Notes under the pieces: model-generated | The model's input: the letters and a program-made list of their open reading frames with translations, nothing else | Databases searched by the model: none | What the model was told of the DNA's origin: nothing | Made by a program: the position numbers and the translations under genes | Assembly (NCBI GenBank): GCA_018662225.1 | Contig: JABJGO010000055.1 | Coordinates: 1-64,000, forward strand | From: Rhodospirillales bacterium | Lineage (GTDB): Bacteria > Pseudomonadota > Alphaproteobacteria > Rhodospirillales > Casp-alpha2 | Length of the DNA: 64,000 bases | Reading direction: 5' to 3' | Shown here: positions 1 to 64,000 of the stretch, in pieces | How positions within the stretch are numbered: the first letter of the stretch is position 1 | How the letters are laid out: each line of letters opens with the position of its first letter

Positions 1-2
1 AA

Positions 3-359
3 ATTCAGAAACGTTATAGTGGTCGCATTCAACTTGTGGCTGGCAGCGATGATCAGGCCTTTGATTACTTTGCCTGGGGTGTGACGGCATGGGTTGCCGG
101 TGGCGCCAATGTGGCACCGGCTGAACACTGCGCCGTACTCGACGCGGCTGTGGCTGGTAATCTGGATGCCTCACGGGCGGCCATGGGCAAGCTCATGGGC
201 CTTTTGCAGAACATGGAAAGCGGCAAGTACAATCAGAAAGCCAAGTATGGTATGGAGCTGCAAGGCTATGACTGTGGTCTGACCCGACCACCGCTCATGC
301 CGTTGTCGGACGCTGAAAAATCCGCCTTTAAGGCTGATTTCGACTTCATGAAAGGCTAG
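3..359 (+). CDS. DapA-family (dihydrodipicolinate synthase/NAL-type) lyase, C-terminal fragment
   Basis: The frame is open from the first bases of the window, so the N-terminal half lies outside. About 118 residues are visible. They resemble the last strands and C-terminal helices of class I TIM-barrel aldolases of the DapA/NanA family: a VAGSDDQAF stretch, then AWVAGGANVAPAEH, then a helical tail with KYGMELQGYDCGLTRPPL. The Schiff-base lysine would be upstream, so the substrate cannot be named. The flavodoxin-like gene starts 6 bases after the stop, which suggests a shared transcript. Family assignment is by recognition of the conserved C-terminal pattern. Confidence 0.7.
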   Translation: MQKRYSGRIQLVAGSDDQAFDYFAWGVTAWVAGGANVAPAEHCAVLDAAVAGNLDASRAAMGKLMGLLQNMESGKYNQKAKYGMELQGYDCGLTRPPLMPLSDAEKSAFKADFDFMKG

Positions 360-365
360 GCTGTC

Positions 366-956
366 ATGAATGTTCTGGTTGTTCTGACCCACCCCATCAA
401 GGACTCGTTTAATCGAGATATTTTGCGGGCTGTTGAAGACGGCTTGGCGGACGCCGGTCACACGGTGAAGGTTGCTGATCTGTACGAAGAAGGTTTCCAG
501 CCGGCCATGATACCGGAAGACTTCGCCGTGTTTGAAGACTTGCCCCCACCGGCGGATGTTTTGGCAGAACAAGCGCGTGTTGAATGGTCTGATGCCATGG
601 TCTTCATCTTTCCCATCTGGTGGTGGTCAATGCCGGCCATGTTGAAAGGCTGGATGGACCGGGTTATGTGCTATGGCTGGGCATGGGTCGACCCGAGGGA
701 TCCCGATAGCGGCCACCTGAAGCACCGGAAACTGCTGGTGTTGGCAACGGCGGGCGATACCGCCAAGGCTTTCGCTAAACGCGGATACGATACGGCGCTC
801 GATACACAGCTTAACGTAGGGATTTGGAATTTCTGTGGTTTCAAGGACGTGACCACCCGCATTTTCCACGGTGTGCGGCAGGAGCCGCAGGAAGAGCTTC
901 GTGCGGCATATCTCAAGGAGGCGCGAGAGCTGGCTATCAATCAGTTCTCTGAGTAA
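366..956 (+). CDS. NAD(P)H oxidoreductase, flavodoxin-like fold (MdaB/KefF/NQO1 type)
   Basis: This 196-residue protein has the Flavodoxin_2 pattern of NAD(P)H:quinone oxidoreductases. It opens with an N-terminal MNVLVVLTHP strand-loop that binds FMN or FAD, and FPIWWWSMPAMLKGWMDRV near residues 80-100 is the family's FPLWW..PA.LKGW.DRV signature. Family members carry out two-electron reduction of quinones or other electrophiles in the cytoplasm. It follows the DapA-type gene by 6 bases. Its last 20 bases overlap the end of the convergent PAS-domain gene. The physiological substrate is not visible from the sequence. Confidence 0.85.
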   Translation: MNVLVVLTHPIKDSFNRDILRAVEDGLADAGHTVKVADLYEEGFQPAMIPEDFAVFEDLPPPADVLAEQARVEWSDAMVFIFPIWWWSMPAMLKGWMDRVMCYGWAWVDPRDPDSGHLKHRKLLVLATAGDTAKAFAKRGYDTALDTQLNVGIWNFCGFKDVTTRIFHGVRQEPQEELRAAYLKEARELAINQFSE

Positions 957-1434
957 GGCACATTAACTTATCGATTTTATGGCCATCTGTAGCGAGAGGG
1001 AGGAATACTTCCTCGATATGGATGTATTTTCGATCATCCCAAAAAATCGATCCGCTCGTGGAGCCAATCAGGCGTTCCTTGTAAAGCTTCTCTTTGAAAT
1101 CCATATCTGACTGAAACTGTCCACCCTCTGGCCCGATGTCTCGCGGGCTTTTTCCGGTCATTTCATATCCAAATGTATCAGTGATTTCCATCCCCCACAG
1201 ACGTGCCAGGCAATCAAAGGGGCTCGTTGCAACAATATCAAAGACGGCGACCCACCCGTACCATTCTTGAAAGTCCTCCAGTTCGAAGTTCTTCCATGCT
1301 GGTAAGCCCGTACCAATCCGTTTGCTGTTCCAGAGTTCTACGAACGGCTGCAATTTTTTGAATGTGGAAGCAGGCGCATCCAGTTCATGGAACTGTACTG
1401 ACCAGTCGAAATTATCGTCTTCCGGTGTATGCAT
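937..1434 (-). CDS. PAS_5-family single-domain PAS protein
   Basis: This 165-residue protein resembles the alphaproteobacterial PAS_5 family: one PAS fold with no attached output domain. Typical features are a long N-terminal helix (QPFVELWNSKRIG), LPAWKNFELEDFQEWYGWVAVFDI, then LARLWGMEITDTFGYEMTGKSPRDI. Such proteins are presumed sensory or ligand-binding, but no role is established. It is the last gene of the minus-strand ferredoxin-AOR-MoaD series, 28 bases after the MoaD-like gene, so co-expression with the aldehyde oxidoreductase is likely. Its 3' end overlaps the convergent flavodoxin-like gene by 20 bases. Confidence 0.75.
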   Translation of the reverse strand: MHTPEDDNFDWSVQFHELDAPASTFKKLQPFVELWNSKRIGTGLPAWKNFELEDFQEWYGWVAVFDIVATSPFDCLARLWGMEITDTFGYEMTGKSPRDIGPEGGQFQSDMDFKEKLYKERLIGSTSGSIFWDDRKYIHIEEVFLPLATDGHKIDKLMCLTQRTD

Positions 1435-1462
1435 ACCACATCCATCATGGCTTCGTTTGGGT

Positions 1463-1711
1463 TCAGCCGCCTTTAAGCGGCGGCATCAGGGACAGGTTGT
1501 CGCCATCGTTCAAGGTTACAATGTCGGTTTCTGATGGTCTGACCGCTTTGTCGTTGAGCACCAACAGGTACCGTCCATCCACTTCGCCGCCCAGATGCCG
1601 GATTAGTCCGGCGGGCGTGCTGCCATCCGGCACGTCGATCTCGGCTGTGGTGCCCGATCCTTCGGGCAACAGGCGCGAGAACAGGCCTCTGGTTTTCAGC
1701 GTTATCTTCAT
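1463..1711 (-). CDS. MoaD/ThiS-family sulfur-carrier protein
   Basis: This 82-residue beta-grasp protein ends in the diagnostic Gly-Gly (MPPLKGG), which in MoaD and ThiS is adenylated and converted to a thiocarboxylate. The length and the LNDGDNLSLMPP motif fit MoaD-like carriers. It lies directly downstream of the aldehyde ferredoxin oxidoreductase gene, 28 bases after its stop. MoaD-like genes are known beside AOR genes, where they are thought to serve maturation of the pyranopterin cofactor. The likely role is therefore cofactor sulfuration dedicated to this enzyme. This is inferred from position, because a housekeeping MoaD is expected elsewhere in the genome. Confidence 0.85.
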   Translation of the reverse strand: MKITLKTRGLFSRLLPEGSGTTAEIDVPDGSTPAGLIRHLGGEVDGRYLLVLNDKAVRPSETDIVTLNDGDNLSLMPPLKGG

Positions 1712-1739
1712 GGAACGCTACCCGACTTGTCCGCTCTGA

Positions 1740-3563
1740 TCAGAGACCAAGCCGATCAATGGTTTCATTGGTGGGCACGCCATCTTCTGTCCAGCCGCGC
1801 AGCTCATAATACTCGGGCAGCATGATGGACAACTCGTTGACCTTACCTTCGGCGCTGCCCTCGGTGAGCGGCACTTCGAGCAGGCGTTTTGGCAAGGTGT
1901 CATCGGCTTTGGTCAAACCGGCGGCCAGGTTAAACCGGCGCTCCAGGTTCCAGACCCGCTCACCCGTCAGGGTCATGCGATCCTCGTCCCACGTACCGGG
2001 CAGATCACTGTCCAGCAACTGGGCGAAGTGCTCAGGTCCCATACCCGCGTCACCCACAAACAGGCACAGTCCGGTGGAATCAACGGTGGCGACCTGGTCT
2101 TGTGAATCTTTGCATGGCTGTGCCTTGCCGTTACCACTGATGTCTTCCATGTCTTCTTCGAATACAGCGTGTCTCAAGTGACAGGCACCGCGGTTGGACG
2201 TGGCATAGCCAAGCCCCATACCTTGTAGGGCGCGTCCGTCATAACCGGCAAATTCCTGGCCCTTCACATGCATGGCGATTTCCGGGTGGCCGTATTTTTC
2301 GCACATGAGCTTGGAGCCCATACCCAGAATGGCCCCGAATCCTTCACCCGTGCCTGTTTTCTCAGACATAACAGTAAGGGCTTCGGCGCTGCCAAAATTA
2401 AGGGCGACACCGTCTGTGTCAGCATCCGTAATTATACCTTTTTCGTACAGTTCCATCGCCGCCGCCAGCGTACCGCCGAAGGAAATGGGATCATAACCAT
2501 GTTCGTTGCTCATAAATCCGGCAAAGGTCAACGCATCGATGTCATCCACACCCACCATAGGCCCAAAGGCAAAGGCGGTTTCGTATTCCAGACCGCCAGA
2601 GGCCAGCTTGTATTCAGGCCGGTTGACGATGGTGAAGTGATTTTCGTCGATATGCGCCACACGCCCACAGGCAATGGTGCAGCCGAAACAGGCCTTGTTG
2701 GTGACCAGATTACGATGACCGGATTTGGTGGTTTCCATCATGGCCGTCGGGTTGATCTTATCCACACCGTCAAATCGAACGGTTTCGAAGTTGCGCGTGG
2801 GCAGGCCACCGAATTCCTGCATCATGTCGATCATGGCGTTGGTGCCGAACTCGGTCAGCTCTTTGCGGCCATCGTTTTCTGCCAGTACCTTATGCGTGTT
2901 CTGTACGGCTTCCATGAACTTGGCAGGATCATCCGAGACCACACCCTTGGTGCCACGTACAGCCACTGCTTTCAGGTTTTTCGACCCCATCACAGCGCCC
3001 ACGCCGCTTCGGCCGGCGGCACGGTGCAAATCATTGACCACGGCGGCATAACGAACCAGATTTTCACCGGACTGACCACAGGATGCCACTTTGATCAGCG
3101 GGTCCTTGTGATGCTTTTTGATCCAGCTTTCCGTATTCCAAACCGTGGTGCCCCAGATTTCATCAGCAGGCAGAATTTCCACGGTGTCATCGATGATGTT
3201 CAGATAAATCGGCTTCTTCGCAGCGCCTTCAATAAGCAACAGATCGTATCCGGCGAATTTCAGCTCAGCGCCGAACTTGCCGCCTGAATTGGAACACGCA
3301 ATGGCGTTGGTCAGCGGGCCTTTGGTAATCACGGAATAGCGGCCACTGGTGGGCGCCATTGTACCAGTCAGGGGGCCGGTGGCGAAAATCAGGACATTGT
3401 CCGGCCCAAGCGGGTCGGCTTTGGGGTCCATGTTTTCCCACAGATATTTACTGCCCAGTCCGCGCTGGCCCAGATAGGCCTCGGCCCATTCCATGTTCAG
3501 CGGTTCTGCTTCGGCGGTTCCCTTGGTGAGGTTCACCCGTAAAATCTGACCTTGCCATGCCAT
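1740..3563 (-). CDS. aor: Aldehyde ferredoxin oxidoreductase family protein (W/Mo-bis-pyranopterin)
   Basis: This 607-residue protein is full length for the AOR family (about 600-620). The N-terminal half carries the pyranopterin-binding domain, with GLGSKYLWENMDP, ATGPLTGTMAPTSGRY and SNSGGKFGAELKFAGYD. The [4Fe-4S] ligands are CFGCTIAC around residues 292-299, with a distal cysteine in DSTGLCLFVGD near residue 500. Family members oxidise aldehydes to carboxylic acids and pass electrons to ferredoxin. The start is set by AGGAGAA 6 bases upstream of the ATG. A multi-cluster ferredoxin gene sits 35 bases upstream and a MoaD-like gene downstream, the arrangement known for bacterial AorA-AorB complexes. 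No AorC-like flavin subunit is present in the window. The aldehyde substrate and metal are unknown. Confidence 0.93.
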   Translation of the reverse strand: MAWQGQILRVNLTKGTAEAEPLNMEWAEAYLGQRGLGSKYLWENMDPKADPLGPDNVLIFATGPLTGTMAPTSGRYSVITKGPLTNAIACSNSGGKFGAELKFAGYDLLLIEGAAKKPIYLNIIDDTVEILPADEIWGTTVWNTESWIKKHHKDPLIKVASCGQSGENLVRYAAVVNDLHRAAGRSGVGAVMGSKNLKAVAVRGTKGVVSDDPAKFMEAVQNTHKVLAENDGRKELTEFGTNAMIDMMQEFGGLPTRNFETVRFDGVDKINPTAMMETTKSGHRNLVTNKACFGCTIACGRVAHIDENHFTIVNRPEYKLASGGLEYETAFAFGPMVGVDDIDALTFAGFMSNEHGYDPISFGGTLAAAMELYEKGIITDADTDGVALNFGSAEALTVMSEKTGTGEGFGAILGMGSKLMCEKYGHPEIAMHVKGQEFAGYDGRALQGMGLGYATSNRGACHLRHAVFEEDMEDISGNGKAQPCKDSQDQVATVDSTGLCLFVGDAGMGPEHFAQLLDSDLPGTWDEDRMTLTGERVWNLERRFNLAAGLTKADDTLPKRLLEVPLTEGSAEGKVNELSIMLPEYYELRGWTEDGVPTNETIDRLGL

Positions 3564-3598
3564 ATCGATATTCTCCTGAATTTTATTCTTACGGGGGC

Positions 3599-4030
3599 TT
3601 ACGCCGCTTTGGATTCTGCTGGTGCAACGCCATAGGTAATGGCGTCAGTGGGGCAGGCTTTCGCGCATTGCGGGTCGCCACCACACAGGTCACACTTGGT
3701 AACCTTGCCGGTGTCCTGATTGTAATTGATGGTGCCATAGGGGCACGCGATGGTGCAGACTTTACAGCCGACACATTTGTCATCAGTTACCTCAACTGCG
3801 CCGGTCTCCGCACTACGCGTGATGGCGCCCGTCGGGCAGGCCTGCATGCACCAGGCATCCGAGCACTGGGTGCAGGTATAGGGAACTGATCGGATCCCGT
3901 GATCTATTTCAAAAATCTTGATACGTGAACGGGCCGGATTGAACGAGCCGGTGTGCTCATAAGAACACGCCATTTCACACTGTAGACAGCTTGTACATTT
4001 TCCGGCGTCAATGATTAGTGACTTATGCAC
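3599..4030 (-). CDS. Multi-cluster 4Fe-4S ferredoxin, AOR electron-transfer partner (AorA/HycB-like)
   Basis: The protein is 143 residues from a GTG start preceded by AGGAGGGG at 5 bases. A longer frame exists upstream but has no comparable ribosome-binding site. Four cysteine clusters are visible in order: CTSCLQCEMAC, CTQCSDAWCMQACP, CVGCKVCTIACP, and CDLCGGDPQCAKACP. This layout is that of HycB/DmsB-type ferredoxin subunits that bind several [4Fe-4S] clusters. It is the first gene of the AOR operon and probably takes electrons from the AOR subunit. The final acceptor (NAD, quinone or other) is not encoded nearby. Confidence 0.92.
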   Translation of the reverse strand: MHKSLIIDAGKCTSCLQCEMACSYEHTGSFNPARSRIKIFEIDHGIRSVPYTCTQCSDAWCMQACPTGAITRSAETGAVEVTDDKCVGCKVCTIACPYGTINYNQDTGKVTKCDLCGGDPQCAKACPTDAITYGVAPAESKAA

Positions 4031-4138
4031 GATTACCCCTCCTGAGATTTTATTTGTTGCCAAGCATACTAACGAACATTTGCCCTTTGGGAACCCCTGA
4101 ACAGGCCATTTATGCAGGAATCTTCAGATGCCTATCCC

Positions 4139-5035
4139 TTAAGCAATAGTCGCCCGCACCCAATCCATGAATTTCTCGGCTTCCGGGCTGAGCTTGTGGT
4201 TGCTGGATGTAACCAGAAAACAGGCGTGGTCGGTCTCGATCTCGTGGCTGAACGGTTTGATCAGCTCATCCGTGCCACTGAAATTTTCCCATAAGGTCGA
4301 ATAACACATCATCAACCCGCCGCCAGCTTGCGCTAACTGTGCGGCCAGCACCCATGTATCCACCTGGGTGCTGGGAATATCGGACACATCAGGTGCCCCA
4401 TCCTGGCTGTCCAGCCCGTTCAGCCATTTTGTCCAGATACCGCTGCTGCCTGCAACTTGATAAACCATATGGTCGGAAAGTTCGGACACCGTGCCGGGCG
4501 CGGCCTTGCCGTTTGCCAAATGAGGCGCACACACCGGAAAGAACGTCTCCGTGGTCAGCTTTTCCAGGTTGGTGCCCGGCCACTGACCATCACCAAAACG
4601 AAGATCGATATCCACACCATCCCAATCCCGATCGCTCGGCCACAATGCTGTCACCAACCGAATGGGGATTCGGGGGTGCTGTATTTGGAATTCAGGCAAT
4701 ACTTTATACAGCCATGTGGAGGCGATGGTGGCGGCGACCCGGATGGTCAGGGCTTTCGCCGCATTGCTGCCAAAGACCTCACGCGTTCCCTCAGTCAACT
4801 TGAGAAACCCGTCACGAACAGACGGCAGATACGCCTCGCCGGTATCGGTCAGTTTCAGGCTCCGCGTTAGTCGGTGGAACAGGGGGCGTCCCAGATGCCG
4901 TTCCAGTGCCTTGACCTTCTGACTGACGGCGGCTTGCGTCACATTCATTTCCTTTGCGGCCTCGGTAAAGCTCAGGTGCCGGGCGCTGGCTTCGAAGGCA
5001 TGTATCCAGTTTACGGGTGGAAGGTTGTTGCTCAT
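4139..5035 (-). CDS. LysR-family transcriptional regulator (GcvA-like)
   Basis: This 298-residue protein has an N-terminal winged HTH: WIHAFEASARHLSFTEAA, then VTQAAVSQKVKALERHLG, then LFHRLTRSLKLTDTGEAYL. A substrate-binding domain follows, with WPSDRDWDGVDIDLRFGDGQWPG, typical of the GcvA subgroup. It is transcribed divergently from the MttB-like methyltransferase gene, with 151 bases between the start codons. It ends upstream of the ferredoxin-AOR operon on the same strand. Divergence makes the methyltransferase gene the most likely target, and a palindrome at 5077-5097 is a candidate operator. The inducer is unknown. Confidence 0.93.
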   Translation of the reverse strand: MSNNLPPVNWIHAFEASARHLSFTEAAKEMNVTQAAVSQKVKALERHLGRPLFHRLTRSLKLTDTGEAYLPSVRDGFLKLTEGTREVFGSNAAKALTIRVAATIASTWLYKVLPEFQIQHPRIPIRLVTALWPSDRDWDGVDIDLRFGDGQWPGTNLEKLTTETFFPVCAPHLANGKAAPGTVSELSDHMVYQVAGSSGIWTKWLNGLDSQDGAPDVSDIPSTQVDTWVLAAQLAQAGGGLMMCYSTLWENFSGTDELIKPFSHEIETDHACFLVTSSNHKLSPEAEKFMDWVRATIA

Positions 5036-5076
5036 GGTGGCGTACTCTCGATTGGAATTCGTAGATGGGCAAGCGG

Positions 5077-5097
5077 TGACCTAGTTTTTCTAGGTCA
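5077..5097. promoter_or_regulatory. Inverted repeat between LysR gene and mttB-like gene, candidate operator
   Basis: TGACCTAG and CTAGGTCA form a perfect 8-base inverted repeat separated by TTTTT. It lies in the 151-base divergent promoter region, 42 bases from the LysR start and 90 bases from the methyltransferase start. LysR-type regulators bind T-N11-A dyads in such positions. The assignment is by position and symmetry only. The repeat could also form a weak RNA hairpin. Confidence 0.5.
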
Positions 5098-5186
5098 TGA
5101 TGCTGAGAATACTCCGTTGTATCGCTTTAGGGAAAGGCTTTAAGTAGACTTATTCGGTAAAACGGTTGGCAAAAAGGCGTCCTGAT

Positions 5187-6749
5187 ATGAGCAACCCGGA
5201 ACAAACTGGTCGTCGCGGCGGGCGTGCCGCTCGCACCGCCATTCGTCAGGCCCCGATCCCTGAGGACAAACGGGTTATCCGTCCCGGCATGGAAGGTGGG
5301 CGTTTCAAGGCGCTGACCGACGCTGAAGTGGAGCGCATTCACCGGGCGGCGCTGGACGTTCTGGAAAACATTGGCTTGGCCGACGCCATTCCATCCTGCA
5401 TCGACCTGGTGGTAAATGCCGGTGGCACGCTGACCGATGAAGGACGATTGTTGTTTCCCCGTGCGTTGATCGAAGACACCGTTGCGAACGCGGCCCGGAA
5501 TTTCCCGCTCTATGCGCAGGACCCCAAATACGATCTGGAGCCATGGGGACAGAAAGTGCACTTCGGGACCGCCGGTGCCGCCGTCCATATCTATGAGCCC
5601 GATACCAACGAATACCGTGAATCCACCCTGGAGGACCTCTACAACATTGGCCGCATTGTGCAGGAAATGGACAACATCCACTTCTTCCAACGCTCCGTTG
5701 TGCCGCGCGATATCCCTGATCCCGCCGACATGGACCTGAACACCTGCTACGCGGCGGTCAAGAGCACCACCAAGCATGTGGGCACATCCATGGTGCACCC
5801 GGATCATGTAACCGAGGCGCTGGAGATGCTGCACGTGATCGCGGGTGGCGAAGACAAATGGCGTGCCCGCCCGTTCGTCAGCCAGTCAAACTGCTTCGTT
5901 GTGCCGCCCATGAAGTTCGCCGAAGACGCCAGTGCGGCGCTCGAGGTTGCCGTGCGTGGCGGCATGCCTGTGTTGCTGCTGGCCGCTGGTCAGGCTGGCG
6001 CCACCAGCCCGGCGGCGCTGGCCGGTGCGGTTATGCAGGAAGTGGCCGAGGTTCTGGCCGGGCTTGTGTACGTAAACCTGCTCGTGCCGGGCCACCCGGC
6101 GATCTTTGGGACCTGGCCGTTCGTGTCTGATCTGCGCACCGGTGCTATGTCCGGCGGTTCCGGCGAACAGGCCTTGCTCAGTGCGGCCTGTGCCCAGATG
6201 GCCAACTTCTATGATCTGTGCGGCGGTATACCGGCTGGTATGACCGACGCCAAGACCCCCGATGCTCAGCACGGCTATGAGAAAGGCTATACCGAAACCC
6301 TGTTGGCCCATTCAGGCGCCAACCTGATCTACGAATCAGCCGGTATGCAGGGCAGCTTGCTTGGCTTCAGTATGGAAGCGCTGGTCATCGATAACGACAT
6401 GATTGGCGGCATTTTGCGCACCGTGCGCGGTATTGAAGTCACCGAAGACAGCCTGTCGATCGAGACCTTGCGCGACGTATGCACAAATGGTCCCGGTCAC
6501 TACCTCGGCCATGAACAGACGCTGGAACGCATGGAATCCGAATACGTGTACCCGGTCATCGGTGATCGCAAGAGCCCCAAGGAATGGGTAGAAGCCGGAT
6601 CCGAACACATCATGGACGCCGCCAAACGCCGGGTCCGCGAAATCATCGACGGCAAACACCCCAGCCACATCACACCCGAAATCGACGCAAAAATCCGCGC
6701 CAATCACAACATCCTGATGGACGAGAATATCTTTGTGGCGGTGGCTTGA
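5187..6749 (+). CDS. Trimethylamine methyltransferase (MttB) family protein, non-pyrrolysine type
   Basis: This 520-residue protein belongs to the MttB superfamily of TIM-barrel corrinoid-dependent methyltransferases. Visible features are an N-terminal RRGGRAAR basic stretch, LTDAEVERIHRAALDVLENIGL, and a C-terminal region ending in NHNILMD. The frame is uninterrupted, so there is no in-frame amber codon as in archaeal pyrrolysine MttB. Non-pyrrolysine members characterised elsewhere demethylate quaternary amines such as glycine betaine. No MttC-like corrinoid protein or corrinoid-reactivating gene is found nearby. It is divergent from a LysR regulator. The ATG at 5187 is preferred over a TTG 21 bases upstream, though neither has a strong ribosome-binding site. 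The substrate is unknown. Confidence 0.88.
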   Translation: MSNPEQTGRRGGRAARTAIRQAPIPEDKRVIRPGMEGGRFKALTDAEVERIHRAALDVLENIGLADAIPSCIDLVVNAGGTLTDEGRLLFPRALIEDTVANAARNFPLYAQDPKYDLEPWGQKVHFGTAGAAVHIYEPDTNEYRESTLEDLYNIGRIVQEMDNIHFFQRSVVPRDIPDPADMDLNTCYAAVKSTTKHVGTSMVHPDHVTEALEMLHVIAGGEDKWRARPFVSQSNCFVVPPMKFAEDASAALEVAVRGGMPVLLLAAGQAGATSPAALAGAVMQEVAEVLAGLVYVNLLVPGHPAIFGTWPFVSDLRTGAMSGGSGEQALLSAACAQMANFYDLCGGIPAGMTDAKTPDAQHGYEKGYTETLLAHSGANLIYESAGMQGSLLGFSMEALVIDNDMIGGILRTVRGIEVTEDSLSIETLRDVCTNGPGHYLGHEQTLERMESEYVYPVIGDRKSPKEWVEAGSEHIMDAAKRRVREIIDGKHPSHITPEIDAKIRANHNILMDENIFVAVA

Positions 6750-6760
6750 TTGGCATTACT

Positions 6761-7185
6761 TTAATCATAGTGGCTGATTATTTTTAGCTCGGAAGTAGTC
6801 ATGTCTATTTCCGGCGCGATTTTTGCCACAATAAAACCGACCCAGCCAAATCGAGGGTCAATTCCCTCCACATTTCCCACAGCATCGTTGGCGTGCTCAA
6901 CAGGAACCCAAATAACTACATCATCGGCTTTGAGACGATCCTGAAGGCGTATAGGCCGGAACGACGAAGCCTCCACCCTTGGAGGCAATCTTAAGCATAG
7001 CCATTTGTCGGCCATCCGGTTCTACCTTGACGGATTGCTCGGTGCCGAACTCCTTTTTAGCATTGAGTACAAGTCCAATAATACCTTTGCTGTGGTTGAA
7101 TATCCGTGTGCCCAAACTTGCACTGAGACTCTAGAAACGCCTCACCACTTTTGAAAGGCAGAGTAGTGGGTAGGGATTGCTCCAT
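6761..7185 (-). pseudogene. Frameshifted hypothetical gene (about 140 codons over three frames)
   Basis: Reading the minus strand from an ATG at 7185 (GGA just upstream) gives MEQSLPTTLPFKSGEAFLES. Near 7120 the sense passes to a second frame (FNHSKGIIGLVLNAKKEFGT, then VEPDGRQMAMLKIASKGGGFVV). Near 6960 it passes to a third frame (DRLKADDVVIWVPVEHANDAVGN, then GWVGFIVAKIAPEIDMTTSE) and stops at 6761. The pieces are contiguous and read as one protein-like chain, which suggests a gene with two indels of the same sense. I do not recognise the family. Two sequencing errors would look the same. It follows the mttB-like gene tail to tail. Confidence 0.6.
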
Positions 7186-7348
7186 ATTTCCTTTTTTAAA
7201 AGGCCAAATCATTTGATTTTCACCATTTTAGTTCAGTTGATGGTATGGCGTCGATGATAGATTGTTTTTATTCAACGATTTTTAAGTCAATATACTATAG
7301 AGGGTATTTCATGGCGTTTAGATATGAAAAACGGGAGCGCTAAACCAA

Positions 7349-7382
7349 TTGACAAAATCGTACATTTAAAAGTACAGTGTAC
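7349..7382 (+). promoter_or_regulatory. Candidate promoter and operator of the toxin-antitoxin pair
   Basis: TTGACA at 7349-7354 is a perfect -35 hexamer. TACAGT at 7373-7378, after 18 bases, is a 4/6 match to a -10 box. GTACAGTGTAC at 7372-7382 is an odd perfect palindrome overlapping the -10, and another GTAC lies just upstream. Type II antitoxins with an HTH domain usually bind such palindromes to repress their own operon. The toxin ATG at 7402 has no clear ribosome-binding site, so the leader would be short. Confidence 0.5.
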
Positions 7383-7401
7383 ATTATAAGATACAATATA
7401 G

Positions 7402-7758
7402 ATGTTAGATAAAAACAAGCAAATACCAGCCGTTTTTTACCGAACAGATAAGGGTATTGAACCTGTGCGAAAGTGGTTGGTGCAGCAGAACGTCGCTGAT
7501 CGGAAAATTATTGGTGGTGATCTGAAAGATGTTGAATATGGCTGGCCTGTGGGCATGCCGTTGTGTCGGGCGCTGGGATCAGGATTGTGGGAAGTTCGCA
7601 GTGACATATCGAATGGTCGAATTTCGCGGGTAATTTTCTGCATCTGGCAGGAGCAAATGGTGCTTCTGCACAGCTTTATCAAAAAGACCCAGAAGACCCC
7701 GGATGCGGATTTGAAATTGGCGCTAAAACGACGGAAGGAAGTTGAGAAAAATGGCTAA
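7402..7758 (+). CDS. HigB/Gp49-like toxin of RelE superfamily (type II TA)
   Basis: This 118-residue basic protein has the Gp49/HigB-like pattern: VFYRTDKGIEPVRKWL at the N-terminus, then MPLCRALGSGLWEVRSDI, RVIFCIWQEQMVLLHSFIKKTQKTP and a lysine-rich C-terminus. RelE-superfamily toxins are mRNA interferases, often ribosome-dependent. It overlaps the HTH antitoxin gene by 8 bases, in the toxin-first order characteristic of higBA. The start ATG lacks a Shine-Dalgarno sequence, which fits low toxin expression. Activity is inferred from family and context. Confidence 0.88.
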   Translation: MLDKNKQIPAVFYRTDKGIEPVRKWLVQQNVADRKIIGGDLKDVEYGWPVGMPLCRALGSGLWEVRSDISNGRISRVIFCIWQEQMVLLHSFIKKTQKTPDADLKLALKRRKEVEKNG

Positions 7759-8047
7759 CCCAAAGGTAAGCAACAAGCATATGGGATCGACCCTGGACAG
7801 TTTTCTTGATGACGAAGGTATCCTTGAGGAGCTAACCGTCCGAGCGCAGCAGAAGGTACTGGCCTATCAGATTGATGAAGCCATGAAGGCGCAGAACATC
7901 ACCAAAACGGAAATGGCCCGGCGTATGAAAACCAGCCGCAGCCAGGTCGATAAACTGCTGGACCCGGACAACAACAGATACCGGGCGGACACGGCGCAAA
8001 AAGCCGCCGCTGCGCTTGGAAAAACGCTCTATATCGGGATGGTTTAG
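7751..8047 (+). CDS. HigA-like XRE-family antitoxin
   Basis: This 98-residue protein has an N-terminal segment (GSTLDSFLDDEGILEELTVRA) followed by an XRE helix-turn-helix with NITKTEMARRMKTSRSQVDKLLDP near residues 50-75. It starts inside the end of the toxin gene (8-base overlap), indicating translational coupling. HigA antitoxins neutralise the toxin and repress the operon by binding palindromic DNA; GTACAGTGTAC at 7372-7382 is a candidate site. A TTG 9 bases upstream is a less likely start. Confidence 0.88.
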   Translation: MANPKVSNKHMGSTLDSFLDDEGILEELTVRAQQKVLAYQIDEAMKAQNITKTEMARRMKTSRSQVDKLLDPDNNRYRADTAQKAAAALGKTLYIGMV

Positions 8048-8068
8048 AAGGCTCTTGAGACGTATTGG

Positions 8069-8178
8069 AACCACAGAGACACAGAGGCTCAGAGAAGAAA
8101 CGCAGGAATATGGACCCGACCTGATCTCCATCTGAATTCTTCCTCAATGCCTCTGTGTCTCTGTGGTTTATTTTTTTT
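8069..8178. terminator. Long inverted repeat with T-run after the TA operon
   Basis: AACCACAGAGACACAGAGG at 8069-8087 and its exact complement CCTCTGTGTCTCTGTGGTT at 8150-8168 are 19-base arms of a large hairpin. The inner sequence GAGAAGAA pairs with TTCTTCCTC. A run of eight T follows at about 8171-8178, so on the plus strand it could end the toxin-antitoxin transcript. Similar ACCACAGAGNCACAGAGG repeats occur dispersed in many bacterial genomes, so it may be a mobile intergenic repeat serving as a terminator. Confidence 0.7.
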
Positions 8179-8285
8179 GACTTAGCCCTTGCACCACACA
8201 AATAAGAGACTATATACCTATCGAAGTATAGTGCTCTTTGACATTGTGAATAAATGATGAACTGGTGCCAACCGTTACATTAGTA

Positions 8286-8402
8286 GCGGAATGTCTGCCG
8301 GATTATGGAAAATTGGTGACCATAGGTCATTGAAACAAAACAAAATGTAGACATTGAGGCCTCAAAAATGTGCTCAAAAGTACTTAAATGTCTACATTCC
8401 GC
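8286..8402. repeat. Nested inverted repeats with TGTAGACA/TGTCTACA motifs
   Basis: This non-coding DNA lies between the TA operon and the panE-like gene. AATGTAGACATT at 8344-8355 and its complement AATGTCTACATT at 8387-8398 form 12-base inverted arms. GCGGAATGT at 8286-8294 pairs with ACATTCCGC at 8394-8402, and AATGTCTGCCG begins at 8290. The same motifs recur at 23857-23996, in another long gap. Function is unknown; a regulator site or a remnant of a dispersed repeat are both possible. Confidence 0.55.
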
Positions 8403-8461
8403 CGAATCGTCTTGTAATTTCAACGGCTTAAAATGTTACGGGTTGGGTGGTGCCGCAGGCA

Positions 8462-9445
8462 CTAACTGCCGTACAAACCATCCACCCGGGCCCGTTGCTG
8501 GACCAGTGCCAGCACCGTGTCGATGATGGGGGTATCGACCTCGGCGGCGCGGCCCATTTCCTGAACCGATGTGAGCAGCGCGTCGATTTCCATGGCGCGT
8601 CCGGCGAGCAGGTCTTGCAGCATGGATGTTTTGTGCGCACCGACTTTTGATGCACCATCAATGCGGGCATCCACATCGATGCGGAAGCCGATGCCGGTTT
8701 TTTCAGCCAGCGTCTGGGCTTCAATCATCATGTTACGACAGACGGCGCGTGAGCCGGGGTCGGTGGTGACGATATCCAGCGTGGCATGGGTCAGCGCACT
8801 GACCGGATTGAAGCACAAATTGCCCCACAGTTTTTTCCAGATGTCATCGCGGATGTTGTCGCGGATCGGTGCCTGGAAACCGGCGTCGATCATCGCCTCG
8901 CTCAGTTTCTGTACCCGCTCCGACATTGAGCCGTCCGGTTCGCCCAGGGTGAATTTGTCACCGGAGTGGTGCGTGATAACACCGGGCTCGGTCAGTTCAG
9001 CGGCCGGGAACACCACACAGCCAATAGCCTTTTCCGGGCCGATGCCTTTCCACTGCACGCCGCCCGGATCAACGCTTTCCAGGTAGTAAGGCTCGTCATA
9101 GCCCTCGACAGCATAATAGTACCACCACGGCACACCGTTCTGGGCGGTGATAACAGCGGTGTCTGGGCCGATCAGGGGCTGCATCATATCCACGATGCCC
9201 ACGGCCTGATGGGCCTTGGTGGCAATGAAAACATAGTCCTGGGGGCCAGCCGTGGCGGGATCATCCGTCACCGTGATGTTGGTGGCAACGCGTTCTTCGC
9301 CGCCGATGATCAGCTTCAGGCCGCCCGCCTTGATGGCTTCCAGATTTTTGTTTCTGGCAATGACCGTTACATCGTGACCCGCCAACGCCAGATCCACCGC
9401 AAGATAACCGCCGATTGCACCGGCACCGTAGACGCAAAATTTCAT
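8462..9445 (-). CDS. Ketopantoate reductase (PanE/ApbA) family protein
   Basis: The protein is 327 residues from the ATG at 9445, which is preceded by GGGAAGAG; a start 27 bases upstream adds unconserved residues. The N-terminal Rossmann motif VYGAGAIGGYLAVDLALAGHDV binds NADP. It is followed by FIATKAHQ and the C-terminal helical domain with KKLWGNLCFNPVSALT and family residues K, N and S. ApbA/PanE enzymes reduce 2-dehydropantoate to pantoate, but many paralogues act on other 2-oxo or 2-hydroxy acids. There are no pantothenate genes nearby and the neighbours are catabolic, so a paralogue role is possible. The gene stands alone on its strand. Confidence 0.85.
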   Translation of the reverse strand: MKFCVYGAGAIGGYLAVDLALAGHDVTVIARNKNLEAIKAGGLKLIIGGEERVATNITVTDDPATAGPQDYVFIATKAHQAVGIVDMMQPLIGPDTAVITAQNGVPWWYYYAVEGYDEPYYLESVDPGGVQWKGIGPEKAIGCVVFPAAELTEPGVITHHSGDKFTLGEPDGSMSERVQKLSEAMIDAGFQAPIRDNIRDDIWKKLWGNLCFNPVSALTHATLDIVTTDPGSRAVCRNMMIEAQTLAEKTGIGFRIDVDARIDGASKVGAHKTSMLQDLLAGRAMEIDALLTSVQEMGRAAEVDTPIIDTVLALVQQRARVDGLYGS

Positions 9446-9576
9446 GATTTTATCTCTTCCCTGGAAACCCAAAAGTCTTGTTGAGGCCCTGTTTAACGCC
9501 TTGGTATGCCAAACGCCACACCCGAAATGATGGGGAGGCCTACCCCTTGGTGTAGGTCGTTTGAATAGGGTGCTAT

Positions 9577-10284
9577 TTAACTGAGTGAAGCAAGAAGAGC
9601 GCTGATTTCCTCAACGCTATCCAGCACGTGGTCTGCCACGTCTTCCAGCTCTTCGCGGGTGCTGGTGCCGGTCAGAACACCAACGGTAAAGGCCACACCG
9701 GCATTGCGGCCGGTTTCTACATCATGCCAGTTGTCGCCAACCATGATGGCCTCACCGGGTTCGATCTCGCAGTTTTTACAGAACGCATACACCATGCCGG
9801 GTTGTGGTTTGGAGCCGTGGCCGCTGTCATACCCTGATACGAAGTCCAGATGGTCCAGAACATCAAACCGTTTCAGCATACCGGTGGCACCGGCTTCGCT
9901 GTCGCTGGTGGCGACGCCGAGTTTATAGCCCTGGTTTCGTAGCTCGGTCAGAAACGGATCAAGTGCCGTTACCGGGACGGCGGACCTAACACCGCCTTCC
10001 GTAAACTGATCGGTGATGATTTTAGCCAGGTCATCCACATCCCAGCCACCAACGTAGTCTGCCCAGTTTTCGGCAATTTCATGGTTGTTACAGGCGGCCA
10101 GAAGACTGCCCGATGCGACCCTGTTGGATGCGGCATCCCAGCCGCCGGACTCGAGCAGGCTGTGGGCCAGCGTCTGATCACCGCGCGTGGCCGTAAGCGC
10201 CGCTTGATGATTAAGCGGCATCCATGTTTGATGATAGTCAAACAAGGTGCCATCTTTATCGAATAGAATGCCACGTATTGTCAT
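9577..10284 (-). CDS. HAD-superfamily hydrolase (phosphoglycolate phosphatase-like)
   Basis: The protein is 235 residues from ATG 10284 (MTIRGILFDKDGTLFDYH). HAD motif I is FDKDGTLFD with the nucleophilic Asp, motif II is GVATSDSEAG, a lysine lies in HGSKPQPGMVYAFCKNC, and motif IV is IMVGDNWHDVETGRNAGV. The alpha-helical cap between motifs I and II places it in the Gph/PGP subfamily I. These enzymes dephosphorylate small metabolites; the substrate is not evident. The start is divergent from the GMC oxidoreductase gene, with only 46 bases between the two start codons. Confidence 0.88.
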   Translation of the reverse strand: MTIRGILFDKDGTLFDYHQTWMPLNHQAALTATRGDQTLAHSLLESGGWDAASNRVASGSLLAACNNHEIAENWADYVGGWDVDDLAKIITDQFTEGGVRSAVPVTALDPFLTELRNQGYKLGVATSDSEAGATGMLKRFDVLDHLDFVSGYDSGHGSKPQPGMVYAFCKNCEIEPGEAIMVGDNWHDVETGRNAGVAFTVGVLTGTSTREELEDVADHVLDSVEEISALLASLS

Positions 10285-10330
10285 GGTTCGCACATGCCAT
10301 GGCTGCCACACCAAAGCAAGAGAATATCAG

Positions 10331-12031
10331 ATGCCTGATCATACATTTGCGAGCGAGTTTGACTTCATCATTATCGGGGCCGGTTCCGCCGGCAGCGTCC
10401 TGGCCAGCCGCCTGACGGAAGACCCGAACAACAAGGTTCTGGTGCTGGAATACGGCGGCAAGGACAATTCTATTTTTATCCAGATGCCAACCGCGCTTTC
10501 CATTCCCATGCACATGAAGAAATTCGACTGGGGTTTTATGAGCGAGCCTGATCCTGGCATCAACAACCGCCAGATCCATCACGCCCGTGGCAAGGTCATT
10601 GGCGGCTCATCCTCTATCAACGGCATGGTGTACGTTCGTGGCAACGCTGGCGATTTCGATCAGTGGGAAGACTTAGGCGCTGACGGCTGGGGATATCGGC
10701 ATTGTCTGCCGTATTTCCGCCGGGCCGAAAATTCCGCCTTTGGTGCGGACGAATACCGGGGCGGGGGCGGGCCGCTATCCACCAGTAACGGACAAAACAT
10801 GAAGAACCCGCTGCACCGGGCCTTTATTGAGGCTGGTGAGCAAGCCGGGTATATCAAGTCTGATGACGTGAATGGCTATTGTCAGGAAGGTTTCGGCCGC
10901 ATGGACATGACGGTCAAGGACGGCGTGCGCTGGTCCACGGCCAATGCGTACCTCAAACCCGCCATGAGCCGACCTAATCTGAAGGTCGAGATGCACGCCC
11001 TGACCACCCGGATCCTGATGGAAGGCAAGAAGGCCGTGGGCGTTGAGTACCAGCAGAACGGCAAACTGATACAAGCCAAAGCGCGGCGCGAGGTTATCCT
11101 ATCGGCGGGGCCGATCAATTCACCCAAAATCCTGATGCTGTCGGGGATCGGCAATGCGGAACACCTGAAAGAACATGGTATTGAGAGCGTTCATCATCTG
11201 CCGGGCGTGGGTGAGAACCTGCACGATCATCTGGAGATATGGTTTCAGCAAAACTGCACCCAACCCATTACGGTGAATGGTAAGCTTAACTTGATTTCCA
11301 AGTTCTTTATCGGTGCGCAGTGGTTCTTTTTCAAAAATGGCCTTGGCGCGACGAACCATTTTGAATCCAACGGCTATATTCGGTCGCGACCGGGTATTCC
11401 GTTCCCTGATATCCAGTATCACTTCGCCGCCGCCGCCGTTGGGTATGACGGAAAAAGCGCGGCCAAGGGTCACGGCTTTCAGGCTCACCTGGGCCCCAAC
11501 AAGCCCTTAAGCCGGGGCGCGGTAACCTTGCGGTCTAAGGATCCACGTGAAGCACCAAAAATGTTCTTCAATTACCTGAACCATCCGGATGACCGCCGCG
11601 TGTTCCGCGATGGCATTCGCCTGACCCGCGAGATTTTTGCGCAAGCTGCGTTTGATCCTTACCGCGGGCCTGAAATAGCGCCCGGCAAGGACGTGGTCAC
11701 GGATGATGAGATGGATCACTGGGTCGCTGACAATGCGGAGACGGGGTATCATCCCTGTGGCACCTGCAAGATGGGCACGGACCCCATGGCCGTGGTTGAC
11801 CCGGAAACGCGGGTGCATGGTATCCAGAACCTGCGCGTGGCGGACTCGTCACTGATGCCGTTCATTACCAATGGCAACCTCAACTCGCCGACCATTATGA
11901 TGGGCGAGAAGGCTGCCGATCATATTCTGGGCAACAATATGTTGGCACCATCCAACGCGCCTGTTTACAAGGCCGAAGACTGGGAAACTGCCCAGCGAAC
12001 AGGCACACCGGAGCGTAACCTTGAGCAATAA
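10331..12031 (+). CDS. GMC-family FAD oxidoreductase (choline dehydrogenase-like)
   Basis: This 566-residue protein is typical of GMC oxidoreductases. It has an N-terminal FAD site FIIIGAGSAGSVLASRL, GMC signature 1 around GKVIGGSSSINGMVYVRG, signature 2 at SAGPINSPKILMLSGIG, and a C-terminal catalytic His-Asn region (GYHPCGTCKMG, then NGNLNSPTIMMGEKAAD). It is closest in pattern to BetA-like choline or alcohol dehydrogenases that oxidise primary alcohols and pass electrons to the respiratory chain. The next gene, a DAO-type flavoenzyme, overlaps its 3' end by 11 bases, so the two may act in succession. ATG 10331 is chosen because the conserved fold starts 12 residues later. Confidence 0.9.
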   Translation: MPDHTFASEFDFIIIGAGSAGSVLASRLTEDPNNKVLVLEYGGKDNSIFIQMPTALSIPMHMKKFDWGFMSEPDPGINNRQIHHARGKVIGGSSSINGMVYVRGNAGDFDQWEDLGADGWGYRHCLPYFRRAENSAFGADEYRGGGGPLSTSNGQNMKNPLHRAFIEAGEQAGYIKSDDVNGYCQEGFGRMDMTVKDGVRWSTANAYLKPAMSRPNLKVEMHALTTRILMEGKKAVGVEYQQNGKLIQAKARREVILSAGPINSPKILMLSGIGNAEHLKEHGIESVHHLPGVGENLHDHLEIWFQQNCTQPITVNGKLNLISKFFIGAQWFFFKNGLGATNHFESNGYIRSRPGIPFPDIQYHFAAAAVGYDGKSAAKGHGFQAHLGPNKPLSRGAVTLRSKDPREAPKMFFNYLNHPDDRRVFRDGIRLTREIFAQAAFDPYRGPEIAPGKDVVTDDEMDHWVADNAETGYHPCGTCKMGTDPMAVVDPETRVHGIQNLRVADSSLMPFITNGNLNSPTIMMGEKAADHILGNNMLAPSNAPVYKAEDWETAQRTGTPERNLEQ

Positions 12032-13169
12032 CAAAAGTGATTTCCTCGTCATTGGGGCCGGCATTGCCGGCGCATCCGCCGCCGCACGCTTGTCTCAACA
12101 TGGCAGCGTCATAGTCCTCGAACGTGAAAGTCAGCCTGGTTATCACACCACAGGCCGGTCGGCGGCAACGTTTGAGCCATCATACGGTAGCCACGATGTG
12201 CGTAAGCTGATTCTGGCCAGCGAAGAATTCCTGCGTTCCCCGACCGTGGGTTACGGCGATGGCTCGTCGTTCCTGTCACCGCGCGGGATTATGGCTATAT
12301 TCAGGGCCGATCAGAAAGAAGCCATGGAACGGGAATTCGAAGATGTTCAGTCTACCTCGCCGGATTTTCGCATTCTGAGTCAGCAGGAAACCCTCGAGCG
12401 GGTGCCCATTCTGGATCCAGACTATATGGCGGCATCCATATACAGTGATCTGGCCCAGGACATCGATGTTCATGCCCTGCATCAGGCCTATCTGGGGGTG
12501 ATAAAATCCAATGACAGCCAGTTGATCGTTAATGCCGATGTGACGGCGATCTCTCACCATGCCTCAGGCGGTGACTGGCATGTGGATACCGCCAAGGCGG
12601 GTAGCTTCAGTGCCCCCATTGTGATTAATGCTGCCGGGGCCTGGTGCGATGTGATGGCCGAACTGGCTGGTGTGCCCGCAATCGGGTTGGAACCCAGGCG
12701 GCGTAACGCGGTGCTCATACCCGGCCCTGAAGGCTATGATGTATCGAGCTGGCCCATGCTGGGGGGATCAGACCCGGCGTTCTATTTCAAGCCCGATGCG
12801 GGCCGCCTGATGGTGTCGCCGGAAGACGCCATTCCGTCACCACCGTGTGATGCCAGACCGGATGAGATGGATATCGCCATCGCCATCGATCGGTTCGAGA
12901 ACGCCACCACTGTTTCCGTAAAACGCCCTGAGCACACATGGGCGGGCCTGCGATCGTTCGTGGCCGATGAAATGCTGGTGGCCGGGTTTGATCCGGACCC
13001 GGCACACAGCGGGTTCTTCTGGCTCACAGGGCAGGGTGGCTATGGCATTGAGACCTCTCCCGCCATGTCATTGATAGCGTCATCATTGGTGCGAGGCACG
13101 GCATTCCCGGATCACATGGCTGCATTTGACCTGAGCGCGGCCGATGTGGCTCCGGGGCGGCTTAAATAA
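12021..13169 (+). CDS. DAO-family FAD-dependent oxidoreductase (glycine/D-amino acid oxidase-like)
   Basis: This 382-residue protein starts at TTG 12021, with GGAG 7 bases upstream. The start lies within the last codons of the GMC gene, indicating translational coupling. The dinucleotide fold FLVIGAGIAGASAAARLSQ is followed by RSAATFEPSYG, and the C-terminal FAD contact is FFWLTGQGGYGIETSPAMS. The DAO family includes sarcosine, D-arginine, D-amino acid and glycine oxidases. Its spacing with the choline-dehydrogenase-like gene suggests a pathway for an amine or amino alcohol. The exact substrate is unknown. Confidence 0.88.
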   Translation: MSNNKSDFLVIGAGIAGASAAARLSQHGSVIVLERESQPGYHTTGRSAATFEPSYGSHDVRKLILASEEFLRSPTVGYGDGSSFLSPRGIMAIFRADQKEAMEREFEDVQSTSPDFRILSQQETLERVPILDPDYMAASIYSDLAQDIDVHALHQAYLGVIKSNDSQLIVNADVTAISHHASGGDWHVDTAKAGSFSAPIVINAAGAWCDVMAELAGVPAIGLEPRRRNAVLIPGPEGYDVSSWPMLGGSDPAFYFKPDAGRLMVSPEDAIPSPPCDARPDEMDIAIAIDRFENATTVSVKRPEHTWAGLRSFVADEMLVAGFDPDPAHSGFFWLTGQGGYGIETSPAMSLIASSLVRGTAFPDHMAAFDLSAADVAPGRLK

Positions 13170-13171
13170 CC

Positions 13172-13732
13172 ATGACCAGCGACGATGATTTGGAATTTGA
13201 TGCTGACCTGGATGATGAGGACGATACAGACGAGCCCGAAGTCATATCAGCCGGTACCAAGAACTATATCACGCCATCAGGTATGGAGCGTTTACGCGAC
13301 GAGTTGCAGCAATTACGTAGTGTAGAACGCCCCAAAGTGGTTGAAACGGTGTCGTGGGCCGCTGGTAACGGGGATCGGTCCGAAAACGGTGACTATATTT
13401 ATGGTAAAAAGCGCCTGCGTGAGATTGATCGGCGCACGCGGTTCTTGCTCAAACGTCTTGAGATCGCCGAGATCGTCGATCCGGCTCACCAACAGGGCAT
13501 GGAACAGGTCCGTTTCGGGGCCACGGTGAGCTACGTGGATGATCAGGATAACGAATACACCGTTAAGATCGTCGGCGTGGATGAAACACGTCACGAATTG
13601 GGTGAGATCAGCTGGCTGTCACCCATCGCGCGGGCGCTGATGAAGGCTTCTGAAGGTGATTTTGTCGCGGTAAAAACGCCAAAAGGTGTTGAAAAGATTG
13701 AAATTTTATCGATTGAATATTATATTAACTGA
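13172..13732 (+). CDS. greB: GreA/GreB-family transcription elongation factor (GreB-like)
   Basis: The protein is 186 residues. The first 30 residues are a very acidic extension (EFDADLDDEDDTDEPE). The coiled-coil domain follows from YITPSGMERLRDELQQL, with SENGDYIYGKKRLREIDRR, where acidic residues at the coil tip coordinate the catalytic Mg in RNA polymerase. The C-terminal FKBP-like domain carries VRFGATVSYVDD and ISWLSPIARALMKASEGD. Gre factors rescue backtracked RNA polymerase by stimulating RNA cleavage. YGKKRLREIDRR favours GreB over GreA. It starts 2 bases after the flavoenzyme stop. Confidence 0.88.
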   Translation: MTSDDDLEFDADLDDEDDTDEPEVISAGTKNYITPSGMERLRDELQQLRSVERPKVVETVSWAAGNGDRSENGDYIYGKKRLREIDRRTRFLLKRLEIAEIVDPAHQQGMEQVRFGATVSYVDDQDNEYTVKIVGVDETRHELGEISWLSPIARALMKASEGDFVAVKTPKGVEKIEILSIEYYIN

Positions 13733-13739
13733 ATAATAG

Positions 13740-14288
13740 TTAATTACCCAAAATACCAGTCTCCTTTCCATCGATACTAAGGGCGTTTTTCTTGCCCCAA
13801 TAGGCTGTTACACCATCAGCACCCATATCCGCATAGAAAGGTAGTAACTCAGTTTCACCCCTACTGCGTACAAACGGCATTTCGGGCACACCCGTGCCGC
13901 ATGAGGTCTGTACCAAATCTATGGTCAGATCGAAAACCTGTCTGCTGCCAGCCATTTCGCCGAAATACCCGGTGAAATCATCCCACCCTTCATCGCGAGG
14001 GTGCATCACGCGGGCCGTGCCATAGGCCCGCACGATCAACGGGTCGCCATCAAACGCGCAGAACATGAGCGTCATACGCGGTGTATCCAGCAGGTGCGTG
14101 GCCGTTTCATTGCCGCTGCCGGTCAGATTGAGCCAAACAATCCGGTTGTCACCCATGATTTTGAGGGTATCCAGTCCTTTTGGGGACATGTTCACCCGGC
14201 CACCCTGCGCGGCGGTGGCCACAAAGAACATCTGCTGGCGTTCAATAAAGGCCCGGAGGGTGCCATTCAGTTTGTTAGCCGTTGCCAC
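13740..14288 (-). CDS. Pyridoxamine 5'-phosphate oxidase-family protein (split-barrel FMN binder)
   Basis: This 182-residue protein has the PNPOx-like split-barrel pattern: FIERQQMFFVATAAQGGRVNMSPKG at the start, then RIVWLNLTGSGNETATHLL and MTLMFCAFDGDP. It is like many small FMN- or F420-binding proteins rather than true PdxH. It is shorter than PdxH, and the role is unknown. It is convergent with the greB-like gene, 8 bases apart. It lies 3 bases downstream of the EamA transporter stop on the opposite side, so it is probably transcribed ahead of that gene as one unit. Confidence 0.8.
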   Translation of the reverse strand: MATANKLNGTLRAFIERQQMFFVATAAQGGRVNMSPKGLDTLKIMGDNRIVWLNLTGSGNETATHLLDTPRMTLMFCAFDGDPLIVRAYGTARVMHPRDEGWDDFTGYFGEMAGSRQVFDLTIDLVQTSCGTGVPEMPFVRSRGETELLPFYADMGADGVTAYWGKKNALSIDGKETGILGN

Positions 14289-14291
14289 CTT

Positions 14292-15185
14292 TTATTCCCC
14301 TTGGCCTGTCGATGATTTGATCTGTGTGGAAAGTACGGCCACAAGAATGATCACACCGCCCAGAAACGTTGTGCTGGCGGGTATTTCCATAAAGAAGAAC
14401 CAGCCAAATAGTGGTGCCAGCGGTGTTTCCAGTGCGCTCAGTAAGGCGGTTTCGCCCGCCGGGATACGTTTGACGCCTTCGGCCAGGGTGACGGACGCAA
14501 TGGCAAAGATCAGCCCGAATGCCGCCAGCACGGCAAAATCATAGAGCGGAATGGCAAACGGGTCACCGTACATCATACCCAGCGGCAACAGGACGATGGA
14601 AGACATGGCCGCCGGCCCTGCTGCCGGGGTGCCTGGAAACCGCCGGTAGATCACCATCACGGTGCTCATGGCGATCGTCATCCATAGTGCCAGCAAATCC
14701 CCACGCAGGTTTGTGGCGCCGAATGAGCCCTGCACGATGATGGCAACGCCTACGATTGCAGCAGCGCAGCCGATCATAACCCGCCGTGTCATGTGTTCCT
14801 TGATCCACAACCAGGCCAGCAATGCGGCGATCAGAGGGGCGGCGGCATAGATCAGCATCACATTGGCCATGGTGGTGAGCTTGAAAGCCGGGATAAAGGC
14901 GGCTGTGCCGGACGCCCCGATGATGGCCACAGCCCAGCCGCTGCGGCCCATTGCCACGAAATCCTGCCGGAATGATCCGCGCCAGAGGATGTAGGCAACG
15001 GTAAACCCGGCGGCGAAAACCCCACGCCAGAAAATGACTTCCCAGGCACCAGATTCCACGGCCTTGGTAAAAACACCGGCTGAACTGAACACCATAGCTG
15101 ATATGACAACCAGCATGACACCCGTTGTGTGCGGGCTCATGGGTGTTGCCGTCTCAATATCAGTATTATTTTCATCCTGACGCAT
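14292..15185 (-). CDS. DMT-superfamily (EamA) transporter
   Basis: This 297-residue membrane protein has about ten hydrophobic helices arranged as two EamA repeats, for example MLVVISAMVFSSAGVFTKAV and VMIGCAAAIVGVAIIV. The second repeat ends with ALLSALETPLAPLFGWFFF, typical of RhaT/EamA exporters. DMT transporters commonly export amino acids or metabolites across the inner membrane. It follows the PNPOx-like gene (3-base gap, same strand). The substrate cannot be read from the sequence. Confidence 0.9.
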   Translation of the reverse strand: MRQDENNTDIETATPMSPHTTGVMLVVISAMVFSSAGVFTKAVESGAWEVIFWRGVFAAGFTVAYILWRGSFRQDFVAMGRSGWAVAIIGASGTAAFIPAFKLTTMANVMLIYAAAPLIAALLAWLWIKEHMTRRVMIGCAAAIVGVAIIVQGSFGATNLRGDLLALWMTIAMSTVMVIYRRFPGTPAAGPAAMSSIVLLPLGMMYGDPFAIPLYDFAVLAAFGLIFAIASVTLAEGVKRIPAGETALLSALETPLAPLFGWFFFMEIPASTTFLGGVIILVAVLSTQIKSSTGQGE

Positions 15186-15401
15186 ATGCTTTTCTGCCCC
15201 TCATATCTTACATTTCTTACTGGGACGAAGTTTTAGCAAAGCACTGCTGACATCTGCATGTCAGGAGAGATGCTACTTGGCAAAACCGTACGCTGGTATG
15301 GGCGAAATACCTAATAACAGGCAACAGGATTTTGGTTGGACAGTGTTCGACCACGGGTGGCATAGATACGTGTCAGTTTGTTCAAATTCATGGAGCGTAA
15401 A

Positions 15402-15713
15402 ATGAACTTTCAGAGCCCGGCGCATTTTACAGGCAGCAAGGCATGGGATGCTATTGATATAGCTGAGGTCGAAGGGGCTACCGTGCGTCTGCATTGGACG
15501 GACCAACCCTATATCTGGCATGAGAATGATGGGGACGAAGTCTTCGTGGTACTGGAAGGTACCGTCATCATGCATTACCGACGGGATGGGCAAGAACATC
15601 AACAACGCATGAACGTGGGCGATATTTGTCACGCTCAAGAAGGCGACGAACACGTGGCGCACCCGCAAGGGGCCGCCCGTATTCTGGTGATCGAGAAAAA
15701 AGGAAGCGTTTAG
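15402..15713 (+). CDS. Cupin-domain protein
   Basis: This 103-residue protein is a single cupin barrel: WHENDGDEVFVVLEGTVIMHY matches cupin motif 1 (G-X5-H-X-H-X3-4-E-X6-G in relaxed form), and GDICHAQEGDEHVAHPQGAARIL matches motif 2 with metal-binding His residues. ATG 15402 is preferred because GGAG lies 6 bases upstream; in-frame starts 12 and 24 bases earlier have no such site. Small cupins may be isomerases, dioxygenases or sugar-binding proteins; the function is open. It is convergent with the AA_synth gene. Confidence 0.82.
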   Translation: MNFQSPAHFTGSKAWDAIDIAEVEGATVRLHWTDQPYIWHENDGDEVFVVLEGTVIMHYRRDGQEHQQRMNVGDICHAQEGDEHVAHPQGAARILVIEKKGSV

Positions 15714-15733
15714 ACGGTAAGTTCAGGCAACAC

Positions 15734-16324
15734 CTACTCCGGCGGTGTAATACCCATTTCTTCCATATCGGAGTAGCGGTTACCGATCCTCGGGAAAGCC
15801 CGACCGCCGGTGGCAGCGCCCAGGACCACCAGAATCTCATCGGGACCCGGCGCATCATTAACACTGATTTCCATGGTCAGGTAATGGGACCGCAAGCCAG
15901 CGTCCTCCTTATGCATCATGGGAATTTGCACAGAACAGCCGGGACCACCACGCTTGTTGGTGAAGCTTAAGTACGCAGTACCGCCAACCGCATCGCGGAA
16001 TTTGTTACCAAACCGCAGGGTGTGGATCAACGCGGAGCCCTGTTCGATTTCGCCATTAACGCCCACGATGGCGGCCTTGCCATAGGCCTCGACCGCATCA
16101 GCAGAGCCCAATTCATCCATCAGAACGCGCACAATTTCTTCGCCCAGTGGTGGGGCAACTTCGAGAATCGTTGGTTTCAGGTCTTCCACATATCCCTGTC
16201 CGGCCCACGGGTTTTCAATCACGGCGCCCACGGCGACCATCTGCACTGGCTTGTCCAGTTCACGGTCCATTTCCATGCGCATTTCTTCGACAACCTTGAT
16301 GACTTTTCTGATTTTGAGGGACAT
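15734..16324 (-). CDS. AA_synth (DUF1185/PF06684) family protein
   Basis: This 196-residue protein resembles the AA_synth family: IRKVIKVVEEMRMEMDRELDKP at the N-terminus, then AVGAVIENPWAGQGYVEDL, EAYGKAAIVGVNGEIEQGSAL and a C-terminal VVLGAATGGRAFPRIGNR. The family name reflects an old genetic observation. Biochemistry is uncertain, and structures show a Bacillus chorismate mutase-like fold. It lies downstream of an LLM flavoenzyme gene on the same strand, a pairing seen in several proteobacteria that suggests a shared catabolic pathway. Confidence 0.82.
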   Translation of the reverse strand: MSLKIRKVIKVVEEMRMEMDRELDKPVQMVAVGAVIENPWAGQGYVEDLKPTILEVAPPLGEEIVRVLMDELGSADAVEAYGKAAIVGVNGEIEQGSALIHTLRFGNKFRDAVGGTAYLSFTNKRGGPGCSVQIPMMHKEDAGLRSHYLTMEISVNDAPGPDEILVVLGAATGGRAFPRIGNRYSDMEEMGITPPE

Positions 16325-16432
16325 GTGTGTTCTTTCAGTGAGTGTTGAGTGGTGTGTGCTGGATAACACAATAAAATCGGCCGGAACAGAGCTTCTCCGT
16401 TCCGGCCGACAGTCCTTGAGGTAGTATTTTGT

Positions 16433-17593
16433 CTATTCTGCAGCCACAGCCCGTTTGTCTGCAAACTTGGGCATGACCTCTTCTGTGAACTTGCGGATGC
16501 TGCTCATCACATCGTCCTGCGGCATGCAGGGGAAGTTTGACCAGACCTGCAAGTGTTGCAGGTTCAACTCATCACGCAGTTCTTCGATCTTACCGCTCAC
16601 GTAATCCGGTGTACCGAACAGCAGATTGCGAGGCAGCAGGAATTCGTAGGTCAGCAGATCAAGTTTACCCGGTGTTTCGGGTAGTTCTTCGCCTGGATCC
16701 ATGTGATTGCCCAGGCCCCGCCAATGCGCGATCCAGCGCAAATAGGTGAGCAGGGCTTCAGCCGCCTTGTCGCGGGCTTCATCCATGCTGTCCGCCACAA
16801 ACATGTCACGGACCAGTGAAATGCCTTCGCCCAGCGGCACGTCGCGGTCTTCGGTTTCTGAACGGGCTTTCTGATAAACCTGGAAGCGTTCTTTCAGGGC
16901 CTTGACCGTGGGAATCCACATGATGGTGTTGAGGCCATTGCGCCCCGCCCAGTCGATGGAGCGGTGACCATCCACCACCTGCCACAGAGGCGGGTGGGGT
17001 TTCTGGAAGGTTTTGGGCACCACACCGATTTTTTTCAGCTGATGGGTTTCCAAATCGACCATGTTTTCGTCTGGCGGGCTCATGTCATGCTGCCACTGGA
17101 AGCCTTTGGCCGGGTACTGATAGAACTCACCATCATGGGCAAAGGCGTCTTCGGTCCATGCCTTTTTCATGATGGTCAGGGTTTCGTCGAACAGGCGGAA
17201 ATTTTTGCCCTGATCGGTCAGGTCAGCATCCACGTTCATATGAATGGCTTCGCGGCCATAGACACCGCGCCCGACGCCCACATCCACGCGTCCGCCAGAC
17301 ATTTGGTCCAGCATGGCAATGTCTTCTGCGCAACGAAGCGGGTTCCAGAACGTAACGATGTTGGCAGCTTGCCCCAGTCGGATTTGCTGGGTTCGTGCGG
17401 CCAGATCAGCACACATCATGAGCGGATTAGGACACGCGTCCATACCTTCATGGTTCAGGTGATGCTCGGTGAGCCAGATGGAATCCCAGTGGTTTTGATC
17501 GCAGTAGACTGCGATCTCACGGGTTTCATCAAGGATTTGAGTATAGGGACGATGGTCCCAATTGGTGAGATTAGCAAAATAGCCGAAACGCAT
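16433..17593 (-). CDS. LLM-class flavin-dependent oxidoreductase (luciferase-like monooxygenase)
   Basis: The protein is 386 residues from ATG 17593, which has AGGAGGG 8 bases upstream. The bacterial luciferase-like TIM-barrel pattern is clear: MRFGYFANLTNWD, IAVYCDQNHWDSIWLTEHHLNHEG, then RIRLGQAANIVTFWNPLR-type sequence and GRVDVGVGRGVYGREA. These enzymes use reduced FMN and O2 to oxygenate a small substrate. It is probably co-transcribed with the AA_synth gene 109 bases downstream. The substrate is unknown. Confidence 0.9.
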   Translation of the reverse strand: MRFGYFANLTNWDHRPYTQILDETREIAVYCDQNHWDSIWLTEHHLNHEGMDACPNPLMMCADLAARTQQIRLGQAANIVTFWNPLRCAEDIAMLDQMSGGRVDVGVGRGVYGREAIHMNVDADLTDQGKNFRLFDETLTIMKKAWTEDAFAHDGEFYQYPAKGFQWQHDMSPPDENMVDLETHQLKKIGVVPKTFQKPHPPLWQVVDGHRSIDWAGRNGLNTIMWIPTVKALKERFQVYQKARSETEDRDVPLGEGISLVRDMFVADSMDEARDKAAEALLTYLRWIAHWRGLGNHMDPGEELPETPGKLDLLTYEFLLPRNLLFGTPDYVSGKIEELRDELNLQHLQVWSNFPCMPQDDVMSSIRKFTEEVMPKFADKRAVAAE

Positions 17594-17845
17594 AGCGTCG
17601 ACCCTCCTTTCAGTTGTTTCGTTTGATGCGTTAAATTGCATGAAACGATGGACTAAAAACAAAGTCGGACACCTTTTAAGGCCGCTGCCCGAAACTCGGC
17701 CTCACTGATTTTCTTATAAACCCACAATTCGTTTATGGCTATAAAAATCTTTGCCTGTGTTTTTACGGTGGAGATAAGGTTCGAAAACTGATTAATTCCT
17801 GTCAGTTGTCATTGACCTATCAACCCATCCGGAGCAACGCCCACC

Positions 17846-19741
17846 ATGGCGGAAGGCACCACCCGTACCGAACAACCGGCCATTGAACAACCAGCTCGTG
17901 GCGATGAATGCGTTCTATTGCACGATTCCCTATCGGTTGAGGCTGGCCAGTACCGGGAGCCTGGGCGCGGGTCTGTGGTGTTCAGTGATCCGGTACGCAT
18001 TATCACCTGCCAGGATGGTGACGATGTGGCATCCGCCTTTGCGGCCATTGAATGCGCTACGGATGAAGGCCTTTATATAGCCGGTGCCTTTGCCTATGAG
18101 CTTGGCTATCACTTAGAGCCAAAATTAACCGCGCTTGCACCGGTATCGGATGATGCGCTGTTCCAGGTTGGTGCTTTTCGATCCATGACACGGCTTAGCC
18201 CTGAAGAGGCAGACAGTATTATCGCTGAGCGGGCGCAGCGAGGTGGGGCACCTGTGGAGACAGACCTCCACTACCATATGGACAGTCCGGCCTACGACAA
18301 AATCATGAGCCGTTTGCATGATTATATTTTGGCAGGCGATATCTATCAGGCGAATTTCACGTTCCCCCTGAGTTTCACGTGGCCGGGTGATGTGTGGCAG
18401 TTGTACGGATTGGCGGCACCGTTCCAGAAAGTGGCGTTTAGCGCTGTGGTTGATTTGCCGGGCTATAAACTGGCGTCTCTATCGCCTGAGCTGTTCTTTC
18501 GTAAATCCGGCGGTACCATCGAATCCAAGCCTATGAAGGGCACCATGCGACGCGGAGCCACACCGGACGAAGATGATGCATTGCGTGAAGCGCTGCACAA
18601 TGACCCAAAGAACCGGGCCGAGAACCTGATGATCGTGGATTTGATCCGAAACGATCTGGGACGTATGGCACAGCTTGGCAGTGTGGCGGTGGAAAATCTG
18701 TTTCAGGTGGAAACCTACAGCACATTGCATCAGATGGTCTCCACCGTGCGGGCCGAGGTTGAGGGCGTACCGACGGTACACGATATCTTCAGGCACCTGT
18801 TTCCCTGTGGCTCGGTTACTGGTGCGCCAAAAATTCGCGCGATGGAAATTATTGCTGAATTGGAAACGGCCCCACGGGGGGTCTACACCGGTGCAATTGG
18901 TTACGTGACGCCGTCGCATGATATGTGCCTGTCCGTTCCCATCCGCACCATGACCCTGCGTGAGAACAGCGAAGTATCCATGGGTATCGGCAGCGGCGTG
19001 GTGGCGGATTCCAGTGCCGCGGGGGAATATGACGAATGCCTGTTGAAGGCTCGCTTCCTGAACGATGCCTTGTCCGACAATGAACAAACATCAGGCCAAT
19101 CACTAGGCCAATCACCGGGCCTGATCGAAACCATGCGAGGTGTTGATGGCACCGTGCCATTGCTTGACCATCATCGGGCCAGACTGCACGGCAGTGCAGC
19201 GTCCCTGGGTATTGTATTGGATGAGGGTGCGATCTGGGATGCTGTAGCAGAGCATGCCGCCGGGCGTTCAGATGAACGGCGTATCCGGTTGCAGCTGAAT
19301 GCGGATAGTACGTGGCGCGTGGAATCATCCCCCCTGGGTAATCCTTCTGATAGCTTGCCTGTAGTGCCCGTGGTGATTATCGGATCCGAACGTGTGCAAT
19401 CAACGGATCCGCTGCTGGCCCACAAGACAACGCGCCGGGCGATGTTTGATCGCGCACGGCTGGCTCTGGCTGACATCGAAGGTGGCTTTGATGTGCTGCT
19501 GTTTAATGAACGGGATGAGTTATGCGAAGGGGCAATCAGCAACGTGTTCCTGATGCTGGATGGTCAACTTGTGACGCCTGATCTGGCGTGCGGTTTGTTG
19601 CCCGGTGTTATGCGCGCGCGCGTGATGATTGAGAAGGGTGCCGTGGAACGGGTGTTGTATGAAGGTGATGTGCGCCGCGCCGAGACCGTGTACCTCAGCA
19701 ATGCGGTGCGGGGCCTGATGGAAGTCACGTTAGCGGGTTAA
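17846..19741 (+). CDS. pabBC: Fused aminodeoxychorismate synthase component I / aminodeoxychorismate lyase (PabB-PabC)
   Basis: This 631-residue protein has two enzymes in one chain. Residues about 30-420 form the chorismate-binding PabB domain with SKPMKGTMRRG, NRAENLMIVDLIRNDLGR and GSVTGAPKIRAMEIIAELE. Residues about 430-631 are the PLP-dependent class IV aminotransferase-fold PabC domain with LIETMRG at its start, a likely PLP lysine in HKTTRRAMFD, and ISNVFLMLDG. Together with a separate PabA glutaminase, such fusions make p-aminobenzoate for folate synthesis. The two domains are joined by a short Gln/Ser-rich linker. The gene is monocistronic, and its end overlaps the convergent phosphotransferase gene by 12 bases. 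Confidence 0.93.
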   Translation: MAEGTTRTEQPAIEQPARGDECVLLHDSLSVEAGQYREPGRGSVVFSDPVRIITCQDGDDVASAFAAIECATDEGLYIAGAFAYELGYHLEPKLTALAPVSDDALFQVGAFRSMTRLSPEEADSIIAERAQRGGAPVETDLHYHMDSPAYDKIMSRLHDYILAGDIYQANFTFPLSFTWPGDVWQLYGLAAPFQKVAFSAVVDLPGYKLASLSPELFFRKSGGTIESKPMKGTMRRGATPDEDDALREALHNDPKNRAENLMIVDLIRNDLGRMAQLGSVAVENLFQVETYSTLHQMVSTVRAEVEGVPTVHDIFRHLFPCGSVTGAPKIRAMEIIAELETAPRGVYTGAIGYVTPSHDMCLSVPIRTMTLRENSEVSMGIGSGVVADSSAAGEYDECLLKARFLNDALSDNEQTSGQSLGQSPGLIETMRGVDGTVPLLDHHRARLHGSAASLGIVLDEGAIWDAVAEHAAGRSDERRIRLQLNADSTWRVESSPLGNPSDSLPVVPVVIIGSERVQSTDPLLAHKTTRRAMFDRARLALADIEGGFDVLLFNERDELCEGAISNVFLMLDGQLVTPDLACGLLPGVMRARVMIEKGAVERVLYEGDVRRAETVYLSNAVRGLMEVTLAG

Positions 19742-20629
19742 TCGAGCGAATTCTTCGAACAAAAAATTAACACGGTTGAGGGCCTTCCTGCCTTGCTCGT
19801 GATCTGTGTCATCGATAACAAACTGCATGGCAGTCTCGGTAGCACTGTAGAGACGAAAAGCCGTTTCCGTGGCCGGCGGTGCTCGAAACATTTCATAATT
19901 GGCATAGCCGCCCAGAAAAGAATCATCCAGTAGACCCTGCTCATCCAACCCCATCAGTTCCAGCGTGGGCGGACCGATCAGCGCGCTACCCCAATCCATG
20001 ATACCGGCAATGGTGCCTTCGATAGATGGCAGGGTCTCGGCGCCGAAGTTCATGTGCAACAAGGATGTGCGGCGGTCCGGCCATGATAGATGCGCCAACA
20101 ACTCCTCCGTTGTGGGCAAGGTGAAATCACGTGGCGTCAGGCGTGTGATGGTAATGGCCCGATCCACAATGGCCGTGCTCAACATCCTTTCCAATGGCTC
20201 CCCCCGTTGGGCGATAGGCTCGAACGCTGGTGGGTTCATCGCGTGCAATCGGTTAAGGACGGCGCCCAAAAAGAATGCATCGGGTACCGTATGATCATCT
20301 TCCAGCCAGTCGATTACGATGAAGTCTAACCCATCAGGCCCATGACAGGATTTTCCGTGTACCTGGGGCATGGGGATGCCATGGGCGCGGCAATGGGTTA
20401 TCAGCAATGCCTCCTGATCAATGATGTCGCGGGCACTTGTGTACCGGCTATTGGTGCCGCCTAGTACACGTTCATGGGCAATTTTGGCGGCCAGCAAGCG
20501 GCCGTCTTCCACCGCGCCGCCCAACACCGTAAATTCTGTATCGCGCCGGATCTGGCACATGTCTGTCATGACCAGATGCGGTAAATCTGCTGCCAATTGC
20601 TCGGCCACTTGTCTGCCCAGAATATCCAT
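19730..20629 (-). CDS. APH-family phosphotransferase (aminoglycoside/choline kinase-like)
   Basis: This 299-residue protein shows the kinase-like pattern of the APH family: an N-terminal lobe with VLGGTNSRYTSARDIIDQEALLI and a central FIVIDWLEDD hinge. The usual Brenner HXD motif is replaced by LLHMNFGAETLPS, where N stands for the catalytic Asp, and IMDWGSALIGPPTLEL resembles the metal-binding D.G/DW segment. The altered catalytic motif may mean another substrate or reduced activity. It overlaps the convergent pabBC gene by 12 bases. A role in antibiotic resistance is not implied. Confidence 0.75.
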   Translation of the reverse strand: MDILGRQVAEQLAADLPHLVMTDMCQIRRDTEFTVLGGAVEDGRLLAAKIAHERVLGGTNSRYTSARDIIDQEALLITHCRAHGIPMPQVHGKSCHGPDGLDFIVIDWLEDDHTVPDAFFLGAVLNRLHAMNPPAFEPIAQRGEPLERMLSTAIVDRAITITRLTPRDFTLPTTEELLAHLSWPDRRTSLLHMNFGAETLPSIEGTIAGIMDWGSALIGPPTLELMGLDEQGLLDDSFLGGYANYEMFRAPPATETAFRLYSATETAMQFVIDDTDHEQGRKALNRVNFLFEEFARLTR

Positions 20630-20670
20630 GCCCCATCATTATATGAGGGACGGACACCTGCAAGATAAAG

Positions 20671-21630
20671 CTAGAGACCGATCGTCATCCAGGCATCCAC
20701 GATGGCATCGCTACCGCCATCAGCAGTGGGGCGGGTGCAAGCCAATGTGATATCAACGAGCTTCTGGCCGCCCTGTTCACGGATATCGCTAACGACCCCG
20801 TCATAGACCAGTGGATCACCGGGCCAGTAAACATTGCGGAACCGCGCCTTGAACGACTTCACATGGTCGGTGCCGACCCAGCGTACACCGTAACTGGATA
20901 GCGTGCTGGCCTGATGCATACCCAAACCGAACACGGTGGGGTAGCCGAAGGACTGTGCCCAGGGCACATCATAGTGCAGCGGGTTATCTTCGCCCTCGGC
21001 ACCCTCATACCGAACCATGTCTCGCATGAGCAGCGGCCCCGCATTGATCGGCCCCGGGCCTTTACCCACAGCCAGTTCGTTCGGGCTTTGATGGCACAGG
21101 CCTGCAAGCGGGTCTGTGCCATCAATGGTGTCGTAGTGTGGCTCGTAAGTCGGAATGGCTACATCCCATGCTCCCTCATCCGGTGCATTGGTTGTGGTCA
21201 CGGTGGTGGATCGTTGTTCAGCGACCAGAGCGCCCGCTTCATCGTGATAGGTCGTGAGCATAACAAGGAACGTCAGATCACCGCCTTGCGACCCTGTTTT
21301 GGTGGTCACGTTTTCGACGGAACTGACGCACCGCAACCGGTCACCGGCGCGGGGCAGGGGGGCATGAAACTCGAATGATTCTTCGGCGTGAAGGGGTACG
21401 GAGAAATCGTGATCGATGGTCTCGAACACCGTGCCACGGGGGCGCTCCATGGTATAGCCCCAGGTGTAGCCAGCGGTGATCAGGAATGTGGGCGGAATAA
21501 CCGGATTGCGGCCTTCCAGATAAGCCGGAATGGGAGCATGGGATGCCTTGGCGTAGTTACGGATGGCACCGCGCTCCACATCCATCTCGTACTCGGGGCC
21601 GGTCAGGCCGATAAAATCCTGTGCGGGCAT
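20671..21630 (-). CDS. FAS1_DH/MaoC-like hydratase-dehydratase (double hot-dog)
   Basis: This 319-residue protein appears to be two hot-dog folds. The N-terminal FAS1_DH_region-like half has GAIRNYAKASHAPIPAY and NPVIPPTFLITAGYTWGY. The C-terminal MaoC-like half has DNPLHYDVPWAQSFGYPTVFGLGMHQAS, the D-X4-H hydratase motif. Relatives are (R)-specific enoyl-CoA hydratases, mesaconyl-CoA-type hydratases and HTD2-like dehydratases. The start lies 2 bases after the stop of the acyl-CoA synthetase gene, so it is probably translated with it. The acyl substrate is not known. Confidence 0.85.
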   Translation of the reverse strand: MPAQDFIGLTGPEYEMDVERGAIRNYAKASHAPIPAYLEGRNPVIPPTFLITAGYTWGYTMERPRGTVFETIDHDFSVPLHAEESFEFHAPLPRAGDRLRCVSSVENVTTKTGSQGGDLTFLVMLTTYHDEAGALVAEQRSTTVTTTNAPDEGAWDVAIPTYEPHYDTIDGTDPLAGLCHQSPNELAVGKGPGPINAGPLLMRDMVRYEGAEGEDNPLHYDVPWAQSFGYPTVFGLGMHQASTLSSYGVRWVGTDHVKSFKARFRNVYWPGDPLVYDGVVSDIREQGGQKLVDITLACTRPTADGGSDAIVDAWMTIGL

Positions 21631-21632
21631 GG

Positions 21633-23714
21633 TCAGGTTCCTCTCAAAAGAACGGCCAGTGCATCAACAGCAACGGCGTTTCCGTCCGTGGTCACAATAA
21701 CCGGGTTCACGTCCAGTTCGATGATATTTGATCCGTGCTGATCGGCGAATGTTGCAACTGCTTCAATGGCTGTTCGCAACCCTGTGGCGTCACGGGCGTG
21801 CAAACACTCCAGCGCCTCATCCACATCGGTATCGGTAAGGGGCATGAGCAAGGTGACGAAATTGGCCTTTGCCTCGGTTTCTGTACCGCCTTGGCCAACC
21901 ATCATAACAAGGCCCATGGCGATATCGCGTTTCAAACCGATGATGAATTCACACATCCCACCGGTAACCATTTGCTCGACCAAAAACTGAGGGTTCGAAA
22001 CTGTACCGGCCACCGCTGCGGTGATCTCAGCGACCGCACCAGCCACCGCCTCGGCGGTTTGCAGGTTCAGTTTTACGCCACCCATTTGATCTTTGTGGGC
22101 GATCTGATCGCTGAGAATTTTGACGACCACCGGATAGCCCAAGTCATCTGCGGCGGCAGGTGCATCTTCAGCGGTACCGACCCAGCGCCGGGGCAGGGGC
22201 ATACCGCAACCCTCCAGCAAGGCCTTGGACTCTTGCTCATCCAGCATCTGTGGGGTACCTGATGCGGGTGTGCCTGCCATACTCATAAGCGCCGGTGCCG
22301 CCGTGGGGCGGCTCAGTGTTTTGGCACACGCCGCCGCCGCGCTGAATGCCTTCATGGCGTCGTCATATCCACATAAGGGTGCTACGCCGCCAGCCAACAG
22401 GTGCTTGCGTAAATTCACATCAAGTCCTTCAGGCAGGATACCCGCTACAACACAGGGCAGGCCGGTTTGCTCGCGGGCCTTGATCATGGCATCCACACTG
22501 GGCAGCCACGGCTTATCCATCCCCAATCCGGCGCGCGGCACATCCATGATCATGGCAACCAGATCGGCGCTGTCGGATGCCAGATCCACAAACGTTTGTG
22601 CAATGCCGTCTATATCATCCATAGCCATAACCGTACTGGAACGGAACGGCAGGTTCAGATCGAGCGGGTTGGCTACGGGCACCGTTTCCGGTAATCGGTC
22701 AATCAGGCGTTCTCTGTTTTCGGGTGTGGGCTGATGCAACTCGATCCCCAATCCAGGGGCGTCCGATACGATCATGCCATTCAGGCCACCGGAATAGGTG
22801 ATGGCGGCAAGACGTGGTCCGGCGGGCACACCACACACGCTGAGCAGCTTGAGGGCTTCTACCATGGCCTTGGGTGACGAGACTTGAGCGATGCCATAAC
22901 GCCGGGTAAAGGCTTGCCAGATGTCGCTATCCACCACCATCGACGCTGTATGGCCCTTGGCAACAACAGCACCAGCGGGCGTATTGCCACCCTTGATGGC
23001 GATCAGCGGTACACCCATTTCACGCGCCCGGTTGCAGGCAACACCGAGCGCGTTGCCATCATCCAGACCTTCCAGATAGATACCAATAGCGTTGACCCGC
23101 TCATCATCCAGCACGCCGTGGATGATATCGGCCACGCTGAGCATGACCTGGTTGCCGGTACTGATGCCATACCCCAGCGGAAAGGCCTGTTCCACGTTGG
23201 TGATACCAAATACGAAGGCCCCGCTTTGCGAGATAATGGCGCAACCTTTTCCGTTTGGATTGCCTGGTCGTTCCATGAAGTTGTCGGCCCCCCACACAGC
23301 CGCCCCGTCAAACATGTTAATCATGCCCATACAGTTGGGGCCGAGCACGACCATGTCGCCGGCATGCTCGATCAGCTGTTGTTGGATGCGGGCGCCGTCT
23401 TCGTTCATCTCGGCATACCCGGCTGACATGCACACGGCACCACCGGCACCCATCTCGCCAAGCGCCTTTATGGCGGCTACGGTACGTTCAGGCGACAGGG
23501 CCAGAAGAGCCACATCCGGGGCCTCGGGCAGGTCGCTAATTTCACGCACGCAAGGGATGCCACCGATCTCATCACGGTTGGGGCTGACCGTCCACATCTC
23601 GCCCGCATACCCGGCTCGACGGCAGGCCGCGATGGAGCCTTCGCTTTGAATGCTGCCCACAAAGGCGATCTGCCGGGGGCGCAGGAGGCGGGTGAGATTA
23701 GCTTGCATGCTCAT
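21633..23714 (-). CDS. Acetate-CoA ligase (ADP-forming)-like acyl-CoA synthetase
   Basis: The protein is 693 residues from ATG 23714 (a second ATG lies 6 bases on). The layout is that of NDP-forming acyl-CoA synthetases: a CoA-binding domain at residues 5-130 (RPRQIAFVGS, then MVVLGPNCMGMIN), succinyl-CoA synthetase-like flavodoxin domains with CAIISQSGAFVFGITN and AAITYSGGLNGMIVSD, and a C-terminal ATP-grasp domain (ALLEGCGMPLPRRWV, YPVVVKILSDQIAHKDQMGGVKL, QFLVEQMV). It would convert an organic acid, CoA and ATP to acyl-CoA and ADP, or the reverse. With the downstream hydratase it probably forms part of an acid degradation route. The long 5' region is non-coding. Confidence 0.92.
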   Translation of the reverse strand: MSMQANLTRLLRPRQIAFVGSIQSEGSIAACRRAGYAGEMWTVSPNRDEIGGIPCVREISDLPEAPDVALLALSPERTVAAIKALGEMGAGGAVCMSAGYAEMNEDGARIQQQLIEHAGDMVVLGPNCMGMINMFDGAAVWGADNFMERPGNPNGKGCAIISQSGAFVFGITNVEQAFPLGYGISTGNQVMLSVADIIHGVLDDERVNAIGIYLEGLDDGNALGVACNRAREMGVPLIAIKGGNTPAGAVVAKGHTASMVVDSDIWQAFTRRYGIAQVSSPKAMVEALKLLSVCGVPAGPRLAAITYSGGLNGMIVSDAPGLGIELHQPTPENRERLIDRLPETVPVANPLDLNLPFRSSTVMAMDDIDGIAQTFVDLASDSADLVAMIMDVPRAGLGMDKPWLPSVDAMIKAREQTGLPCVVAGILPEGLDVNLRKHLLAGGVAPLCGYDDAMKAFSAAAACAKTLSRPTAAPALMSMAGTPASGTPQMLDEQESKALLEGCGMPLPRRWVGTAEDAPAAADDLGYPVVVKILSDQIAHKDQMGGVKLNLQTAEAVAGAVAEITAAVAGTVSNPQFLVEQMVTGGMCEFIIGLKRDIAMGLVMMVGQGGTETEAKANFVTLLMPLTDTDVDEALECLHARDATGLRTAIEAVATFADQHGSNIIELDVNPVIVTTDGNAVAVDALAVLLRGT

Positions 23715-23856
23715 GATCTGACCGTACCCACAAGTTGAACCTGAGGAAATTGAATTTTGGTTGTTGGAACAACAAAAATTGCTCTGGGTGAATATAAGAT
23801 TGAGCACACGTTCTGGACAGTCTCCTGGGCGGGTCGAGAGGCCGCACACGTAAACG

Positions 23857-23996
23857 AATGTCTACATTTACGGCAGACATTTGACGACATTTGCAATTAT
23901 TTTTCTTCAGAAAGGTCAAAAAGATGCTTTCTAACGCATTGATTTTATTCAGTTTGTAGACATTTTCTTACGGTGCCGCAGATTTCATGTCTACGG
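23857..23996. repeat. Cluster of TGTCTAC/GTAGACA motifs in the intergenic gap
   Basis: The gap between the acyl-CoA synthetase gene and the small ORF at 24050 holds AATGTCTACATT (23857-23868), CGGCAGACATT (23871-23881), TGTAGACATT (23955-23964) and ATGTCTACGG (23987-23996). The first two are exactly shared, in either orientation, with the gap at 8286-8402. A hairpin-forming TTGTTGGAACAA also lies at about 23761. The motif spacing differs from the other locus, so simple copying of one long repeat is unlikely. Confidence 0.5.
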
Positions 23997-24049
23997 CTCT
24001 TCATTATTGAATAAAATTGTAATCTGACAACGCTACAGGGAATTGCTTG

Positions 24050-24139
24050 ATGGCGAATAATTCTAACGAAGTAGTAGATTATGATCATTTACGCCGCGTT
24101 TTTCGTTCTATTTCGGAAACTCTTGAAAATAGGAACTAA
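24050..24139 (+). CDS. Possible 29-residue small protein
   Basis: This short ORF starts at ATG with AGGGA 8 bases upstream and encodes MANNSNEVVDYDHLRRVFRS plus 9 further residues. It is hydrophilic with an amphipathic C-terminal helix. I do not recognise it. It stands alone upstream of a response-regulator gene. It could be a real small protein, a leader peptide, or chance. The ribosome-binding site is the main support. Confidence 0.3.
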   Translation: MANNSNEVVDYDHLRRVFRSISETLENRN

Positions 24140-24259
24140 ATCATAAAATAAGTCAATTGTCAAGCTCGCTGTGCCGAGTGACAGCTTCATACATATAGTC
24201 GCAAAGATGTGATCAATGGTTATCCTTTCAAATGGTGATCATCTGATAGTACTTCTTGT

Positions 24260-24613
24260 ATGGTGACAGTCCTTCTCATTGACGACAACGATGAACTACG
24301 CGAACTCCTGCGCGATGGTTTAAAGGCGACAGGTTATCAGGTAATTGAAGCGACCAATGGGCGGAGTGGCTTACCTAAATTTTACGAGAGCCATCCTGAC
24401 CTGGTAATTACCGACATCGTGATGGATGAGTCCGAAGGGATTGAGGTTCTTTTATCCATTCGGAAATCGACCCCTCAAATACCAGTTATAACGATCTCCG
24501 GCCACGCCAGATACCTGGATGCAAGCCGCGAACTCGGCGCGATAGCAACCCTGCTAAAACCATTCGCGATGTCAAAACTACTTTCCTGCGTGGAAAAGGT
24601 AATTGGTAAGTAG
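24260..24613 (+). CDS. Single-domain response regulator (CheY-like receiver)
   Basis: The protein is 117 residues, a receiver domain only. It has the acidic pair in VLLIDDNDELREL, the phospho-acceptor Asp in PDLVITDIVMD (about residue 53), the Ser of PVITISGHARYL and the conserved Lys in ATLLKPFAMSKLL. There is no output domain, so it works by protein-protein contact, as in chemotaxis, phosphorelays or stress pathways. No histidine kinase is nearby. Two GTGATCA copies (24209-24215 and 24235-24241) lie just upstream of the start. GTG 24263 is an alternative start. Confidence 0.92.
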   Translation: MVTVLLIDDNDELRELLRDGLKATGYQVIEATNGRSGLPKFYESHPDLVITDIVMDESEGIEVLLSIRKSTPQIPVITISGHARYLDASRELGAIATLLKPFAMSKLLSCVEKVIGK

Positions 24614-24686
24614 CCTCACAAATTATTGTGTTCGACCCAGTTCAAAATCCGTACAGCCAGTTCAATTCCAGGGGGCCGACATCTTA

Positions 24687-24938
24687 TCACGTAGGCATCT
24701 GACCTTTATCGGCATCATCTGTGCCAAATGATCGGCCAAGCACCGCCGTCGAATCCTCCGCTATGGCTATAGCTTCACTTAGGATCGGCAAAATATGCAT
24801 ATTGTTTGCTAGCACGTGCTCAGCCTGTTCACGCCCATCATTGCTCATGTTCGAACACCGAACTAGAATATCATTTCGGATTGTTCGCAGGGCATCTTCC
24901 AAACGTAATCCGGTGGGATTCGTATCTGATATCAACAT
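24687..24938 (-). CDS. Hypothetical protein, 83 residues
   Basis: The frame encodes a soluble, mostly helical protein (LRLEDALRTIRNDILVRC, then REQAEHVLANNMHILPILSEAIAIAE). I do not recognise the family. The composition and helix pattern look protein-like, but neither the ATG at 24938 nor a TTG at 24965 has a good ribosome-binding site. It is convergent with the response-regulator gene, with 73 bases between stops. It may be a small orphan gene. Confidence 0.45.
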   Translation of the reverse strand: MLISDTNPTGLRLEDALRTIRNDILVRCSNMSNDGREQAEHVLANNMHILPILSEAIAIAEDSTAVLGRSFGTDDADKGQMPT

Positions 24939-25296
24939 TTTTGTCACAGCAAGTACTCCGGCCAAGGTTAAGTAGAGCGCAATCCTATTACAGTATGTGT
25001 CGTGAGCGGAAGTATTTACAGCATTGTGAATTTAACGGCCGAAAGTTTTGTAAGGGCGCTCGGAGACAGCGCCAAAATCTCACCCACATCGCCGCTCCCC
25101 GGCCAGTTCTCCATCGCCGTGCTACCTTTTATCGAGGTATCGAGGCAACCCGAGTAGAATTATTTCGGCGCCGGGCATACAGAATACATCATCGGGCTTG
25201 CTGGGGCTGTCTACCCTCTTCATAGTACAGTCCGCACGCTCCGGGCATTGATGAGCAGTGAAACTCAGGGTGAAGCGCTGACAGGAAAAGGGGACT
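24939..25296. other. Intergenic region without recognised feature
   Basis: About 360 bases between the hypothetical gene and the ParB-like gene. An open frame of over 100 codons crosses part of it, but its composition is rich in Cys, His and Arg with no fold-like pattern, so it looks like chance. I see no RNA gene, terminator or clear promoter here. Confidence 0.5.
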
Positions 25297-25548
25297 GTGT
25301 TGCTTAAATCCGTTGTGCTGAAGATTGAGGATATCTATGTTCCGGCCGCCCGCCGTAAGGAACTTGACCCGAACAAACTGGAAGACGTTGCCGAGCAGAT
25401 ACTGGAAGAACACGATGACCGACCAATTCAGGTGCGCAAGGGTGATGGCCGCTACGTTCTGGTCAAAGGCATTCACCGTCTGGAGGCTCACCGGGCCCTC
25501 GGAAGTACGACCATAGAGTCTTATATCGTCAGCGCCGTGCAGCATTAA
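25297..25548 (+). CDS. Small stand-alone ParB/sulfiredoxin-like domain protein
   Basis: This 83-residue protein consists of a ParB-N-like fold: IEDIYVPAARRKELDPNKLEDVAEQI at the start, then RPIQVRKGDGRYVLVKGIHRLEAHRALG, the GxHR-type nucleotide-binding loop of ParB/Srx domains. There is no HTH or C-terminal dimer domain, so it is not a chromosome-partition ParB. ParB-fold proteins can bind or hydrolyse CTP or ATP. The start is GTG with AAGGGG a few bases upstream. The gene sits alone upstream of the cold-shock gene; the function is unknown. Confidence 0.8.
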   Translation: MLLKSVVLKIEDIYVPAARRKELDPNKLEDVAEQILEEHDDRPIQVRKGDGRYVLVKGIHRLEAHRALGSTTIESYIVSAVQH

Positions 25549-25571
25549 AGTGCATTAATCTTCAGAGGCCA

Positions 25572-25599
25572 TTGACTTTTAAGGAGAATGCCCTATATA
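25572..25599 (+). promoter_or_regulatory. Sigma-70-type promoter of the cold-shock gene
   Basis: TTGACT (25572-25577), a 16-base spacer and TATATA (25594-25599) form a good housekeeping promoter. Transcription would begin near 25606, leaving a leader of about 145 bases before the cspA-like ATG. Long structured leaders are typical of cold-shock mRNAs, where they control translation with temperature. Confidence 0.65.
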
Positions 25600-25752
25600 C
25601 GCCCCATACGTTTTACATATGTTCTGGCTTACCTAGATGATCGGTACGCTGTTTAGCTTAGTTATCCCCTAACATTGTGATCGTTAAATAAACCGCATTA
25701 TCACATGGTGTGAGATGCGAAATCATAACGCCTGTTAGAAGGAAAAATAACT

Positions 25753-25962
25753 ATGGCTACTGGTACTGTAAAATGGTTCAACCCAACCAAAGGTTTTGGC
25801 TTCATTGAACCCGAAGATGGCTCTAACGATGCATTTGTTCACATTTCTGCTGTTGAACGCGCTGGTTTGGGCACGTTGAATGAAGGTCAGAAAGTTTCTT
25901 ATGAACTTCAGGCCGGTCAGAACGGAAAATCTTCCGCTGAAGATCTGAAGATCGTTGACTAA
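25753..25962 (+). CDS. Cold-shock protein (CspA family)
   Basis: This 69-residue protein is a single cold-shock domain. It contains GTVKWFNPTKGFGFIEPEDG with RNP1 (KGFGFI) and NDAFVHISAVERAGL with RNP2 (FVHI), and ends at a normal CspA length. It binds single-stranded RNA and DNA and acts as an RNA chaperone. AAGGA lies about 8 bases before the ATG. A strong terminator follows 6 bases after the stop, so it is monocistronic. Whether it is cold-induced cannot be told from the protein alone. Confidence 0.97.
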   Translation: MATGTVKWFNPTKGFGFIEPEDGSNDAFVHISAVERAGLGTLNEGQKVSYELQAGQNGKSSAEDLKIVD

Positions 25963-25968
25963 TTAAGA

Positions 25969-26009
25969 CTGCCGCCGTCCCCGACGTTGAGTTGGGGACG
26001 GCAGCTTTT
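25969..26009 (+). terminator. Rho-independent terminator of cspA-like gene
   Basis: The stem pairs CTGCCGCCGTCCCC (25969-25982, one bulged base) with GGGGACGGCAG (25994-26004), with a short loop and a following CTTTTA. It begins 6 bases after the cold-shock stop codon. Confidence 0.88.
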
Positions 26010-26112
26010 AATCGCCGGAAATTGAGGGCAGAATACTATTTGTCTCAAAAATTTCGAACGTGCGAAAAAAAATACTTCAACACCACCCTCAACAATATCT
26101 GATGGAACACTG

Positions 26113-26283
26113 ATGGCTAGAACGCCCAACTACAGTTTCGAGCGCAAAGAGCGTGATAGACTAAAGGCCGAGAAGAAGGCCAAGCGCGCCGCCGACAAGA
26201 AAGCGGCTCGGGAAGCTCAATCTGAGTCTCCAGAGGGCACAGAGTCCCCAGAGGCCACAGAGATCAGCGATTCGTCCGAATAA
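26113..26283 (+). CDS. Small highly charged conserved-looking protein, 56 residues
   Basis: The ORF starts MARTPNYSFERKERDRLKAE, continues with a lysine/alanine-rich helix (KKAKRAADKKAAREAQ) and ends in an acidic, Ser/Pro/Thr-rich tail. Proteins beginning MARTPNYSFERRER with a charged helix are familiar as small uncharacterised alphaproteobacterial proteins, so I take it as real. It has no membrane or signal segment. It lies 100 bases after the cspA terminator. The function is unknown; nucleic-acid or ribosome association is only a guess from the charge. Confidence 0.65.
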   Translation: MARTPNYSFERKERDRLKAEKKAKRAADKKAAREAQSESPEGTESPEATEISDSSE

Positions 26284-26434
26284 AGTGACGTTGAGAATTT
26301 AACATTATCCCCATCCGAGTGACGTGCACAGGTGCCGTCGTCCAATGACTGAGTCCATATGCCTTATGGCGGACTTCTCGGAACTTAAATACAAACAGCT
26401 TATGAAGCGCCCGGCCTTGGTCTGGAAGCGCCCA

Positions 26435-26914
26435 TCATTGAAGTGTATTAGTTCCGACTTGATCTGACACCGCACCCTTGAACGGGTGAGGGTTACCGGT
26501 TTTGATGGCGTAAATAGTGCTGGAAAGGGACCCATACAGCAGAGCGCTCAGATAAAACAGCATGCACCCGCTTGTGACCACATCCAGTCGGGCTTTGTTC
26601 TTTTCTGAGCACGCATCGTAGATCAAATCCATGCGCACATGATCACCCAGTTGCATGGAATAGGCGCCGCCCAGAATATAATAGGCGGCCATAGTGAACT
26701 GAGCCATTTCAACGCACCATGACAGGGGAATATTGATGATGTTTCGGGTAATGGCATCAAGCAACAAGGTGCCGATCATCACGAAGATCAAATACATGGC
26801 GGCGCGTCCCACTTTCGTGGACACGTAATCAACGCATGTGACGTACTGGATAATGATTTTTGGCATGCTCTGGTTTATTGCCCTCGCAACAGTACCGTCC
26901 CTTATATTGTTCAT
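26435..26914 (-). CDS. TRAP transporter small permease (DctQ-like), C-terminally truncated
   Basis: The product is 159 residues. Three hydrophobic segments match DctQ: AAMYLIFVMIGTLLLDAITRN, the SWCVEMAQFTMAAYYILGGA segment, and MLFYLSALLYGSLSSTIYAI, with the family's GDHVRMDLIYD between TM2 and TM3. The usual fourth helix (W-x-P-x-W-P-x-K ... LQ) is absent: after the third helix the frame runs into PHPFKGAVSDQVGTNTLQ and stops. No DctM or DctP gene is adjacent. It is therefore probably a decayed transporter remnant, divergent from an RpiR regulator that may once have controlled it. Confidence 0.7.
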   Translation of the reverse strand: MNNIRDGTVARAINQSMPKIIIQYVTCVDYVSTKVGRAAMYLIFVMIGTLLLDAITRNIINIPLSWCVEMAQFTMAAYYILGGAYSMQLGDHVRMDLIYDACSEKNKARLDVVTSGCMLFYLSALLYGSLSSTIYAIKTGNPHPFKGAVSDQVGTNTLQ

Positions 26915-27064
26915 ATTATTTGATCTACCTTGCTTCATTAAAAAAGGTGCTGTCAAGGTTGATCCTGAAATATTTTTTTCTTATCGTTTACATTATGGCA
27001 ATATCTTTTCAAACGTGCCTATTATAGATGCCTGTACGACCTGTTTCAGGAGATACGTTCACCC

Positions 27065-27940
27065 ATGGTCAGACTCCAGACGCTCACGGTGGCGGAACGT
27101 ATCCGCAGCAAGTTCGAGACGCTGACCCGCGCCGAACGTCAGATCGCCAATACCATGATGGAGAACTATCCAGTGTCGGGTCTGGGTAGTATTACGGCCA
27201 TTGCGGACTCCTCCAATGCGTCCACGGCAACAGTCGTCAGGTTGGCAAAAAAGTTGGATTTTGGTGGATTCCCGGACATTCAGGTGGCGCTTCGACGGGA
27301 AGTGGAAGCGACTATTTCCAGTCCGATCACCAAGCACAATCAATGGGCTGACAGCGCGCCGGATAGTCACATGCTCAACAGATTTGCCGAGTCTGTTATG
27401 GAAAACATGCGCCAGACTTTGCATCAGATTGATCCCGAAGAATTCAATGCGGTTGCGGTACTTCTTTCAGACCGGAAGCGCCATGTTTATGTGGTTGGCG
27501 GGCGCATAACGCGAGCGCTGGCAGATTATTTTTATACTCACATGCAGATGGTGCGGGATGGGGTGACGCTGCTGACCTCCAGTTCCAACACCTGGTCGCA
27601 CAATCTTCTGAATATGCAGTCCGGCGATGTCCTGGTCATGTTCGATATTCGTCGTTATGAGCGCGACGTGTTGCGATTGGCGGAATTGGCGAGGTCGCGG
27701 GAATTGGAACTGGTGCTGTTTACGGATCAATGGGGATCACCGGCGGCCAAATTTGCCTCGCATAGTTTTCATACCCGCACCGAGGTGCCGTCAGCCTGGG
27801 ATTCATCCATCATGCCGCTTTTCATCATTGAATCCCTGACGGCGGCCATCCAGAACCTGTCATGGGAAGAATCAGAAGATCGCATGAAAGCGCTCGAAGT
27901 CCTGCTGGATGAAACAGGCATGTTTCGGAAGTTCATTTGA
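27065..27940 (+). CDS. RpiR/MurR-family transcriptional regulator (HTH + SIS domain)
   Basis: This 291-residue protein has an N-terminal HTH_6 domain (AERIRSKFETLTRAERQIANTMMENY, then SNASTATVVRLAKKLDFGGFPDIQVALR) and a C-terminal SIS fold from about residue 125 (RHVYVVGGRITRALADYF, then GDVLVMFDIRRYERDVLRLAELA). RpiR regulators sense phosphorylated sugars or related ligands. It is divergent from the truncated TRAP permease gene and convergent with the formate dehydrogenase genes. With its presumed target decayed, it may be an orphan or act elsewhere. Confidence 0.9.
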   Translation: MVRLQTLTVAERIRSKFETLTRAERQIANTMMENYPVSGLGSITAIADSSNASTATVVRLAKKLDFGGFPDIQVALRREVEATISSPITKHNQWADSAPDSHMLNRFAESVMENMRQTLHQIDPEEFNAVAVLLSDRKRHVYVVGGRITRALADYFYTHMQMVRDGVTLLTSSSNTWSHNLLNMQSGDVLVMFDIRRYERDVLRLAELARSRELELVLFTDQWGSPAAKFASHSFHTRTEVPSAWDSSIMPLFIIESLTAAIQNLSWEESEDRMKALEVLLDETGMFRKFI

Positions 27941-27949
27941 TGACTATTT

Positions 27950-27975
27950 CTATCGTATTCTATCAGATACGATAG
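27950..27975. terminator. Inverted repeat between convergent rpiR and fdsA, possible bidirectional terminator
   Basis: CTATCGTAT (27950-27958) and ATACGATAG (27967-27975) are perfect 9-base arms with an 8-base loop, and GACTAT/ATAGTC can pair outside. It sits in the 41-base gap between the two convergent stop codons. There is no long T-run, so termination is likely but not certain. Confidence 0.5.
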
Positions 27976-27981
27976 TCCTGA

Positions 27982-30753
27982 TTACTCAGCCGCCTGGGCG
28001 TCTTCAACCTTTTCCACCCGCGCCGCACAGAACTTGAACTCGGGGATCTTGCCGAACGGGTCGAGCTTTGGATTGGTCAGCACATTGGCTGGGGCTTCTG
28101 CGAAACAGAACGGAATAAAGACCAGGCCTTCGGGTTGGTTGGGGTTCTGGCGAACCGTCAGCGTAATGGTGCCACGTCGCGTGTGAACAGCGGCCATATC
28201 GCCAGCTTCAATCCCTAAACGCAGCATATCGCTACGGTTCAGCGAGACAACGGCTTCCGGCTCAAGCGCATCCAGCACCGTGGCCCGGCGAGTCATGGAA
28301 CCCGTGTGCCAATGCTCCAGCATCCGACCCGTGGTCAACACCAGCGGATATTCATCATCAGGCACCTCATCGGGCGGGATGATGCTGGCCGGCACAATCT
28401 TGGCCCGGCCTGACGCGGTCGGGAAACCATCGATGAAGATAACCGGATTGCCGAAACTGGTTGGATCATCACAAGGGTAGGTGACCACATTTTCGGTCTC
28501 TAGCCGTTCCCAGGTAATGTTGTCCAGTGACGGCATGGCCAGTTTCATTTCGGCGAACACATCGGCGGGGCCGGTGTAGGTCCAATCAAGTCCCAGACGT
28601 TTGCCCACTTCCGTAATGATCCACCAGTCGTGGCGGGCATCGCCCGGCATGGGCACGCATTCACGTACCATCTGGACCTGGCGGTTGGTGTTTGAGAACG
28701 TGCCAACTTTTTCAGCATGGGCCGAAGCTGGCAACACCACATCCGCATGCCATGCCGTTTCGGTGAGAAAGATATCCTGTACCACCAGGTGATCCAGCAT
28801 AGCCAGCGCCTGACGGGCATGGCTTTGGTCCGGATCAGACATGGCCGGGTTTTCACCTTCCACATACATGGCTTTGATAGTGCCATCGTGGATGGCGTCG
28901 ATGATTTCCACCACCGTCAGGCCCTTCTTGGCATCAAGATCGGTGCCCCACAGTTCTTCGAACCGTTCACGTACGTCGGCGTTTTCTACGGATTTGTAAT
29001 CTGGATAGCAGATGGGAATCAGACCAACGTCGGACGCGCCCTGAACGTTGTTTTGTCCACGCAATGGATGCAGACCTGTACCGGGGCGACCAATCTGACC
29101 GGTAATTAGTGCCAGCGTGATCAGGCAACGGGCGTTGTCTGTTCCGTGAATGTGTTGGGAAACGCCCATGCCCCAGAAAATGATGGAGGCGTCGGATTTA
29201 GCATAAGTCCGAGCCACTTTGCGAAGTGTATCCGGATCAATGCCGCAAATCTCGGTCATAGCCTCAGGCGAATAATCCTTGATGTGATCTTTCAGCGCAT
29301 CAAAGCCTTCGGTGTTGGCTTGAATGTACTGAACATCATAAAGCTCTTCTTCCACGATGGTGTGGATCATGGCGTTCAGCATCGCCACGTCTGAGCCCGG
29401 CTTGAAGTGCAGGTGGTCGGTGGCATAGCGCGACATCATTTGACCACGGGGATCCATGATGAAAACTTTGGTGCCTTGCTTGGCCGCCTGTTTGAAATAG
29501 GTCGCCGCCACCGGATGGTTCTGCGCCGGGTTACAGCCAATGGCGATAACACAATCGGCGGTTTCAGCATCGGTAAAGGGCGCGGACACAGCGCCAGAGG
29601 CCACACATTCCATGAGCGCCGCCACAGACGACGCATGGCACAGGCGTGTGCAGTGATCCACGTTGTTGGTGTGGAATGCGGTACGGATCAGTTTTTGGAA
29701 CAGGTAAGCTTCTTCGTTGGAGCCTTTGGCTGAACCGAACCCGGCCAGACCTTTCGGGCCTTCCGATTCATAAGTCTTTTTCAATCCACCAGCGGCGGCA
29801 TCCAGGGCTTCATCCCAGCTTGCTTCGCGGAATACGGTTTGCCAATCGCCATCCTTGATGTGTTGCTGCCAGTCTTTTGGCGCATCATCACGCCGGATCA
29901 ATGGCGTGGTCAGGCGGTGTGCGTGGGCGATATAGTCATAGCCAAACCGACCTTTGACACACAGACGATTTTCGTTGGCGGGGCCTGAGCGACCGTCAAC
30001 TTTGACGATTTTGTCATCCTTGATGTGAACTTTGGTCTGGCAACCCACACCACAGAACGGGCATACGGTATCAACCGTGCGGTCGGCATAAACTGTCCGG
30101 GTGCCTTTGTCGTCCAGCAGGCTTGCTTCCATCAGCGCGCCGGTTGGGCAGGCCTGAACACATTCCCCGCAAGCTACGCAGGTGCTGTCACCCATGGGAT
30201 CATTGAAATCAAAGGTGATCTTCGATCCACTCCCACGAAAAGACATGCCGATCACGTCATTGACCTGAACCTCGCGACAGGCGCGAACGCACAGATTGCA
30301 ATTGATACAGGCATCCAGATTGACAGCCATGGCCACATGACTGTTGTCAGCTGACGGCTTGCTTTCAGCGGCGGCGAACCGGGATGCGTCCACACCAACT
30401 TTATCGGCCCAGTTCCAGAATTTAGAATCAGGGTCGTGAGATGTGGCGCGCTCAGGCTGGTCAGCAACCAGCAATTCGAACACCAGTTCACGGGATTTCT
30501 TGGCCCGTTCGGACGCCGAGTTCACAACCATGCCTTCGGTTGGCATGCGGATACAGGAGGCGGCGAGAACGCGTTCGCCCTCAACCTCGACCATACAGGC
30601 GCGGCAATTGCCGTCACCACGGAACCCGGGTTCCGGTGAATAACATAAATGTGGAATTTCAACGCCTTCACGCTGGCTTATCTGCCAGATGGTTTCATCG
30701 GCGCCGGCCTCGACTTCCTTACCGTTCAGCGTGAATTTGATTTGGTCCGTCAT
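27982..30753 (-). CDS. fdsA: NAD-dependent formate dehydrogenase, alpha (molybdopterin) subunit
   Basis: This 923-residue protein is of the FdsA type. The order is: a NuoG-like 2Fe-2S domain (residues 1-80, CYSPEPGFRGDGNCRACMVEVEG); a pair of 4Fe-4S clusters (CINCNLCVRACREVQ and CVACGECVQACPTGAL); the Mo-bis-MGD core beginning CPFCGVGCQTKV, with active-site cysteine region VDHCTRLCHASS; and a C-terminal dinucleotide-binding domain (HWHTGSMTRRA). It oxidises formate to CO2. The ATG at 30753 overlaps the fdsGB stop (TGATG); a GTG lies one codon earlier. FdsC/FdhD and FdsD are not in the window. The context links it to oxalate-derived formate. Confidence 0.95.
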   Translation of the reverse strand: MTDQIKFTLNGKEVEAGADETIWQISQREGVEIPHLCYSPEPGFRGDGNCRACMVEVEGERVLAASCIRMPTEGMVVNSASERAKKSRELVFELLVADQPERATSHDPDSKFWNWADKVGVDASRFAAAESKPSADNSHVAMAVNLDACINCNLCVRACREVQVNDVIGMSFRGSGSKITFDFNDPMGDSTCVACGECVQACPTGALMEASLLDDKGTRTVYADRTVDTVCPFCGVGCQTKVHIKDDKIVKVDGRSGPANENRLCVKGRFGYDYIAHAHRLTTPLIRRDDAPKDWQQHIKDGDWQTVFREASWDEALDAAAGGLKKTYESEGPKGLAGFGSAKGSNEEAYLFQKLIRTAFHTNNVDHCTRLCHASSVAALMECVASGAVSAPFTDAETADCVIAIGCNPAQNHPVAATYFKQAAKQGTKVFIMDPRGQMMSRYATDHLHFKPGSDVAMLNAMIHTIVEEELYDVQYIQANTEGFDALKDHIKDYSPEAMTEICGIDPDTLRKVARTYAKSDASIIFWGMGVSQHIHGTDNARCLITLALITGQIGRPGTGLHPLRGQNNVQGASDVGLIPICYPDYKSVENADVRERFEELWGTDLDAKKGLTVVEIIDAIHDGTIKAMYVEGENPAMSDPDQSHARQALAMLDHLVVQDIFLTETAWHADVVLPASAHAEKVGTFSNTNRQVQMVRECVPMPGDARHDWWIITEVGKRLGLDWTYTGPADVFAEMKLAMPSLDNITWERLETENVVTYPCDDPTSFGNPVIFIDGFPTASGRAKIVPASIIPPDEVPDDEYPLVLTTGRMLEHWHTGSMTRRATVLDALEPEAVVSLNRSDMLRLGIEAGDMAAVHTRRGTITLTVRQNPNQPEGLVFIPFCFAEAPANVLTNPKLDPFGKIPEFKFCAARVEKVEDAQAAE

Positions 30754-32450
30754 CACACTTCCTCCGGGAAAAATTTCATAACGCTCAGCATGGGATTGGG
30801 GGCTGCCTGCCCCAGTCCACAGATCGATGCATCCATCATAACGGTTTTAAGCTCGTTCAAAAGATCAACGTCCCACTTGTCTTTGGCCATGAGGCCAGCG
30901 GCTTTGGCGGTTCCATTGCGACATGGTGTGCACTGACCACAGCTTTCATCTTCAAAGAACCGCATGAGGTTCAGAGCCGCGTCTTTGACGCTGTCTTTTT
31001 GCGATAGAACAATAACGGCGTGGGAGCCAACGAAACAACCCAACTCGCCCAACTCGCCACCGAAATCAAGCGGTAGATCGCCTTTTGATGCAGGCAATAT
31101 CCCACCCGATGCGCCGCCGGGCAGGTAGGCGTTGAATTCATGCCCCTCGGCCATACCGTCGCAGTAATCGTTGATCAACTCTCGCACCGTCACACCAGCC
31201 GGGGCCAGTTTAACGCCCGGACTTTTGACCCGGCCTGAAACCGAATAGGACCGGAAACCCTTGCTTTCGCCTTTGCCCTGGCTGCTGAACCACTCGGGAC
31301 CATTGTTCAGAATGTCGCGAACCCAATACATGGTTTCGATATTGTGGGTCAGGGTGGGGCGTTGGAACAGGCCGCGTTCAGACGGGAAGGGGGGGCGGTT
31401 GCGGGGCAGGCCGCGCTTGCCTTCGATGGACTCGATCATGGCTGATTCTTCACCGCAGATGTAGGCACCGGCACCGCGCCGAACCTCAAGACCGATACCG
31501 CCGGTCAAACCTTCGGCTTGAAGGCGGGCAATTTCTGATTCCAGAATATGGATGATGCCGGGGTATTCATCACGAATGTAGATGTAGACCGTTTCAATCT
31601 CACAGGTCCAGGCCGCGACCAGCGTGCCTTCCAAAAACTGGTGTGGGTTCCGTTCCAGGTAGTAGCGATCCTTGAACGTACCAGGCTCACCTTCGTCACC
31701 ATTGACGGCAAACAGGCGGGGTTTGGGTTGATCACGGACGATTTTCCATTTGAGACCGGATGGGAAACCGGCGCCACCCAAACCGCGCAGGCCTGAGTCC
31801 TGCATGGTTTTGACGATATCCTCGGCGTCCATATCACCAGCAAGGCATTTGTTCAGCAAAGCGTAACCACCATCCGCCACATAGGCGTCATAACCCACGT
31901 AGTCGGTTTTGGCGGGGTGCACGTCACCGGCGTCAGCGGTCGACAGCAGGCCTTCGGCCGTGGCATGACCAACGTGGTTGTGGCCCACTTCGGCAACCGG
32001 TGCACTATCACAGCGACCCATGCAGGGCGCACGGACCACGCGCACGTCATCGGGAGCCTTGGCCGCCAGTTCTTCCATTAATTTTACGGAGCCCGCCATT
32101 TCACAGCTGAGCGAGTCACAAACGCGGATGGTGATGGGGGCAGGGGCGGTTTCACCTTCCAGTACGATATCGAAGTGTGCGTAAAACGATGCCACCTCGT
32201 AAACTTCTGACATAGAGATTCCCATTTCAGCCGCCAATGCGGCCAGATGCTGGGCGGATAAGTGGCCGAATTTATCCTGGATCAGATGCAGATGTTCGAT
32301 CAGCAGATCACGCCGACGGGGACGATCGCCCAGCAATATCTGAATGTCCTCAGATGCCTGTGGGTCAACCTGGCGACCCTTGTTGTATATAGGCGCTTTG
32401 CGACGGCCTGAGCCAGGATGTATCTTGCGTCCAGCATCTGATTTGTTCAT
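30753..32450 (-). CDS. fdsGB: Formate dehydrogenase gamma-beta fusion (NuoE-NuoF-like diaphorase)
   Basis: The protein is 565 residues. The N-terminal part (about 35-165) is a NuoE-like 2Fe-2S domain (LHLIQDKFGHLSAQHLAAL, CDSLSCEMAG, APCMGRC). The rest is a NuoF-like flavoprotein: FMN-binding GLRGLGGAGFPSGLKW, NADH-binding GAGAYICGEESAMIESIEG, and 4Fe-4S ligands SCGQCTPCRNGTAK. It passes electrons from FdsA to NAD. In many species FdsG and FdsB are separate, while fused forms are also known. It is the first gene of the fdsGB-fdsA operon, whose promoter region carries two TGGTATACCA operators. Confidence 0.95.
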   Translation of the reverse strand: MNKSDAGRKIHPGSGRRKAPIYNKGRQVDPQASEDIQILLGDRPRRRDLLIEHLHLIQDKFGHLSAQHLAALAAEMGISMSEVYEVASFYAHFDIVLEGETAPAPITIRVCDSLSCEMAGSVKLMEELAAKAPDDVRVVRAPCMGRCDSAPVAEVGHNHVGHATAEGLLSTADAGDVHPAKTDYVGYDAYVADGGYALLNKCLAGDMDAEDIVKTMQDSGLRGLGGAGFPSGLKWKIVRDQPKPRLFAVNGDEGEPGTFKDRYYLERNPHQFLEGTLVAAWTCEIETVYIYIRDEYPGIIHILESEIARLQAEGLTGGIGLEVRRGAGAYICGEESAMIESIEGKRGLPRNRPPFPSERGLFQRPTLTHNIETMYWVRDILNNGPEWFSSQGKGESKGFRSYSVSGRVKSPGVKLAPAGVTVRELINDYCDGMAEGHEFNAYLPGGASGGILPASKGDLPLDFGGELGELGCFVGSHAVIVLSQKDSVKDAALNLMRFFEDESCGQCTPCRNGTAKAAGLMAKDKWDVDLLNELKTVMMDASICGLGQAAPNPMLSVMKFFPEEV

Positions 32451-32587
32451 ACCGCTTCCTATTCACAACACTCGCTGTTTAGAGCAAAAATTTCACGCCG
32501 AATATGACGTGCCCGTCGACCGTAGTCACTCACAAATGCATCCAATTTTATGCGTTTCAGAAAAAATATTACCAATCGCGTGCTTTT

Positions 32588-32618
32588 TGGTATACCAGTT
32601 GTGGGCCTTGGTATACCA
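32588..32618. promoter_or_regulatory. Two TGGTATACCA operators in the fds-gntR divergent region
   Basis: TGGTATACCA occurs at 32588-32597 and 32609-32618, both perfect palindromes with centres 21 bases apart, two helical turns. They lie between the divergent starts of fdsGB (32450) and the GntR gene (32737). FCD-type GntR regulators bind short TGGT-N-ACCA palindromes, so autoregulation and control of fds are likely. A third copy is at 33609. Confidence 0.78.
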
Positions 32619-32736
32619 AAACTGATCCAACTGCCGAGTCCCTGTATAGTGAGCCTGTGGTTGATTCGTGTTTAGCCCCGCATGTGAGGGGCAGCATTCC
32701 TCAGGCGACGTAACAGATATTGTAAGGGCCTTGTTC

Positions 32737-33420
32737 GTGAATACTCTCAAAGTCGACCCGATCGATACCAACTACAGCCTCAAAGAGCGCATCCACACAT
32801 CGCTTAGGCAGGCGATTTGTGACATGAACGTATATGAGGAGGGCGTAAATCTCAGGCTTGATGAGCGCAAGTTATCCGAACAGCTGGCCACCAGCCGCAC
32901 GCCAATTCGTGAAGCGCTCGCCCGTTTGGAACAAGAAGGGCTGGTTCGTATCGTGCCGCGCAAGGGCGTTTATATTGTTCGCAAAAGCAAGGCTGAGATC
33001 ATGGAAATGATTACCGTCTGGGCTGCACTGGAAAGCATGGCCGCACGATTGGTTACCCAGCGCGCCACTGATGCCGATATTTCTTCGTTGCGTACGATTT
33101 TTGCGACGTTTGATGACGGCGAAGTTCGTGCCCATATCGACGAATATTCAGACGCCAACATTTCCTTTCACATGTCGATCGTTGACATGAGCCAGTGTGA
33201 GTTACTGAAAAGCATGACCAGCAACATCCTCATGCACATCCGCAGTATCAGGGCGCGTACAATTGGCGATTCTGATCGGGCAGAGCGGTCCATTATTGAT
33301 CATATGCACATTATTGAAGCCCTGGAGCAACGAGACGCTGATTTAGCCGAGCGTTTGACACGGGATCACGCCCTGGGATTGGCAAACCATGTGGCCCACA
33401 ATGTGACGTATCTGGATTAG
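32737..33420 (+). CDS. GntR-family regulator, FadR/FCD subfamily
   Basis: The protein is 227 residues from GTG 32737, with AAGGG about 8 bases upstream; the frame is open further up but without a better site. The winged HTH is typical (RLDERKLSEQLATSRTPIREALARLEQEGLV, residues about 35-65, in parts of fewer than 20). The FCD ligand domain follows with the metal-binding pattern D..FH..., seen as SDANISFHMSIV and IIDHMHIIEALEQRD. It is divergent from the formate dehydrogenase operon and directly upstream of the tctCBA-oxc-frc cluster. Oxalate, formate or a CoA ester are candidate inducers by context. Confidence 0.92.
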   Translation: MNTLKVDPIDTNYSLKERIHTSLRQAICDMNVYEEGVNLRLDERKLSEQLATSRTPIREALARLEQEGLVRIVPRKGVYIVRKSKAEIMEMITVWAALESMAARLVTQRATDADISSLRTIFATFDDGEVRAHIDEYSDANISFHMSIVDMSQCELLKSMTSNILMHIRSIRARTIGDSDRAERSIIDHMHIIEALEQRDADLAERLTRDHALGLANHVAHNVTYLD

Positions 33421-33608
33421 GTCGCGTCCTACCACTTTCCGGTTTCTTGCCCGAATACAGGTGGGAATTCCTGCTATTTGTCGATCTGGCCAACTGAATC
33501 GTCTTGGCTTGGCCCGTAAGAAAATATCCTAAATTCAAATCCTTAAGAACAATTCCGCAAAAAAAATGCCTGAAAACGAAATTACTTGTTCAAAATCGTA
33601 TTTTTCAC

Positions 33609-33618
33609 TGGTATACCA
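33609..33618. promoter_or_regulatory. TGGTATACCA operator upstream of tctCBA-oxc-frc
   Basis: This is a third perfect copy of the palindrome found twice before fds. It lies 195 bases upstream of the tctC start, in the 383-base gap after the gntR gene. The rest of the gap holds no convincing gene: a 41-codon ORF across the operator lacks a ribosome-binding site. The promoter itself is not clear, although the operator core TATACC could overlap a -10. Confidence 0.75.
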
Positions 33619-33803
33619 TATGCCAATGAAGGTGTTAAAAATAAAAACATCCGACGAACAGGCACTGACGTTTGATTTTGGATTTGGCTAAATAATGTTT
33701 GTTCCTGAGGAAGCTCTTCCGATACGATTATAAGGTGAAATGGCTAGGGGGGTGGATCATTTTTCAGCCCTTGGATAAACAAACAACAAACTGGGAGATT
33801 ACG

Positions 33804-34796
33804 ATGAAATTTGGTAAAAAACTTCTGGGTCTCGGTGTTGCTGCTGCTGTTGGCATTGGCATGACCGTTTCCTCCGTCGCGATCAATTCAGCGGAAGCTG
33901 GTTGGGCGCCTAAAAAGCCTATTGAATTCGTCATTATGGCTGGTAAAGGTGGCGGTGCCGACAAGATGGCTCGCCTGCTTCAAACCGTTATTGAAAAGAA
34001 CGGTTGGTCCTCCAAGCCACTTACGCCAATCAACAAGCCTGGTGGTTCCGGCGCTGAAGCCCTTGTTCACCTGAACAATGCTTCTGATCCTGATCACACC
34101 ATCATGGTGACACTGAACAGCTTCTACACCACGCCAATGCGTCAGCCGAAGCTGGGTGTGAACATCGAAACATTCACGCCGATCGCACGTATGGCTGAAG
34201 ATACCTTCCTACTATGGGTCAACAAAGATTCTGGTATCACGAATGTTGAAGAATTTGTTTCTGCTGCCAAAGCCAAAGGTGGCGACTGGATTATGGCTGG
34301 TACAGGTAAACTGTCAGAAGATAACCTGCTGACCGACTTCCTGAACGCTGCTTACGGTCTGGACATGAAATATGTACCGTATAAAGGTGGCGGGAAAGTT
34401 GCCAAGCAGTTGGCCGGTAATCACGCTGACTCAACCGTGAACAATCCTTCTGAACAGGAAGGTTTTTATGCTGCTGGCACCACTGTGCCGTTGGCTGCCT
34501 TCACGGATAACCGCCTTGCCATGTTCCCCGACGCGCCGACTTTCGGTGAGCTGGGTAAAGACTTCGTCTACTACATGCAGCGTAGTGTTGTGGGCGCCCC
34601 CGGCATGAGTGCCGGTGCCGCTGAATACTATCAGAAGCTGTTTGCCCAGGTGTTCGCATCTGAAGAGTGGTCTGCCTATCGTACGAAGAAGAGCCTGCAA
34701 GGCGACCTTCTTCAGGGCGACGCTCTGATGAGCTATTGGATGAATGAGCGTGATGTTCATGAAGCCATGCTGCGGAAGATGGGAGCCCTCGACTAA
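33804..34796 (+). CDS. tctC: Tripartite tricarboxylate transporter substrate-binding protein (TctC family)
   Basis: The protein is 330 residues from ATG 33804 (GGGAG 8 bases upstream). A Sec signal peptide is visible (FGKKLLGLGVAAAVGIGMTV, cleavage likely after NSAEA). The mature protein shows the Bug/TctC pattern: KPIEFVIMAGKGGGADKMARL, INKPGGSGAEALVHL, then PYKGGGKVAKQLAGNHAD. TTT binding proteins capture carboxylates in the periplasm. It heads an operon with tctB, tctA, oxc and frc, so oxalate is the likely ligand, by context only. Three hairpins lie between this gene and tctB. Confidence 0.92.
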   Translation: MKFGKKLLGLGVAAAVGIGMTVSSVAINSAEAGWAPKKPIEFVIMAGKGGGADKMARLLQTVIEKNGWSSKPLTPINKPGGSGAEALVHLNNASDPDHTIMVTLNSFYTTPMRQPKLGVNIETFTPIARMAEDTFLLWVNKDSGITNVEEFVSAAKAKGGDWIMAGTGKLSEDNLLTDFLNAAYGLDMKYVPYKGGGKVAKQLAGNHADSTVNNPSEQEGFYAAGTTVPLAAFTDNRLAMFPDAPTFGELGKDFVYYMQRSVVGAPGMSAGAAEYYQKLFAQVFASEEWSAYRTKKSLQGDLLQGDALMSYWMNERDVHEAMLRKMGALD

Positions 34797-34807
34797 TCTA
34801 GTCGAGG
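34787..34807 (+). other. Hairpin spanning the tctC stop codon
   Basis: CCTCGACTA (34787-34795) and TAGTCGAGG (34799-34807) form a perfect 9-base stem with a 3-base loop, and the TAA stop lies at the top. No T-run follows, so it is not a standard terminator. A second small stem, AACAAC/GTTGTT, follows at 34815-34832. Such stems often protect upstream mRNA from 3' exonucleases. Confidence 0.72.
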
Positions 34808-34847
34808 CACTCAAAACAACTATTTGGTTGTTGTGGATATTACAGAG

Positions 34848-34901
34848 AGGCCGCCATCATGAAAAAAGCAGAAATAGTAATGACTCTCATGATGGCGGCC
34901 T
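34848..34901 (+). promoter_or_regulatory. Hairpin enclosing the tctB ribosome-binding site and start codon
   Basis: AGGCCGCCATCATGA (34848-34862) and TCATGATGGCGGCCT (34887-34901) are perfect 15-base complements with a 24-base loop, extendable by G-U pairs to about 18. The tctB ATG (34859-34861) and part of its GAGAGG ribosome-binding site are inside the left arm, and the right arm is within the tctB coding sequence. In RNA this would block translation initiation of tctB unless opened by ribosomes or another factor. Confidence 0.75.
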
Positions 34902-35356
34902 TTTCTGCATATCTTATGTGGAAAAGTGCTGAGCTCTCCGTTGGCTGGGTTGAAGACGAAGGCCCAGGAGGTGGCGCATGGCCTTTCTGGCTTTCCGCTA
35001 TCATGTTTGGGACTTCGGTCTGGTCCCTCATACGGTGCGTTCGCGGGGCGAGCCTGCCTAGTCAGTCCGACGAGCCGTTCATGGATGATTTTGCGCTCAG
35101 ATCCTTTCTACAGGTTGCTGTCCCGCTTGGTATAGCGCTGGCCCTGATCCACGTTGTGGGGATCTACTTCTCGATCCCGCTGTTTATGATTTATTACATG
35201 CGTTTCCTGGGGAAACATAAATGGCCGCTGACGCTGGCTGTGTCGATCAGCACACCCGTCGTTACGTTCTTCTTCTTTGATATAGCGCTGAGAATCGTGC
35301 TGCCCAAAGGATACACTGAACCCATGTTCTACCCCCTGTATGACATATTCTTGTAA
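34859..35356 (+). CDS. tctB: Tripartite tricarboxylate transporter small permease (TctB family)
   Basis: This 165-residue inner-membrane protein has four hydrophobic segments: MTLMMAAFSAYLMW, WPFWLSAIMFGTSVWSLI, LQVAVPLGIALALIHVVGIY and LTLAVSISTPVVTFFFFDIAL. These fit the TctB family in length and order. The GPGGGAWPFWL motif after helix 1 is typical. It partners with TctA in sodium- or proton-coupled carboxylate uptake. Its start is enclosed in a 15-base stem, unlike the other genes of the operon, so its expression is probably lower than that of tctC. Confidence 0.88.
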   Translation: MKKAEIVMTLMMAAFSAYLMWKSAELSVGWVEDEGPGGGAWPFWLSAIMFGTSVWSLIRCVRGASLPSQSDEPFMDDFALRSFLQVAVPLGIALALIHVVGIYFSIPLFMIYYMRFLGKHKWPLTLAVSISTPVVTFFFFDIALRIVLPKGYTEPMFYPLYDIFL

Positions 35357-35421
35357 GCGCTACTGACCTAAGCACTACTGACCTCGAAACTGGTACTTGA
35401 GCAACATAAGGCATCCTTAAT

Positions 35422-36939
35422 ATGGAACTCCTTGGAAATCTGGCGGATGGCTTCTTTATTGCGTTTGAGCCGCTAAACCTCGGTTTAATGATTGTTGGCG
35501 TCATCGTTGGCTTGTTCATCGGTGCAATGCCGGGACTTGGCTCCGTAAATGGTGTGGCAATCCTGCTGCCCATGACATTCCTGGTGCCGCCGACCTCGGC
35601 TATTATTTTTCTCGCTGCCATTTATTACGGCGCTATGTACGGGGGCGCCATCAGTTCGATTATGCTTGGCATACCGGGGGCGTCCACGGCGGTGGCGACC
35701 ACATTTGACGGTCGCCCGCTGGCCCTTAAAGGCGAAGCTGATAAAGCCCTGATCGGCGCGGCTATGGCGTCCTTCGTTGGTGGCACCATATCAATCATCC
35801 TGTTTACCTTGTTCGCACCGCCTTTGGCCAAGTGGGCTTTGGCATTCGGTGATCATGAACTGTTTGCGTTGATGATGATGGCGTTTGCTACGTTCGTCGG
35901 TCTGTCAGGTGATGATATTCCCAAGACTCTTTTTTCGATCTGCATCGGCCTTGTGCTGAGTTCCGTTGGTCTCGACATTATGAGTGGTGAGCCACGTTTG
36001 GTGTTCTTTGACATTATCGGCTTTATGCACGGCATTAACTTCCTTGTGCTGGCTATCGGTGTGTACGGTATTGGTGAAATGCTGTGGACTATCGAGACCA
36101 CACGCGGTGAGCCTGCGATGTCGAAAGCGAAGGTTTCCGTTGAGCGCGTGGTATCAAACCTGAAAGAAATTTCCAACACATGGGTTACGGCCCTGATGGC
36201 ATCTTTCGTTGGCTTTTTTGTGGGCATCCTGCCCGCGGCGGGTGCAACGCCGGGATCATTGATGTCCTACGGCTTTGCGAAGACCTATTCCAAAACTCCG
36301 GAAGAATTCGGCAAAGGCAAAATCGATGGTGTTGTGGCCCCTGAAGCGGCGAACAACGCGGCATCAACGGGTGCTATGCTGCCAATGCTGACACTGGGCA
36401 TTCCGGGTTCTCCAACCACGGCAATCCTGCTGGGTGGCATGGTGATTTGGGGTCTGGTTCCCGGACCGATGCTGTTCATTGAACAGGAAGAATTCGTGTG
36501 GGGGCTGATTGCCTCGCTGTATGCGGCCAATCTGTTTGCTGCTGTTATCAACATCGGTTTTATTCCCATGTTCCTGTGGATGTTGAAAATGCCATTTAGC
36601 ATTTTGGCACCGATCATTTTCGTGCTGTGCATCATTGGCGGCTTCGCACCAACGCAAAGCATGCATGACGTTTGGTTGATGTACGGCTTTGGTGTGGTTG
36701 CGTTTTTGATGCGGAAACTTGATTACCCCTTGGCACCGGCGGTGTTGGCGATCGTGCTTGGGCCTCTGGCTGAACCTTCATTAAGGCAATCACTGCTGAT
36801 CTCAAATGGTGATATTACCTCATTCTTCACTCGACCGATTTCCGGCACCTTTATGGCTTTCGCTATTTTCTTGCTGGCGTTGCCCATTATCAAAGCTGTA
36901 CGGGCGAGGTCGGCGAATAAAGGTTCTGCGTCGGCGTAA
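35422..36939 (+). CDS. tctA: Tripartite tricarboxylate transporter large permease (TctA family)
   Basis: This 505-residue membrane protein has about twelve helices. TctA hallmarks are visible: GLFIGAMPGLGSVNGVAILLP near the N-terminus, YYGAMYGGAISSIMLGIPGA, and, in the second half, GILPAAGATPGSLMSY and LGIPGSPTTAILLGGMVIWG. It forms the translocation pathway with TctB. It lies between tctB and oxc on the same strand, with gaps of 65 and 40 bases. Transport of oxalate is inferred from the neighbours; the family as a whole moves citrate, tartrate, aromatic acids and others. Confidence 0.94.
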   Translation: MELLGNLADGFFIAFEPLNLGLMIVGVIVGLFIGAMPGLGSVNGVAILLPMTFLVPPTSAIIFLAAIYYGAMYGGAISSIMLGIPGASTAVATTFDGRPLALKGEADKALIGAAMASFVGGTISIILFTLFAPPLAKWALAFGDHELFALMMMAFATFVGLSGDDIPKTLFSICIGLVLSSVGLDIMSGEPRLVFFDIIGFMHGINFLVLAIGVYGIGEMLWTIETTRGEPAMSKAKVSVERVVSNLKEISNTWVTALMASFVGFFVGILPAAGATPGSLMSYGFAKTYSKTPEEFGKGKIDGVVAPEAANNAASTGAMLPMLTLGIPGSPTTAILLGGMVIWGLVPGPMLFIEQEEFVWGLIASLYAANLFAAVINIGFIPMFLWMLKMPFSILAPIIFVLCIIGGFAPTQSMHDVWLMYGFGVVAFLMRKLDYPLAPAVLAIVLGPLAEPSLRQSLLISNGDITSFFTRPISGTFMAFAIFLLALPIIKAVRARSANKGSASA

Positions 36940-36979
36940 GCACGCCTGAATTCGCGGTACTACATTAAGGACGTTCAAA

Positions 36980-38698
36980 ATGACTGACAACGAAGGCACT
37001 CCCGACGCTTTAACGGACGGCTTTCACCTTCTGATCGACGCGTTGAAGCTTAATGATCTGAATACAATTTATGGCGTACCCGGTATCCCGGTGACCGATC
37101 TGGGGCGAATGGCCCAGGATGCGGGTATTCGGGTATTGTCATTTCGCCATGAGCAGAATGCCGGTAATGCGGCTGCCATCGCAGGCTTTCTCACAAAGAA
37201 ACCGGGGATTTGCCTGACGGTTTCAGCGCCGGGTTTTTTGAATGGTCTGACCGCATTGGCTCACGCCACAACGAACTGTTGGCCCATGATCCTGATTAGT
37301 GGTTCGTCCGAACGCGAAGTCGTCGATTTGTTACAAGGCGATTATGAAGAGATGGATCAACTGGCCATTGCCAAGCCTCTATGCAAAGCCGCCTATCGTA
37401 TTTTGCATGCCGAAGATATCGGAATTGGTGTGGCGCGCGCTATTCGTTCTGCTGTGTCTGGCCGTCCCGGCGGTGTTTATCTGGATATTCCGGGCGCCCT
37501 GCTTGGCCAAGTCATGGATGAAGCCGAAGGGGCCAAATCTCTGGTTAAAGTCATTGATCCCGCACCAGCCCAAATTCCGGCCCCAAGTGCTGTATCGCGC
37601 GCCATTGAAGTGATGAAAGGGGCCAAGAAGCCGCTGATCATCCTTGGCAAGGGGGCGGCGTATGCGCAGGCCGATGAAGTGGTTCGTGAATTCGTTGAAA
37701 CCAGTGGCATGCCGTTTCTTCCCATGAGTATGGCAAAAGGCCTGTTGCCTGATAATCATCAGCAATCAGCCGCTGCCGCCCGGTCCATGGCGCTTAAAGA
37801 ATCCGATGTGGTGATTATGGTTGGCGCGCGCCTCAACTGGCTGTTGTCGCATGGCAAGGGCAAGCAGTGGGGTGATGCCCATTCCACCAAGTTTGTCCAG
37901 ATCGATATTGAGCCCAGAGAAATGGATAGCAACGTGGAAATCGCTGCACCGTTGGTTGGCGATGTGGAATCGTGTCTCTCTGCATTGTTGACCGAAATGG
38001 GCAGCAGTTGGGAGAAACCATCTGAAGACTGGCTTGGACCGTTGAGCGTTAAGAAAGAATCGAATTTGGTCAAGATGGCGTCCAAACTGCTGAACAACAG
38101 CAATCCTATGGATTACCATGCGGCACTTGGCGTGCTGCGTGAAATTATCGCTGAACGTCCCGATGCCATGCTTGTCAATGAAGGCGCGAACACGCTTGAT
38201 CTGGCACGCTCGATCATCAACATGTCCAAACCGCGCAAGCGTCTCGACGTTGGCACCTGGGGTGTCATGGGCGTGGGGATGGGCTCGGCAATCGCGGCGG
38301 CCGTTGAAACCGGTAACCCTGTGTTAGCGATTGAAGGCGATAGCGCGTTTGGTTTTTCCGGCATGGAGGTTGAAACCATCTGCCGATATAACCTGCCGGT
38401 TTGTATCGTGATCTTTAACAACAACGGTATCTACCGGGGGACGGACGTGAATACGTCGGGCGGATCCGACGTTGCCACAACCGTGTTTGTGAAAGACGCG
38501 CGGTATGATCAGATGATGGAAGCGTTCGGTGGTGCGGGGGCCTATGTAACCAGCCCGGATGAGCTGCGCCGTGCTGTAAACGAAGCCATGGATTCTGGTA
38601 GGCCAACGCTTGTAAATGCGGTGATTGATGAGGCGGCTGGTTCCGAAAGTGGGAACATCGGCAGCTTAAATCCGCAAAGTGTCGTATCAAAAAAATAA
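36980..38698 (+). CDS. oxc: Oxalyl-CoA decarboxylase
   Basis: This 572-residue protein is close in sequence pattern to characterised Oxalobacter OXC (568). The ThDP glutamate is in [17 protein letters not shown], followed by [20 protein letters not shown] and [20 protein letters not shown]. The ThDP-Mg motif is [20 protein letters not shown] with NNNGIYRG, and the ADP/CoA-binding centre is [15 protein letters not shown]. It converts oxalyl-CoA to formyl-CoA and CO2. AAGGACG is the ribosome-binding site. It is followed by frc after 18 bases, the usual pairing for oxalate breakdown. Confidence 0.96.
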
Positions 38699-38716
38699 AC
38701 TAAGGAGATCAGGTAA

Positions 38717-39964
38717 ATGGAGAAGGCTCTTTCAGGCGTCAAAATTCTGGATATGACGCATGTACAATCGGGACCGACTTGTACGCAGCTGCTGGCATGG
38801 TTTGGCGCGGACGTGATTAAAGTCGAGCGACCCGGTGTAGGCGACGCTACGCGCAAGCAGCTTGTAGATGTACCTGGTGCCGATAGCCTTTATTTCACGA
38901 TGCTTAATCACAACAAACGCAGTGTGACACTTAACCCCAAGTCTGAGGAAGGTGCAAAAATATTCACCAAGCTCATCGAACATTGTGATGTGATGGTGGA
39001 AAACTTCGCGCCGGGGGCTCTGGACCGTATGGGCTTCACCTGGGAGCGTATTCAGGAGATTAATCCGCGTATGATCTACGCATCGGTTAAAGGCTTTGGC
39101 CCCGGCGCGTATGAAGACTGCAAAGTATACGAGAACGTGGCCCAGTGTGCTGGCGGGTCCGCATCTACCACCGGCGATCTGGATGGCTTGCCTTTGGTTA
39201 CAGGCGCGCAGATTGGCGATTCCGGCACAGGCCTTCATTTGGCCCTTGGTATCGTGACCGCATTGTACCAACGCACGCATTCAGGCCGCGGTCAGAAAGT
39301 TGATTGTGCCATGCAGGATGGCGTCCTGAATTTGTGCCGGGTTAAATTACGCGACCAGCAACGCCTTGCCGCAGGCCCGCTCAACGAATATTCGCAAGCA
39401 GGCAAAGGCATTCCCTTTGGTGATGCCACACCGCGCGCCGGTAACGATTCAGGCGGTGGCCAGCCGGGCCGCATTCTGAAATGCAAAGGTTGGGAGAACG
39501 ATCTCAACGCCTATACGTACTTCATCACGCAGGAAGCGGCCTGGCCGGCTGTGTGCGATGTTATCGGCAAGCCCGAGTGGAAAGAAGACCCTGACTATTC
39601 AACACCAAAAGCACGCCTGACACGCCTTGATGAAGTGTTCGCCGCTGTTGAAGCGTGGACAATGACCCAGACCAAGTTTGAGGTTATGGCCGCCTGTAAC
39701 CCGGTTAATATTCCGGTTGGCCCCATCCTCAGCATGAAGGAAATCGCCGAAGACGAAAGCCTGCGTAAATCAGGCACCATTGTGGAAGTGGACCACCCCG
39801 AACGCGGTAAGTACCTGAGCGTCGGCAATCCCATCAAATTGTCAGACTCGCCTAGCGACGTCGTCCGCTCTCCCTTATTAGGTGAGCACACGGATGAGAT
39901 TTTGACTGAGATCGGCCTGTCTCCTGAAGACATTGCCGCCGCGCGTGAAGGCAAGGCAATCTAG
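38717..39964 (+). CDS. frc: Formyl-CoA:oxalate CoA-transferase
   Basis: This 415-residue class III CoA-transferase has [20 protein letters not shown] at the N-terminus. The catalytic Asp is in [14 protein letters not shown] (equivalent to Asp169 of the Oxalobacter enzyme), and [10 protein letters not shown] is the mobile glycine loop. Length and pattern match Frc rather than generic CaiB-like enzymes. It transfers CoA from formyl-CoA to oxalate, releasing formate and recharging oxalyl-CoA for Oxc. AAGGAG lies 8 bases upstream. The next gene starts 11 bases after its stop. Confidence 0.95.
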
Positions 39965-39975
39965 GAGCTAAACAC

Positions 39976-40893
39976 ATGCGAATTATTCTTATGGGCCAAC
40001 AGGCTTTCGGCAAGGCAACGTTGGAATCATACCTTGATCGTGGTGAAGATGTGGTCGCTGTGTATTGTGCACCCGATAAAGAAGGCAAACCCATCGATCC
40101 CGTGAAAGAGTTCGCGTTGGAAAAAGGTTTGCCGGTGTATCAGCCAGCCAACTTCAAGGACGCCGACGTTCTGGACGAAATGCGGGGCCTGAATGCTGAT
40201 CTATGCGTGATGTCGTTTGTCATTATTTTCGTGCCAGAAGAAGCCCGTGATATTCCAACCCATGGCTCTATCTGTTTCCATCCATCCCTGTTGCCGCTCC
40301 ACCGTGGACCCAGCTCTATCAACTGGCCTATTATTGGGGGCTCAACCAAGTCAGGCCTTAGCATTTTTTGGCCAAATGACGGGCTGGACGAAGGCGAAAT
40401 CCTGCTTCAGAAAGAAGTGGATATCAGCCCGGATGACACCCTTGGGTCCGTTTATTTTGACAAAATATTCCCGCTCGGTATTGCGGCCATGGGCGAAGCT
40501 GTTGATATGATCCGTGACGGTAACCTGGTCAAAGAGGTGCAGGACGAAAGCAAGGCAACCTACGAGTCCTGGTGCAAGAAATCAGACGCCGAGATCGATT
40601 GGTCCAAGCCGGTTGATGAGGTCTATAACCTGATCCGGGGCACAAACCCGCAACCGGGTGCCTGGACCACTATCAATGGTGCCGAAGTAAAGATTTTTGA
40701 TTGTGAAAAGTCGTCGGAAACCGGTGGCGCGTCAGGTGAAGTTATGAGCGATAATGCCAATGGTTTTACGGTCGCGGCACCCGGTGGTCACATACTAGTC
40801 AAGCGGGTTAGACCCGATGGATCTGGCAAAATCCCCGCCAGTGAACTGGTCGCCAACGGCGGGGTTTCCAAAGGCGATGTTTTGGGGCAATAA
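39976..40893 (+). CDS. Stand-alone homologue of the ALDH1L1 N-terminal 10-formyl-THF hydrolase domain (Fmt-like)
   Basis: This 305-residue protein has a formyltransferase fold (about 1-200) plus Fmt C-terminal OB domain (about 205-305). It matches the N-terminal half of 10-formyltetrahydrofolate dehydrogenase better than methionyl-tRNA formyltransferase: MRIILMGQQAFGKATLE, YCAPDKEGKPIDPVKEFA, the catalytic His in HGSICFHPSLLPLHRGPSS, the Asp in FWPNDGLDEGEILLQKE and LIRGTNPQPGAWT. The acyl-carrier linker and aldehyde dehydrogenase domain are absent, and it lacks the ACT domain of PurU. Likely activity is hydrolysis or transfer of the formyl group of 10-formyl-THF. Its place between frc and fhs suggests balancing of C1 units. 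Confidence 0.85.
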   Translation: MRIILMGQQAFGKATLESYLDRGEDVVAVYCAPDKEGKPIDPVKEFALEKGLPVYQPANFKDADVLDEMRGLNADLCVMSFVIIFVPEEARDIPTHGSICFHPSLLPLHRGPSSINWPIIGGSTKSGLSIFWPNDGLDEGEILLQKEVDISPDDTLGSVYFDKIFPLGIAAMGEAVDMIRDGNLVKEVQDESKATYESWCKKSDAEIDWSKPVDEVYNLIRGTNPQPGAWTTINGAEVKIFDCEKSSETGGASGEVMSDNANGFTVAAPGGHILVKRVRPDGSGKIPASELVANGGVSKGDVLGQ

Positions 40894-41059
40894 TCCGTCC
40901 GCCAACCCAAAGCCACCAAGTGGGCGAGTTTGGAGAAATAATTGTCGTATACGAGCATGAACAAGCACCTTGAAAAAGGTGTTATGCCGTACTGAACATT
41001 TTCACGATCCGCGTTTGTCGAATTCGGATTTATCTGTTTACCCAGTAGGGGAGATTACT

Positions 41060-42733
41060 ATGCCTAAAAGCGATATCGAAATCGCGCGTCTCGCGACCAT
41101 GAAACCGATTGCCGAAATCGGCAAAAGACTTGGAATTCCAGAAGAATCCCTTCTTCAGTACGGCCCCACAAAGGCCAAAGTCTCATTTGATTTCATCGAA
41201 GGCTTGAAAAAGAAACGCGATGGCAAGTTGATCCTGGTGACGGCTGTAACGCCGACCCCGGCTGGTGAAGGTAAAACCACCACATCTGTTGGTCTGACCG
41301 ATGGCCTGAACAAAATTGGCAAGAACGCCATGGTTGCCTTGCGCGAACCATCACTGGGCCCATGCTTCGGCATGAAGGGCGGCGCTGCTGGTGGCGGTTA
41401 CGCTCAAGTGGTGCCAATGGAAGACATCAACCTGCACTTCACGGGTGATTTCCATGCTATTGGTGTTGCACACAACCTGCTGGCTGCACTGATCGATAAC
41501 CATATCTATTGGGGCAACAAGCTGGACATCGATACACGCCGGGTGAGCTATCGTCGCGTTGTTGACATGAATGATCGCTCCTTGCGTCAGATCACGTCAT
41601 CACTCGGTGGTGTTTCAAACGGCTTCTCCCGTGAAGACGGCTTCGACATCACGGTGGCGTCTGAAATTATGGCCATCTTCTGTCTCGCCACAGACCTGAA
41701 CGACCTAACCGACCGCCTCGGCAAAATCGTTGTCGCCCAGACCCGCGGTCGCAAGCCGGTTCTGGCCAAACAGCTTAAAGCAGCAGGCCCCATGGCCGTT
41801 CTGTTGAAAGACGCGTTGATGCCGAACCTGGTACAGACGCTGGAAAACAATCCTGCCTTTATCCATGGTGGCCCGTTCGCCAACATTGCGCATGGTTGTA
41901 ACTCTGTTATTGCCACCAAGACGGCGCTGAAACTGGCTGACTATGTGGTCACGGAAGCTGGCTTTGGTGCCGATCTGGGCGCCGAGAAGTTCTTCGATAT
42001 TAAATGTCGTAAGGCTGGTCTGAAACCTTCTGCGACGGTTGTTGTTGCAACGGTTCGCGCCCTGAAGATGCACGGTGGTGTTGCCAAGGGGGACCTGGGC
42101 AAAGAAAACGTGGCCGCTGTGAAAGCCGGTTGTTCCAACCTGGCCCGTCACATCAAGAATATGAAGTCATATGGTGTACCGGTGGTGGTTGCCATCAACC
42201 AGTTCGTCAACGACACCAACAAGGAACTGAATGCCGTTCGTGCCACGGCCAAGAAACTGGGCGCTAAAGCTATCGTTGCCAGCCACTGGGCAAACGGTGG
42301 TGAAGGTACGAAAGAACTGGCGACCGAAGTGGTCAAGCTGGTCGATAGCGGTAAAGCCAAGTTCAAGGTGTTGTACCCGGATTCCATGTCGCTTGAGAAT
42401 AAAATGCGTACAATCGCGCAGAAACTCTACGGCGCCAAAGATATCGCTTTCGATGGCACCATTGCCAAGCGGTTCGCTGAATTGGAAGCTGGCGGGTATG
42501 GCAAGTTCCCGATTTGTGTAGCCAAAACCCAGTACAGCTTCTCCACCAATCCAGATGCCAAGGGCGCGCCATCGGGACATATTGTTCCGGTTCGTGAACT
42601 GCGGTTGTCGGCCGGTGCTGAATTCATTGTGGCTGTCACAGGCGACATCATGACCATGCCTGGTCTGCCCAGCAAACCTGCGGCCAACAACATCTACCTG
42701 AACAAAAAAGGCCAGATCGAAGGCTTGTTCTAG
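41060..42733 (+). CDS. fhs: Formate-tetrahydrofolate ligase
   Basis: The protein is 557 residues from ATG 41060, with GGGGAG 7 bases upstream, giving the standard family length; a frame open 90 bases further upstream is not conserved. The P-loop is [16 protein letters not shown] near residue 65. FTHFS signatures [21 protein letters not shown] and [18 protein letters not shown] are intact, as is [21 protein letters not shown]. It makes 10-formyl-THF from formate, ATP and THF. It follows the formyl-THF hydrolase-like gene by 166 bases, so it may have its own promoter. It would feed oxalate-derived formate into folate-bound C1 metabolism. Confidence 0.97.
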
Positions 42734-42753
42734 CCCAAGCAATGCAAGGTACG

Positions 42754-42791
42754 GGGTCATGGGCCTATCTCTTATGACGCGCTCATGACCC
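42754..42791 (+). other. Hairpin after fhs
   Basis: GGGTCATG (42754-42761) can pair with CATGACCC (42784-42791), an 8-base stem with a 22-base loop, 20 bases after the fhs stop. No T-run follows, so it is only a weak candidate terminator or mRNA-end stabiliser. Confidence 0.35.
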
Positions 42792-42881
42792 AGCCTTCAT
42801 TATCAACCTGATTGTCATCTGATTATTCTTGAGGGCCGAGGCAATCAGTTTCGTCGTGAGCCATATGAAAAGGATCAGATT

Positions 42882-43739
42882 ATGAGTATTCGCACGATTT
42901 TGGCCCCCGTCCGGGGCGACGGAAAAGGCGAGAGTGTGTTAGACCACGCCCGTGTTGTGGCAAACAGATTTGATGCCCATATTGATGTCATTCATGCTCG
43001 CGCCCGCGATCAGGATTTGATGCCCTACGGGGTTTTAATGACCGCTTCTATGAAGCAGGCCATTCTGGATGCCTCTAGTGCACAATCAGAAACGGAAGAG
43101 CAGCGTGTTCGTGACATGTTTAACGAATATTGCGAAAAGGCTGGTCTGACGATTGTTGATTCAGGCGCCCTTAATCAAACATCAAACACCATCTCGTGGC
43201 GGGAGATTACCGGAAAACAGGCCGGTATCATCGGTGTTCACGGTCGACTTGCCGACCTGATTATTGTGCCCAAGCCGGGTACGGAATTAGGCCACAATAC
43301 CCTTGAATCTGCGTTGATGAATACAGGCAGCCGCACCCTCATGTGCCCCGATGGCCCGGTTGGTAAAGTTGGCGACCGGATTGCGCTTGCCTGGAATGGC
43401 AGCATCGAGTCGGCCCGTGTGGCAAAAGCAACCCTGCCGTTCTTGAAGAAAGCATCCAACGTCACGATTGTTACCAATGACGCGGATGGCTCATCATCAG
43501 GTATTCCGGTAACGGACCTGCAACGTATGTTGGCACGTCAGGGCGTCGACACCGAGGTTCTGCCCTTCAATGCTGGCGATGATATCGGGGCTAGTATTCT
43601 GGGCGCGGCCAGCGCTGCGATTACTGATTTGTTGATTATGGGGGCGTATTCGCACAGCCGCCGCCGTGAGATGATCATGGGCGGCGCCACACATGAGATT
43701 ATCGAGCAGGCTGAGCTACCGGTTCTCATGCTGCATTAA
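42882..43739 (+). CDS. Universal stress protein, two Usp domains
   Basis: The protein is 285 residues. Two UspA folds are in tandem: residues 1-145 (IRTILAPVRGDGKGESVLDHA, then PGTELGHNTLESALMNTGSR) and 155-285 (DRIALAWNGSIESARVAKAT, ending GAYSHSRRREMIMGGATHEI). The last segment carries the G-2X-G-9X-G(S/T)-like ATP-binding pattern, with GGATHEI at its end. Tandem Usp proteins respond to stress and often bind ATP. It lies between fhs and a quinone oxidoreductase gene, on the same strand but 149 bases from fhs. Confidence 0.9.
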   Translation: MSIRTILAPVRGDGKGESVLDHARVVANRFDAHIDVIHARARDQDLMPYGVLMTASMKQAILDASSAQSETEEQRVRDMFNEYCEKAGLTIVDSGALNQTSNTISWREITGKQAGIIGVHGRLADLIIVPKPGTELGHNTLESALMNTGSRTLMCPDGPVGKVGDRIALAWNGSIESARVAKATLPFLKKASNVTIVTNDADGSSSGIPVTDLQRMLARQGVDTEVLPFNAGDDIGASILGAASAAITDLLIMGAYSHSRRREMIMGGATHEIIEQAELPVLMLH

Positions 43740-43766
43740 AAATTAGAAAGATAGAGACCGCGATAT

Positions 43767-44768
43767 ATGAGTGCATCAATGCCTGAAACAATGAATGCGA
43801 TCGAAATCACAGATGGCGGCGGTGCGCCTGATGTGCTGAAACCCACAACTCGCCCTGTTCCTGAACCGGCAGATGGCGAGGTCTTGATCAAGGTTGTGGC
43901 CGCTGGAATCAATCGCCCGGACGTATTGCAACGTCAGGGGGCCTATCCACCACCACCGGGTGCGTCGGATATTCCGGGTCTTGAGGTCGCGGGGCATGTG
44001 GTTTCTGTGGCAAGTGACGTAACAGACCTGGCCGTTGGTGATGCGGTCATGGCGTTGGTAACAGGCGGCGGCTACGCGGAATACTGTACAGCACCCGCCC
44101 TTCAGTGTTTGCCTATTCCGGGTGATCTGACCATGGAACAGGCCGCGGCCATCCCTGAGACATTCTTTACCGTTTGGAATAACGTGTTTGATCGCTCCGG
44201 CCTACAGCCCGGGGAAAGCTTCTTCGTACACGGCGGAACATCCGGCATCGGCACGACGGCTATCCAACTGGCAAAAGCTTTCGGCTCACGCGTGTTTGCC
44301 ACGGCAGGGTCTGCGGAAAAGTGCCAGGTCTGTGAAGATCTGGGTGCAGAACGCGGCATCAATTACCGTGAAGAAGATTTCGTCGCGGTGATCAAGGAAG
44401 CAACAGGAACTGGCGTTAATGTCATCCTCGACATGGTGGGCGGCGAATACGTTCAGCGCAATATCAAGGCCTTGGCCCCTGATGGCAGGCTTTGTTACAT
44501 CGCGTTTCTGAACGGATCAAAGACCGAGATCGACCTTATGCCGTTGATGCTGAAACGCCTCACTCTTACGGGGTCCACGTTACGGGCTATGCCAGTGCCC
44601 TATAAAGCGGCCATTGCACAGAACCTGCGAGAGAAGGTATGGCCATTGATTGAAGCGGGAGACGTTGGTCCAGTCATGCACGCCACCTTCCCATTGGATC
44701 AGGCCGCTGCGGCCCATACGCTGATGGAATCCAACAAGCATATCGGCAAGATCGTTCTGACGATCTGA
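43767..44768 (+). CDS. NAD(P)H quinone oxidoreductase, PIG3-type zinc-independent MDR
   Basis: This 333-residue protein has a GroES-like N-terminal domain (VAAGINRPDVLQRQGAYPPPPG) and a Rossmann domain with FFVHGGTSGIGTTAIQLAKA. It lacks zinc ligands, as in quinone oxidoreductases of the PIG3/TP53I3 group. QRQGAYPPPPGASDIPGLEV is characteristic of that group. It reduces quinones or alkenals with NAD(P)H. It starts 27 bases after the universal stress gene, so the pair is likely co-transcribed. It is convergent with the first MFS gene. Confidence 0.92.
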   Translation: MSASMPETMNAIEITDGGGAPDVLKPTTRPVPEPADGEVLIKVVAAGINRPDVLQRQGAYPPPPGASDIPGLEVAGHVVSVASDVTDLAVGDAVMALVTGGGYAEYCTAPALQCLPIPGDLTMEQAAAIPETFFTVWNNVFDRSGLQPGESFFVHGGTSGIGTTAIQLAKAFGSRVFATAGSAEKCQVCEDLGAERGINYREEDFVAVIKEATGTGVNVILDMVGGEYVQRNIKALAPDGRLCYIAFLNGSKTEIDLMPLMLKRLTLTGSTLRAMPVPYKAAIAQNLREKVWPLIEAGDVGPVMHATFPLDQAAAAHTLMESNKHIGKIVLTI

Positions 44769-44790
44769 TGCGGTTGCAGGTGGCTTTGCT

Positions 44791-45987
44791 CTAGTTCATA
44801 CGCTTGGGGATATAGCTGGCGATTGCACCAGCCGCCATCATGCAAACACCTGTCACGGCAAACACACCGGCCAGCGGGAATATGGCCAGCACCCCAGAAT
44901 AGATGCCCGGAAACGCCAGGCTTGATACAGGCCTGTAACTGGCAAACACCGTGGCCATTTCTGATCGTTCATAAGGATGAACGGCCCGGTAGAACAATGT
45001 ATTGCCCACGGCATCGGTTGCGACGGCAAACAGGCCAGCAATCAGAATGGTACCGATCGTGATATAGGGCTCATCCATGAGGGCGCTCGCCACAATCGTG
45101 ACGATGCCGGTGCCAAAGTACCCAATATAGAGAATGTGCCGAATGCCAATCCGTTGTACGAGGCCACGCCATAACGGCGCAGACATAACAAACAACGTGG
45201 TCAGAGATACCAACGCCCCCCCCATGGTCTCGCCCAAACCGGCGGTCACACAATAGATAGGTACATAAATGAAAATCATGGTCCACCAACCGCTACGCAC
45301 AAGCGAAAGTACGTAAACTAATCGCATTCTCGGTTGGGCAAAAAAACGAGGCAAGTACCGGATGGGGTTTGTCACCGGTATGCGGCTTGTGGCGAGTGTG
45401 GGGTGATCGACGAACCGCAGATACAGGAAATAGGCAGCCAGGATCAGAATGACCATGCCACCAGCTATAAAGGGGGCCTCCGGTGCAACGGCGTTGCGAA
45501 GGTACACGCCCAAAAATGGTCCCACGCACCACGAAAATGCCAGAAAGAACATACGAACAGGCTCAAACCGTCCGAAATCCCGGCGCCGGATATGCTCCAT
45601 CATGTAGAGGTTCAGTGTCACGTCTATGCATGACGCGGCAAACAGATGAATGGCCATGCCGGCGCACAGGGACCATATCTCTCCGTGGGTGAACAGCGCC
45701 ATGCCGATAAGCCCGGTTATGATGCCCATCAGGAACGTGCCGCGTCGCCGCATCTTGCTGACTAGCCACGGTACCACGAGGCTCATGGTCACACCGGAGA
45801 TACCCAGCACAAAGAAAAATACGCTGACATTTTGGGCTGTGCCAAACTTTTCGAGCGCCATCAACGGCACAGCCGTGACAATGATGGAACGCGTCATGGG
45901 TTCCAGCAAAAACAGGATGGAAAAGGCAGGCATGGTTGGGCGGCCAAGCGCGCCGATCAGGATCGGTATGTTGTACAATATGGGCAA
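44791..45987 (-). CDS. MFS transporter (paralogue A of a tandem pair)
   Basis: This 398-residue membrane protein has about 12 predicted helices. It shares landmarks with the neighbouring gene: LNLYMMEHIRRRDFGRFEPVRMFF, VTNPIRYLPRFFAQPR, GWWTMIFIYVPIY and AVHPYERSEMATVFASYR. TTG 45987 gives an N-terminus that aligns with the start of the paralogue; ATG 45933 is an alternative. The substrate is unknown and no resistance role can be inferred. The two genes run in the same direction, and this is the downstream one. Confidence 0.88.
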   Translation of the reverse strand: MPILYNIPILIGALGRPTMPAFSILFLLEPMTRSIIVTAVPLMALEKFGTAQNVSVFFFVLGISGVTMSLVVPWLVSKMRRRGTFLMGIITGLIGMALFTHGEIWSLCAGMAIHLFAASCIDVTLNLYMMEHIRRRDFGRFEPVRMFFLAFSWCVGPFLGVYLRNAVAPEAPFIAGGMVILILAAYFLYLRFVDHPTLATSRIPVTNPIRYLPRFFAQPRMRLVYVLSLVRSGWWTMIFIYVPIYCVTAGLGETMGGALVSLTTLFVMSAPLWRGLVQRIGIRHILYIGYFGTGIVTIVASALMDEPYITIGTILIAGLFAVATDAVGNTLFYRAVHPYERSEMATVFASYRPVSSLAFPGIYSGVLAIFPLAGVFAVTGVCMMAAGAIASYIPKRMN

Positions 45988-46110
45988 CAGCCATCTTCCA
46001 CCAATTGAGACAAGAATTCACCCTAGCGGCCAATCAAAGGGACACCTAACGAGAATTCACCCGATACGTGGAGAATTTTTCTTGTTGTTCAATGGGTTGA
46101 CGTATGGGGG

Positions 46111-47304
46111 CTACTTTAAGCGTTTGGGAATAAATTTAGCCAGCAAGCCCAGGGCCACCATGCTGGCACCGGATGCGATGAATACGGCGGGCAGCTCAAA
46201 TGAGCGAAGAAGCAACGAGAACGTACCCGGAAATACCATTTGAGAGGTGTATCGGTAGTTGGCAAACACGGTTGTCATCTCGGCCCGCTCGTACGGATGA
46301 ACGGCGCGCAGGAAAGCTGTGTTGCCCACCGTATCAATGGGTACGGAGAACAGAGATGCGCCAGCCAGCATCGCCACCCCAACCCAGGGCGTATGAAAGA
46401 AAAATGCAGCTGCCATGGTCATTATGCCAACACCGATATAGCCAACCATCAGGGTCAGTCGAAATCCGTATCGTCGGCAGAATGGCAACAAGAGCGGTGT
46501 GCACATGACCAGCATGGCACCCGCTGACGTCAGGCCGCCCGCCATATTTTCGCTGAAACCTACGTTGATCACATAGATTGGGGTATAGATGAAGAACATG
46601 CCCCACCAGCCCGACCGACCCACGGCCAGAACCCATGCCAACGTCAGGCGCGGCTGGCTGTAAAATCGCGTGATATACGTGATGGGATTAGTGACTGGTT
46701 TGCGTTTTGTGTAAACCGCCGGATTTTCTGTCAGTCGCAGGTACCAGAAATAACCGAGCAGGATGATGGAGAACGTGCCGCACAGCGCAAACGGTAGCCA
46801 CGATGCTACTTCATTGCGCAAGAACACGCCCAGCCAAGGTCCAACTGTCCATGCAGCACCCGAATAGAACATACGCACAGGTTCAAACTTACCCAGTTCC
46901 TGGCGCGGCACGTGGTCCATCATAAACAGACTGATGGCCACTTCCAGACAGGCACCGCCAAACAGATGCAGCAGCATGCCACCAACAAAAAGATCAAACT
47001 GCCCGGTGCTGAACAGGGCCATACCCACGGCGACGCATGTGGTGCCCAGCGTGAGCACCCCGCGCCGGGTGATCTTGTTCACAAGCCATGGTACAGCCAA
47101 AGAGGCCAGCAGGCCGCTCAAGCCAATGCCTAGATAGAGCATGCTGATCAGTTGTACATCGCCAAGGTGCTCATAGGCCGCCAGCGGCACAACGGTAACC
47201 AGCATCGCGCGGGAAAGGTGCTCAATGGTATAGAGCGTCACAAACGTCGGTGTGGTCGGGCGGTTAAAGGCGTGAAGCCACACAGGGACGTGAAGATTGC
47301 GCAT
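46111..47304 (-). CDS. MFS transporter (paralogue B of a tandem pair)
   Basis: The protein is 397 residues with about 12 helices. Its motifs parallel those of the downstream gene: SLFMMDHVPRQELGKFEPVRMFY, VTNPITYITRFYSQPR, GWWGMFFIYTPIYV and AVHPYERAEMTTVFANYR. The conserved intracellular E-P-V-R-M-F and H-P-Y-E-R motifs suggest the same subfamily. The paralogues probably arose by tandem duplication, followed by clear divergence. It lies between the LysR gene and paralogue A, all on the minus strand. Confidence 0.88.
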   Translation of the reverse strand: MRNLHVPVWLHAFNRPTTPTFVTLYTIEHLSRAMLVTVVPLAAYEHLGDVQLISMLYLGIGLSGLLASLAVPWLVNKITRRGVLTLGTTCVAVGMALFSTGQFDLFVGGMLLHLFGGACLEVAISLFMMDHVPRQELGKFEPVRMFYSGAAWTVGPWLGVFLRNEVASWLPFALCGTFSIILLGYFWYLRLTENPAVYTKRKPVTNPITYITRFYSQPRLTLAWVLAVGRSGWWGMFFIYTPIYVINVGFSENMAGGLTSAGAMLVMCTPLLLPFCRRYGFRLTLMVGYIGVGIMTMAAAFFFHTPWVGVAMLAGASLFSVPIDTVGNTAFLRAVHPYERAEMTTVFANYRYTSQMVFPGTFSLLLRSFELPAVFIASGASMVALGLLAKFIPKRLK

Positions 47305-47397
47305 GTGGGGTAGGGGCTCCGAACTGGCGGCGAATCAATATACCATAGACCTCTCGCCCCGAACTCAACAGAGAAAGAAATTAGAGCCGGCGACAAA

Positions 47398-48261
47398 TCA
47401 GATTGAGGTTGCCAGTTTCATCAACGCAGCCACACTGGCGCGGCGGGAAAACCGGGAAAGACAAACCAGTGTATCCCGGTTACAGGCGCGTAATTCTACG
47501 ATGGGCACCATGGCACAACGTTCGTCACCGCCGATCTCGCGGTCGAACAGGAACCCCGTGCCAAGCCCATTGGCAACGGCCTCGCGCATAGCTTCGCGTG
47601 TATCCAGTTCCATCACGATGTTGAGTTCCAGCCCACCGTCTTTCAGGTGCCGTTCCAGAATGCGCCGGGTGTTGGACCCTTGCTCACGCATGATGATCGG
47701 CGTGGCGCCCAAATCCTGCAAACGGATGGAGTCCCGCTTCGCCAGTTTATGCCCCGGCGGCAACAAAGCCACCATGCCCTGAAGGGCCAGTTCGATCTGA
47801 TCAATCTGTTCGTCTTCAGGTGGGTTGGCGATGACGGCGGCATCGATGCGTTGATCCTTGATAGCCTGCCATGTGCTTTTCCAGTTGCCCATGGTGATCT
47901 GCACCTGAACACCCAGATACAGGCTTTGAAATTTCGCGATTAATCCGAGGGCGATATGCGGACCATCTGCACCAATACGCAATAGACCTGTTTCCAACGT
48001 GGCGCGTTTATGGAATTGATCCTGAATACGCTCTTCCACATCCAGCATTTCACGTGTCAGATCGAAAAGCGCCCGGCCATCATCGGTTAGCTCGACCCCG
48101 GAGGACCTGCGATGGAACAAGATTACATCATGCGCACGTTCAAGCTCCCGTACCTGCAATGTGACACCCGGCTGGGTGATGTTGATGCGTTCTGCGGCGC
48201 GGGAAAAACTGAGAGTCTGGGCAACCGCATCAAAGGCGCGAAGCTGGCTGTATGTAGCCAT
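47398..48261 (-). CDS. LysR-family transcriptional regulator
   Basis: This 287-residue protein has a typical N-terminal HTH: SQLRAFDAVAQTLSFSRAAE, then NITQPGVTLQVRELERAHDV, then LFHRRSSGVELTDDGRALFD. The ligand domain shows LRIGADGPHIALGLIAKFQ and ends in MKLATSI. It is divergent from the ureidoglycolate lyase-type gene, with 118 AT-rich bases between. It is therefore the likely regulator of the allA-aminotransferase-dadA series, and perhaps of the MFS genes downstream on its own strand. Confidence 0.92.
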   Translation of the reverse strand: MATYSQLRAFDAVAQTLSFSRAAERINITQPGVTLQVRELERAHDVILFHRRSSGVELTDDGRALFDLTREMLDVEERIQDQFHKRATLETGLLRIGADGPHIALGLIAKFQSLYLGVQVQITMGNWKSTWQAIKDQRIDAAVIANPPEDEQIDQIELALQGMVALLPPGHKLAKRDSIRLQDLGATPIIMREQGSNTRRILERHLKDGGLELNIVMELDTREAMREAVANGLGTGFLFDREIGGDERCAMVPIVELRACNRDTLVCLSRFSRRASVAALMKLATSI

Positions 48262-48274
48262 GGCGGGTATTCCG

Positions 48275-48310
48275 TTTATAAGTAAAATTTATAATACTAA
48301 ATAATACTAT
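48275..48310. promoter_or_regulatory. AT-rich repeat region between divergent LysR and ureidoglycolate lyase genes
   Basis: TTTATAA occurs twice (48275-48281 and 48288-48294), and ATAATACTA repeats directly at 48291 and 48301, ten bases apart. This is the only intergenic space between the divergent genes and probably holds both promoters and the LysR site. The motif assignment is by position only. Confidence 0.4.
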
Positions 48311-48379
48311 TAATTGGAATTATTGCACCAAATATTGCTACAACAGAAAAATCTTAACGACTGAGCGGAATCCTGAGCG

Positions 48380-49048
48380 GTGTCCCAAAATGCATATGAC
48401 AAATTGAATCCCATTCGACAGCCCGATTTACGTGTGATCGATGCGCCACTGGTTGCCGCGTCTGACTCGAACCTGAAAGGGTACGGTTATGTTGTCGATA
48501 ACTACGAGGATTGCGAGATCGAAATCACCCGTTGGCCAGCGCAAGGCTGGCGATCTGTTGATGAAGATACAGGCGACGAGGGTGGCACTACTGAGGGCAC
48601 GTTCCACTTCAACTGGCAGGGTGACATGCTGTACGGCTTTAATGACGCCGTAAATGACCGTTACCTGCTGGGCTGGTCTGAATACCCCACCGATGCGTCG
48701 GAGAATACAGCCCCCCCGGATCGCACCCACGTTTACCTGCGCCACGCTAACTATCATCCTGATGGCGGTCAGTTGTTTTTCCCGAAAGCTAAAACACCGT
48801 TTGTGACCCCATTATGTTTGCCGGGTGATGACGTGACCCCTGAAATGTTCGTCAATTTTTACTGTGACGGCACACAAGGTCTCTACATTCATGCGGGCGT
48901 CTGGCATGAAGCCATTTTCCCCATGGATGAACAGGCATCATTTTTGGACAAACAAGGCAAAGTTCACGCGCGGGTCAGCTGTAACTTCGATTCTGAATTT
49001 GGTGCTTACCTGCGCGCCCCGCTTGCAAACCCAAATGAGAACTCCTGA
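48380..49048 (+). CDS. Ureidoglycolate lyase (AllA/PF04115) family protein
   Basis: The protein is 222 residues from a GTG start. The family pattern is visible: GYGYVVDNYEDCEIEITRWP, YHPDGGQLFFPKAKTPFVTP, CLPGDDVTPEMFVNFYCDG, then GLYIHAGVWHEAIFPM with the conserved His region. AllA releases urea and glyoxylate from ureidoglycolate in purine breakdown. This longer form is common in alphaproteobacteria, and its substrate may differ. Its stop overlaps the aminotransferase ATG (TGATG), so the two are translationally coupled. It is divergent from the LysR gene. Confidence 0.82.
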   Translation: MSQNAYDKLNPIRQPDLRVIDAPLVAASDSNLKGYGYVVDNYEDCEIEITRWPAQGWRSVDEDTGDEGGTTEGTFHFNWQGDMLYGFNDAVNDRYLLGWSEYPTDASENTAPPDRTHVYLRHANYHPDGGQLFFPKAKTPFVTPLCLPGDDVTPEMFVNFYCDGTQGLYIHAGVWHEAIFPMDEQASFLDKQGKVHARVSCNFDSEFGAYLRAPLANPNENS

Positions 49049-50328
49049 TGTCGACTAAACAACGGGGACTGATTGACCCAAGCACTGTTTTCACTGCGGG
49101 TATTTCAAATGGTGAATTTGGCCTGCCCGACCACATGATCCCGGTCATGGCTCGGGGCGAAGGATGCCGGTTATGGGACCGTGACGGCAAAGAATATCTG
49201 GATTTTTCCATGGGGTGGGGATCATGCCTCGTGGGCCATGCCCGCCCCGAAGTGGTGGAGGCGGTGATGATGCAGGCACCCATGGGCTCCAACTTCGCCT
49301 ATCTGAACGAGCACGTTCTGGAACTGGCAACCGAGATCCAGCGTGTCAGTCCGGCTGCGCGCCGACTGCGGTTTTGTGCATCGGGTACCGAGGCCACCAT
49401 GTATTGTCAGCGCATCGCGCGGGGCTTTACGGGTAAAAACAAGATTTTGAAATTCGAAGGGGCCTATCACGGGGCCAATGAAGCCGGTGTTACCAGCCTG
49501 TTTGCCAGCGGCAAGGTTCCGTTCCCAACCCCTGAACTGACCAGTGCCGGTACGCCGTTTGCTGCGGAAAGCCTTTTGGTCGCACCTTACAACGATCTGG
49601 ACGCGGTGACCGAAATCATCACCGAGCATTCGGGCACCATTGCGGCTGTGCTGGCGGAACCCTTGCAACGCTGCACGCCACCCAAGCCGGGCTTTCTGGA
49701 AGGCTTGCGCCGGGTATGTGATGAGCAGGGCGTATTGCTGATCTTTGATGAAGTGGTCACCGGGTTCCGTCTGGCTTACGGCGGGGCGCAGGAATATTAC
49801 GGCGTTGTTCCTGATCTGGTTGCTTATGGCAAGGCGCTGGGTGGCGGTTATCCCATCGGCGTGTTCGGTGGCCGCGAGGACATCATGGAAATGGTCAACG
49901 AACACCGCATCGGCGGCGATGACTATGTGTGGATGGCCTCAACACTGGGTGGCAACCCCATTTCTACAGCTGCCGCTGCTGCCACATTGTCGGTGTTTCG
50001 TCAGGACGGCACGTATACACGCCTCCATCATCTGGGTGAGTACCTGCGCACAGGCCTTCGTGGTGTGCTGCGCGATCATCAACTAACCGCGCAGGTTATC
50101 GGCGATGGCCCGTTGGCCCAGATCGTATTCTCAAGTGATCCGGTATTCGATTATCGGTCCACCAAGAAGGGTGACAGCGCAAAAGGTCGAGCCATGATGC
50201 TGGGGTTGTTCGAGCGTGGGGTATTCCTCAATCCTATGGGTACCAAGCTGTATCTCTCACTGGCCCATGATGAAGCGGCCTGTGATGATCTTTGTGATCG
50301 GGTCAGCGACACGCTTCAACTCCTATAG
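49048..50328 (+). CDS. Class III aminotransferase (glutamate-1-semialdehyde aminomutase-like)
   Basis: This 426-residue PLP enzyme has the fold-type I class III pattern: FSMGWGSCLVGHARPEVVEA, RLRFCASGTEATMYCQRIAR, FDEVVTGFRLAYGGAQEYYG, and the PLP lysine in LVAYGKALGGGYPIGVFGG. It resembles HemL/GSAM in domain order, but its coupling to a ureidoglycolate lyase-type gene points to catabolism, not heme synthesis. A glyoxylate or amino-acid aminotransferase or racemase role is possible. It overlaps the upstream gene by one base. Confidence 0.88.
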   Translation: MSTKQRGLIDPSTVFTAGISNGEFGLPDHMIPVMARGEGCRLWDRDGKEYLDFSMGWGSCLVGHARPEVVEAVMMQAPMGSNFAYLNEHVLELATEIQRVSPAARRLRFCASGTEATMYCQRIARGFTGKNKILKFEGAYHGANEAGVTSLFASGKVPFPTPELTSAGTPFAAESLLVAPYNDLDAVTEIITEHSGTIAAVLAEPLQRCTPPKPGFLEGLRRVCDEQGVLLIFDEVVTGFRLAYGGAQEYYGVVPDLVAYGKALGGGYPIGVFGGREDIMEMVNEHRIGGDDYVWMASTLGGNPISTAAAAATLSVFRQDGTYTRLHHLGEYLRTGLRGVLRDHQLTAQVIGDGPLAQIVFSSDPVFDYRSTKKGDSAKGRAMMLGLFERGVFLNPMGTKLYLSLAHDEAACDDLCDRVSDTLQLL

Positions 50329-50407
50329 ACACTTTTTGGGGCTTGTATAACGAGTGTGATCCGCGTTTGATGGCGATGTTGAATAACGCCTAACGCAGAG
50401 TGATCAT

Positions 50408-51643
50408 ATGTCTCATGTAACGGTAATCGGTGCCGGTATCGTCGGCATCAATTGTGCGGTGTCGCTGTGTAAAGCCGGTCACCAGGTGACGGTCATTGAT
50501 CGTGTCCCACCGGGGGACGGTTGCTCATTCGGCAATGCCGGTATTCTGGCCCCGTCGGCGTCCGAACCACTGGCTGGGCCCGATACACTGCTGAAAGTAC
50601 CCGGCTGGTTGATAAACCCCGATAGCCCTTTGTTCATACAGTGGCGGCATCTTCCGCGCCTTACGCCCTGGCTGCTCAAGTATGCCTGGGCTGGTATGTT
50701 TGGTGACTTAAAGGCTGCCGGTGCGGCCATTAATCCGATCATGGCACCCTGCATAGAACTTTACACTCAGCTGGCGGCCGAGGCCGGTGCACCGGAACTG
50801 ATATCACACACCGGTGGCTTGTACGTCTATGAGAGCGAGAAGAAATTCAAGGCCGCCCGTGCAAGCTTTCTGCGCCGCCGAGACTATGGTTACGATTTTA
50901 CGACTCTGGATTTCAACCAGATTCAGGAGCGCGAGCCCACGCTGTCCAAAATCTACAAGTGGGGATATTGGGTGGATGATTACGGCCACGTGACCAACCC
51001 CAAGCGTTTGGTGGATACGCTGGCCGATTACGCTCGTTCCCTGGGGGCTACAATTGAACTGGCCGAGGTTCTCGATATTCAGACCGGTCCGGATGGTCCC
51101 ACCGCCCTGGTGACGGATCAGGGCACACGCCCACTGGACAAGCTTGTCATTGCAGCCGGTGCTTTTTCCCATCAACTGTCTGCCAAGCTTGGCGATAAGG
51201 TACCGCTGGAAACCGAACGCGGCTATCACGTAATGATCAAGAACCCCGGTGCCGTGCCGTCCATCCCGGTCATGGATAGTGACATCAAGGCGTGGATTAC
51301 CCCCATGGAAGAGGGGCTGCGCTGTGCAGGTACGGTGGAATTGGCCAGTCTGGATGCACCAGAAAACCACCACCGGGCAGAGGTGTTGCTGCGATTGGCA
51401 AAGCGCATGGTGCCCACGCTCAACGCAGACGACTACAGCGTATGGATGGGCCGGCGCCCGACCTTGCCGGACAGTATCCCAGTCATTGGACCAGCCACGA
51501 AGGTAGCCAACGTATTTTATGCTTTCGGCCATCAGCATGTGGGTCTGATGGGAGCGCCGGCGACAGCAAATCTGATCTCGGAGCTGGTCTCAGGTCGAAA
51601 CCCCAACCGCGATATCAGCGCCTATCGAGCTGATCGGTTCTAG
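50408..51643 (+). CDS. DadA-like FAD-dependent D-amino acid dehydrogenase family protein
   Basis: The protein is 411 residues. The FAD-binding motif VIGAGIVGINCAVSLCKAGH is at the N-terminus, followed by DGCSFGNAGILAPSAS (the DadA GxS.ANAG-like segment), then GYHVMIKNPGAVPSIPV and a C-terminal FGHQHVGLMGAPATA. DadA enzymes oxidise D-amino acids or related imino acids and pass electrons to the respiratory chain. It lies 79 bases after the aminotransferase gene and 11 bases before the GST gene, so it is probably in the same operon. Confidence 0.9.
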   Translation: MSHVTVIGAGIVGINCAVSLCKAGHQVTVIDRVPPGDGCSFGNAGILAPSASEPLAGPDTLLKVPGWLINPDSPLFIQWRHLPRLTPWLLKYAWAGMFGDLKAAGAAINPIMAPCIELYTQLAAEAGAPELISHTGGLYVYESEKKFKAARASFLRRRDYGYDFTTLDFNQIQEREPTLSKIYKWGYWVDDYGHVTNPKRLVDTLADYARSLGATIELAEVLDIQTGPDGPTALVTDQGTRPLDKLVIAAGAFSHQLSAKLGDKVPLETERGYHVMIKNPGAVPSIPVMDSDIKAWITPMEEGLRCAGTVELASLDAPENHHRAEVLLRLAKRMVPTLNADDYSVWMGRRPTLPDSIPVIGPATKVANVFYAFGHQHVGLMGAPATANLISELVSGRNPNRDISAYRADRF

Positions 51644-51654
51644 GGGACCAGTGC

Positions 51655-52299
51655 ATGTTGAAAATATGGGGACGTAAATCTTCGTCAAATGTCCAGGCAC
51701 TGATGTGGTGTATTGGTGAGCTCGGTATTCCATATGAACGTATTGATGCCGGACTTCACTATGGTGTGGTGGGTACACCTGAATACCTGGCTATGAACCC
51801 CAACGGCACCATCCCGACGCTGCAAGACGGCGGTAACGAGCCCATTTGGGAAACATCGTCTATACTGCGATATCTTTCAGAACGCTATGGATCAGATCAG
51901 TTCTGGCCCAAAGACACGATGACGCGGGCGCGTGTGGATAAATGGGCAGAGTGGTCCAAACTGAATATCGCACAAAAATTTACGGGGCCTGTATTTTGGC
52001 AGGTTGTTCGTACAGCGCCCTCAAAGCGTGATCCCGTTGCCATTCGTGATGGTATGGATGCGCTCAGTCATTTTCTCGATATTGCTGAAGTGCAATTGTC
52101 TCGGCACTCTTATTTGAGTGGTGAAGATTTTACCATGGCGGACATTCAATTTGGCCATTGCCTGTACCGTTATTATCACATCGATATTGAGCGCGCAGAA
52201 CATCCAGGTATTCACCAATATTACGAAGCGTTGGCGGAACGACCCGCATTTGAGGAACACGTCATGGTGTCCTATGAGGAGCTTTGGGTTCACGATTGA
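51655..52299 (+). CDS. Glutathione S-transferase family protein
   Basis: This 214-residue protein has an N-terminal thioredoxin-like GST domain (LKIWGRKSSSNVQALMWCIG, then MNPNGTIPTLQDGG, then ETSSILRYLSERYG) and a C-terminal helical domain with FTMADIQFGHCLYRYY. The SSSNVQ segment is in the place of the catalytic Ser/Cys motif. Such GSTs often serve in catabolic operons for dehalogenation, isomerisation or detoxification. The specific reaction is unknown. It starts 11 bases after the DadA-like gene. Confidence 0.92.
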   Translation: MLKIWGRKSSSNVQALMWCIGELGIPYERIDAGLHYGVVGTPEYLAMNPNGTIPTLQDGGNEPIWETSSILRYLSERYGSDQFWPKDTMTRARVDKWAEWSKLNIAQKFTGPVFWQVVRTAPSKRDPVAIRDGMDALSHFLDIAEVQLSRHSYLSGEDFTMADIQFGHCLYRYYHIDIERAEHPGIHQYYEALAERPAFEEHVMVSYEELWVHD

Positions 52300-52478
52300 G
52301 CCTTCTGAATGTCGATATCCATAAAAAAATTGTGAAAAGTGATATTTATGGACCCGAATCAATGCCTTAGGCCTTGAAACATTGCCATACTTTCCGCACA
52401 ATGGTGGCCTACAACCGGTACAAAGCCTGACCCACTTATGGGCCATTTGTCGGTACCCCGAGCCAAGTCTGTTTTTAT

Positions 52479-53657
52479 ATGACATCTCGTTCGCCAGTTC
52501 AGAAGTCGACCGCCGAAACGGTTAAGGCGGTGCGGCGATTTTCCCGTTCGTTTTCTCGGCGACATTTCCTGCGCCGTGGTGCTGCGGGACTTGGTGTGGC
52601 GGCCACGGGTCCATGGTATATCAAAGATGCATTGTCCTCGTCCGGTGAGTGCCGGGTGTTTATCTGGACCGGATATTTCCCACAGGCCTTTGTCGACAAG
52701 TTTGAAAGCTCAACTGGCATCAAGCTCCGAATTACGGAAATGGCCTCTAACGAACAGTTGATCAATAAGCTGAAATCCACGCGCGGGCGGGGTTTTGATC
52801 TGGTCACGCCTACCTTGATGCGATCTGATCAATGGAAAGACCTTGACCTACTACAAGCTTGGGAGCCTGAACTTCTACCACTAGACAATCTGGAACCCCG
52901 TTTCCTGGCGGCATCCGAACGTCACTGGACGTGGAACTACGGCCTGTATCATCTGCCCCACCTGTGGGGTACGGAAGCCATGGGCTACAGAACAGATTTG
53001 TATGAAACTGAATATGGTAAATTGAGCTTGGGCGATCTGTGGCAGGAAGACGTGAAGGGCAAAATTATGGGCCGGCCCCATTCCATGATGTCCGGCATTG
53101 GCCGCTATCTGGCATCTATTGGTGAAATCCAGCCATTTGAAGATGCCTACAAAGACGAAGAAACCATGCGGTCTATCTGGTCCGATATCACCAGCTTTGC
53201 CATTGATCATAAAGAATGGCTGCGGCTGTTCTGGCGGGATTCTAACACGCAGCAGGCTGGCCTGCGCCGAAATGGTGTGGCGCTTGGGCAAACCTGGGAT
53301 GGCCCGATTATTGCCATGAAGAATGCGGGCGAGCCTGTAAATTATATGGCGCCCAAGGAAGGGGCTTTTGCCTGGCTGGACGGATTCTCGTTGCCCACGG
53401 GTGCCGACAACATTGATCAGGCCTATGAGCTGGTGAAGGCATGCTACCAAAGTGACAGTGCCGGCCTTCAAGCATCCATCAGTGGTTATAACCCCACGGT
53501 AAAAGGGGCCAGCGACTTTCTGTCTGGCCAGGCCAAAGCAGCGTTTCATGCGGCCTATCCGGAAGACGCGCTTGAGAAACTGTGGTGGTGGCTGCCGGAA
53601 CCACAGTGGTATGCCGATGTTCGGGCAGAATACGCCGACAAATTCGTTGCCGCCTGA
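52479..53657 (+). CDS. Tat-exported ABC substrate-binding protein, PotD/PotF-like
   Basis: This 392-residue protein starts with a twin-arginine signal (FSRRHFLRRGAAGLGVAATG), where the consensus S-R-R-x-F-L is met. The mature part is like spermidine/putrescine binding proteins: CRVFIWTGYFPQAFVDKFES, then ELLPLDNLEP and WDGPIIAMKNAGEPVNYM, with the usual DGFSLPTGADN near the end. It would bind a polyamine or related cation in the periplasm. No permease or ATPase genes are adjacent, so partners must be elsewhere. It is about 180 bases after the GST gene. Confidence 0.88.
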   Translation: MTSRSPVQKSTAETVKAVRRFSRSFSRRHFLRRGAAGLGVAATGPWYIKDALSSSGECRVFIWTGYFPQAFVDKFESSTGIKLRITEMASNEQLINKLKSTRGRGFDLVTPTLMRSDQWKDLDLLQAWEPELLPLDNLEPRFLAASERHWTWNYGLYHLPHLWGTEAMGYRTDLYETEYGKLSLGDLWQEDVKGKIMGRPHSMMSGIGRYLASIGEIQPFEDAYKDEETMRSIWSDITSFAIDHKEWLRLFWRDSNTQQAGLRRNGVALGQTWDGPIIAMKNAGEPVNYMAPKEGAFAWLDGFSLPTGADNIDQAYELVKACYQSDSAGLQASISGYNPTVKGASDFLSGQAKAAFHAAYPEDALEKLWWWLPEPQWYADVRAEYADKFVAA

Positions 53658-53786
53658 TGTGGTTTGGATTCCATAGCGTTCAATTATTTCATTGGGATTT
53701 CATTGGCTTACATGGATAAATCCCTCTAGACTGCGCATCGCAAGGATCCCGGCAAGCGGATTCGGTCATATTCAGGGAGTATCCAG

Positions 53787-54836
53787 ATGCCTGTTCGCAC
53801 AACGGTAATCGGCGCATTTCCGAAACCGGATTTCCTGCCCGTCATCGATTGGTTCACCAATGACGGTGGCGCAGATTCCGATAATCCCACCGAGAATTAC
53901 GAACGTGATGTGACAGCTATGGGTGAGGATGCCGAGGCATTATTCGTGCGGGCCGCCAAATCTGTCATTGATGATCAGACCAAGGCTGGTATTGATATCG
54001 TCACGGATGGCGAAGTGCGTCGCGAAAACTACATTCACTATCATTGTCGGCATCTGGACGGCATCGATTTCAATGTATTGACGGAAAAAGACGTGCGCGG
54101 TGTGTATTCGGCCCATTTGCCAACCATCACAGGTCACGTTAAAGCGCGCGCGCCGTTTCTTCCCCATGATTGGAAGGCTGCCCAGGGTCAGAGCGATCGA
54201 CCTGTCAAAGTGACCTTGCCGGGGCCTATGACCATCGGCGATACGGTTGCAGATGAATTCTATGGTGACCCTAAGAAACGCGGTGCAAAATTGGCCTCGG
54301 CCATCAACAAGGAAGTCCTGGCACTGGCCGAGGCGGGGTGTCAGTACATCCAGATCGATGAGCCTCTGTTTGCCCGCAAGGTGGATGAAGCTCTGGATTT
54401 TGGTTTCGATAATCTGGAGGCTTGTTTCCACAATTGCCCTGACAACGTAGTACGAACGGTACATATGTGTTGTGGGTATCCCGACCGGTTGGACAATCCG
54501 GAATATCTCAAAGCCCCACAGGATTGCTATTTCAAATTGGCTGAGGCCATCGACCGGTCCTGCATTCAGGCTGTGTCTGTTGAGGATGCGCACCGGCCAA
54601 ATGATTTGAGCCTGCTTGAGATGTTTACCAACACCACCGTGATCTTTGGTGTGGTTGCAATCGCCAAAAGTCAGGTAGAAACAGTTGATGCCATTGAAAG
54701 CAGGCTCCGCGCCGCTCTTGAGCAAATTAGCCCGGATCGGCTAATGGCGGCACCCGACTGTGGTCTTGGGTTCTTGGGTCGGGATCTGGCCGTTCAGAAG
54801 CTCTCGAACTTATGTGAGGCGGCCAGTCGAATTTAA
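53787..54836 (+). CDS. MetE C-terminal-domain-like (cobalamin-independent methionine synthase family) protein
   Basis: This 349-residue protein corresponds to the C-terminal catalytic barrel of MetE only; the 350-residue N-terminal barrel is absent. Zinc ligands are recognisable: His and Cys in VRTVHMCCGYP, Glu in QAVSVEDAHRP and Cys in AAPDCGLGFLG. Short MetE-type enzymes can use other methyl donors or methylate other thiols, and some act with corrinoid proteins. The substrate is not known. GGGAG precedes the ATG. It lies alone between the PotD-like gene and the HpnM/MlaC-like gene. Confidence 0.87.
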   Translation: MPVRTTVIGAFPKPDFLPVIDWFTNDGGADSDNPTENYERDVTAMGEDAEALFVRAAKSVIDDQTKAGIDIVTDGEVRRENYIHYHCRHLDGIDFNVLTEKDVRGVYSAHLPTITGHVKARAPFLPHDWKAAQGQSDRPVKVTLPGPMTIGDTVADEFYGDPKKRGAKLASAINKEVLALAEAGCQYIQIDEPLFARKVDEALDFGFDNLEACFHNCPDNVVRTVHMCCGYPDRLDNPEYLKAPQDCYFKLAEAIDRSCIQAVSVEDAHRPNDLSLLEMFTNTTVIFGVVAIAKSQVETVDAIESRLRAALEQISPDRLMAAPDCGLGFLGRDLAVQKLSNLCEAASRI

Positions 54837-54950
54837 CAACGCGCAAAAAAATACAATAACAAATAATTACACTGTACTGATGGATAATATCGGTATGATG
54901 TGGCTAACAAACGGCGCAAAAATTGCCGAAATATAAATAGGGTTGGGTAA

Positions 54951-55586
54951 ATGTTTGATAGACGAGGATTTCTTTTAGCGACGGGCACCTTTGTGTCTGT
55001 GACGACCTTGAGCAGCACCCGGTATGCCTTTGCGGTGGATCTGGCCGGGGATGCCGAACGGTTTGTACAGGGTATGGCCGACAAGGCGATAATTGAACTG
55101 ACCGATCCTGATATTGACCGCGCTGAAAGAAAGGTGCGCATGCGTAGCCTGATGCGTGACTACTTTTTTGTGCCGGGCATCGCACAGTGGGTGTTGGGCC
55201 GGTTCTGGCGAAAAGCGACCGAGGCGGAACAAGAAGAGTTTTTACAATTATTTGAAGATCTGCTGGTGGAAACCTATGTGGACCGGTTTGCCACTTACAG
55301 CGGCGAAACGCTTTTGATTACCAAATCCGATGTGCGTAGCGGTAAGGATGTGATTGTATCGTCTAGTCTGGATTTACCCGAAGCCACCAAGAAAATTAAA
55401 TTGGATTGGCGTGTTCGTGCACAGGGCGACGCTTACAAGATTATTGATATCATGGTTGAGGGCGTCAGTATGGGCCAAAGCCAGCGGGCGCAATTTGCGT
55501 CAGCTATCAAGAATAATAACAACGATATGGCCAAGTTCCTCGACGAATTGCGTTCACGGGTCAGTATCGCTGACTCTGGGACATGA
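54951..55586 (+). CDS. MlaC/Ttg2D-family protein (HpnM-like)
   Basis: The protein is 211 residues. A signal peptide occupies about residues 1-28 (RRGFLLATGTFVSVTTLSST, cleavage near AFA). The mature domain is MlaC-like: ERFVQGMADKAIIELTD, FWRKATEAEQEEFLQLFEDL, and GDAYKIIDIMVEGVSM, a typical conserved end. MlaC shuttles phospholipids across the periplasm; the hopanoid-associated variant HpnM is found in hpn clusters. It precedes hpnC by 9 bases, which favours the HpnM role. An MlaA-like gene lies 4.5 kb downstream. Confidence 0.9.
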   Translation: MFDRRGFLLATGTFVSVTTLSSTRYAFAVDLAGDAERFVQGMADKAIIELTDPDIDRAERKVRMRSLMRDYFFVPGIAQWVLGRFWRKATEAEQEEFLQLFEDLLVETYVDRFATYSGETLLITKSDVRSGKDVIVSSSLDLPEATKKIKLDWRVRAQGDAYKIIDIMVEGVSMGQSQRAQFASAIKNNNNDMAKFLDELRSRVSIADSGT

Positions 55587-55595
55587 TCCCGGCAT

Positions 55596-56447
55596 ATGGT
55601 CCAGAATCCCATTGAGCCTATTGAGCAGCCTTCGGGCAAAAATGCGGATTACGAAAATTTCCCGGTGGGATCATGGCTTCTACCCAAACATCTTCGCCCC
55701 CATATTATGGTGTTCTATGCCTTTGCCCGGGCTATTGATGACATCGCTGATTCTCCGACGTTGAGCGCTGATGAAAAGACCAGTCGACTGGACGGGTTTG
55801 CCCGACATCTGGACAGCATCATTGATTATGAGCCCGGTTATGAAAAGGCCACCGCCATGCGAGTGAGCCTGTCTGCTACGGGTGTTACCACGGCGCATTG
55901 CCACGATCTCATTACCGCATTCAAACAGGATGCCAAACAAAACCGATATGAAAGCTGGGATGATCTGTTGGGTTACTGCCAGCTATCAGCCGCCCCGGTG
56001 GGAAGGTACCTTATTGATTTGCACGGTGGGTGCGCGGACAGCTATGCGTCATCAGATGCCCTGTGTGCTGCCCTGCAAGTGCTCAACCATTTACAGGATC
56101 TGGGCGATGATCTCGCCGAGCTTGACCGGGTATACATGCCCATGGCGTGGATCAGGGCTGCCCATATCTCTGAAACTGACTTTGGCCTGCGGGTATGTTC
56201 AGCGGGCACGCGCCAGGTTATAGACCGGGCGCTGGATGGGGTCGATGGGTTACTTGTACAAGCGCAGATGGTCTCGAAAAACATTCACAGCTGGCGCCTT
56301 GGTATGGAAGCATCGGTTATTTTGGCGATTGCGCACTCGTTGAGGAGCAAGCTGGGCCGGCATGATCCGCTGGCCGGGCGGATTGTGCTGACAAAACCGG
56401 CTCTGGCGCTATGCGGCATGCGTGGTATTTTGTCAGCGATAATATAG
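55596..56447 (+). CDS. hpnC: Squalene synthase HpnC (presqualene diphosphate branch)
   Basis: The protein is 283 residues. Prenyl-transferase Asp motifs are visible: VFYAFARAIDDIADSPTLS (first D-x2-D-like motif) and LNHLQDLGDDLAELDRVYMP (second motif). The trans-isoprenyl diphosphate synthase, head-to-head fold fits the HpnC/HpnD group. HpnC, HpnD and HpnE together make squalene from farnesyl diphosphate in bacteria that lack a single squalene synthase. It is the second gene of a tight operon with HpnM-like, hpnD and hpnE. Confidence 0.93.
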   Translation: MVQNPIEPIEQPSGKNADYENFPVGSWLLPKHLRPHIMVFYAFARAIDDIADSPTLSADEKTSRLDGFARHLDSIIDYEPGYEKATAMRVSLSATGVTTAHCHDLITAFKQDAKQNRYESWDDLLGYCQLSAAPVGRYLIDLHGGCADSYASSDALCAALQVLNHLQDLGDDLAELDRVYMPMAWIRAAHISETDFGLRVCSAGTRQVIDRALDGVDGLLVQAQMVSKNIHSWRLGMEASVILAIAHSLRSKLGRHDPLAGRIVLTKPALALCGMRGILSAII

Positions 56448-56457
56448 AAGTGTATCC

Positions 56458-57327
56458 ATGGGTGTTCTGACTGATTTCAATGAGCGAATTGCCGATGTGC
56501 AGGCGCGCGAGCACGTGCGCCGTGTAACCAGGCAATCGGGCTCGTCCTTTTACTGGGCCATGCGTCGGCTGGACCATGAGCGCCGGGACGCTATGTATGC
56601 GGTTTATGCGTTCTGCCGCGAAGCGGATGACATTGCCGACGATACCGCACCCACAGGTAACAAGATTGTCCGGCTGCAAGATTACCGGAGAGAAGTCGCC
56701 CTGATTTATGGGGACGGTGCCAAGACACCGACGGGACGTGCGCTGCAAGGCATTATTGATATCTATGATCTGGACAAACGGGATATGGATGCGGTCATTG
56801 ACGGTATGATGACCGACGTTGCCGAGACGGTTCGCATAACGGATATGGAGGACCTGCGCCTCTACATGGACCGTGTGGCCTGTTCCGTGGGGCGTCTGTC
56901 TAATCGAATCTTCGGTATTGAGGAGCCATATCGCACCAATCTGGCGACCACGCTGGGTGAGGCATTGCAACTGACCAATATTCTGCGCGACCTGGACGAA
57001 GACGCTGCGCGGGACCGGATGTACCTGCCATGCACGTTATTGCGCGCTCACGGTATTGATGAGGGTGAACCGGCACAGGTTCTTCGTCATCCCAAGCTGG
57101 ACGGCGTCTGTACCGAGCTTGCCGAGATGGCCGACGCGCAGTTTACCACGGCGCGGGAATTGCTGGCACAGGTGCCCCCTTCGCAGGCCCGTCCGGCCAC
57201 CATGATGCTCGAGGCATACAACATAATTTTGGCCAAGTTGCAGAAAAGGGGGTGGCAGTTTCCCCGGAAACCTGTTGCGCCCAATATCCTGGAGCGATTG
57301 CGTGTGATCGTTCGCTACGGCATATGA
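56458..57327 (+). CDS. hpnD: Presqualene diphosphate synthase HpnD
   Basis: This 289-residue protein has strong squalene/phytoene synthase motifs: AVYAFCREADDIADDTA with the first Asp-rich motif, LTNILRDLDEDAARDRMYLP with the second, and CSVGRLSNRIFG. It condenses two farnesyl diphosphates to presqualene diphosphate. It lies 10 bases after hpnC, and its stop overlaps the hpnE start (ATGA). This confirms the hpnCDE order. Confidence 0.95.
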   Translation: MGVLTDFNERIADVQAREHVRRVTRQSGSSFYWAMRRLDHERRDAMYAVYAFCREADDIADDTAPTGNKIVRLQDYRREVALIYGDGAKTPTGRALQGIIDIYDLDKRDMDAVIDGMMTDVAETVRITDMEDLRLYMDRVACSVGRLSNRIFGIEEPYRTNLATTLGEALQLTNILRDLDEDAARDRMYLPCTLLRAHGIDEGEPAQVLRHPKLDGVCTELAEMADAQFTTARELLAQVPPSQARPATMMLEAYNIILAKLQKRGWQFPRKPVAPNILERLRVIVRYGI

Positions 57328-58592
57328 AACGCCCGGTTAAAGGTGAAAATATCCACGTGATCGGCGCCGGACTGGCAGGCCTTTCCGCGGCGACCGCGCT
57401 GGCGGAGCAAGGCAGGCGGGTATTGCTGTATGAAGCGTCACCCCAGGCTGGTGGTCGATGTCGGTCTTACCTCGATACCGTGATGAACCGTTATATTGAT
57501 AACGGAAACCATCTGTTCCTCAGTGGCAATCGGGCCATCAATACCTATGTGGCTCGTTTAGGTTCAGGCGGGATGATCACGGGACCGAACCGGGCGTGTT
57601 TTCCCTTCATGGACCGTGAATCGTCCCGACGTTGGGTTGTGGATGCCGGGGCAGGGCGCCTACCATGGCCCTTGTTGCAGGCTGAAAACAGATCACCGGA
57701 TAGTACAATTCTGGACTTTCTCGCGGTTCGGCGTTTACTGACGGCCCGTAACGAAGACACCGTGGCGGCATTGATGGCAGATAACAAGGCTCTGTATAAT
57801 GCGCTGTGGGAGCCCTTGGCCGTGGCTATTTTGAACACCCCGCCGGATGAGGCGTCGGCAGCGCTTTTAGGGGCTGTGCTGCGACAGGCCTTTCGAGGTG
57901 GCGCGAAGACGTGTTTGCCGCGCCTTGCTGGCAGTGGCCTTAGTGAGGTTTTCGTCAACCCGGCCCTGAAGTATCTGCGTGATCGGGGGACGAGTATTGG
58001 CTTCAATGAACGCCTGAACGCCATGGAATTTGAAGGTGGCAGGGTAAGCAGCCTGACAATCAGTGGGAAATGCGTACCGATACCAGTCGATGAACAGGTT
58101 ATTCTGGCTGTCCCGCCATGGTCGGCGAGCCCTGTATTGCCAGGCGTCAGCGTGCCAGCGCGCCATTGTGGCATTATCAACGGACACTTCGTGTTGCCCC
58201 GAAAAACAGATAAATTAACTATTATGGGATTAATAAATGGAGACGCGCATTGGATTTTTGTTCGTGGCGATGTGGCGTCGGTAACAATCAGTGCTGTGTC
58301 GGATAGGGACGAGTACCGCCTGGATGAACTGGCACACCGTTTGTGGGGTGATATTTGCGTGGCTTTGAACATGGAAAACACCCTCATGGGCGCGCACCGG
58401 ATTATTTCAGAAAAACGGGCAACCATAAGCCACGATCCGGAAAACTGCGCTCTTCGCCCACAGGCCCGAACGGCGTGGCCCAATCTGACATTGGCTGGTG
58501 ACTGGACTGATACAGGCCTGCCGGCAACTATCGAAGGCGCTGTTCAGTCAGGGGCCACTGCCGCAACCCTTGTTTCAGGGGCACTGACGTGA
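57324..58592 (+). CDS. hpnE: Hydroxysqualene dehydroxylase HpnE
   Basis: This 422-residue FAD-dependent amine-oxidase-like protein has an N-terminal dinucleotide motif IHVIGAGLAGLSAATALAEQ, then ASPQAGGRCRSYLD, and a C-terminal FAD contact LTLAGDWTDTGLPATIEGAV. HpnE reduces hydroxysqualene to squalene. The ATG at 57324 overlaps the hpnD stop by four bases, favoured over an in-frame start 72 bases upstream within hpnD. A 26-base tandem duplication covers its stop codon. No squalene-hopene cyclase gene is in the window, so hopanoid formation depends on genes elsewhere. Confidence 0.94.
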   Translation: MKRPVKGENIHVIGAGLAGLSAATALAEQGRRVLLYEASPQAGGRCRSYLDTVMNRYIDNGNHLFLSGNRAINTYVARLGSGGMITGPNRACFPFMDRESSRRWVVDAGAGRLPWPLLQAENRSPDSTILDFLAVRRLLTARNEDTVAALMADNKALYNALWEPLAVAILNTPPDEASAALLGAVLRQAFRGGAKTCLPRLAGSGLSEVFVNPALKYLRDRGTSIGFNERLNAMEFEGGRVSSLTISGKCVPIPVDEQVILAVPPWSASPVLPGVSVPARHCGIINGHFVLPRKTDKLTIMGLINGDAHWIFVRGDVASVTISAVSDRDEYRLDELAHRLWGDICVALNMENTLMGAHRIISEKRATISHDPENCALRPQARTAWPNLTLAGDWTDTGLPATIEGAVQSGATAATLVSGALT

Positions 58593-58620
58593 CCTTTGTA
58601 TCAGGGGCACTGACGTGACC
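58575..58620 (+). repeat. Tandem 26-base duplication at the hpnE 3' end
   Basis: TCAGGGGCACTGACGTGACC occurs at 58575-58594 and again at 58601-58620, identical over 20 bases, with a period of 26. The first copy contains the hpnE stop codon; the second is outside the gene, just before the end of the convergent ispH gene. It looks like a recent replication slippage event. Confidence 0.85.
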
Positions 58621-58637
58621 CATGCTAAAGTCGCGGA

Positions 58638-59591
58638 TTACGGGGCGTCGCGCAGGCTTTCCGGCAACTTGAAGGCGATATTTTCAATAGGCCCATCAAG
58701 CCCTTCCACGTGGGTGCTACCAAGCTCGCCAATGCGATCAACCAAGCCTGTGACCAGTTCCTCAGGTGCCGAAGCCCCAGCCGTGATTCCAATGGTGCGC
58801 GCGCCTTCAAGCCAGGCAGGGTCAAGCATGCTGGCGTCATCAACCAGATAGCTCGCTACCGAAAGCTCGGTGCCCAAATCGCGCAGGCGGTTTGAGTTTG
58901 AGCTGTTTTCGGCCCCCACCACCAGAATGACATCTGAAATTTCAGCTAGTTTGCGGACCGCATTTTGGCGATTTTGGGTGGCGTAGCAAATATCGCGAAT
59001 ATCGGGGCCTTTGATGGCCGGAAAGCGGGCTTTCAAGGCATCTATAATTCCGCGTGTTTCATCTACGCTGAGGGTTGTTTGGGTCACATAGGCCAACAAT
59101 TCAGGGTCCTGCACGTCCAATGCCGCCACATCGGTTTCATTGGTGACCAACAGTACGCCGCCGGGTACGCGGCCCTGCGTGCCCTCGACTTCCGGATGAC
59201 CCGCGTGACCGATCAGTACGACCTGGCGGCCTTTAAGCGCGTGGTTCTGGCCTTCGCGATGAACCTTTGAGACCAGCGGGCAGGTTGCATCGATGACGGG
59301 CAGGTCTCGTTGTGTGGCCTGTTCTTCCACGGCTTCGGATACGCCGTGGGCGCTGAACACGGTGGTTGCGCCATCGGGAATCTCCGATACCTCATCCACA
59401 AAGACCGCCCCCTTGGCACGCAGGGTTTCAACCACGTGTTTGTTGTGGACGATTTCATGGCGAACATAGACAGGGGGGCCGTACTTGCTTAATGCCCGTT
59501 CTACGATTTCAATGGCACGCTCAACGCCGGCACAAAAGCCGCGCGGTTGTGCCAGTACAATGCGGAAATCGAGATTTGAATTGTTGGCCAT
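58638..59591 (-). CDS. ispH: 4-hydroxy-3-methylbut-2-enyl diphosphate reductase (IspH/LytB)
   Basis: The protein is 317 residues. The three Fe-S cysteines lie in [36 protein letters not shown] and [35 protein letters not shown] gives the substrate His, with HGVSE and [13 protein letters not shown] beyond it. It makes IPP and DMAPP in the last step of the MEP isoprenoid pathway, the precursor supply for the convergent hpnCDE genes. Its start region faces the MlaA-like gene across a 466-base gap. Confidence 0.97.
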
Positions 59592-60057
59592 GATTGAGGC
59601 GACCTGACGATCGTTATTGTGATGCTGTGGGCTGTATATTGATATCCGACTTGTGACCGCTTTGGCTCCGTCCGTCCAGTTATATGTTAATTGCGGACAT
59701 CGTATTTGCCAACATCATGAGATGGTATTTGCTGGTATTAACCAGCGTGTAAGGCGAGCGGGAAGGACAAAATTCTATTCAGGATTCTCAGTAGTTTGGT
59801 GATTTGCGCTGGCCCATTAAGCGGAGTGTGCTATTTTTGCAACAATTTTTGATAACAATTTGCTAACCATAGTGACGCAACACTGTGACAACCCTTGCAC
59901 AGCGCAAGGAGGTGAGGGGGGGGATAACCCGCAGAAAACCAACCATTTATAGGAAGGTCACCTCTATATCCATGTGTTGTAAAAGCAGGTTAAGTCATTG
60001 GAGAGCGAGAACAATTTCCCTTTTCGGGTAATTGGGGCTTTTCCTCAAAACAGTGTT
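59592..60057. other. Divergent intergenic region between ispH and the MlaA-like gene
   Basis: The region is AT-rich in its first half. AAGGAGGTGA followed by a run of eight G lies at 59906-59923 but is not placed in front of a start codon. GAGGTGA at 59909-59915 can pair with TCACCTC at 59958-59964. TTG 59998 could be an upstream start of the MlaA-like frame. Both promoters must lie here, but none is convincing. Confidence 0.4.
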
Positions 60058-61284
60058 ATGAGAATATCCATCAACGAGAAACGGCAAAAAACAGTGAAGG
60101 CTCGGCGTAACTTGAAAATCCATAACATGCTCTCATCAAATATGAGCACACGGCCTCGTACGGCTGTGATTGCTTTTGGAGTCCTGATCGGCTTGGCCAC
60201 AGGCACAAGCTCAGCCATTGCAGCGTCTGGACCTCATCCCAGCCTGAATCAATATTCAGCCGATTTTCTGGCGGAAAACCCGTATCCAGATTCTGATTTC
60301 CCGATCATGGAAATTGCTGACGTTGGCGGTATGGCGGACGAAGACGGTGAATACCTGATCCAGGTTCAACTGGCCCAGGCTGAAGACGATGTGAACGATC
60401 CGTTTGAAAGTTTCAATCGCGCCATGTTTGGTTTCAATGAAATCGTTTATGACGGCGTGCTCGGACCTGTGGCGGATGTCTATAACGTATTGCCGACAGA
60501 AGCGCGGACCATTGTCAGCAGCTTCTTCTCAAATCTGGGCGAGCCCATTGTCTTTATCAATGATTTGCTACAGGGCGAATTCGAACGCGCTCTGACTACA
60601 TTCACCCGGTTTAGCATGAATACGGTGTTTGGATTTGGCGGACTGGCCGATGTGGCGACAGCCGCTGGCATCGAAGGTCACGACGAAGATTTTGGTCAGA
60701 CCCTGGCTGTTTGGGGCGTGGACGAGGGCTTCTATCTGGTTCTGCCGGTCCTGGGGCCCAGCAATCCACGTGATGCGGTTGGTCGATTCCTGATCGATAG
60801 CATGGTGGATCCGGTCAATATTCAATTGGACAACCATGGCGAAGATGATTTGATGGTTCCACGTGCCGTGGGTACCGGGTTTACGGAATTCGCGTCAATT
60901 CGTGATGAGCTGATAACCCTGAAAAAGAATTCAATCGACTACTATGCAGCCATTCGAAGCCTCTATCGCCAAAAGCGTGAGATTGAGATTTCAAACGGTG
61001 AGGGCATGGACATTCCCCCCATTCCGGATTTTGAATTCAGTGATTATCCTATTGATGATACACCCGCCCCAGCCTTGGGTACGACCGATGATGGCGACAC
61101 GGAAGACAATGGTGAGGTGTCTGCGTTACCGTCGGCATCGCTGGACAGCTACAGTCTGGTTCTGGATCCATTCTCCACCGCGTTCGATCCGGCTCGCCAT
61201 GGCGATGATGTCGGGGATGCTGATGCAACTGCTACGGAATCAGGCTGGCAGGCAGAAGTCATTCTGGTAACAGCACCGCGTTGA
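60058..61284 (+). CDS. MlaA (VacJ)-family outer-membrane lipid asymmetry protein, non-canonical
   Basis: The protein is 408 residues from ATG 60058. The MlaA domain spans about residues 110-300: DPFESFNRAMFGFNEIVYD, FSNLGEPIVFINDLLQGEF, RFSMNTVFGFGGLADVATAA and YLVLPVLGPSNPRDAVGR. MlaA removes misplaced phospholipids from the outer leaflet of the outer membrane. The signal segment (TAVIAFGVLIGLATGTSSAI) has no lipobox Cys, unlike E. coli MlaA. The C-terminal 100 residues are an acidic low-complexity extension. Starts at 59998 (TTG), 60127 and 60142 are possible; the last gives the most normal signal peptide. Confidence 0.85.
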   Translation: MRISINEKRQKTVKARRNLKIHNMLSSNMSTRPRTAVIAFGVLIGLATGTSSAIAASGPHPSLNQYSADFLAENPYPDSDFPIMEIADVGGMADEDGEYLIQVQLAQAEDDVNDPFESFNRAMFGFNEIVYDGVLGPVADVYNVLPTEARTIVSSFFSNLGEPIVFINDLLQGEFERALTTFTRFSMNTVFGFGGLADVATAAGIEGHDEDFGQTLAVWGVDEGFYLVLPVLGPSNPRDAVGRFLIDSMVDPVNIQLDNHGEDDLMVPRAVGTGFTEFASIRDELITLKKNSIDYYAAIRSLYRQKREIEISNGEGMDIPPIPDFEFSDYPIDDTPAPALGTTDDGDTEDNGEVSALPSASLDSYSLVLDPFSTAFDPARHGDDVGDADATATESGWQAEVILVTAPR

Positions 61285-61367
61285 TATTTTACCTGCATTT
61301 CAATTGATTCAATGTTGTAGAATTTCTTTGTAACACACTGATATTAATCACGCTTTACGAATAACTC

Positions 61368-61395
61368 TTGACATTTCGCGAAATTTGAGTATCTT
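61368..61395 (+). promoter_or_regulatory. Promoter upstream of rpoH
   Basis: TTGACA at 61368-61373 and TATCTT at 61390-61395, with a 16-base spacer, form a good sigma-70-type promoter. Transcription would start near 61402, leaving a leader of about 285 bases before the rpoH ATG, long enough to hold a regulatory structure. Confidence 0.6.
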
Positions 61396-61399
61396 TTCT

Positions 61400-61426
61400 C
61401 TGTCAGCGCCCATTGTGGGCTGACAG
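61400..61426 (+). other. 5' leader hairpin of the rpoH transcript
   Basis: CTGTCAGCGCCCA and TGGGCTGACAG pair as an 11-base stem with a two-base bulge and the loop TTG. It lies at the predicted 5' end of the rpoH mRNA. No T-run follows. It may stabilise the mRNA or form part of a temperature-responsive fold, like other alphaproteobacterial sigma-32 leaders. Confidence 0.55.
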
Positions 61427-61533
61427 ACGACTGGCCTGACCATTTCGGTAGGTCTAACACATACGTAACCGGCCGAACCCGTTCCGGGGTGGTTTGATTG
61501 TTACGGTACTTATTGCTCAACGGAGGATAAGAT

Positions 61534-61560
61534 ATGACCGCCAAGTTTCCCGCTTACTAA
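61534..61560 (+). CDS. Possible 8-codon leader peptide (MTAKFPAY)
   Basis: ATG at 61534 is preceded by GGAGGA with an ideal 6-base spacer, stronger than the site before rpoH itself. The ORF ends after eight codons (MTAKFPAY, TAA). It lies in the rpoH leader, 125 bases before the rpoH start. A strong start signal on so short an ORF suggests a regulatory upstream ORF. A 62-codon frame that also crosses this stretch starts with TTG and looks like chance. Confidence 0.5.
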   Translation: MTAKFPAY

Positions 61561-61685
61561 TCCCTGAATATGTGCGTGCGTGTAATCGCATAGCACAGGT
61601 CGTTGTCTGGGTTTCTCTCAGATCGGCCACACTGTATCAGCTGACGCACCGTTGGCGAGAACACGAAGAATTGGGAGAGTAAGAC

Positions 61686-62588
61686 ATGTCAAAAACCTAT
61701 TTACCGCAGCTGACCGTTGATGGCGGACTGACGAATTATTTTCAGGCAGTCTGGAAATTCCCCATCCTGGACAGGGATGAGGAATACATGCTGGCCGAAC
61801 GCTTCCGCAGTCACGGTGACAGCAACGCAGCCCACAAGCTGGTCACGTCGCATTTGCGTCTGGTGGCCAAGATCGCCATGAAATTCAAGGGCTATGGTCT
61901 GCCCATGGCTGATCTGGTGTCTGAGGGCAATATCGGCCTGATGAAGGCCGTTAAGAAATTCGAGCCGGAGCGGGGCTTCCGTTTGTCCACCTATGCTATG
62001 TGGTGGATCAAAGCCTCGATCACCGAGCACATTCTTAAGTCGTGGTCATTGGTGAAGCTGGGTACGGTGGCGTCGCAGAAGAAGCTGTTCTTCTCGCTGC
62101 GTGGTATCAAATCACGCCTGAACATCATGGACGGTGGTGAGCTGACCAACGAACAGGCCGATAAGGTGGCCGAAATCACCGGTGTGGCCAGCCATGACGT
62201 AAAACACATGAACCAGCGCCTGGCGGCCCGCGATTATTCGCTGAATGCGACCGTGGGTAACGAGGACGATGGCACCGTAGAATACCTGGATACGCTGGTG
62301 GATGGCGGATTGACGCCGGAAGCCCGCCTTGCCACATCGGAAGAGTTCTCCGCGCGCAACTCGCTGCTACAGGATGCATTGGCCGCTTTACCGGACCGCG
62401 AGCGGGAAATCTTCACCGAACGCCGCCTGAGCGATGATCCCAAGACCCTTGAAGAGCTGGGCGGGGTGTACGGCGTCAGCCGCGAACGCATCCGCCAGCT
62501 TGAGGTCCGCGCCTTTGATAAGGTCAAGAATGCAATTCTGGACGCAGCTGGCGAGAATGCGCCGGATTTGTTGAGCGCGCTGACTTAA
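61686..62588 (+). CDS. rpoH: RNA polymerase sigma-32 factor RpoH
   Basis: The protein is 300 residues. Region 2 contains HLRLVAKIAMKFKGYGLPMA and GFRLSTYAMWWIKASITEHI. The RpoH box QKKLFFSLRGIKSRL, diagnostic for heat-shock sigma factors, follows near residue 140. Region 4 is seen as ERRLSDDPKTLEELGGVYGV then SRERIRQLEVRAFDKVKNAI. It directs transcription of heat-shock genes. It is preceded by a 285-base leader with a promoter, hairpin and short ORF and is followed by a strong terminator, so it is transcribed alone. Confidence 0.97.
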   Translation: MSKTYLPQLTVDGGLTNYFQAVWKFPILDRDEEYMLAERFRSHGDSNAAHKLVTSHLRLVAKIAMKFKGYGLPMADLVSEGNIGLMKAVKKFEPERGFRLSTYAMWWIKASITEHILKSWSLVKLGTVASQKKLFFSLRGIKSRLNIMDGGELTNEQADKVAEITGVASHDVKHMNQRLAARDYSLNATVGNEDDGTVEYLDTLVDGGLTPEARLATSEEFSARNSLLQDALAALPDREREIFTERRLSDDPKTLEELGGVYGVSRERIRQLEVRAFDKVKNAILDAAGENAPDLLSALT

Positions 62589-62613
62589 ATCGTCCATCCA
62601 AACCTTAAATATG

Positions 62614-62648
62614 AAAAGCCCGGCATGTCAGAGTGCCGGGCTTTTTGT
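62614..62648 (+). terminator. Rho-independent terminator of rpoH
   Basis: AAAAGCCCGGCA (62614-62625) pairs with TGCCGGGCTTTT (62634-62645), a 12-base stem with an 8-base loop, followed by TTG TTA. It begins 25 bases after the rpoH stop. Confidence 0.92.
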
Positions 62649-62792
62649 TATGGGGGGGCAGATATGAAATGATATTCACCAAAACGCCTGCTGATGACCC
62701 AGAGCGAAATTTCTTCCATCGGTGGTGAGGCTCGTATACGGTTTGCTGCGATATGAATACCATTCGGGAAATATAGGATAATAGGAAGCATT

Positions 62793-64000
62793 ATGCAGCA
62801 GGACCGGCCCAATATTGTATTGATCTTTGTCGATAATCAGCCTGCCAATATGATGGGTTGCTCGGGCAATGACGAAATTCACACACCGAACCTTGATCGT
62901 CTTGCATCAAAGGGAACCCGGTTCGCCAACGCCTTTTGCCCCAATGCCATGTGCTCGCCCTGTCGCGCTTCGGTGCTGACGGGCCTTATGCCATCACAGC
63001 ATGGTGTCCATACGTGGATTGATGAAGGGGTTATGGATACATGGCCCGATAACTGGAATGCGATTGACGAATTCCGTAGCTTGCCCAAGCGCCTGCTTGA
63101 TGATGGCTACGACACGGCATTGTTTGGAAAATATCATCTGGGTCTCGCCGATGAACCACAAAACGGTTTCAAGAAATGGGTGACCATGCAAATCGGGCAC
63201 GTGCAGTCCTTTTATGACAATTTGATGATCGAAAACGGCAAGAGCTTTGTGCATCCGGGCCATTCGGTGGATTTCTTCACCGAACGCGCCGTCGATTATA
63301 TTGAGGACAAGGCCGCCACGCCGGAAGAACCATTTTTTATGTTTCTGACGTACCCTGCACCATACGGGCACTGGCCGTCCATTCAGGGCGAGCCAACCAA
63401 CCGGTTCGCCGACAAGTATCGCGACACCCCGTTCAATTCGGTACCGCGCGAAGGGGTCAGTGATGAGCTCATGGACTGGCTGCGTGTGCGTCATGAGAGA
63501 GTTAAAGATGAATACCCAAGCTATGTTGAATATCTTATTAAGATGCTCAATGACATGCCAACCCTGCGCAATTATTACTCACAGATGAGCATGGTTGATT
63601 CTGGTGTCGGCAAGGTTCTCGGCGCACTGGAAGAACACAACCTGGATGACAACACGCTGGTTATCTATACCTCTGATCATGGCATGTCCCTTGGCGAGCA
63701 CGGGTTCTGGGGGCACGGTGAGGATACATGGCCGTCCAACACCCACCGCGAAGCCAACCACATTCCGCTGATCATCAAGTCGCCGGCTCAATCGAATGGT
63801 GGCCAAACCAGCGAGCAGATGGTCGGCACGATCGATCTGTATTCCACCGTACTGGACTACACCGGATCGGACGGCCCGGACCCGGCGGAAACCTCATCAC
63901 AGAGCCTGCGCACACTGATCGATGACCCGGACGCAGACTGGCGCGATGCCGTCTTTATGGAGCAGGAAGAAACTCGCTCGATCCGGACCCGTCAGTGGCT
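62793..64000 (+). CDS. Sulfatase-family hydrolase, 3' end beyond the window
   Basis: The gene starts at ATG 62793 (AGGA 7 bases upstream) and is open to the window end, about 402 residues visible. The N-terminus shows RPNIVLIFVDNQPANMMG with metal-binding Asp, then HTPNLDRLASKGTRFANAF. The formylglycine motif C-S-P-C-R lies in AMCSPCRASVLTG near residue 56. FGKYHLG and the TSDHGMSLGEHG motif follow. Family members hydrolyse sulfate esters, or phosphonates in some. The usual D-D pair near the N-terminus reads D-N. The substrate is unknown. Sulfatase genes are common in marine heterotrophs. Confidence 0.9.
   Translation, partial: MQQDRPNIVLIFVDNQPANMMGCSGNDEIHTPNLDRLASKGTRFANAFCPNAMCSPCRASVLTGLMPSQHGVHTWIDEGVMDTWPDNWNAIDEFRSLPKRLLDDGYDTALFGKYHLGLADEPQNGFKKWVTMQIGHVQSFYDNLMIENGKSFVHPGHSVDFFTERAVDYIEDKAATPEEPFFMFLTYPAPYGHWPSIQGEPTNRFADKYRDTPFNSVPREGVSDELMDWLRVRHERVKDEYPSYVEYLIKMLNDMPTLRNYYSQMSMVDSGVGKVLGALEEHNLDDNTLVIYTSDHGMSLGEHGFWGHGEDTWPSNTHREANHIPLIIKSPAQSNGGQTSEQMVGTIDLYSTVLDYTGSDGPDPAETSSQSLRTLIDDPDADWRDAVFMEQEETRSIRTRQW

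Follow-up and report, generated by a model that had tools for sequence, protein, structure and literature searches.

The window, a stretch of 64,000 nucleotides from a Rhodospirillales bacterium, contains a block of genes in the order gntR-tctCBA-oxc-frc-(10-formyl-THF hydrolase-like)-fhs-usp, with fdsGB-fdsA divergent. All of the genes listed in a first-pass annotation of this DNA were found as open frames, and their identities were backed by profile searches. On the reverse strand, fdsA (27982..30756) encodes the alpha subunit of an NAD-dependent formate dehydrogenase (TIGR01591, 744.8 bits, cut-off 666) and fdsGB (30753..32450; 2Fe-2S_thioredx, Complex1_51K and NADH_4Fe-4S) encodes the gamma and beta subunits, not as two genes but as a single fused frame of 565 amino acids with NuoE-like and NuoF-like domains. 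The gene for the FCD/GntR regulator (32668..33420; PF00392, PF07729) is divergent from fds, as the annotation had stated, and shares the forward strand with tct-oxc-frc. The three subunits of a tripartite tricarboxylate transporter (TTT) are encoded together, as judged by Pfam: the periplasmic binding protein TctC, the proposed oxalate receptor (33804..34796; PF03401, 84 bits), the small membrane subunit TctB (34859..35356; PF07331, 60 bits) and the large permease TctA (35422..36939; PF01970, 485 bits). The open frame of tctC begins at TTG 33699, but the start codon is very likely ATG 33804, which has GGAG upstream.

The product of oxc (36980..38698) scores 982 bits against the oxalyl-CoA decarboxylase model TIGR03254 (cut-off 739), contains both of the active-site stretches YEEMDQ and IYRG, and has M. 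extorquens Oxc (7ayg, 965 bits) as its best PDB match. That of frc (38717..39964), a formyl-CoA:oxalate CoA-transferase, scores 693 bits against TIGR03253 (cut-off 504) and best matches YfdW (1pt5). Both genes had originally been assigned from catalytic motifs, and the assignments stand since both exceed the curated cut-offs. Frc has the glycine loop and retains Q17, Q48 and D168 (D169 in the numbering of the family test); these numbers, and those of Y138 and E139, refer to the window's protein. Glutamine at position 48 is reported as the consensus in 87.3% of bacterial Frc proteins (PMC10192776). The following gene (39976..40893) encodes a 10-formyl-THF hydrolase/formyltransferase-like protein with Formyl_trans_N and Formyl_trans_C domains that scores below the Fmt cut-off. 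Its earlier hydrolase-like label is borne out by comparison with the PDB, where the hydrolase part of 10-formyl-THF dehydrogenases accounts for the top six matches and Met-tRNA formyltransferases rank behind them. The formate-THF ligase gene fhs (41060..42733; PRK13505, 913 bits, cut-off 652) likely starts at 41060, within a frame that is open from 40970. Genes for both fates of formate, Fds and Fhs, are linked to the block as claimed, each identified by profile. A universal-stress-type gene (42882..43739; PF00582, 34 bits) follows fhs, and recurs in 11 of 13 neighbourhoods from the host family. Since the gene set of the block recurs across other genera and families, the gene order is far from chance.

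Our reading, to which we give a probability of roughly 85%, is that the block forms a complete operon for the conversion of oxalate to formate, and that the import of oxalate falls to TctCBA, with its receptor TctC, instead of OxlT. The ligand of TctC, the direction of transport and the regulation are predicted. TctCBA, a secondary transporter with a periplasmic receptor, would take up oxalate; Frc would transfer CoA from formyl-CoA to oxalate, giving oxalyl-CoA and formate; Oxc would convert oxalyl-CoA to formyl-CoA and CO2; and Fds would oxidise formate to CO2 with production of NADH, or alternatively Fhs would load it onto tetrahydrofolate. The GntR protein probably regulates the block. Since TTT systems mediate receptor-dependent uptake and not oxalate/formate exchange, formate would be consumed inside the cell, and the linked Fds and Fhs genes accord with this. 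More tentatively, the hydrolase-like protein might shuttle formyl groups between CoA and tetrahydrofolate. It would thereby prime the Frc-Oxc cycle or allow formyl-CoA to be assimilated at no cost in ATP. The 10-formyl-THF dehydrogenase has thioester-transfer chemistry.

In operons of the same type, the position of oxc is often filled by a second ThDP enzyme, termed X here, which is 25–27% identical to Oxc. Relatives of the GntR regulator, mostly 50–70% identical, are found at most Oxc-type and X-type loci. Neighbourhood genes in relatives were read by tblastn, with neighbourhood counts for OxlT resting on the OxlT query from genome G056. Conservation of tctCBA with oxc-frc had been set beforehand as a test of the proposal, and it was upheld: of 31 further genomes in the order that carry Frc, 21 have TctCBA no more than 10 kb away from it and none has OxlT there. 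In this set, chosen by Frc, TctCBA is near in 16/24 Oxc-type, 5/6 X-type and 0/1 untyped genomes, which is a fairer measure than the eight X loci of the class sample, which were picked via their TctC, making their 8/8 with TctCBA circular. The host family has 13 other genomes with Frc; in 12 of them TctCBA is at most 10 kb from Frc, and the 13th is broken by a contig end. In the class sample, 11 other genomes have Oxc, with TctCBA nearby in five, OxlT in two and neither in four; the sequence of one of these four stops 0.8 kb from oxc. OxlT exceeded its curated cut-off in 2/51 of the Oxc, X or Frc genomes searched, both without TctCBA near oxc. The 80 X loci from named organisms, the best of at least 588 relatives, divide into 30 loci with a TTT, 24 with OxlT and 26 with neither (Fisher p 1.5e-6, kinship ignored), and when these 80 are included TctCBA and OxlT share none of 129 neighbourhoods (127 distinct, as L156 = L143 and L161 = L137). 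Flanks of 8 kb are present to either side of the ThDP gene in 10/49 of the class and order samples and 40/80 of the X set. Among the 35 Oxc-type neighbourhoods, 12 lack both TctCBA and OxlT, and one of them has a TRAP DctM near oxc. Three plasmid oxc loci were examined: pLA6_002 has the order gntR-oxc-frc-fmt-fhs-usp-tctCBA, while those of A. brasilense p4 and a Paracoccus alcaliphilus plasmid have neither carrier within 9–10 kb.

X scores about 210–260 bits against TIGR03254, far below the cut-off of 739, and has LQDLPH and QIR in place of the YEEMDQ and IYRG of Oxc. It also falls short of the model for actinobacterial 2-hydroxyacyl-CoA lyase (HACL), with 339–353 bits in all five proteins tested against a cut-off of 600 for NF058623. 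Under both curated cut-offs and without both sets of key residues, X was rejected as an Oxc ortholog and as AcHACL. It nevertheless takes the place of oxc beside frc, mostly in genomes without Oxc, as would be expected of an enzyme that works like Oxc: in 76 of the same 80 loci Frc is no more than 10 kb from X, and a true Oxc was found in 0/14 X-bearing genomes of the class and order samples, where the best four candidates per genome were scored, and in 5/23 from a set of named organisms. We infer that X is a candidate second family of oxalyl-CoA decarboxylases. If X were instead a 2-hydroxyacyl-CoA lyase, X operons would degrade a 2-hydroxy acid and the transporter clade would not be specific for oxalate. 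The best Foldseek matches of the X model are indeed HACL structures, although the model is of moderate confidence (mean pLDDT 74.8) and indicates just an Oxc/HACL fold. Against this, Q488-I489 of X align with the place of I492-E493 in AcHACL, so that X has isoleucine at the catalytic Glu493 (aligned to the 7pt3 chain, in which this Glu is mutated to Ala; the catalytic Glu is named in PMC8760513). The active-site residues of Frc are identical between Oxc-type and X-type loci, and OxlT is near X in the 24 loci counted above. Moreover, P. tuberum LMG21444 and P. phenoliruptrix LMG22037, whose degradation of oxalate has been published (PMC3886118, PMC13184526), both have X-Frc-OxlT, and in neither does an Oxc exceed the cut-off. 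On balance we consider a lyase function for X unlikely.

The clade of the window's TctC travels with three enzyme sets: Oxc-Frc, X-Frc, and an oxalyl-CoA-synthetase-like ligase (OXS) with a PanE-type reductase. The common substrate of the three sets is likely to be oxalate. PanE2 has been termed an oxalyl-CoA reductase (PMC8411744, PMC12686821). The trees used 46/48 TctC rows and 47/49 Frc rows, short fragments being left out. At the identity limits applied, an oxalate-activating gene is near in 16 of 27 clade neighbourhoods (15 without counting X alone), compared with 0/20 control loci with other TTT systems. These controls, together with the conservation in family and order, exclude TctCBA as a chance neighbour. 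Seven loci of the closer TctC group have no Frc or ThDP gene nearby, and four of these adjoin an AMP ligase and a PanE-type reductase; the ligase of L069 has only oxalate-CoA ligases among its PDB matches below 1e-60, and the other three share 57–67% identity with it or with a second query. Twelve other genomes of the class sample have a TctC at least 41% identical to that of the window. Eleven carry Frc or the OXS-PanE pair somewhere, and the twelfth, G228, has X without Frc in the stretch examined.

TctCBA could alternatively import another C2-C4 acid co-regulated with oxalate, such as glycolate, glyoxylate, malonate or tartronate, while oxalate diffuses in or uses another carrier. TTT systems transport many different carboxylates, and an oxalate-activating gene is absent from 11/27 clade neighbourhoods, although two of the 11 represent second copies and some are cut short by a contig edge; in G014 and G147, two holders of a clade TctC, searches at the chosen identity limits turned up neither Frc nor OXS nor PanE. 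Glyoxylate-linked genes occur near some more distant relatives, a BhcA-like aminotransferase (below cut-off) in L084 and gcl in Skermanella. TctC homologues of about 35% identity also stand in other contexts: one in Paracoccus has PdxA and dihydroxyacetone kinase as neighbours, and an Azospirillum and a Skermanella plasmid have theirs away from any oxalate genes. However, the association of the clade with all three enzyme sets and its alternation with OxlT speak against another acid, which we regard as quite improbable, and favour oxalate as the cargo of TctCBA.

In the genome as a whole, the only TctC match is the operon's own, and the search for OxlT found no match over the TIGR04259 cut-off (best 59.9 bits, cut-off 335). 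It is very improbable that one of two MFS carriers downstream (44791-45987 and 46111-47304, both MFS_1 and, like OxlT, members of the MFS, within 5 kb of fhs) is the oxalate transporter, as both are on the reverse strand, opposite to the operon, neither matches TIGR04259 at E 0.001, for which reason they were rejected as OxlT, and relatives found with the second as query occur in 2/38 loci (L064, L081) and 0/31 order neighbourhoods. Outside the block, about 23 kb upstream of gntR, a PanE-family reductase (8462..9472, reverse strand; NF005089, 467 bits, cut-off 223) is 56–57% identical to the PanE beside an oxalyl-CoA-synthetase-like ligase and to one near oxlT-X-frc, and is possibly an oxalyl-CoA reductase. 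Other oxalate loci have a conserved protein of the acetate-CoA-ligase family; the window's 738-aa ATP-grasp CoA ligase (21633-23849) is only 23–27% identical to it and was rejected as its counterpart.

Oxalate is an abundant acid of plants and fungi whose breakdown is the driving force of the oxalate-carbonate cycle and bears on kidney stones. It seems probable to us that oxalate operons are assembled by mix and match, with TctCBA or OxlT as importer and Oxc or the putative, hitherto unrecognised X family, evolved or recruited separately, as decarboxylase, that X is the missing oxalyl-CoA decarboxylase of oxc-less oxalotrophs, and that much of the oxalotrophy in soil and sea escapes the markers oxc and oxlT. 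If so, the second decarboxylase and a TTT importer would account for published oxalotrophs that lack oxc, the TTT family would gain a small, well-defined substrate, and X would be a new ThDP enzyme for formyl-CoA chemistry. A search of the open literature, with subscription papers outside its reach, found no description or assay of an oxalate TTT or of X.

Among known systems, the oxalyl-CoA reduction route of Methylobacterium extorquens (PanE2, PMC8411744) is paralleled by the PanE-family reductases near the oxalate genes of many relatives; the window's own PanE, at its distance of some 23 kb from gntR, is likened to it by family and may act in the same way. The transporter has all three subunits of tripartite tricarboxylate transporters, and the nearest solved receptors are TctC/Bug proteins, which the window's TctC resembles only distantly (best 73.5 bits); one list of acids that Bug receptors might bind includes oxalate (PMC2864759). 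Paraburkholderia phytofirmans, in which an oxc mutant loses growth on oxalate, shares with the window an oxc-frc pair and a dedicated carrier, but there the cluster is antiporter-oxc-frc and the carrier a putative oxalate/formate antiporter (PMC3886118), whereas here it is TctCBA. Finally, in the OXC/FRC/OxlT system of Oxalobacter formigenes, Oxc and Frc are orthologous to those of the window by curated models. In contrast to that system, the window's operon has TctCBA in a genome with no OxlT over the cut-off, and it links formate dehydrogenase and Fhs to oxalate breakdown, so that formate is probably used inside the cell rather than exported.

In the window, fdsA and a fused fdsGB lie on the minus strand, on the divergent side of the block, and an FCD-type gntR gene, tctC, tctB, tctA, oxc, frc, a formyl-transferase-like gene, fhs and a universal-stress-type gene follow in this order on the plus strand. 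The intergenic gaps from tctC through the formyl-transferase-like gene are 11-65 bases, and such short spacing is consistent with one operon. Profile searches placed Oxc (982 bits) and Frc (693 bits) above their curated cut-offs, the closest solved structures being M. extorquens Oxc and E. coli YfdW, respectively. The protein encoded at 39976-40893 (+), whose position between frc and fhs is conserved, has the hydrolase part of 10-formyl-THF dehydrogenase as its nearest match among solved structures; formyl transfer between folate and CoA is possible. A single TctC match was found in the genome (3.5 Mb, 103 contigs, 95.7% complete), whose top match to the OxlT model reached 59.9 bits (cut-off 335), and neither of two MFS genes downstream of the block matched that model. 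Upstream, the window encodes an aldehyde ferredoxin oxidoreductase (1740-3563, -), an MttB-family (trimethylamine methyltransferase-like) protein (5166-6749, +) and a TRAP DctQ subunit (26435-26956, -); no DctM-sized frame was seen in 24000-27000, and this DctQ may be the leftover of a TRAP system.

The first-pass annotation had proposed that TctCBA takes the place of OxlT as oxalate importer, and conservation of tctCBA beside oxc-frc bears this association out. Frc was present in 32/150 genomes of the order, the window's included, and the 31 other neighbourhoods were fetched and their gene content read by tblastn. TctCBA lay within 10 kb of Frc in 21 of these: in 16/24 with Oxc, in 5/6 with a second ThDP enzyme (here X) in the oxc slot, and not in the one, on a short contig, where no ThDP gene was found. 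Within the window's own family the figure was 12/13; in the exception the contig edge falls in fhs, and in its three congeners tctCBA lies beyond that point. In a class sample of 289 genomes Oxc exceeded its cut-off in 12, and the 11 besides the window's had TctCBA (5), OxlT (2) or neither (4) nearby, one of the last on a contig that stops 0.8 kb from oxc. Only 2/51 genomes bearing Oxc, X or Frc had OxlT over its cut-off, in both cases near oxc with no TctCBA there. Plasmid pLA6_002 of Paracoccaceae bacterium La 6 carries the order gntR-oxc-frc-fmt-fhs-usp-tctCBA, and the plasmid oxc loci of A. brasilense (p4) and P. alcaliphilus had no TctCBA or OxlT within 9-10 kb. Counting against this reading, neither carrier was found in 12/35 Oxc-type and 27/94 X-type neighbourhoods overall, in part because contigs are short. 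At one of the four class-sample loci with neither carrier (L092), a gene for TRAP DctM (10048-11361, +) lies 1.8 kb away from oxc and may encode a third kind of oxalate importer. Published work (PMC7190790) describes a transporter gene in some oxc-frc operons and a chloride channel in others, and suggests that oxalate is perhaps carried in diverse ways.

In 14 neighbourhoods of the class and order samples the ThDP gene of the operon encodes X rather than Oxc, and none of these 14 genomes has Oxc proper. At the 8 class loci X shares 25-27% identity with Oxc, and the other 13 X proteins are 68-85% identical to the X of L061 (4556-6277). The full set of X relatives comprises L066, L070-L073, L075, L077, L137, L138, L141-L144 and L156-L235. 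Most X operons are otherwise alike, with a related GntR, an Frc mostly 58-80% identical to that of the window and often a formyl-THF hydrolase-like gene, Fhs and Fds; at L070 no Frc occurred within the stretch fetched. A scan with one genome per species returned at least 588 relatives; among the best 80, 76 had Frc no more than 10 kb from X, and the nearby carrier was TctCBA in 30, OxlT in 24, neither in 26 and both in none. All 10 OxlT proteins tested near X exceeded the TIGR04259 cut-off (510-659 bits against 335). Among the hosts are Paraburkholderia, Cupriavidus, Thiomonas, Labrys, Phyllobacterium and many MAGs, and plasmid records add Streptomyces and Nonomuraea; Oxc proper was also present in 5/23 genomes searched from the scan. 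In the records examined, X is annotated at most as a thiamine pyrophosphate-binding protein (3/8 plasmid records, the other five listing no gene), and the public annotation of Phyllobacterium sp. T1293 reads oxlT, thiamine pyrophosphate-binding protein, frc. Five X proteins scored under every curated cut-off tried. The Oxc stretches YEEMDQ and IYRG are absent from X, which has a conserved C-terminal tail (A-P-G-T...Q-T-M-Y-K). This absence, together with the lack of the catalytic Glu of the 2-hydroxyacyl-CoA lyase AcHACL (a residue named in PMC8760513), indicates at the sequence level that X is a member of neither family, although it occupies the place of Oxc.

Several observations bear on whether the two operon types share a substrate. 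Frc residues Q17, Q48, Y59, Y138, E139 and D168 and the GGGQPG loop are invariant in 34 Oxc-type and 12 X-type sequences. On the Frc tree the Oxc/X labels are clustered (0/500 shuffles as low) and need four changes, each forced by well-supported branches; the decarboxylase partner of Frc was swapped several times. On the TctC tree they need eight, no fewer than after shuffling (mean about 8.6; 224/500 as low), and the history of the receptor therefore does not track the decarboxylase. PMC3886118 (Table 1) counts P. tuberum LMG 21444 and P. phenoliruptrix LMG 22037 among oxalate degraders, and PMC13184526 again names the former; the genomes of both strains contain X, Frc and OxlT, with no Oxc over the cut-off. 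The accessible text of PMC13184526 also reports several oxalotrophic panel strains without oxc, naming no replacement, and B. plantarii, which has frc and oxc but no oxlT and does not degrade oxalate, in agreement with the need for an importer.

The closer group of receptors resembling the window's TctC includes seven loci whose surroundings lack both Frc and a ThDP gene. In four (L064:10788-13405, L069:12523-15071, L067 and L068) TctCBA adjoins an AMP-forming, oxalyl-CoA-synthetase-like ligase (OXS) and a PanE-type reductase. The L069 ligase has four PDB matches below 1e-60, each of them an oxalate-CoA ligase, and M. extorquens PanE2 is described as converting oxalyl-CoA to glyoxylate (PMC8411744 and PMC12686821), the locus reductases being linked to PanE2 by shared family name rather than by sequence comparison. 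These loci are candidate oxalate-to-glyoxylate modules with their own importer. The other three genomes carry elsewhere OXS-PanE (G096), Frc-PanE (G107) or an X-type operon (G184). Overall, 16/27 clade neighbourhoods contained Oxc, X, Frc, OXS or PanE (15 if the presence of X by itself is disregarded), whereas at the identity limits used no searched gene was found in 20 control neighbourhoods, around other TTT systems in that sample (Fisher p 9e-6 for 16/27, relatedness ignored). Against the link, 11/27 clade neighbourhoods contained none of these genes, and in genomes G014 and G147 neither Frc nor OXS nor PanE was matched at these limits. With the OXS-PanE set added to the Oxc- and X-type operons, three enzyme sets go with one TctC clade, oxalate being their likely common substrate. 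TctC homologues at about 35% identity also occur in other contexts, and the assignment to oxalate should therefore not be extended to every relative.

The window itself encodes a PanE-family reductase (8462-9472, -), 56-57% identical to PanE at oxalate loci, which may be an oxalyl-CoA reductase giving the host a glyoxylate branch. At L271:4241-6367, L270:10907-13051 and 25 further loci, Oxc- and X-type alike, an acetate-CoA-ligase-family protein (ADP-forming type) recurs, 68-96% identical to that of Phyllobacterium; it is a candidate oxalate-CoA ligase priming the cycle. The ATP-grasp CoA ligase encoded in the window is no more than a distant relative of this protein.

Oxc, Frc, TTT, Fds and Fhs are already known families. 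Oxalate is among the listed possible Bug ligands (PMC2864759), the sole mention found, and neither an oxalate TTT nor X was described in the literature searched, so far as its text was available; if confirmed, the X family would be a larger discovery than the window's operon. In the pathway we propose, periplasmic oxalate would be captured by TctC and carried inward by TctAB, Frc would yield oxalyl-CoA and formate, and Oxc would yield formyl-CoA and CO2, the formyl-CoA returning to Frc; more speculatively, the hydrolase-like protein might move formyl between folate and CoA. Fds, Fhs or both occur in 23 of the 32 class- and order-sample loci with Frc, a ThDP gene and TctC/TctA nearby. Whereas formate export is coupled to uptake by OxlT, uptake by TctCBA would involve no such export, and formate would therefore go to oxidation by Fds or to capture by Fhs.
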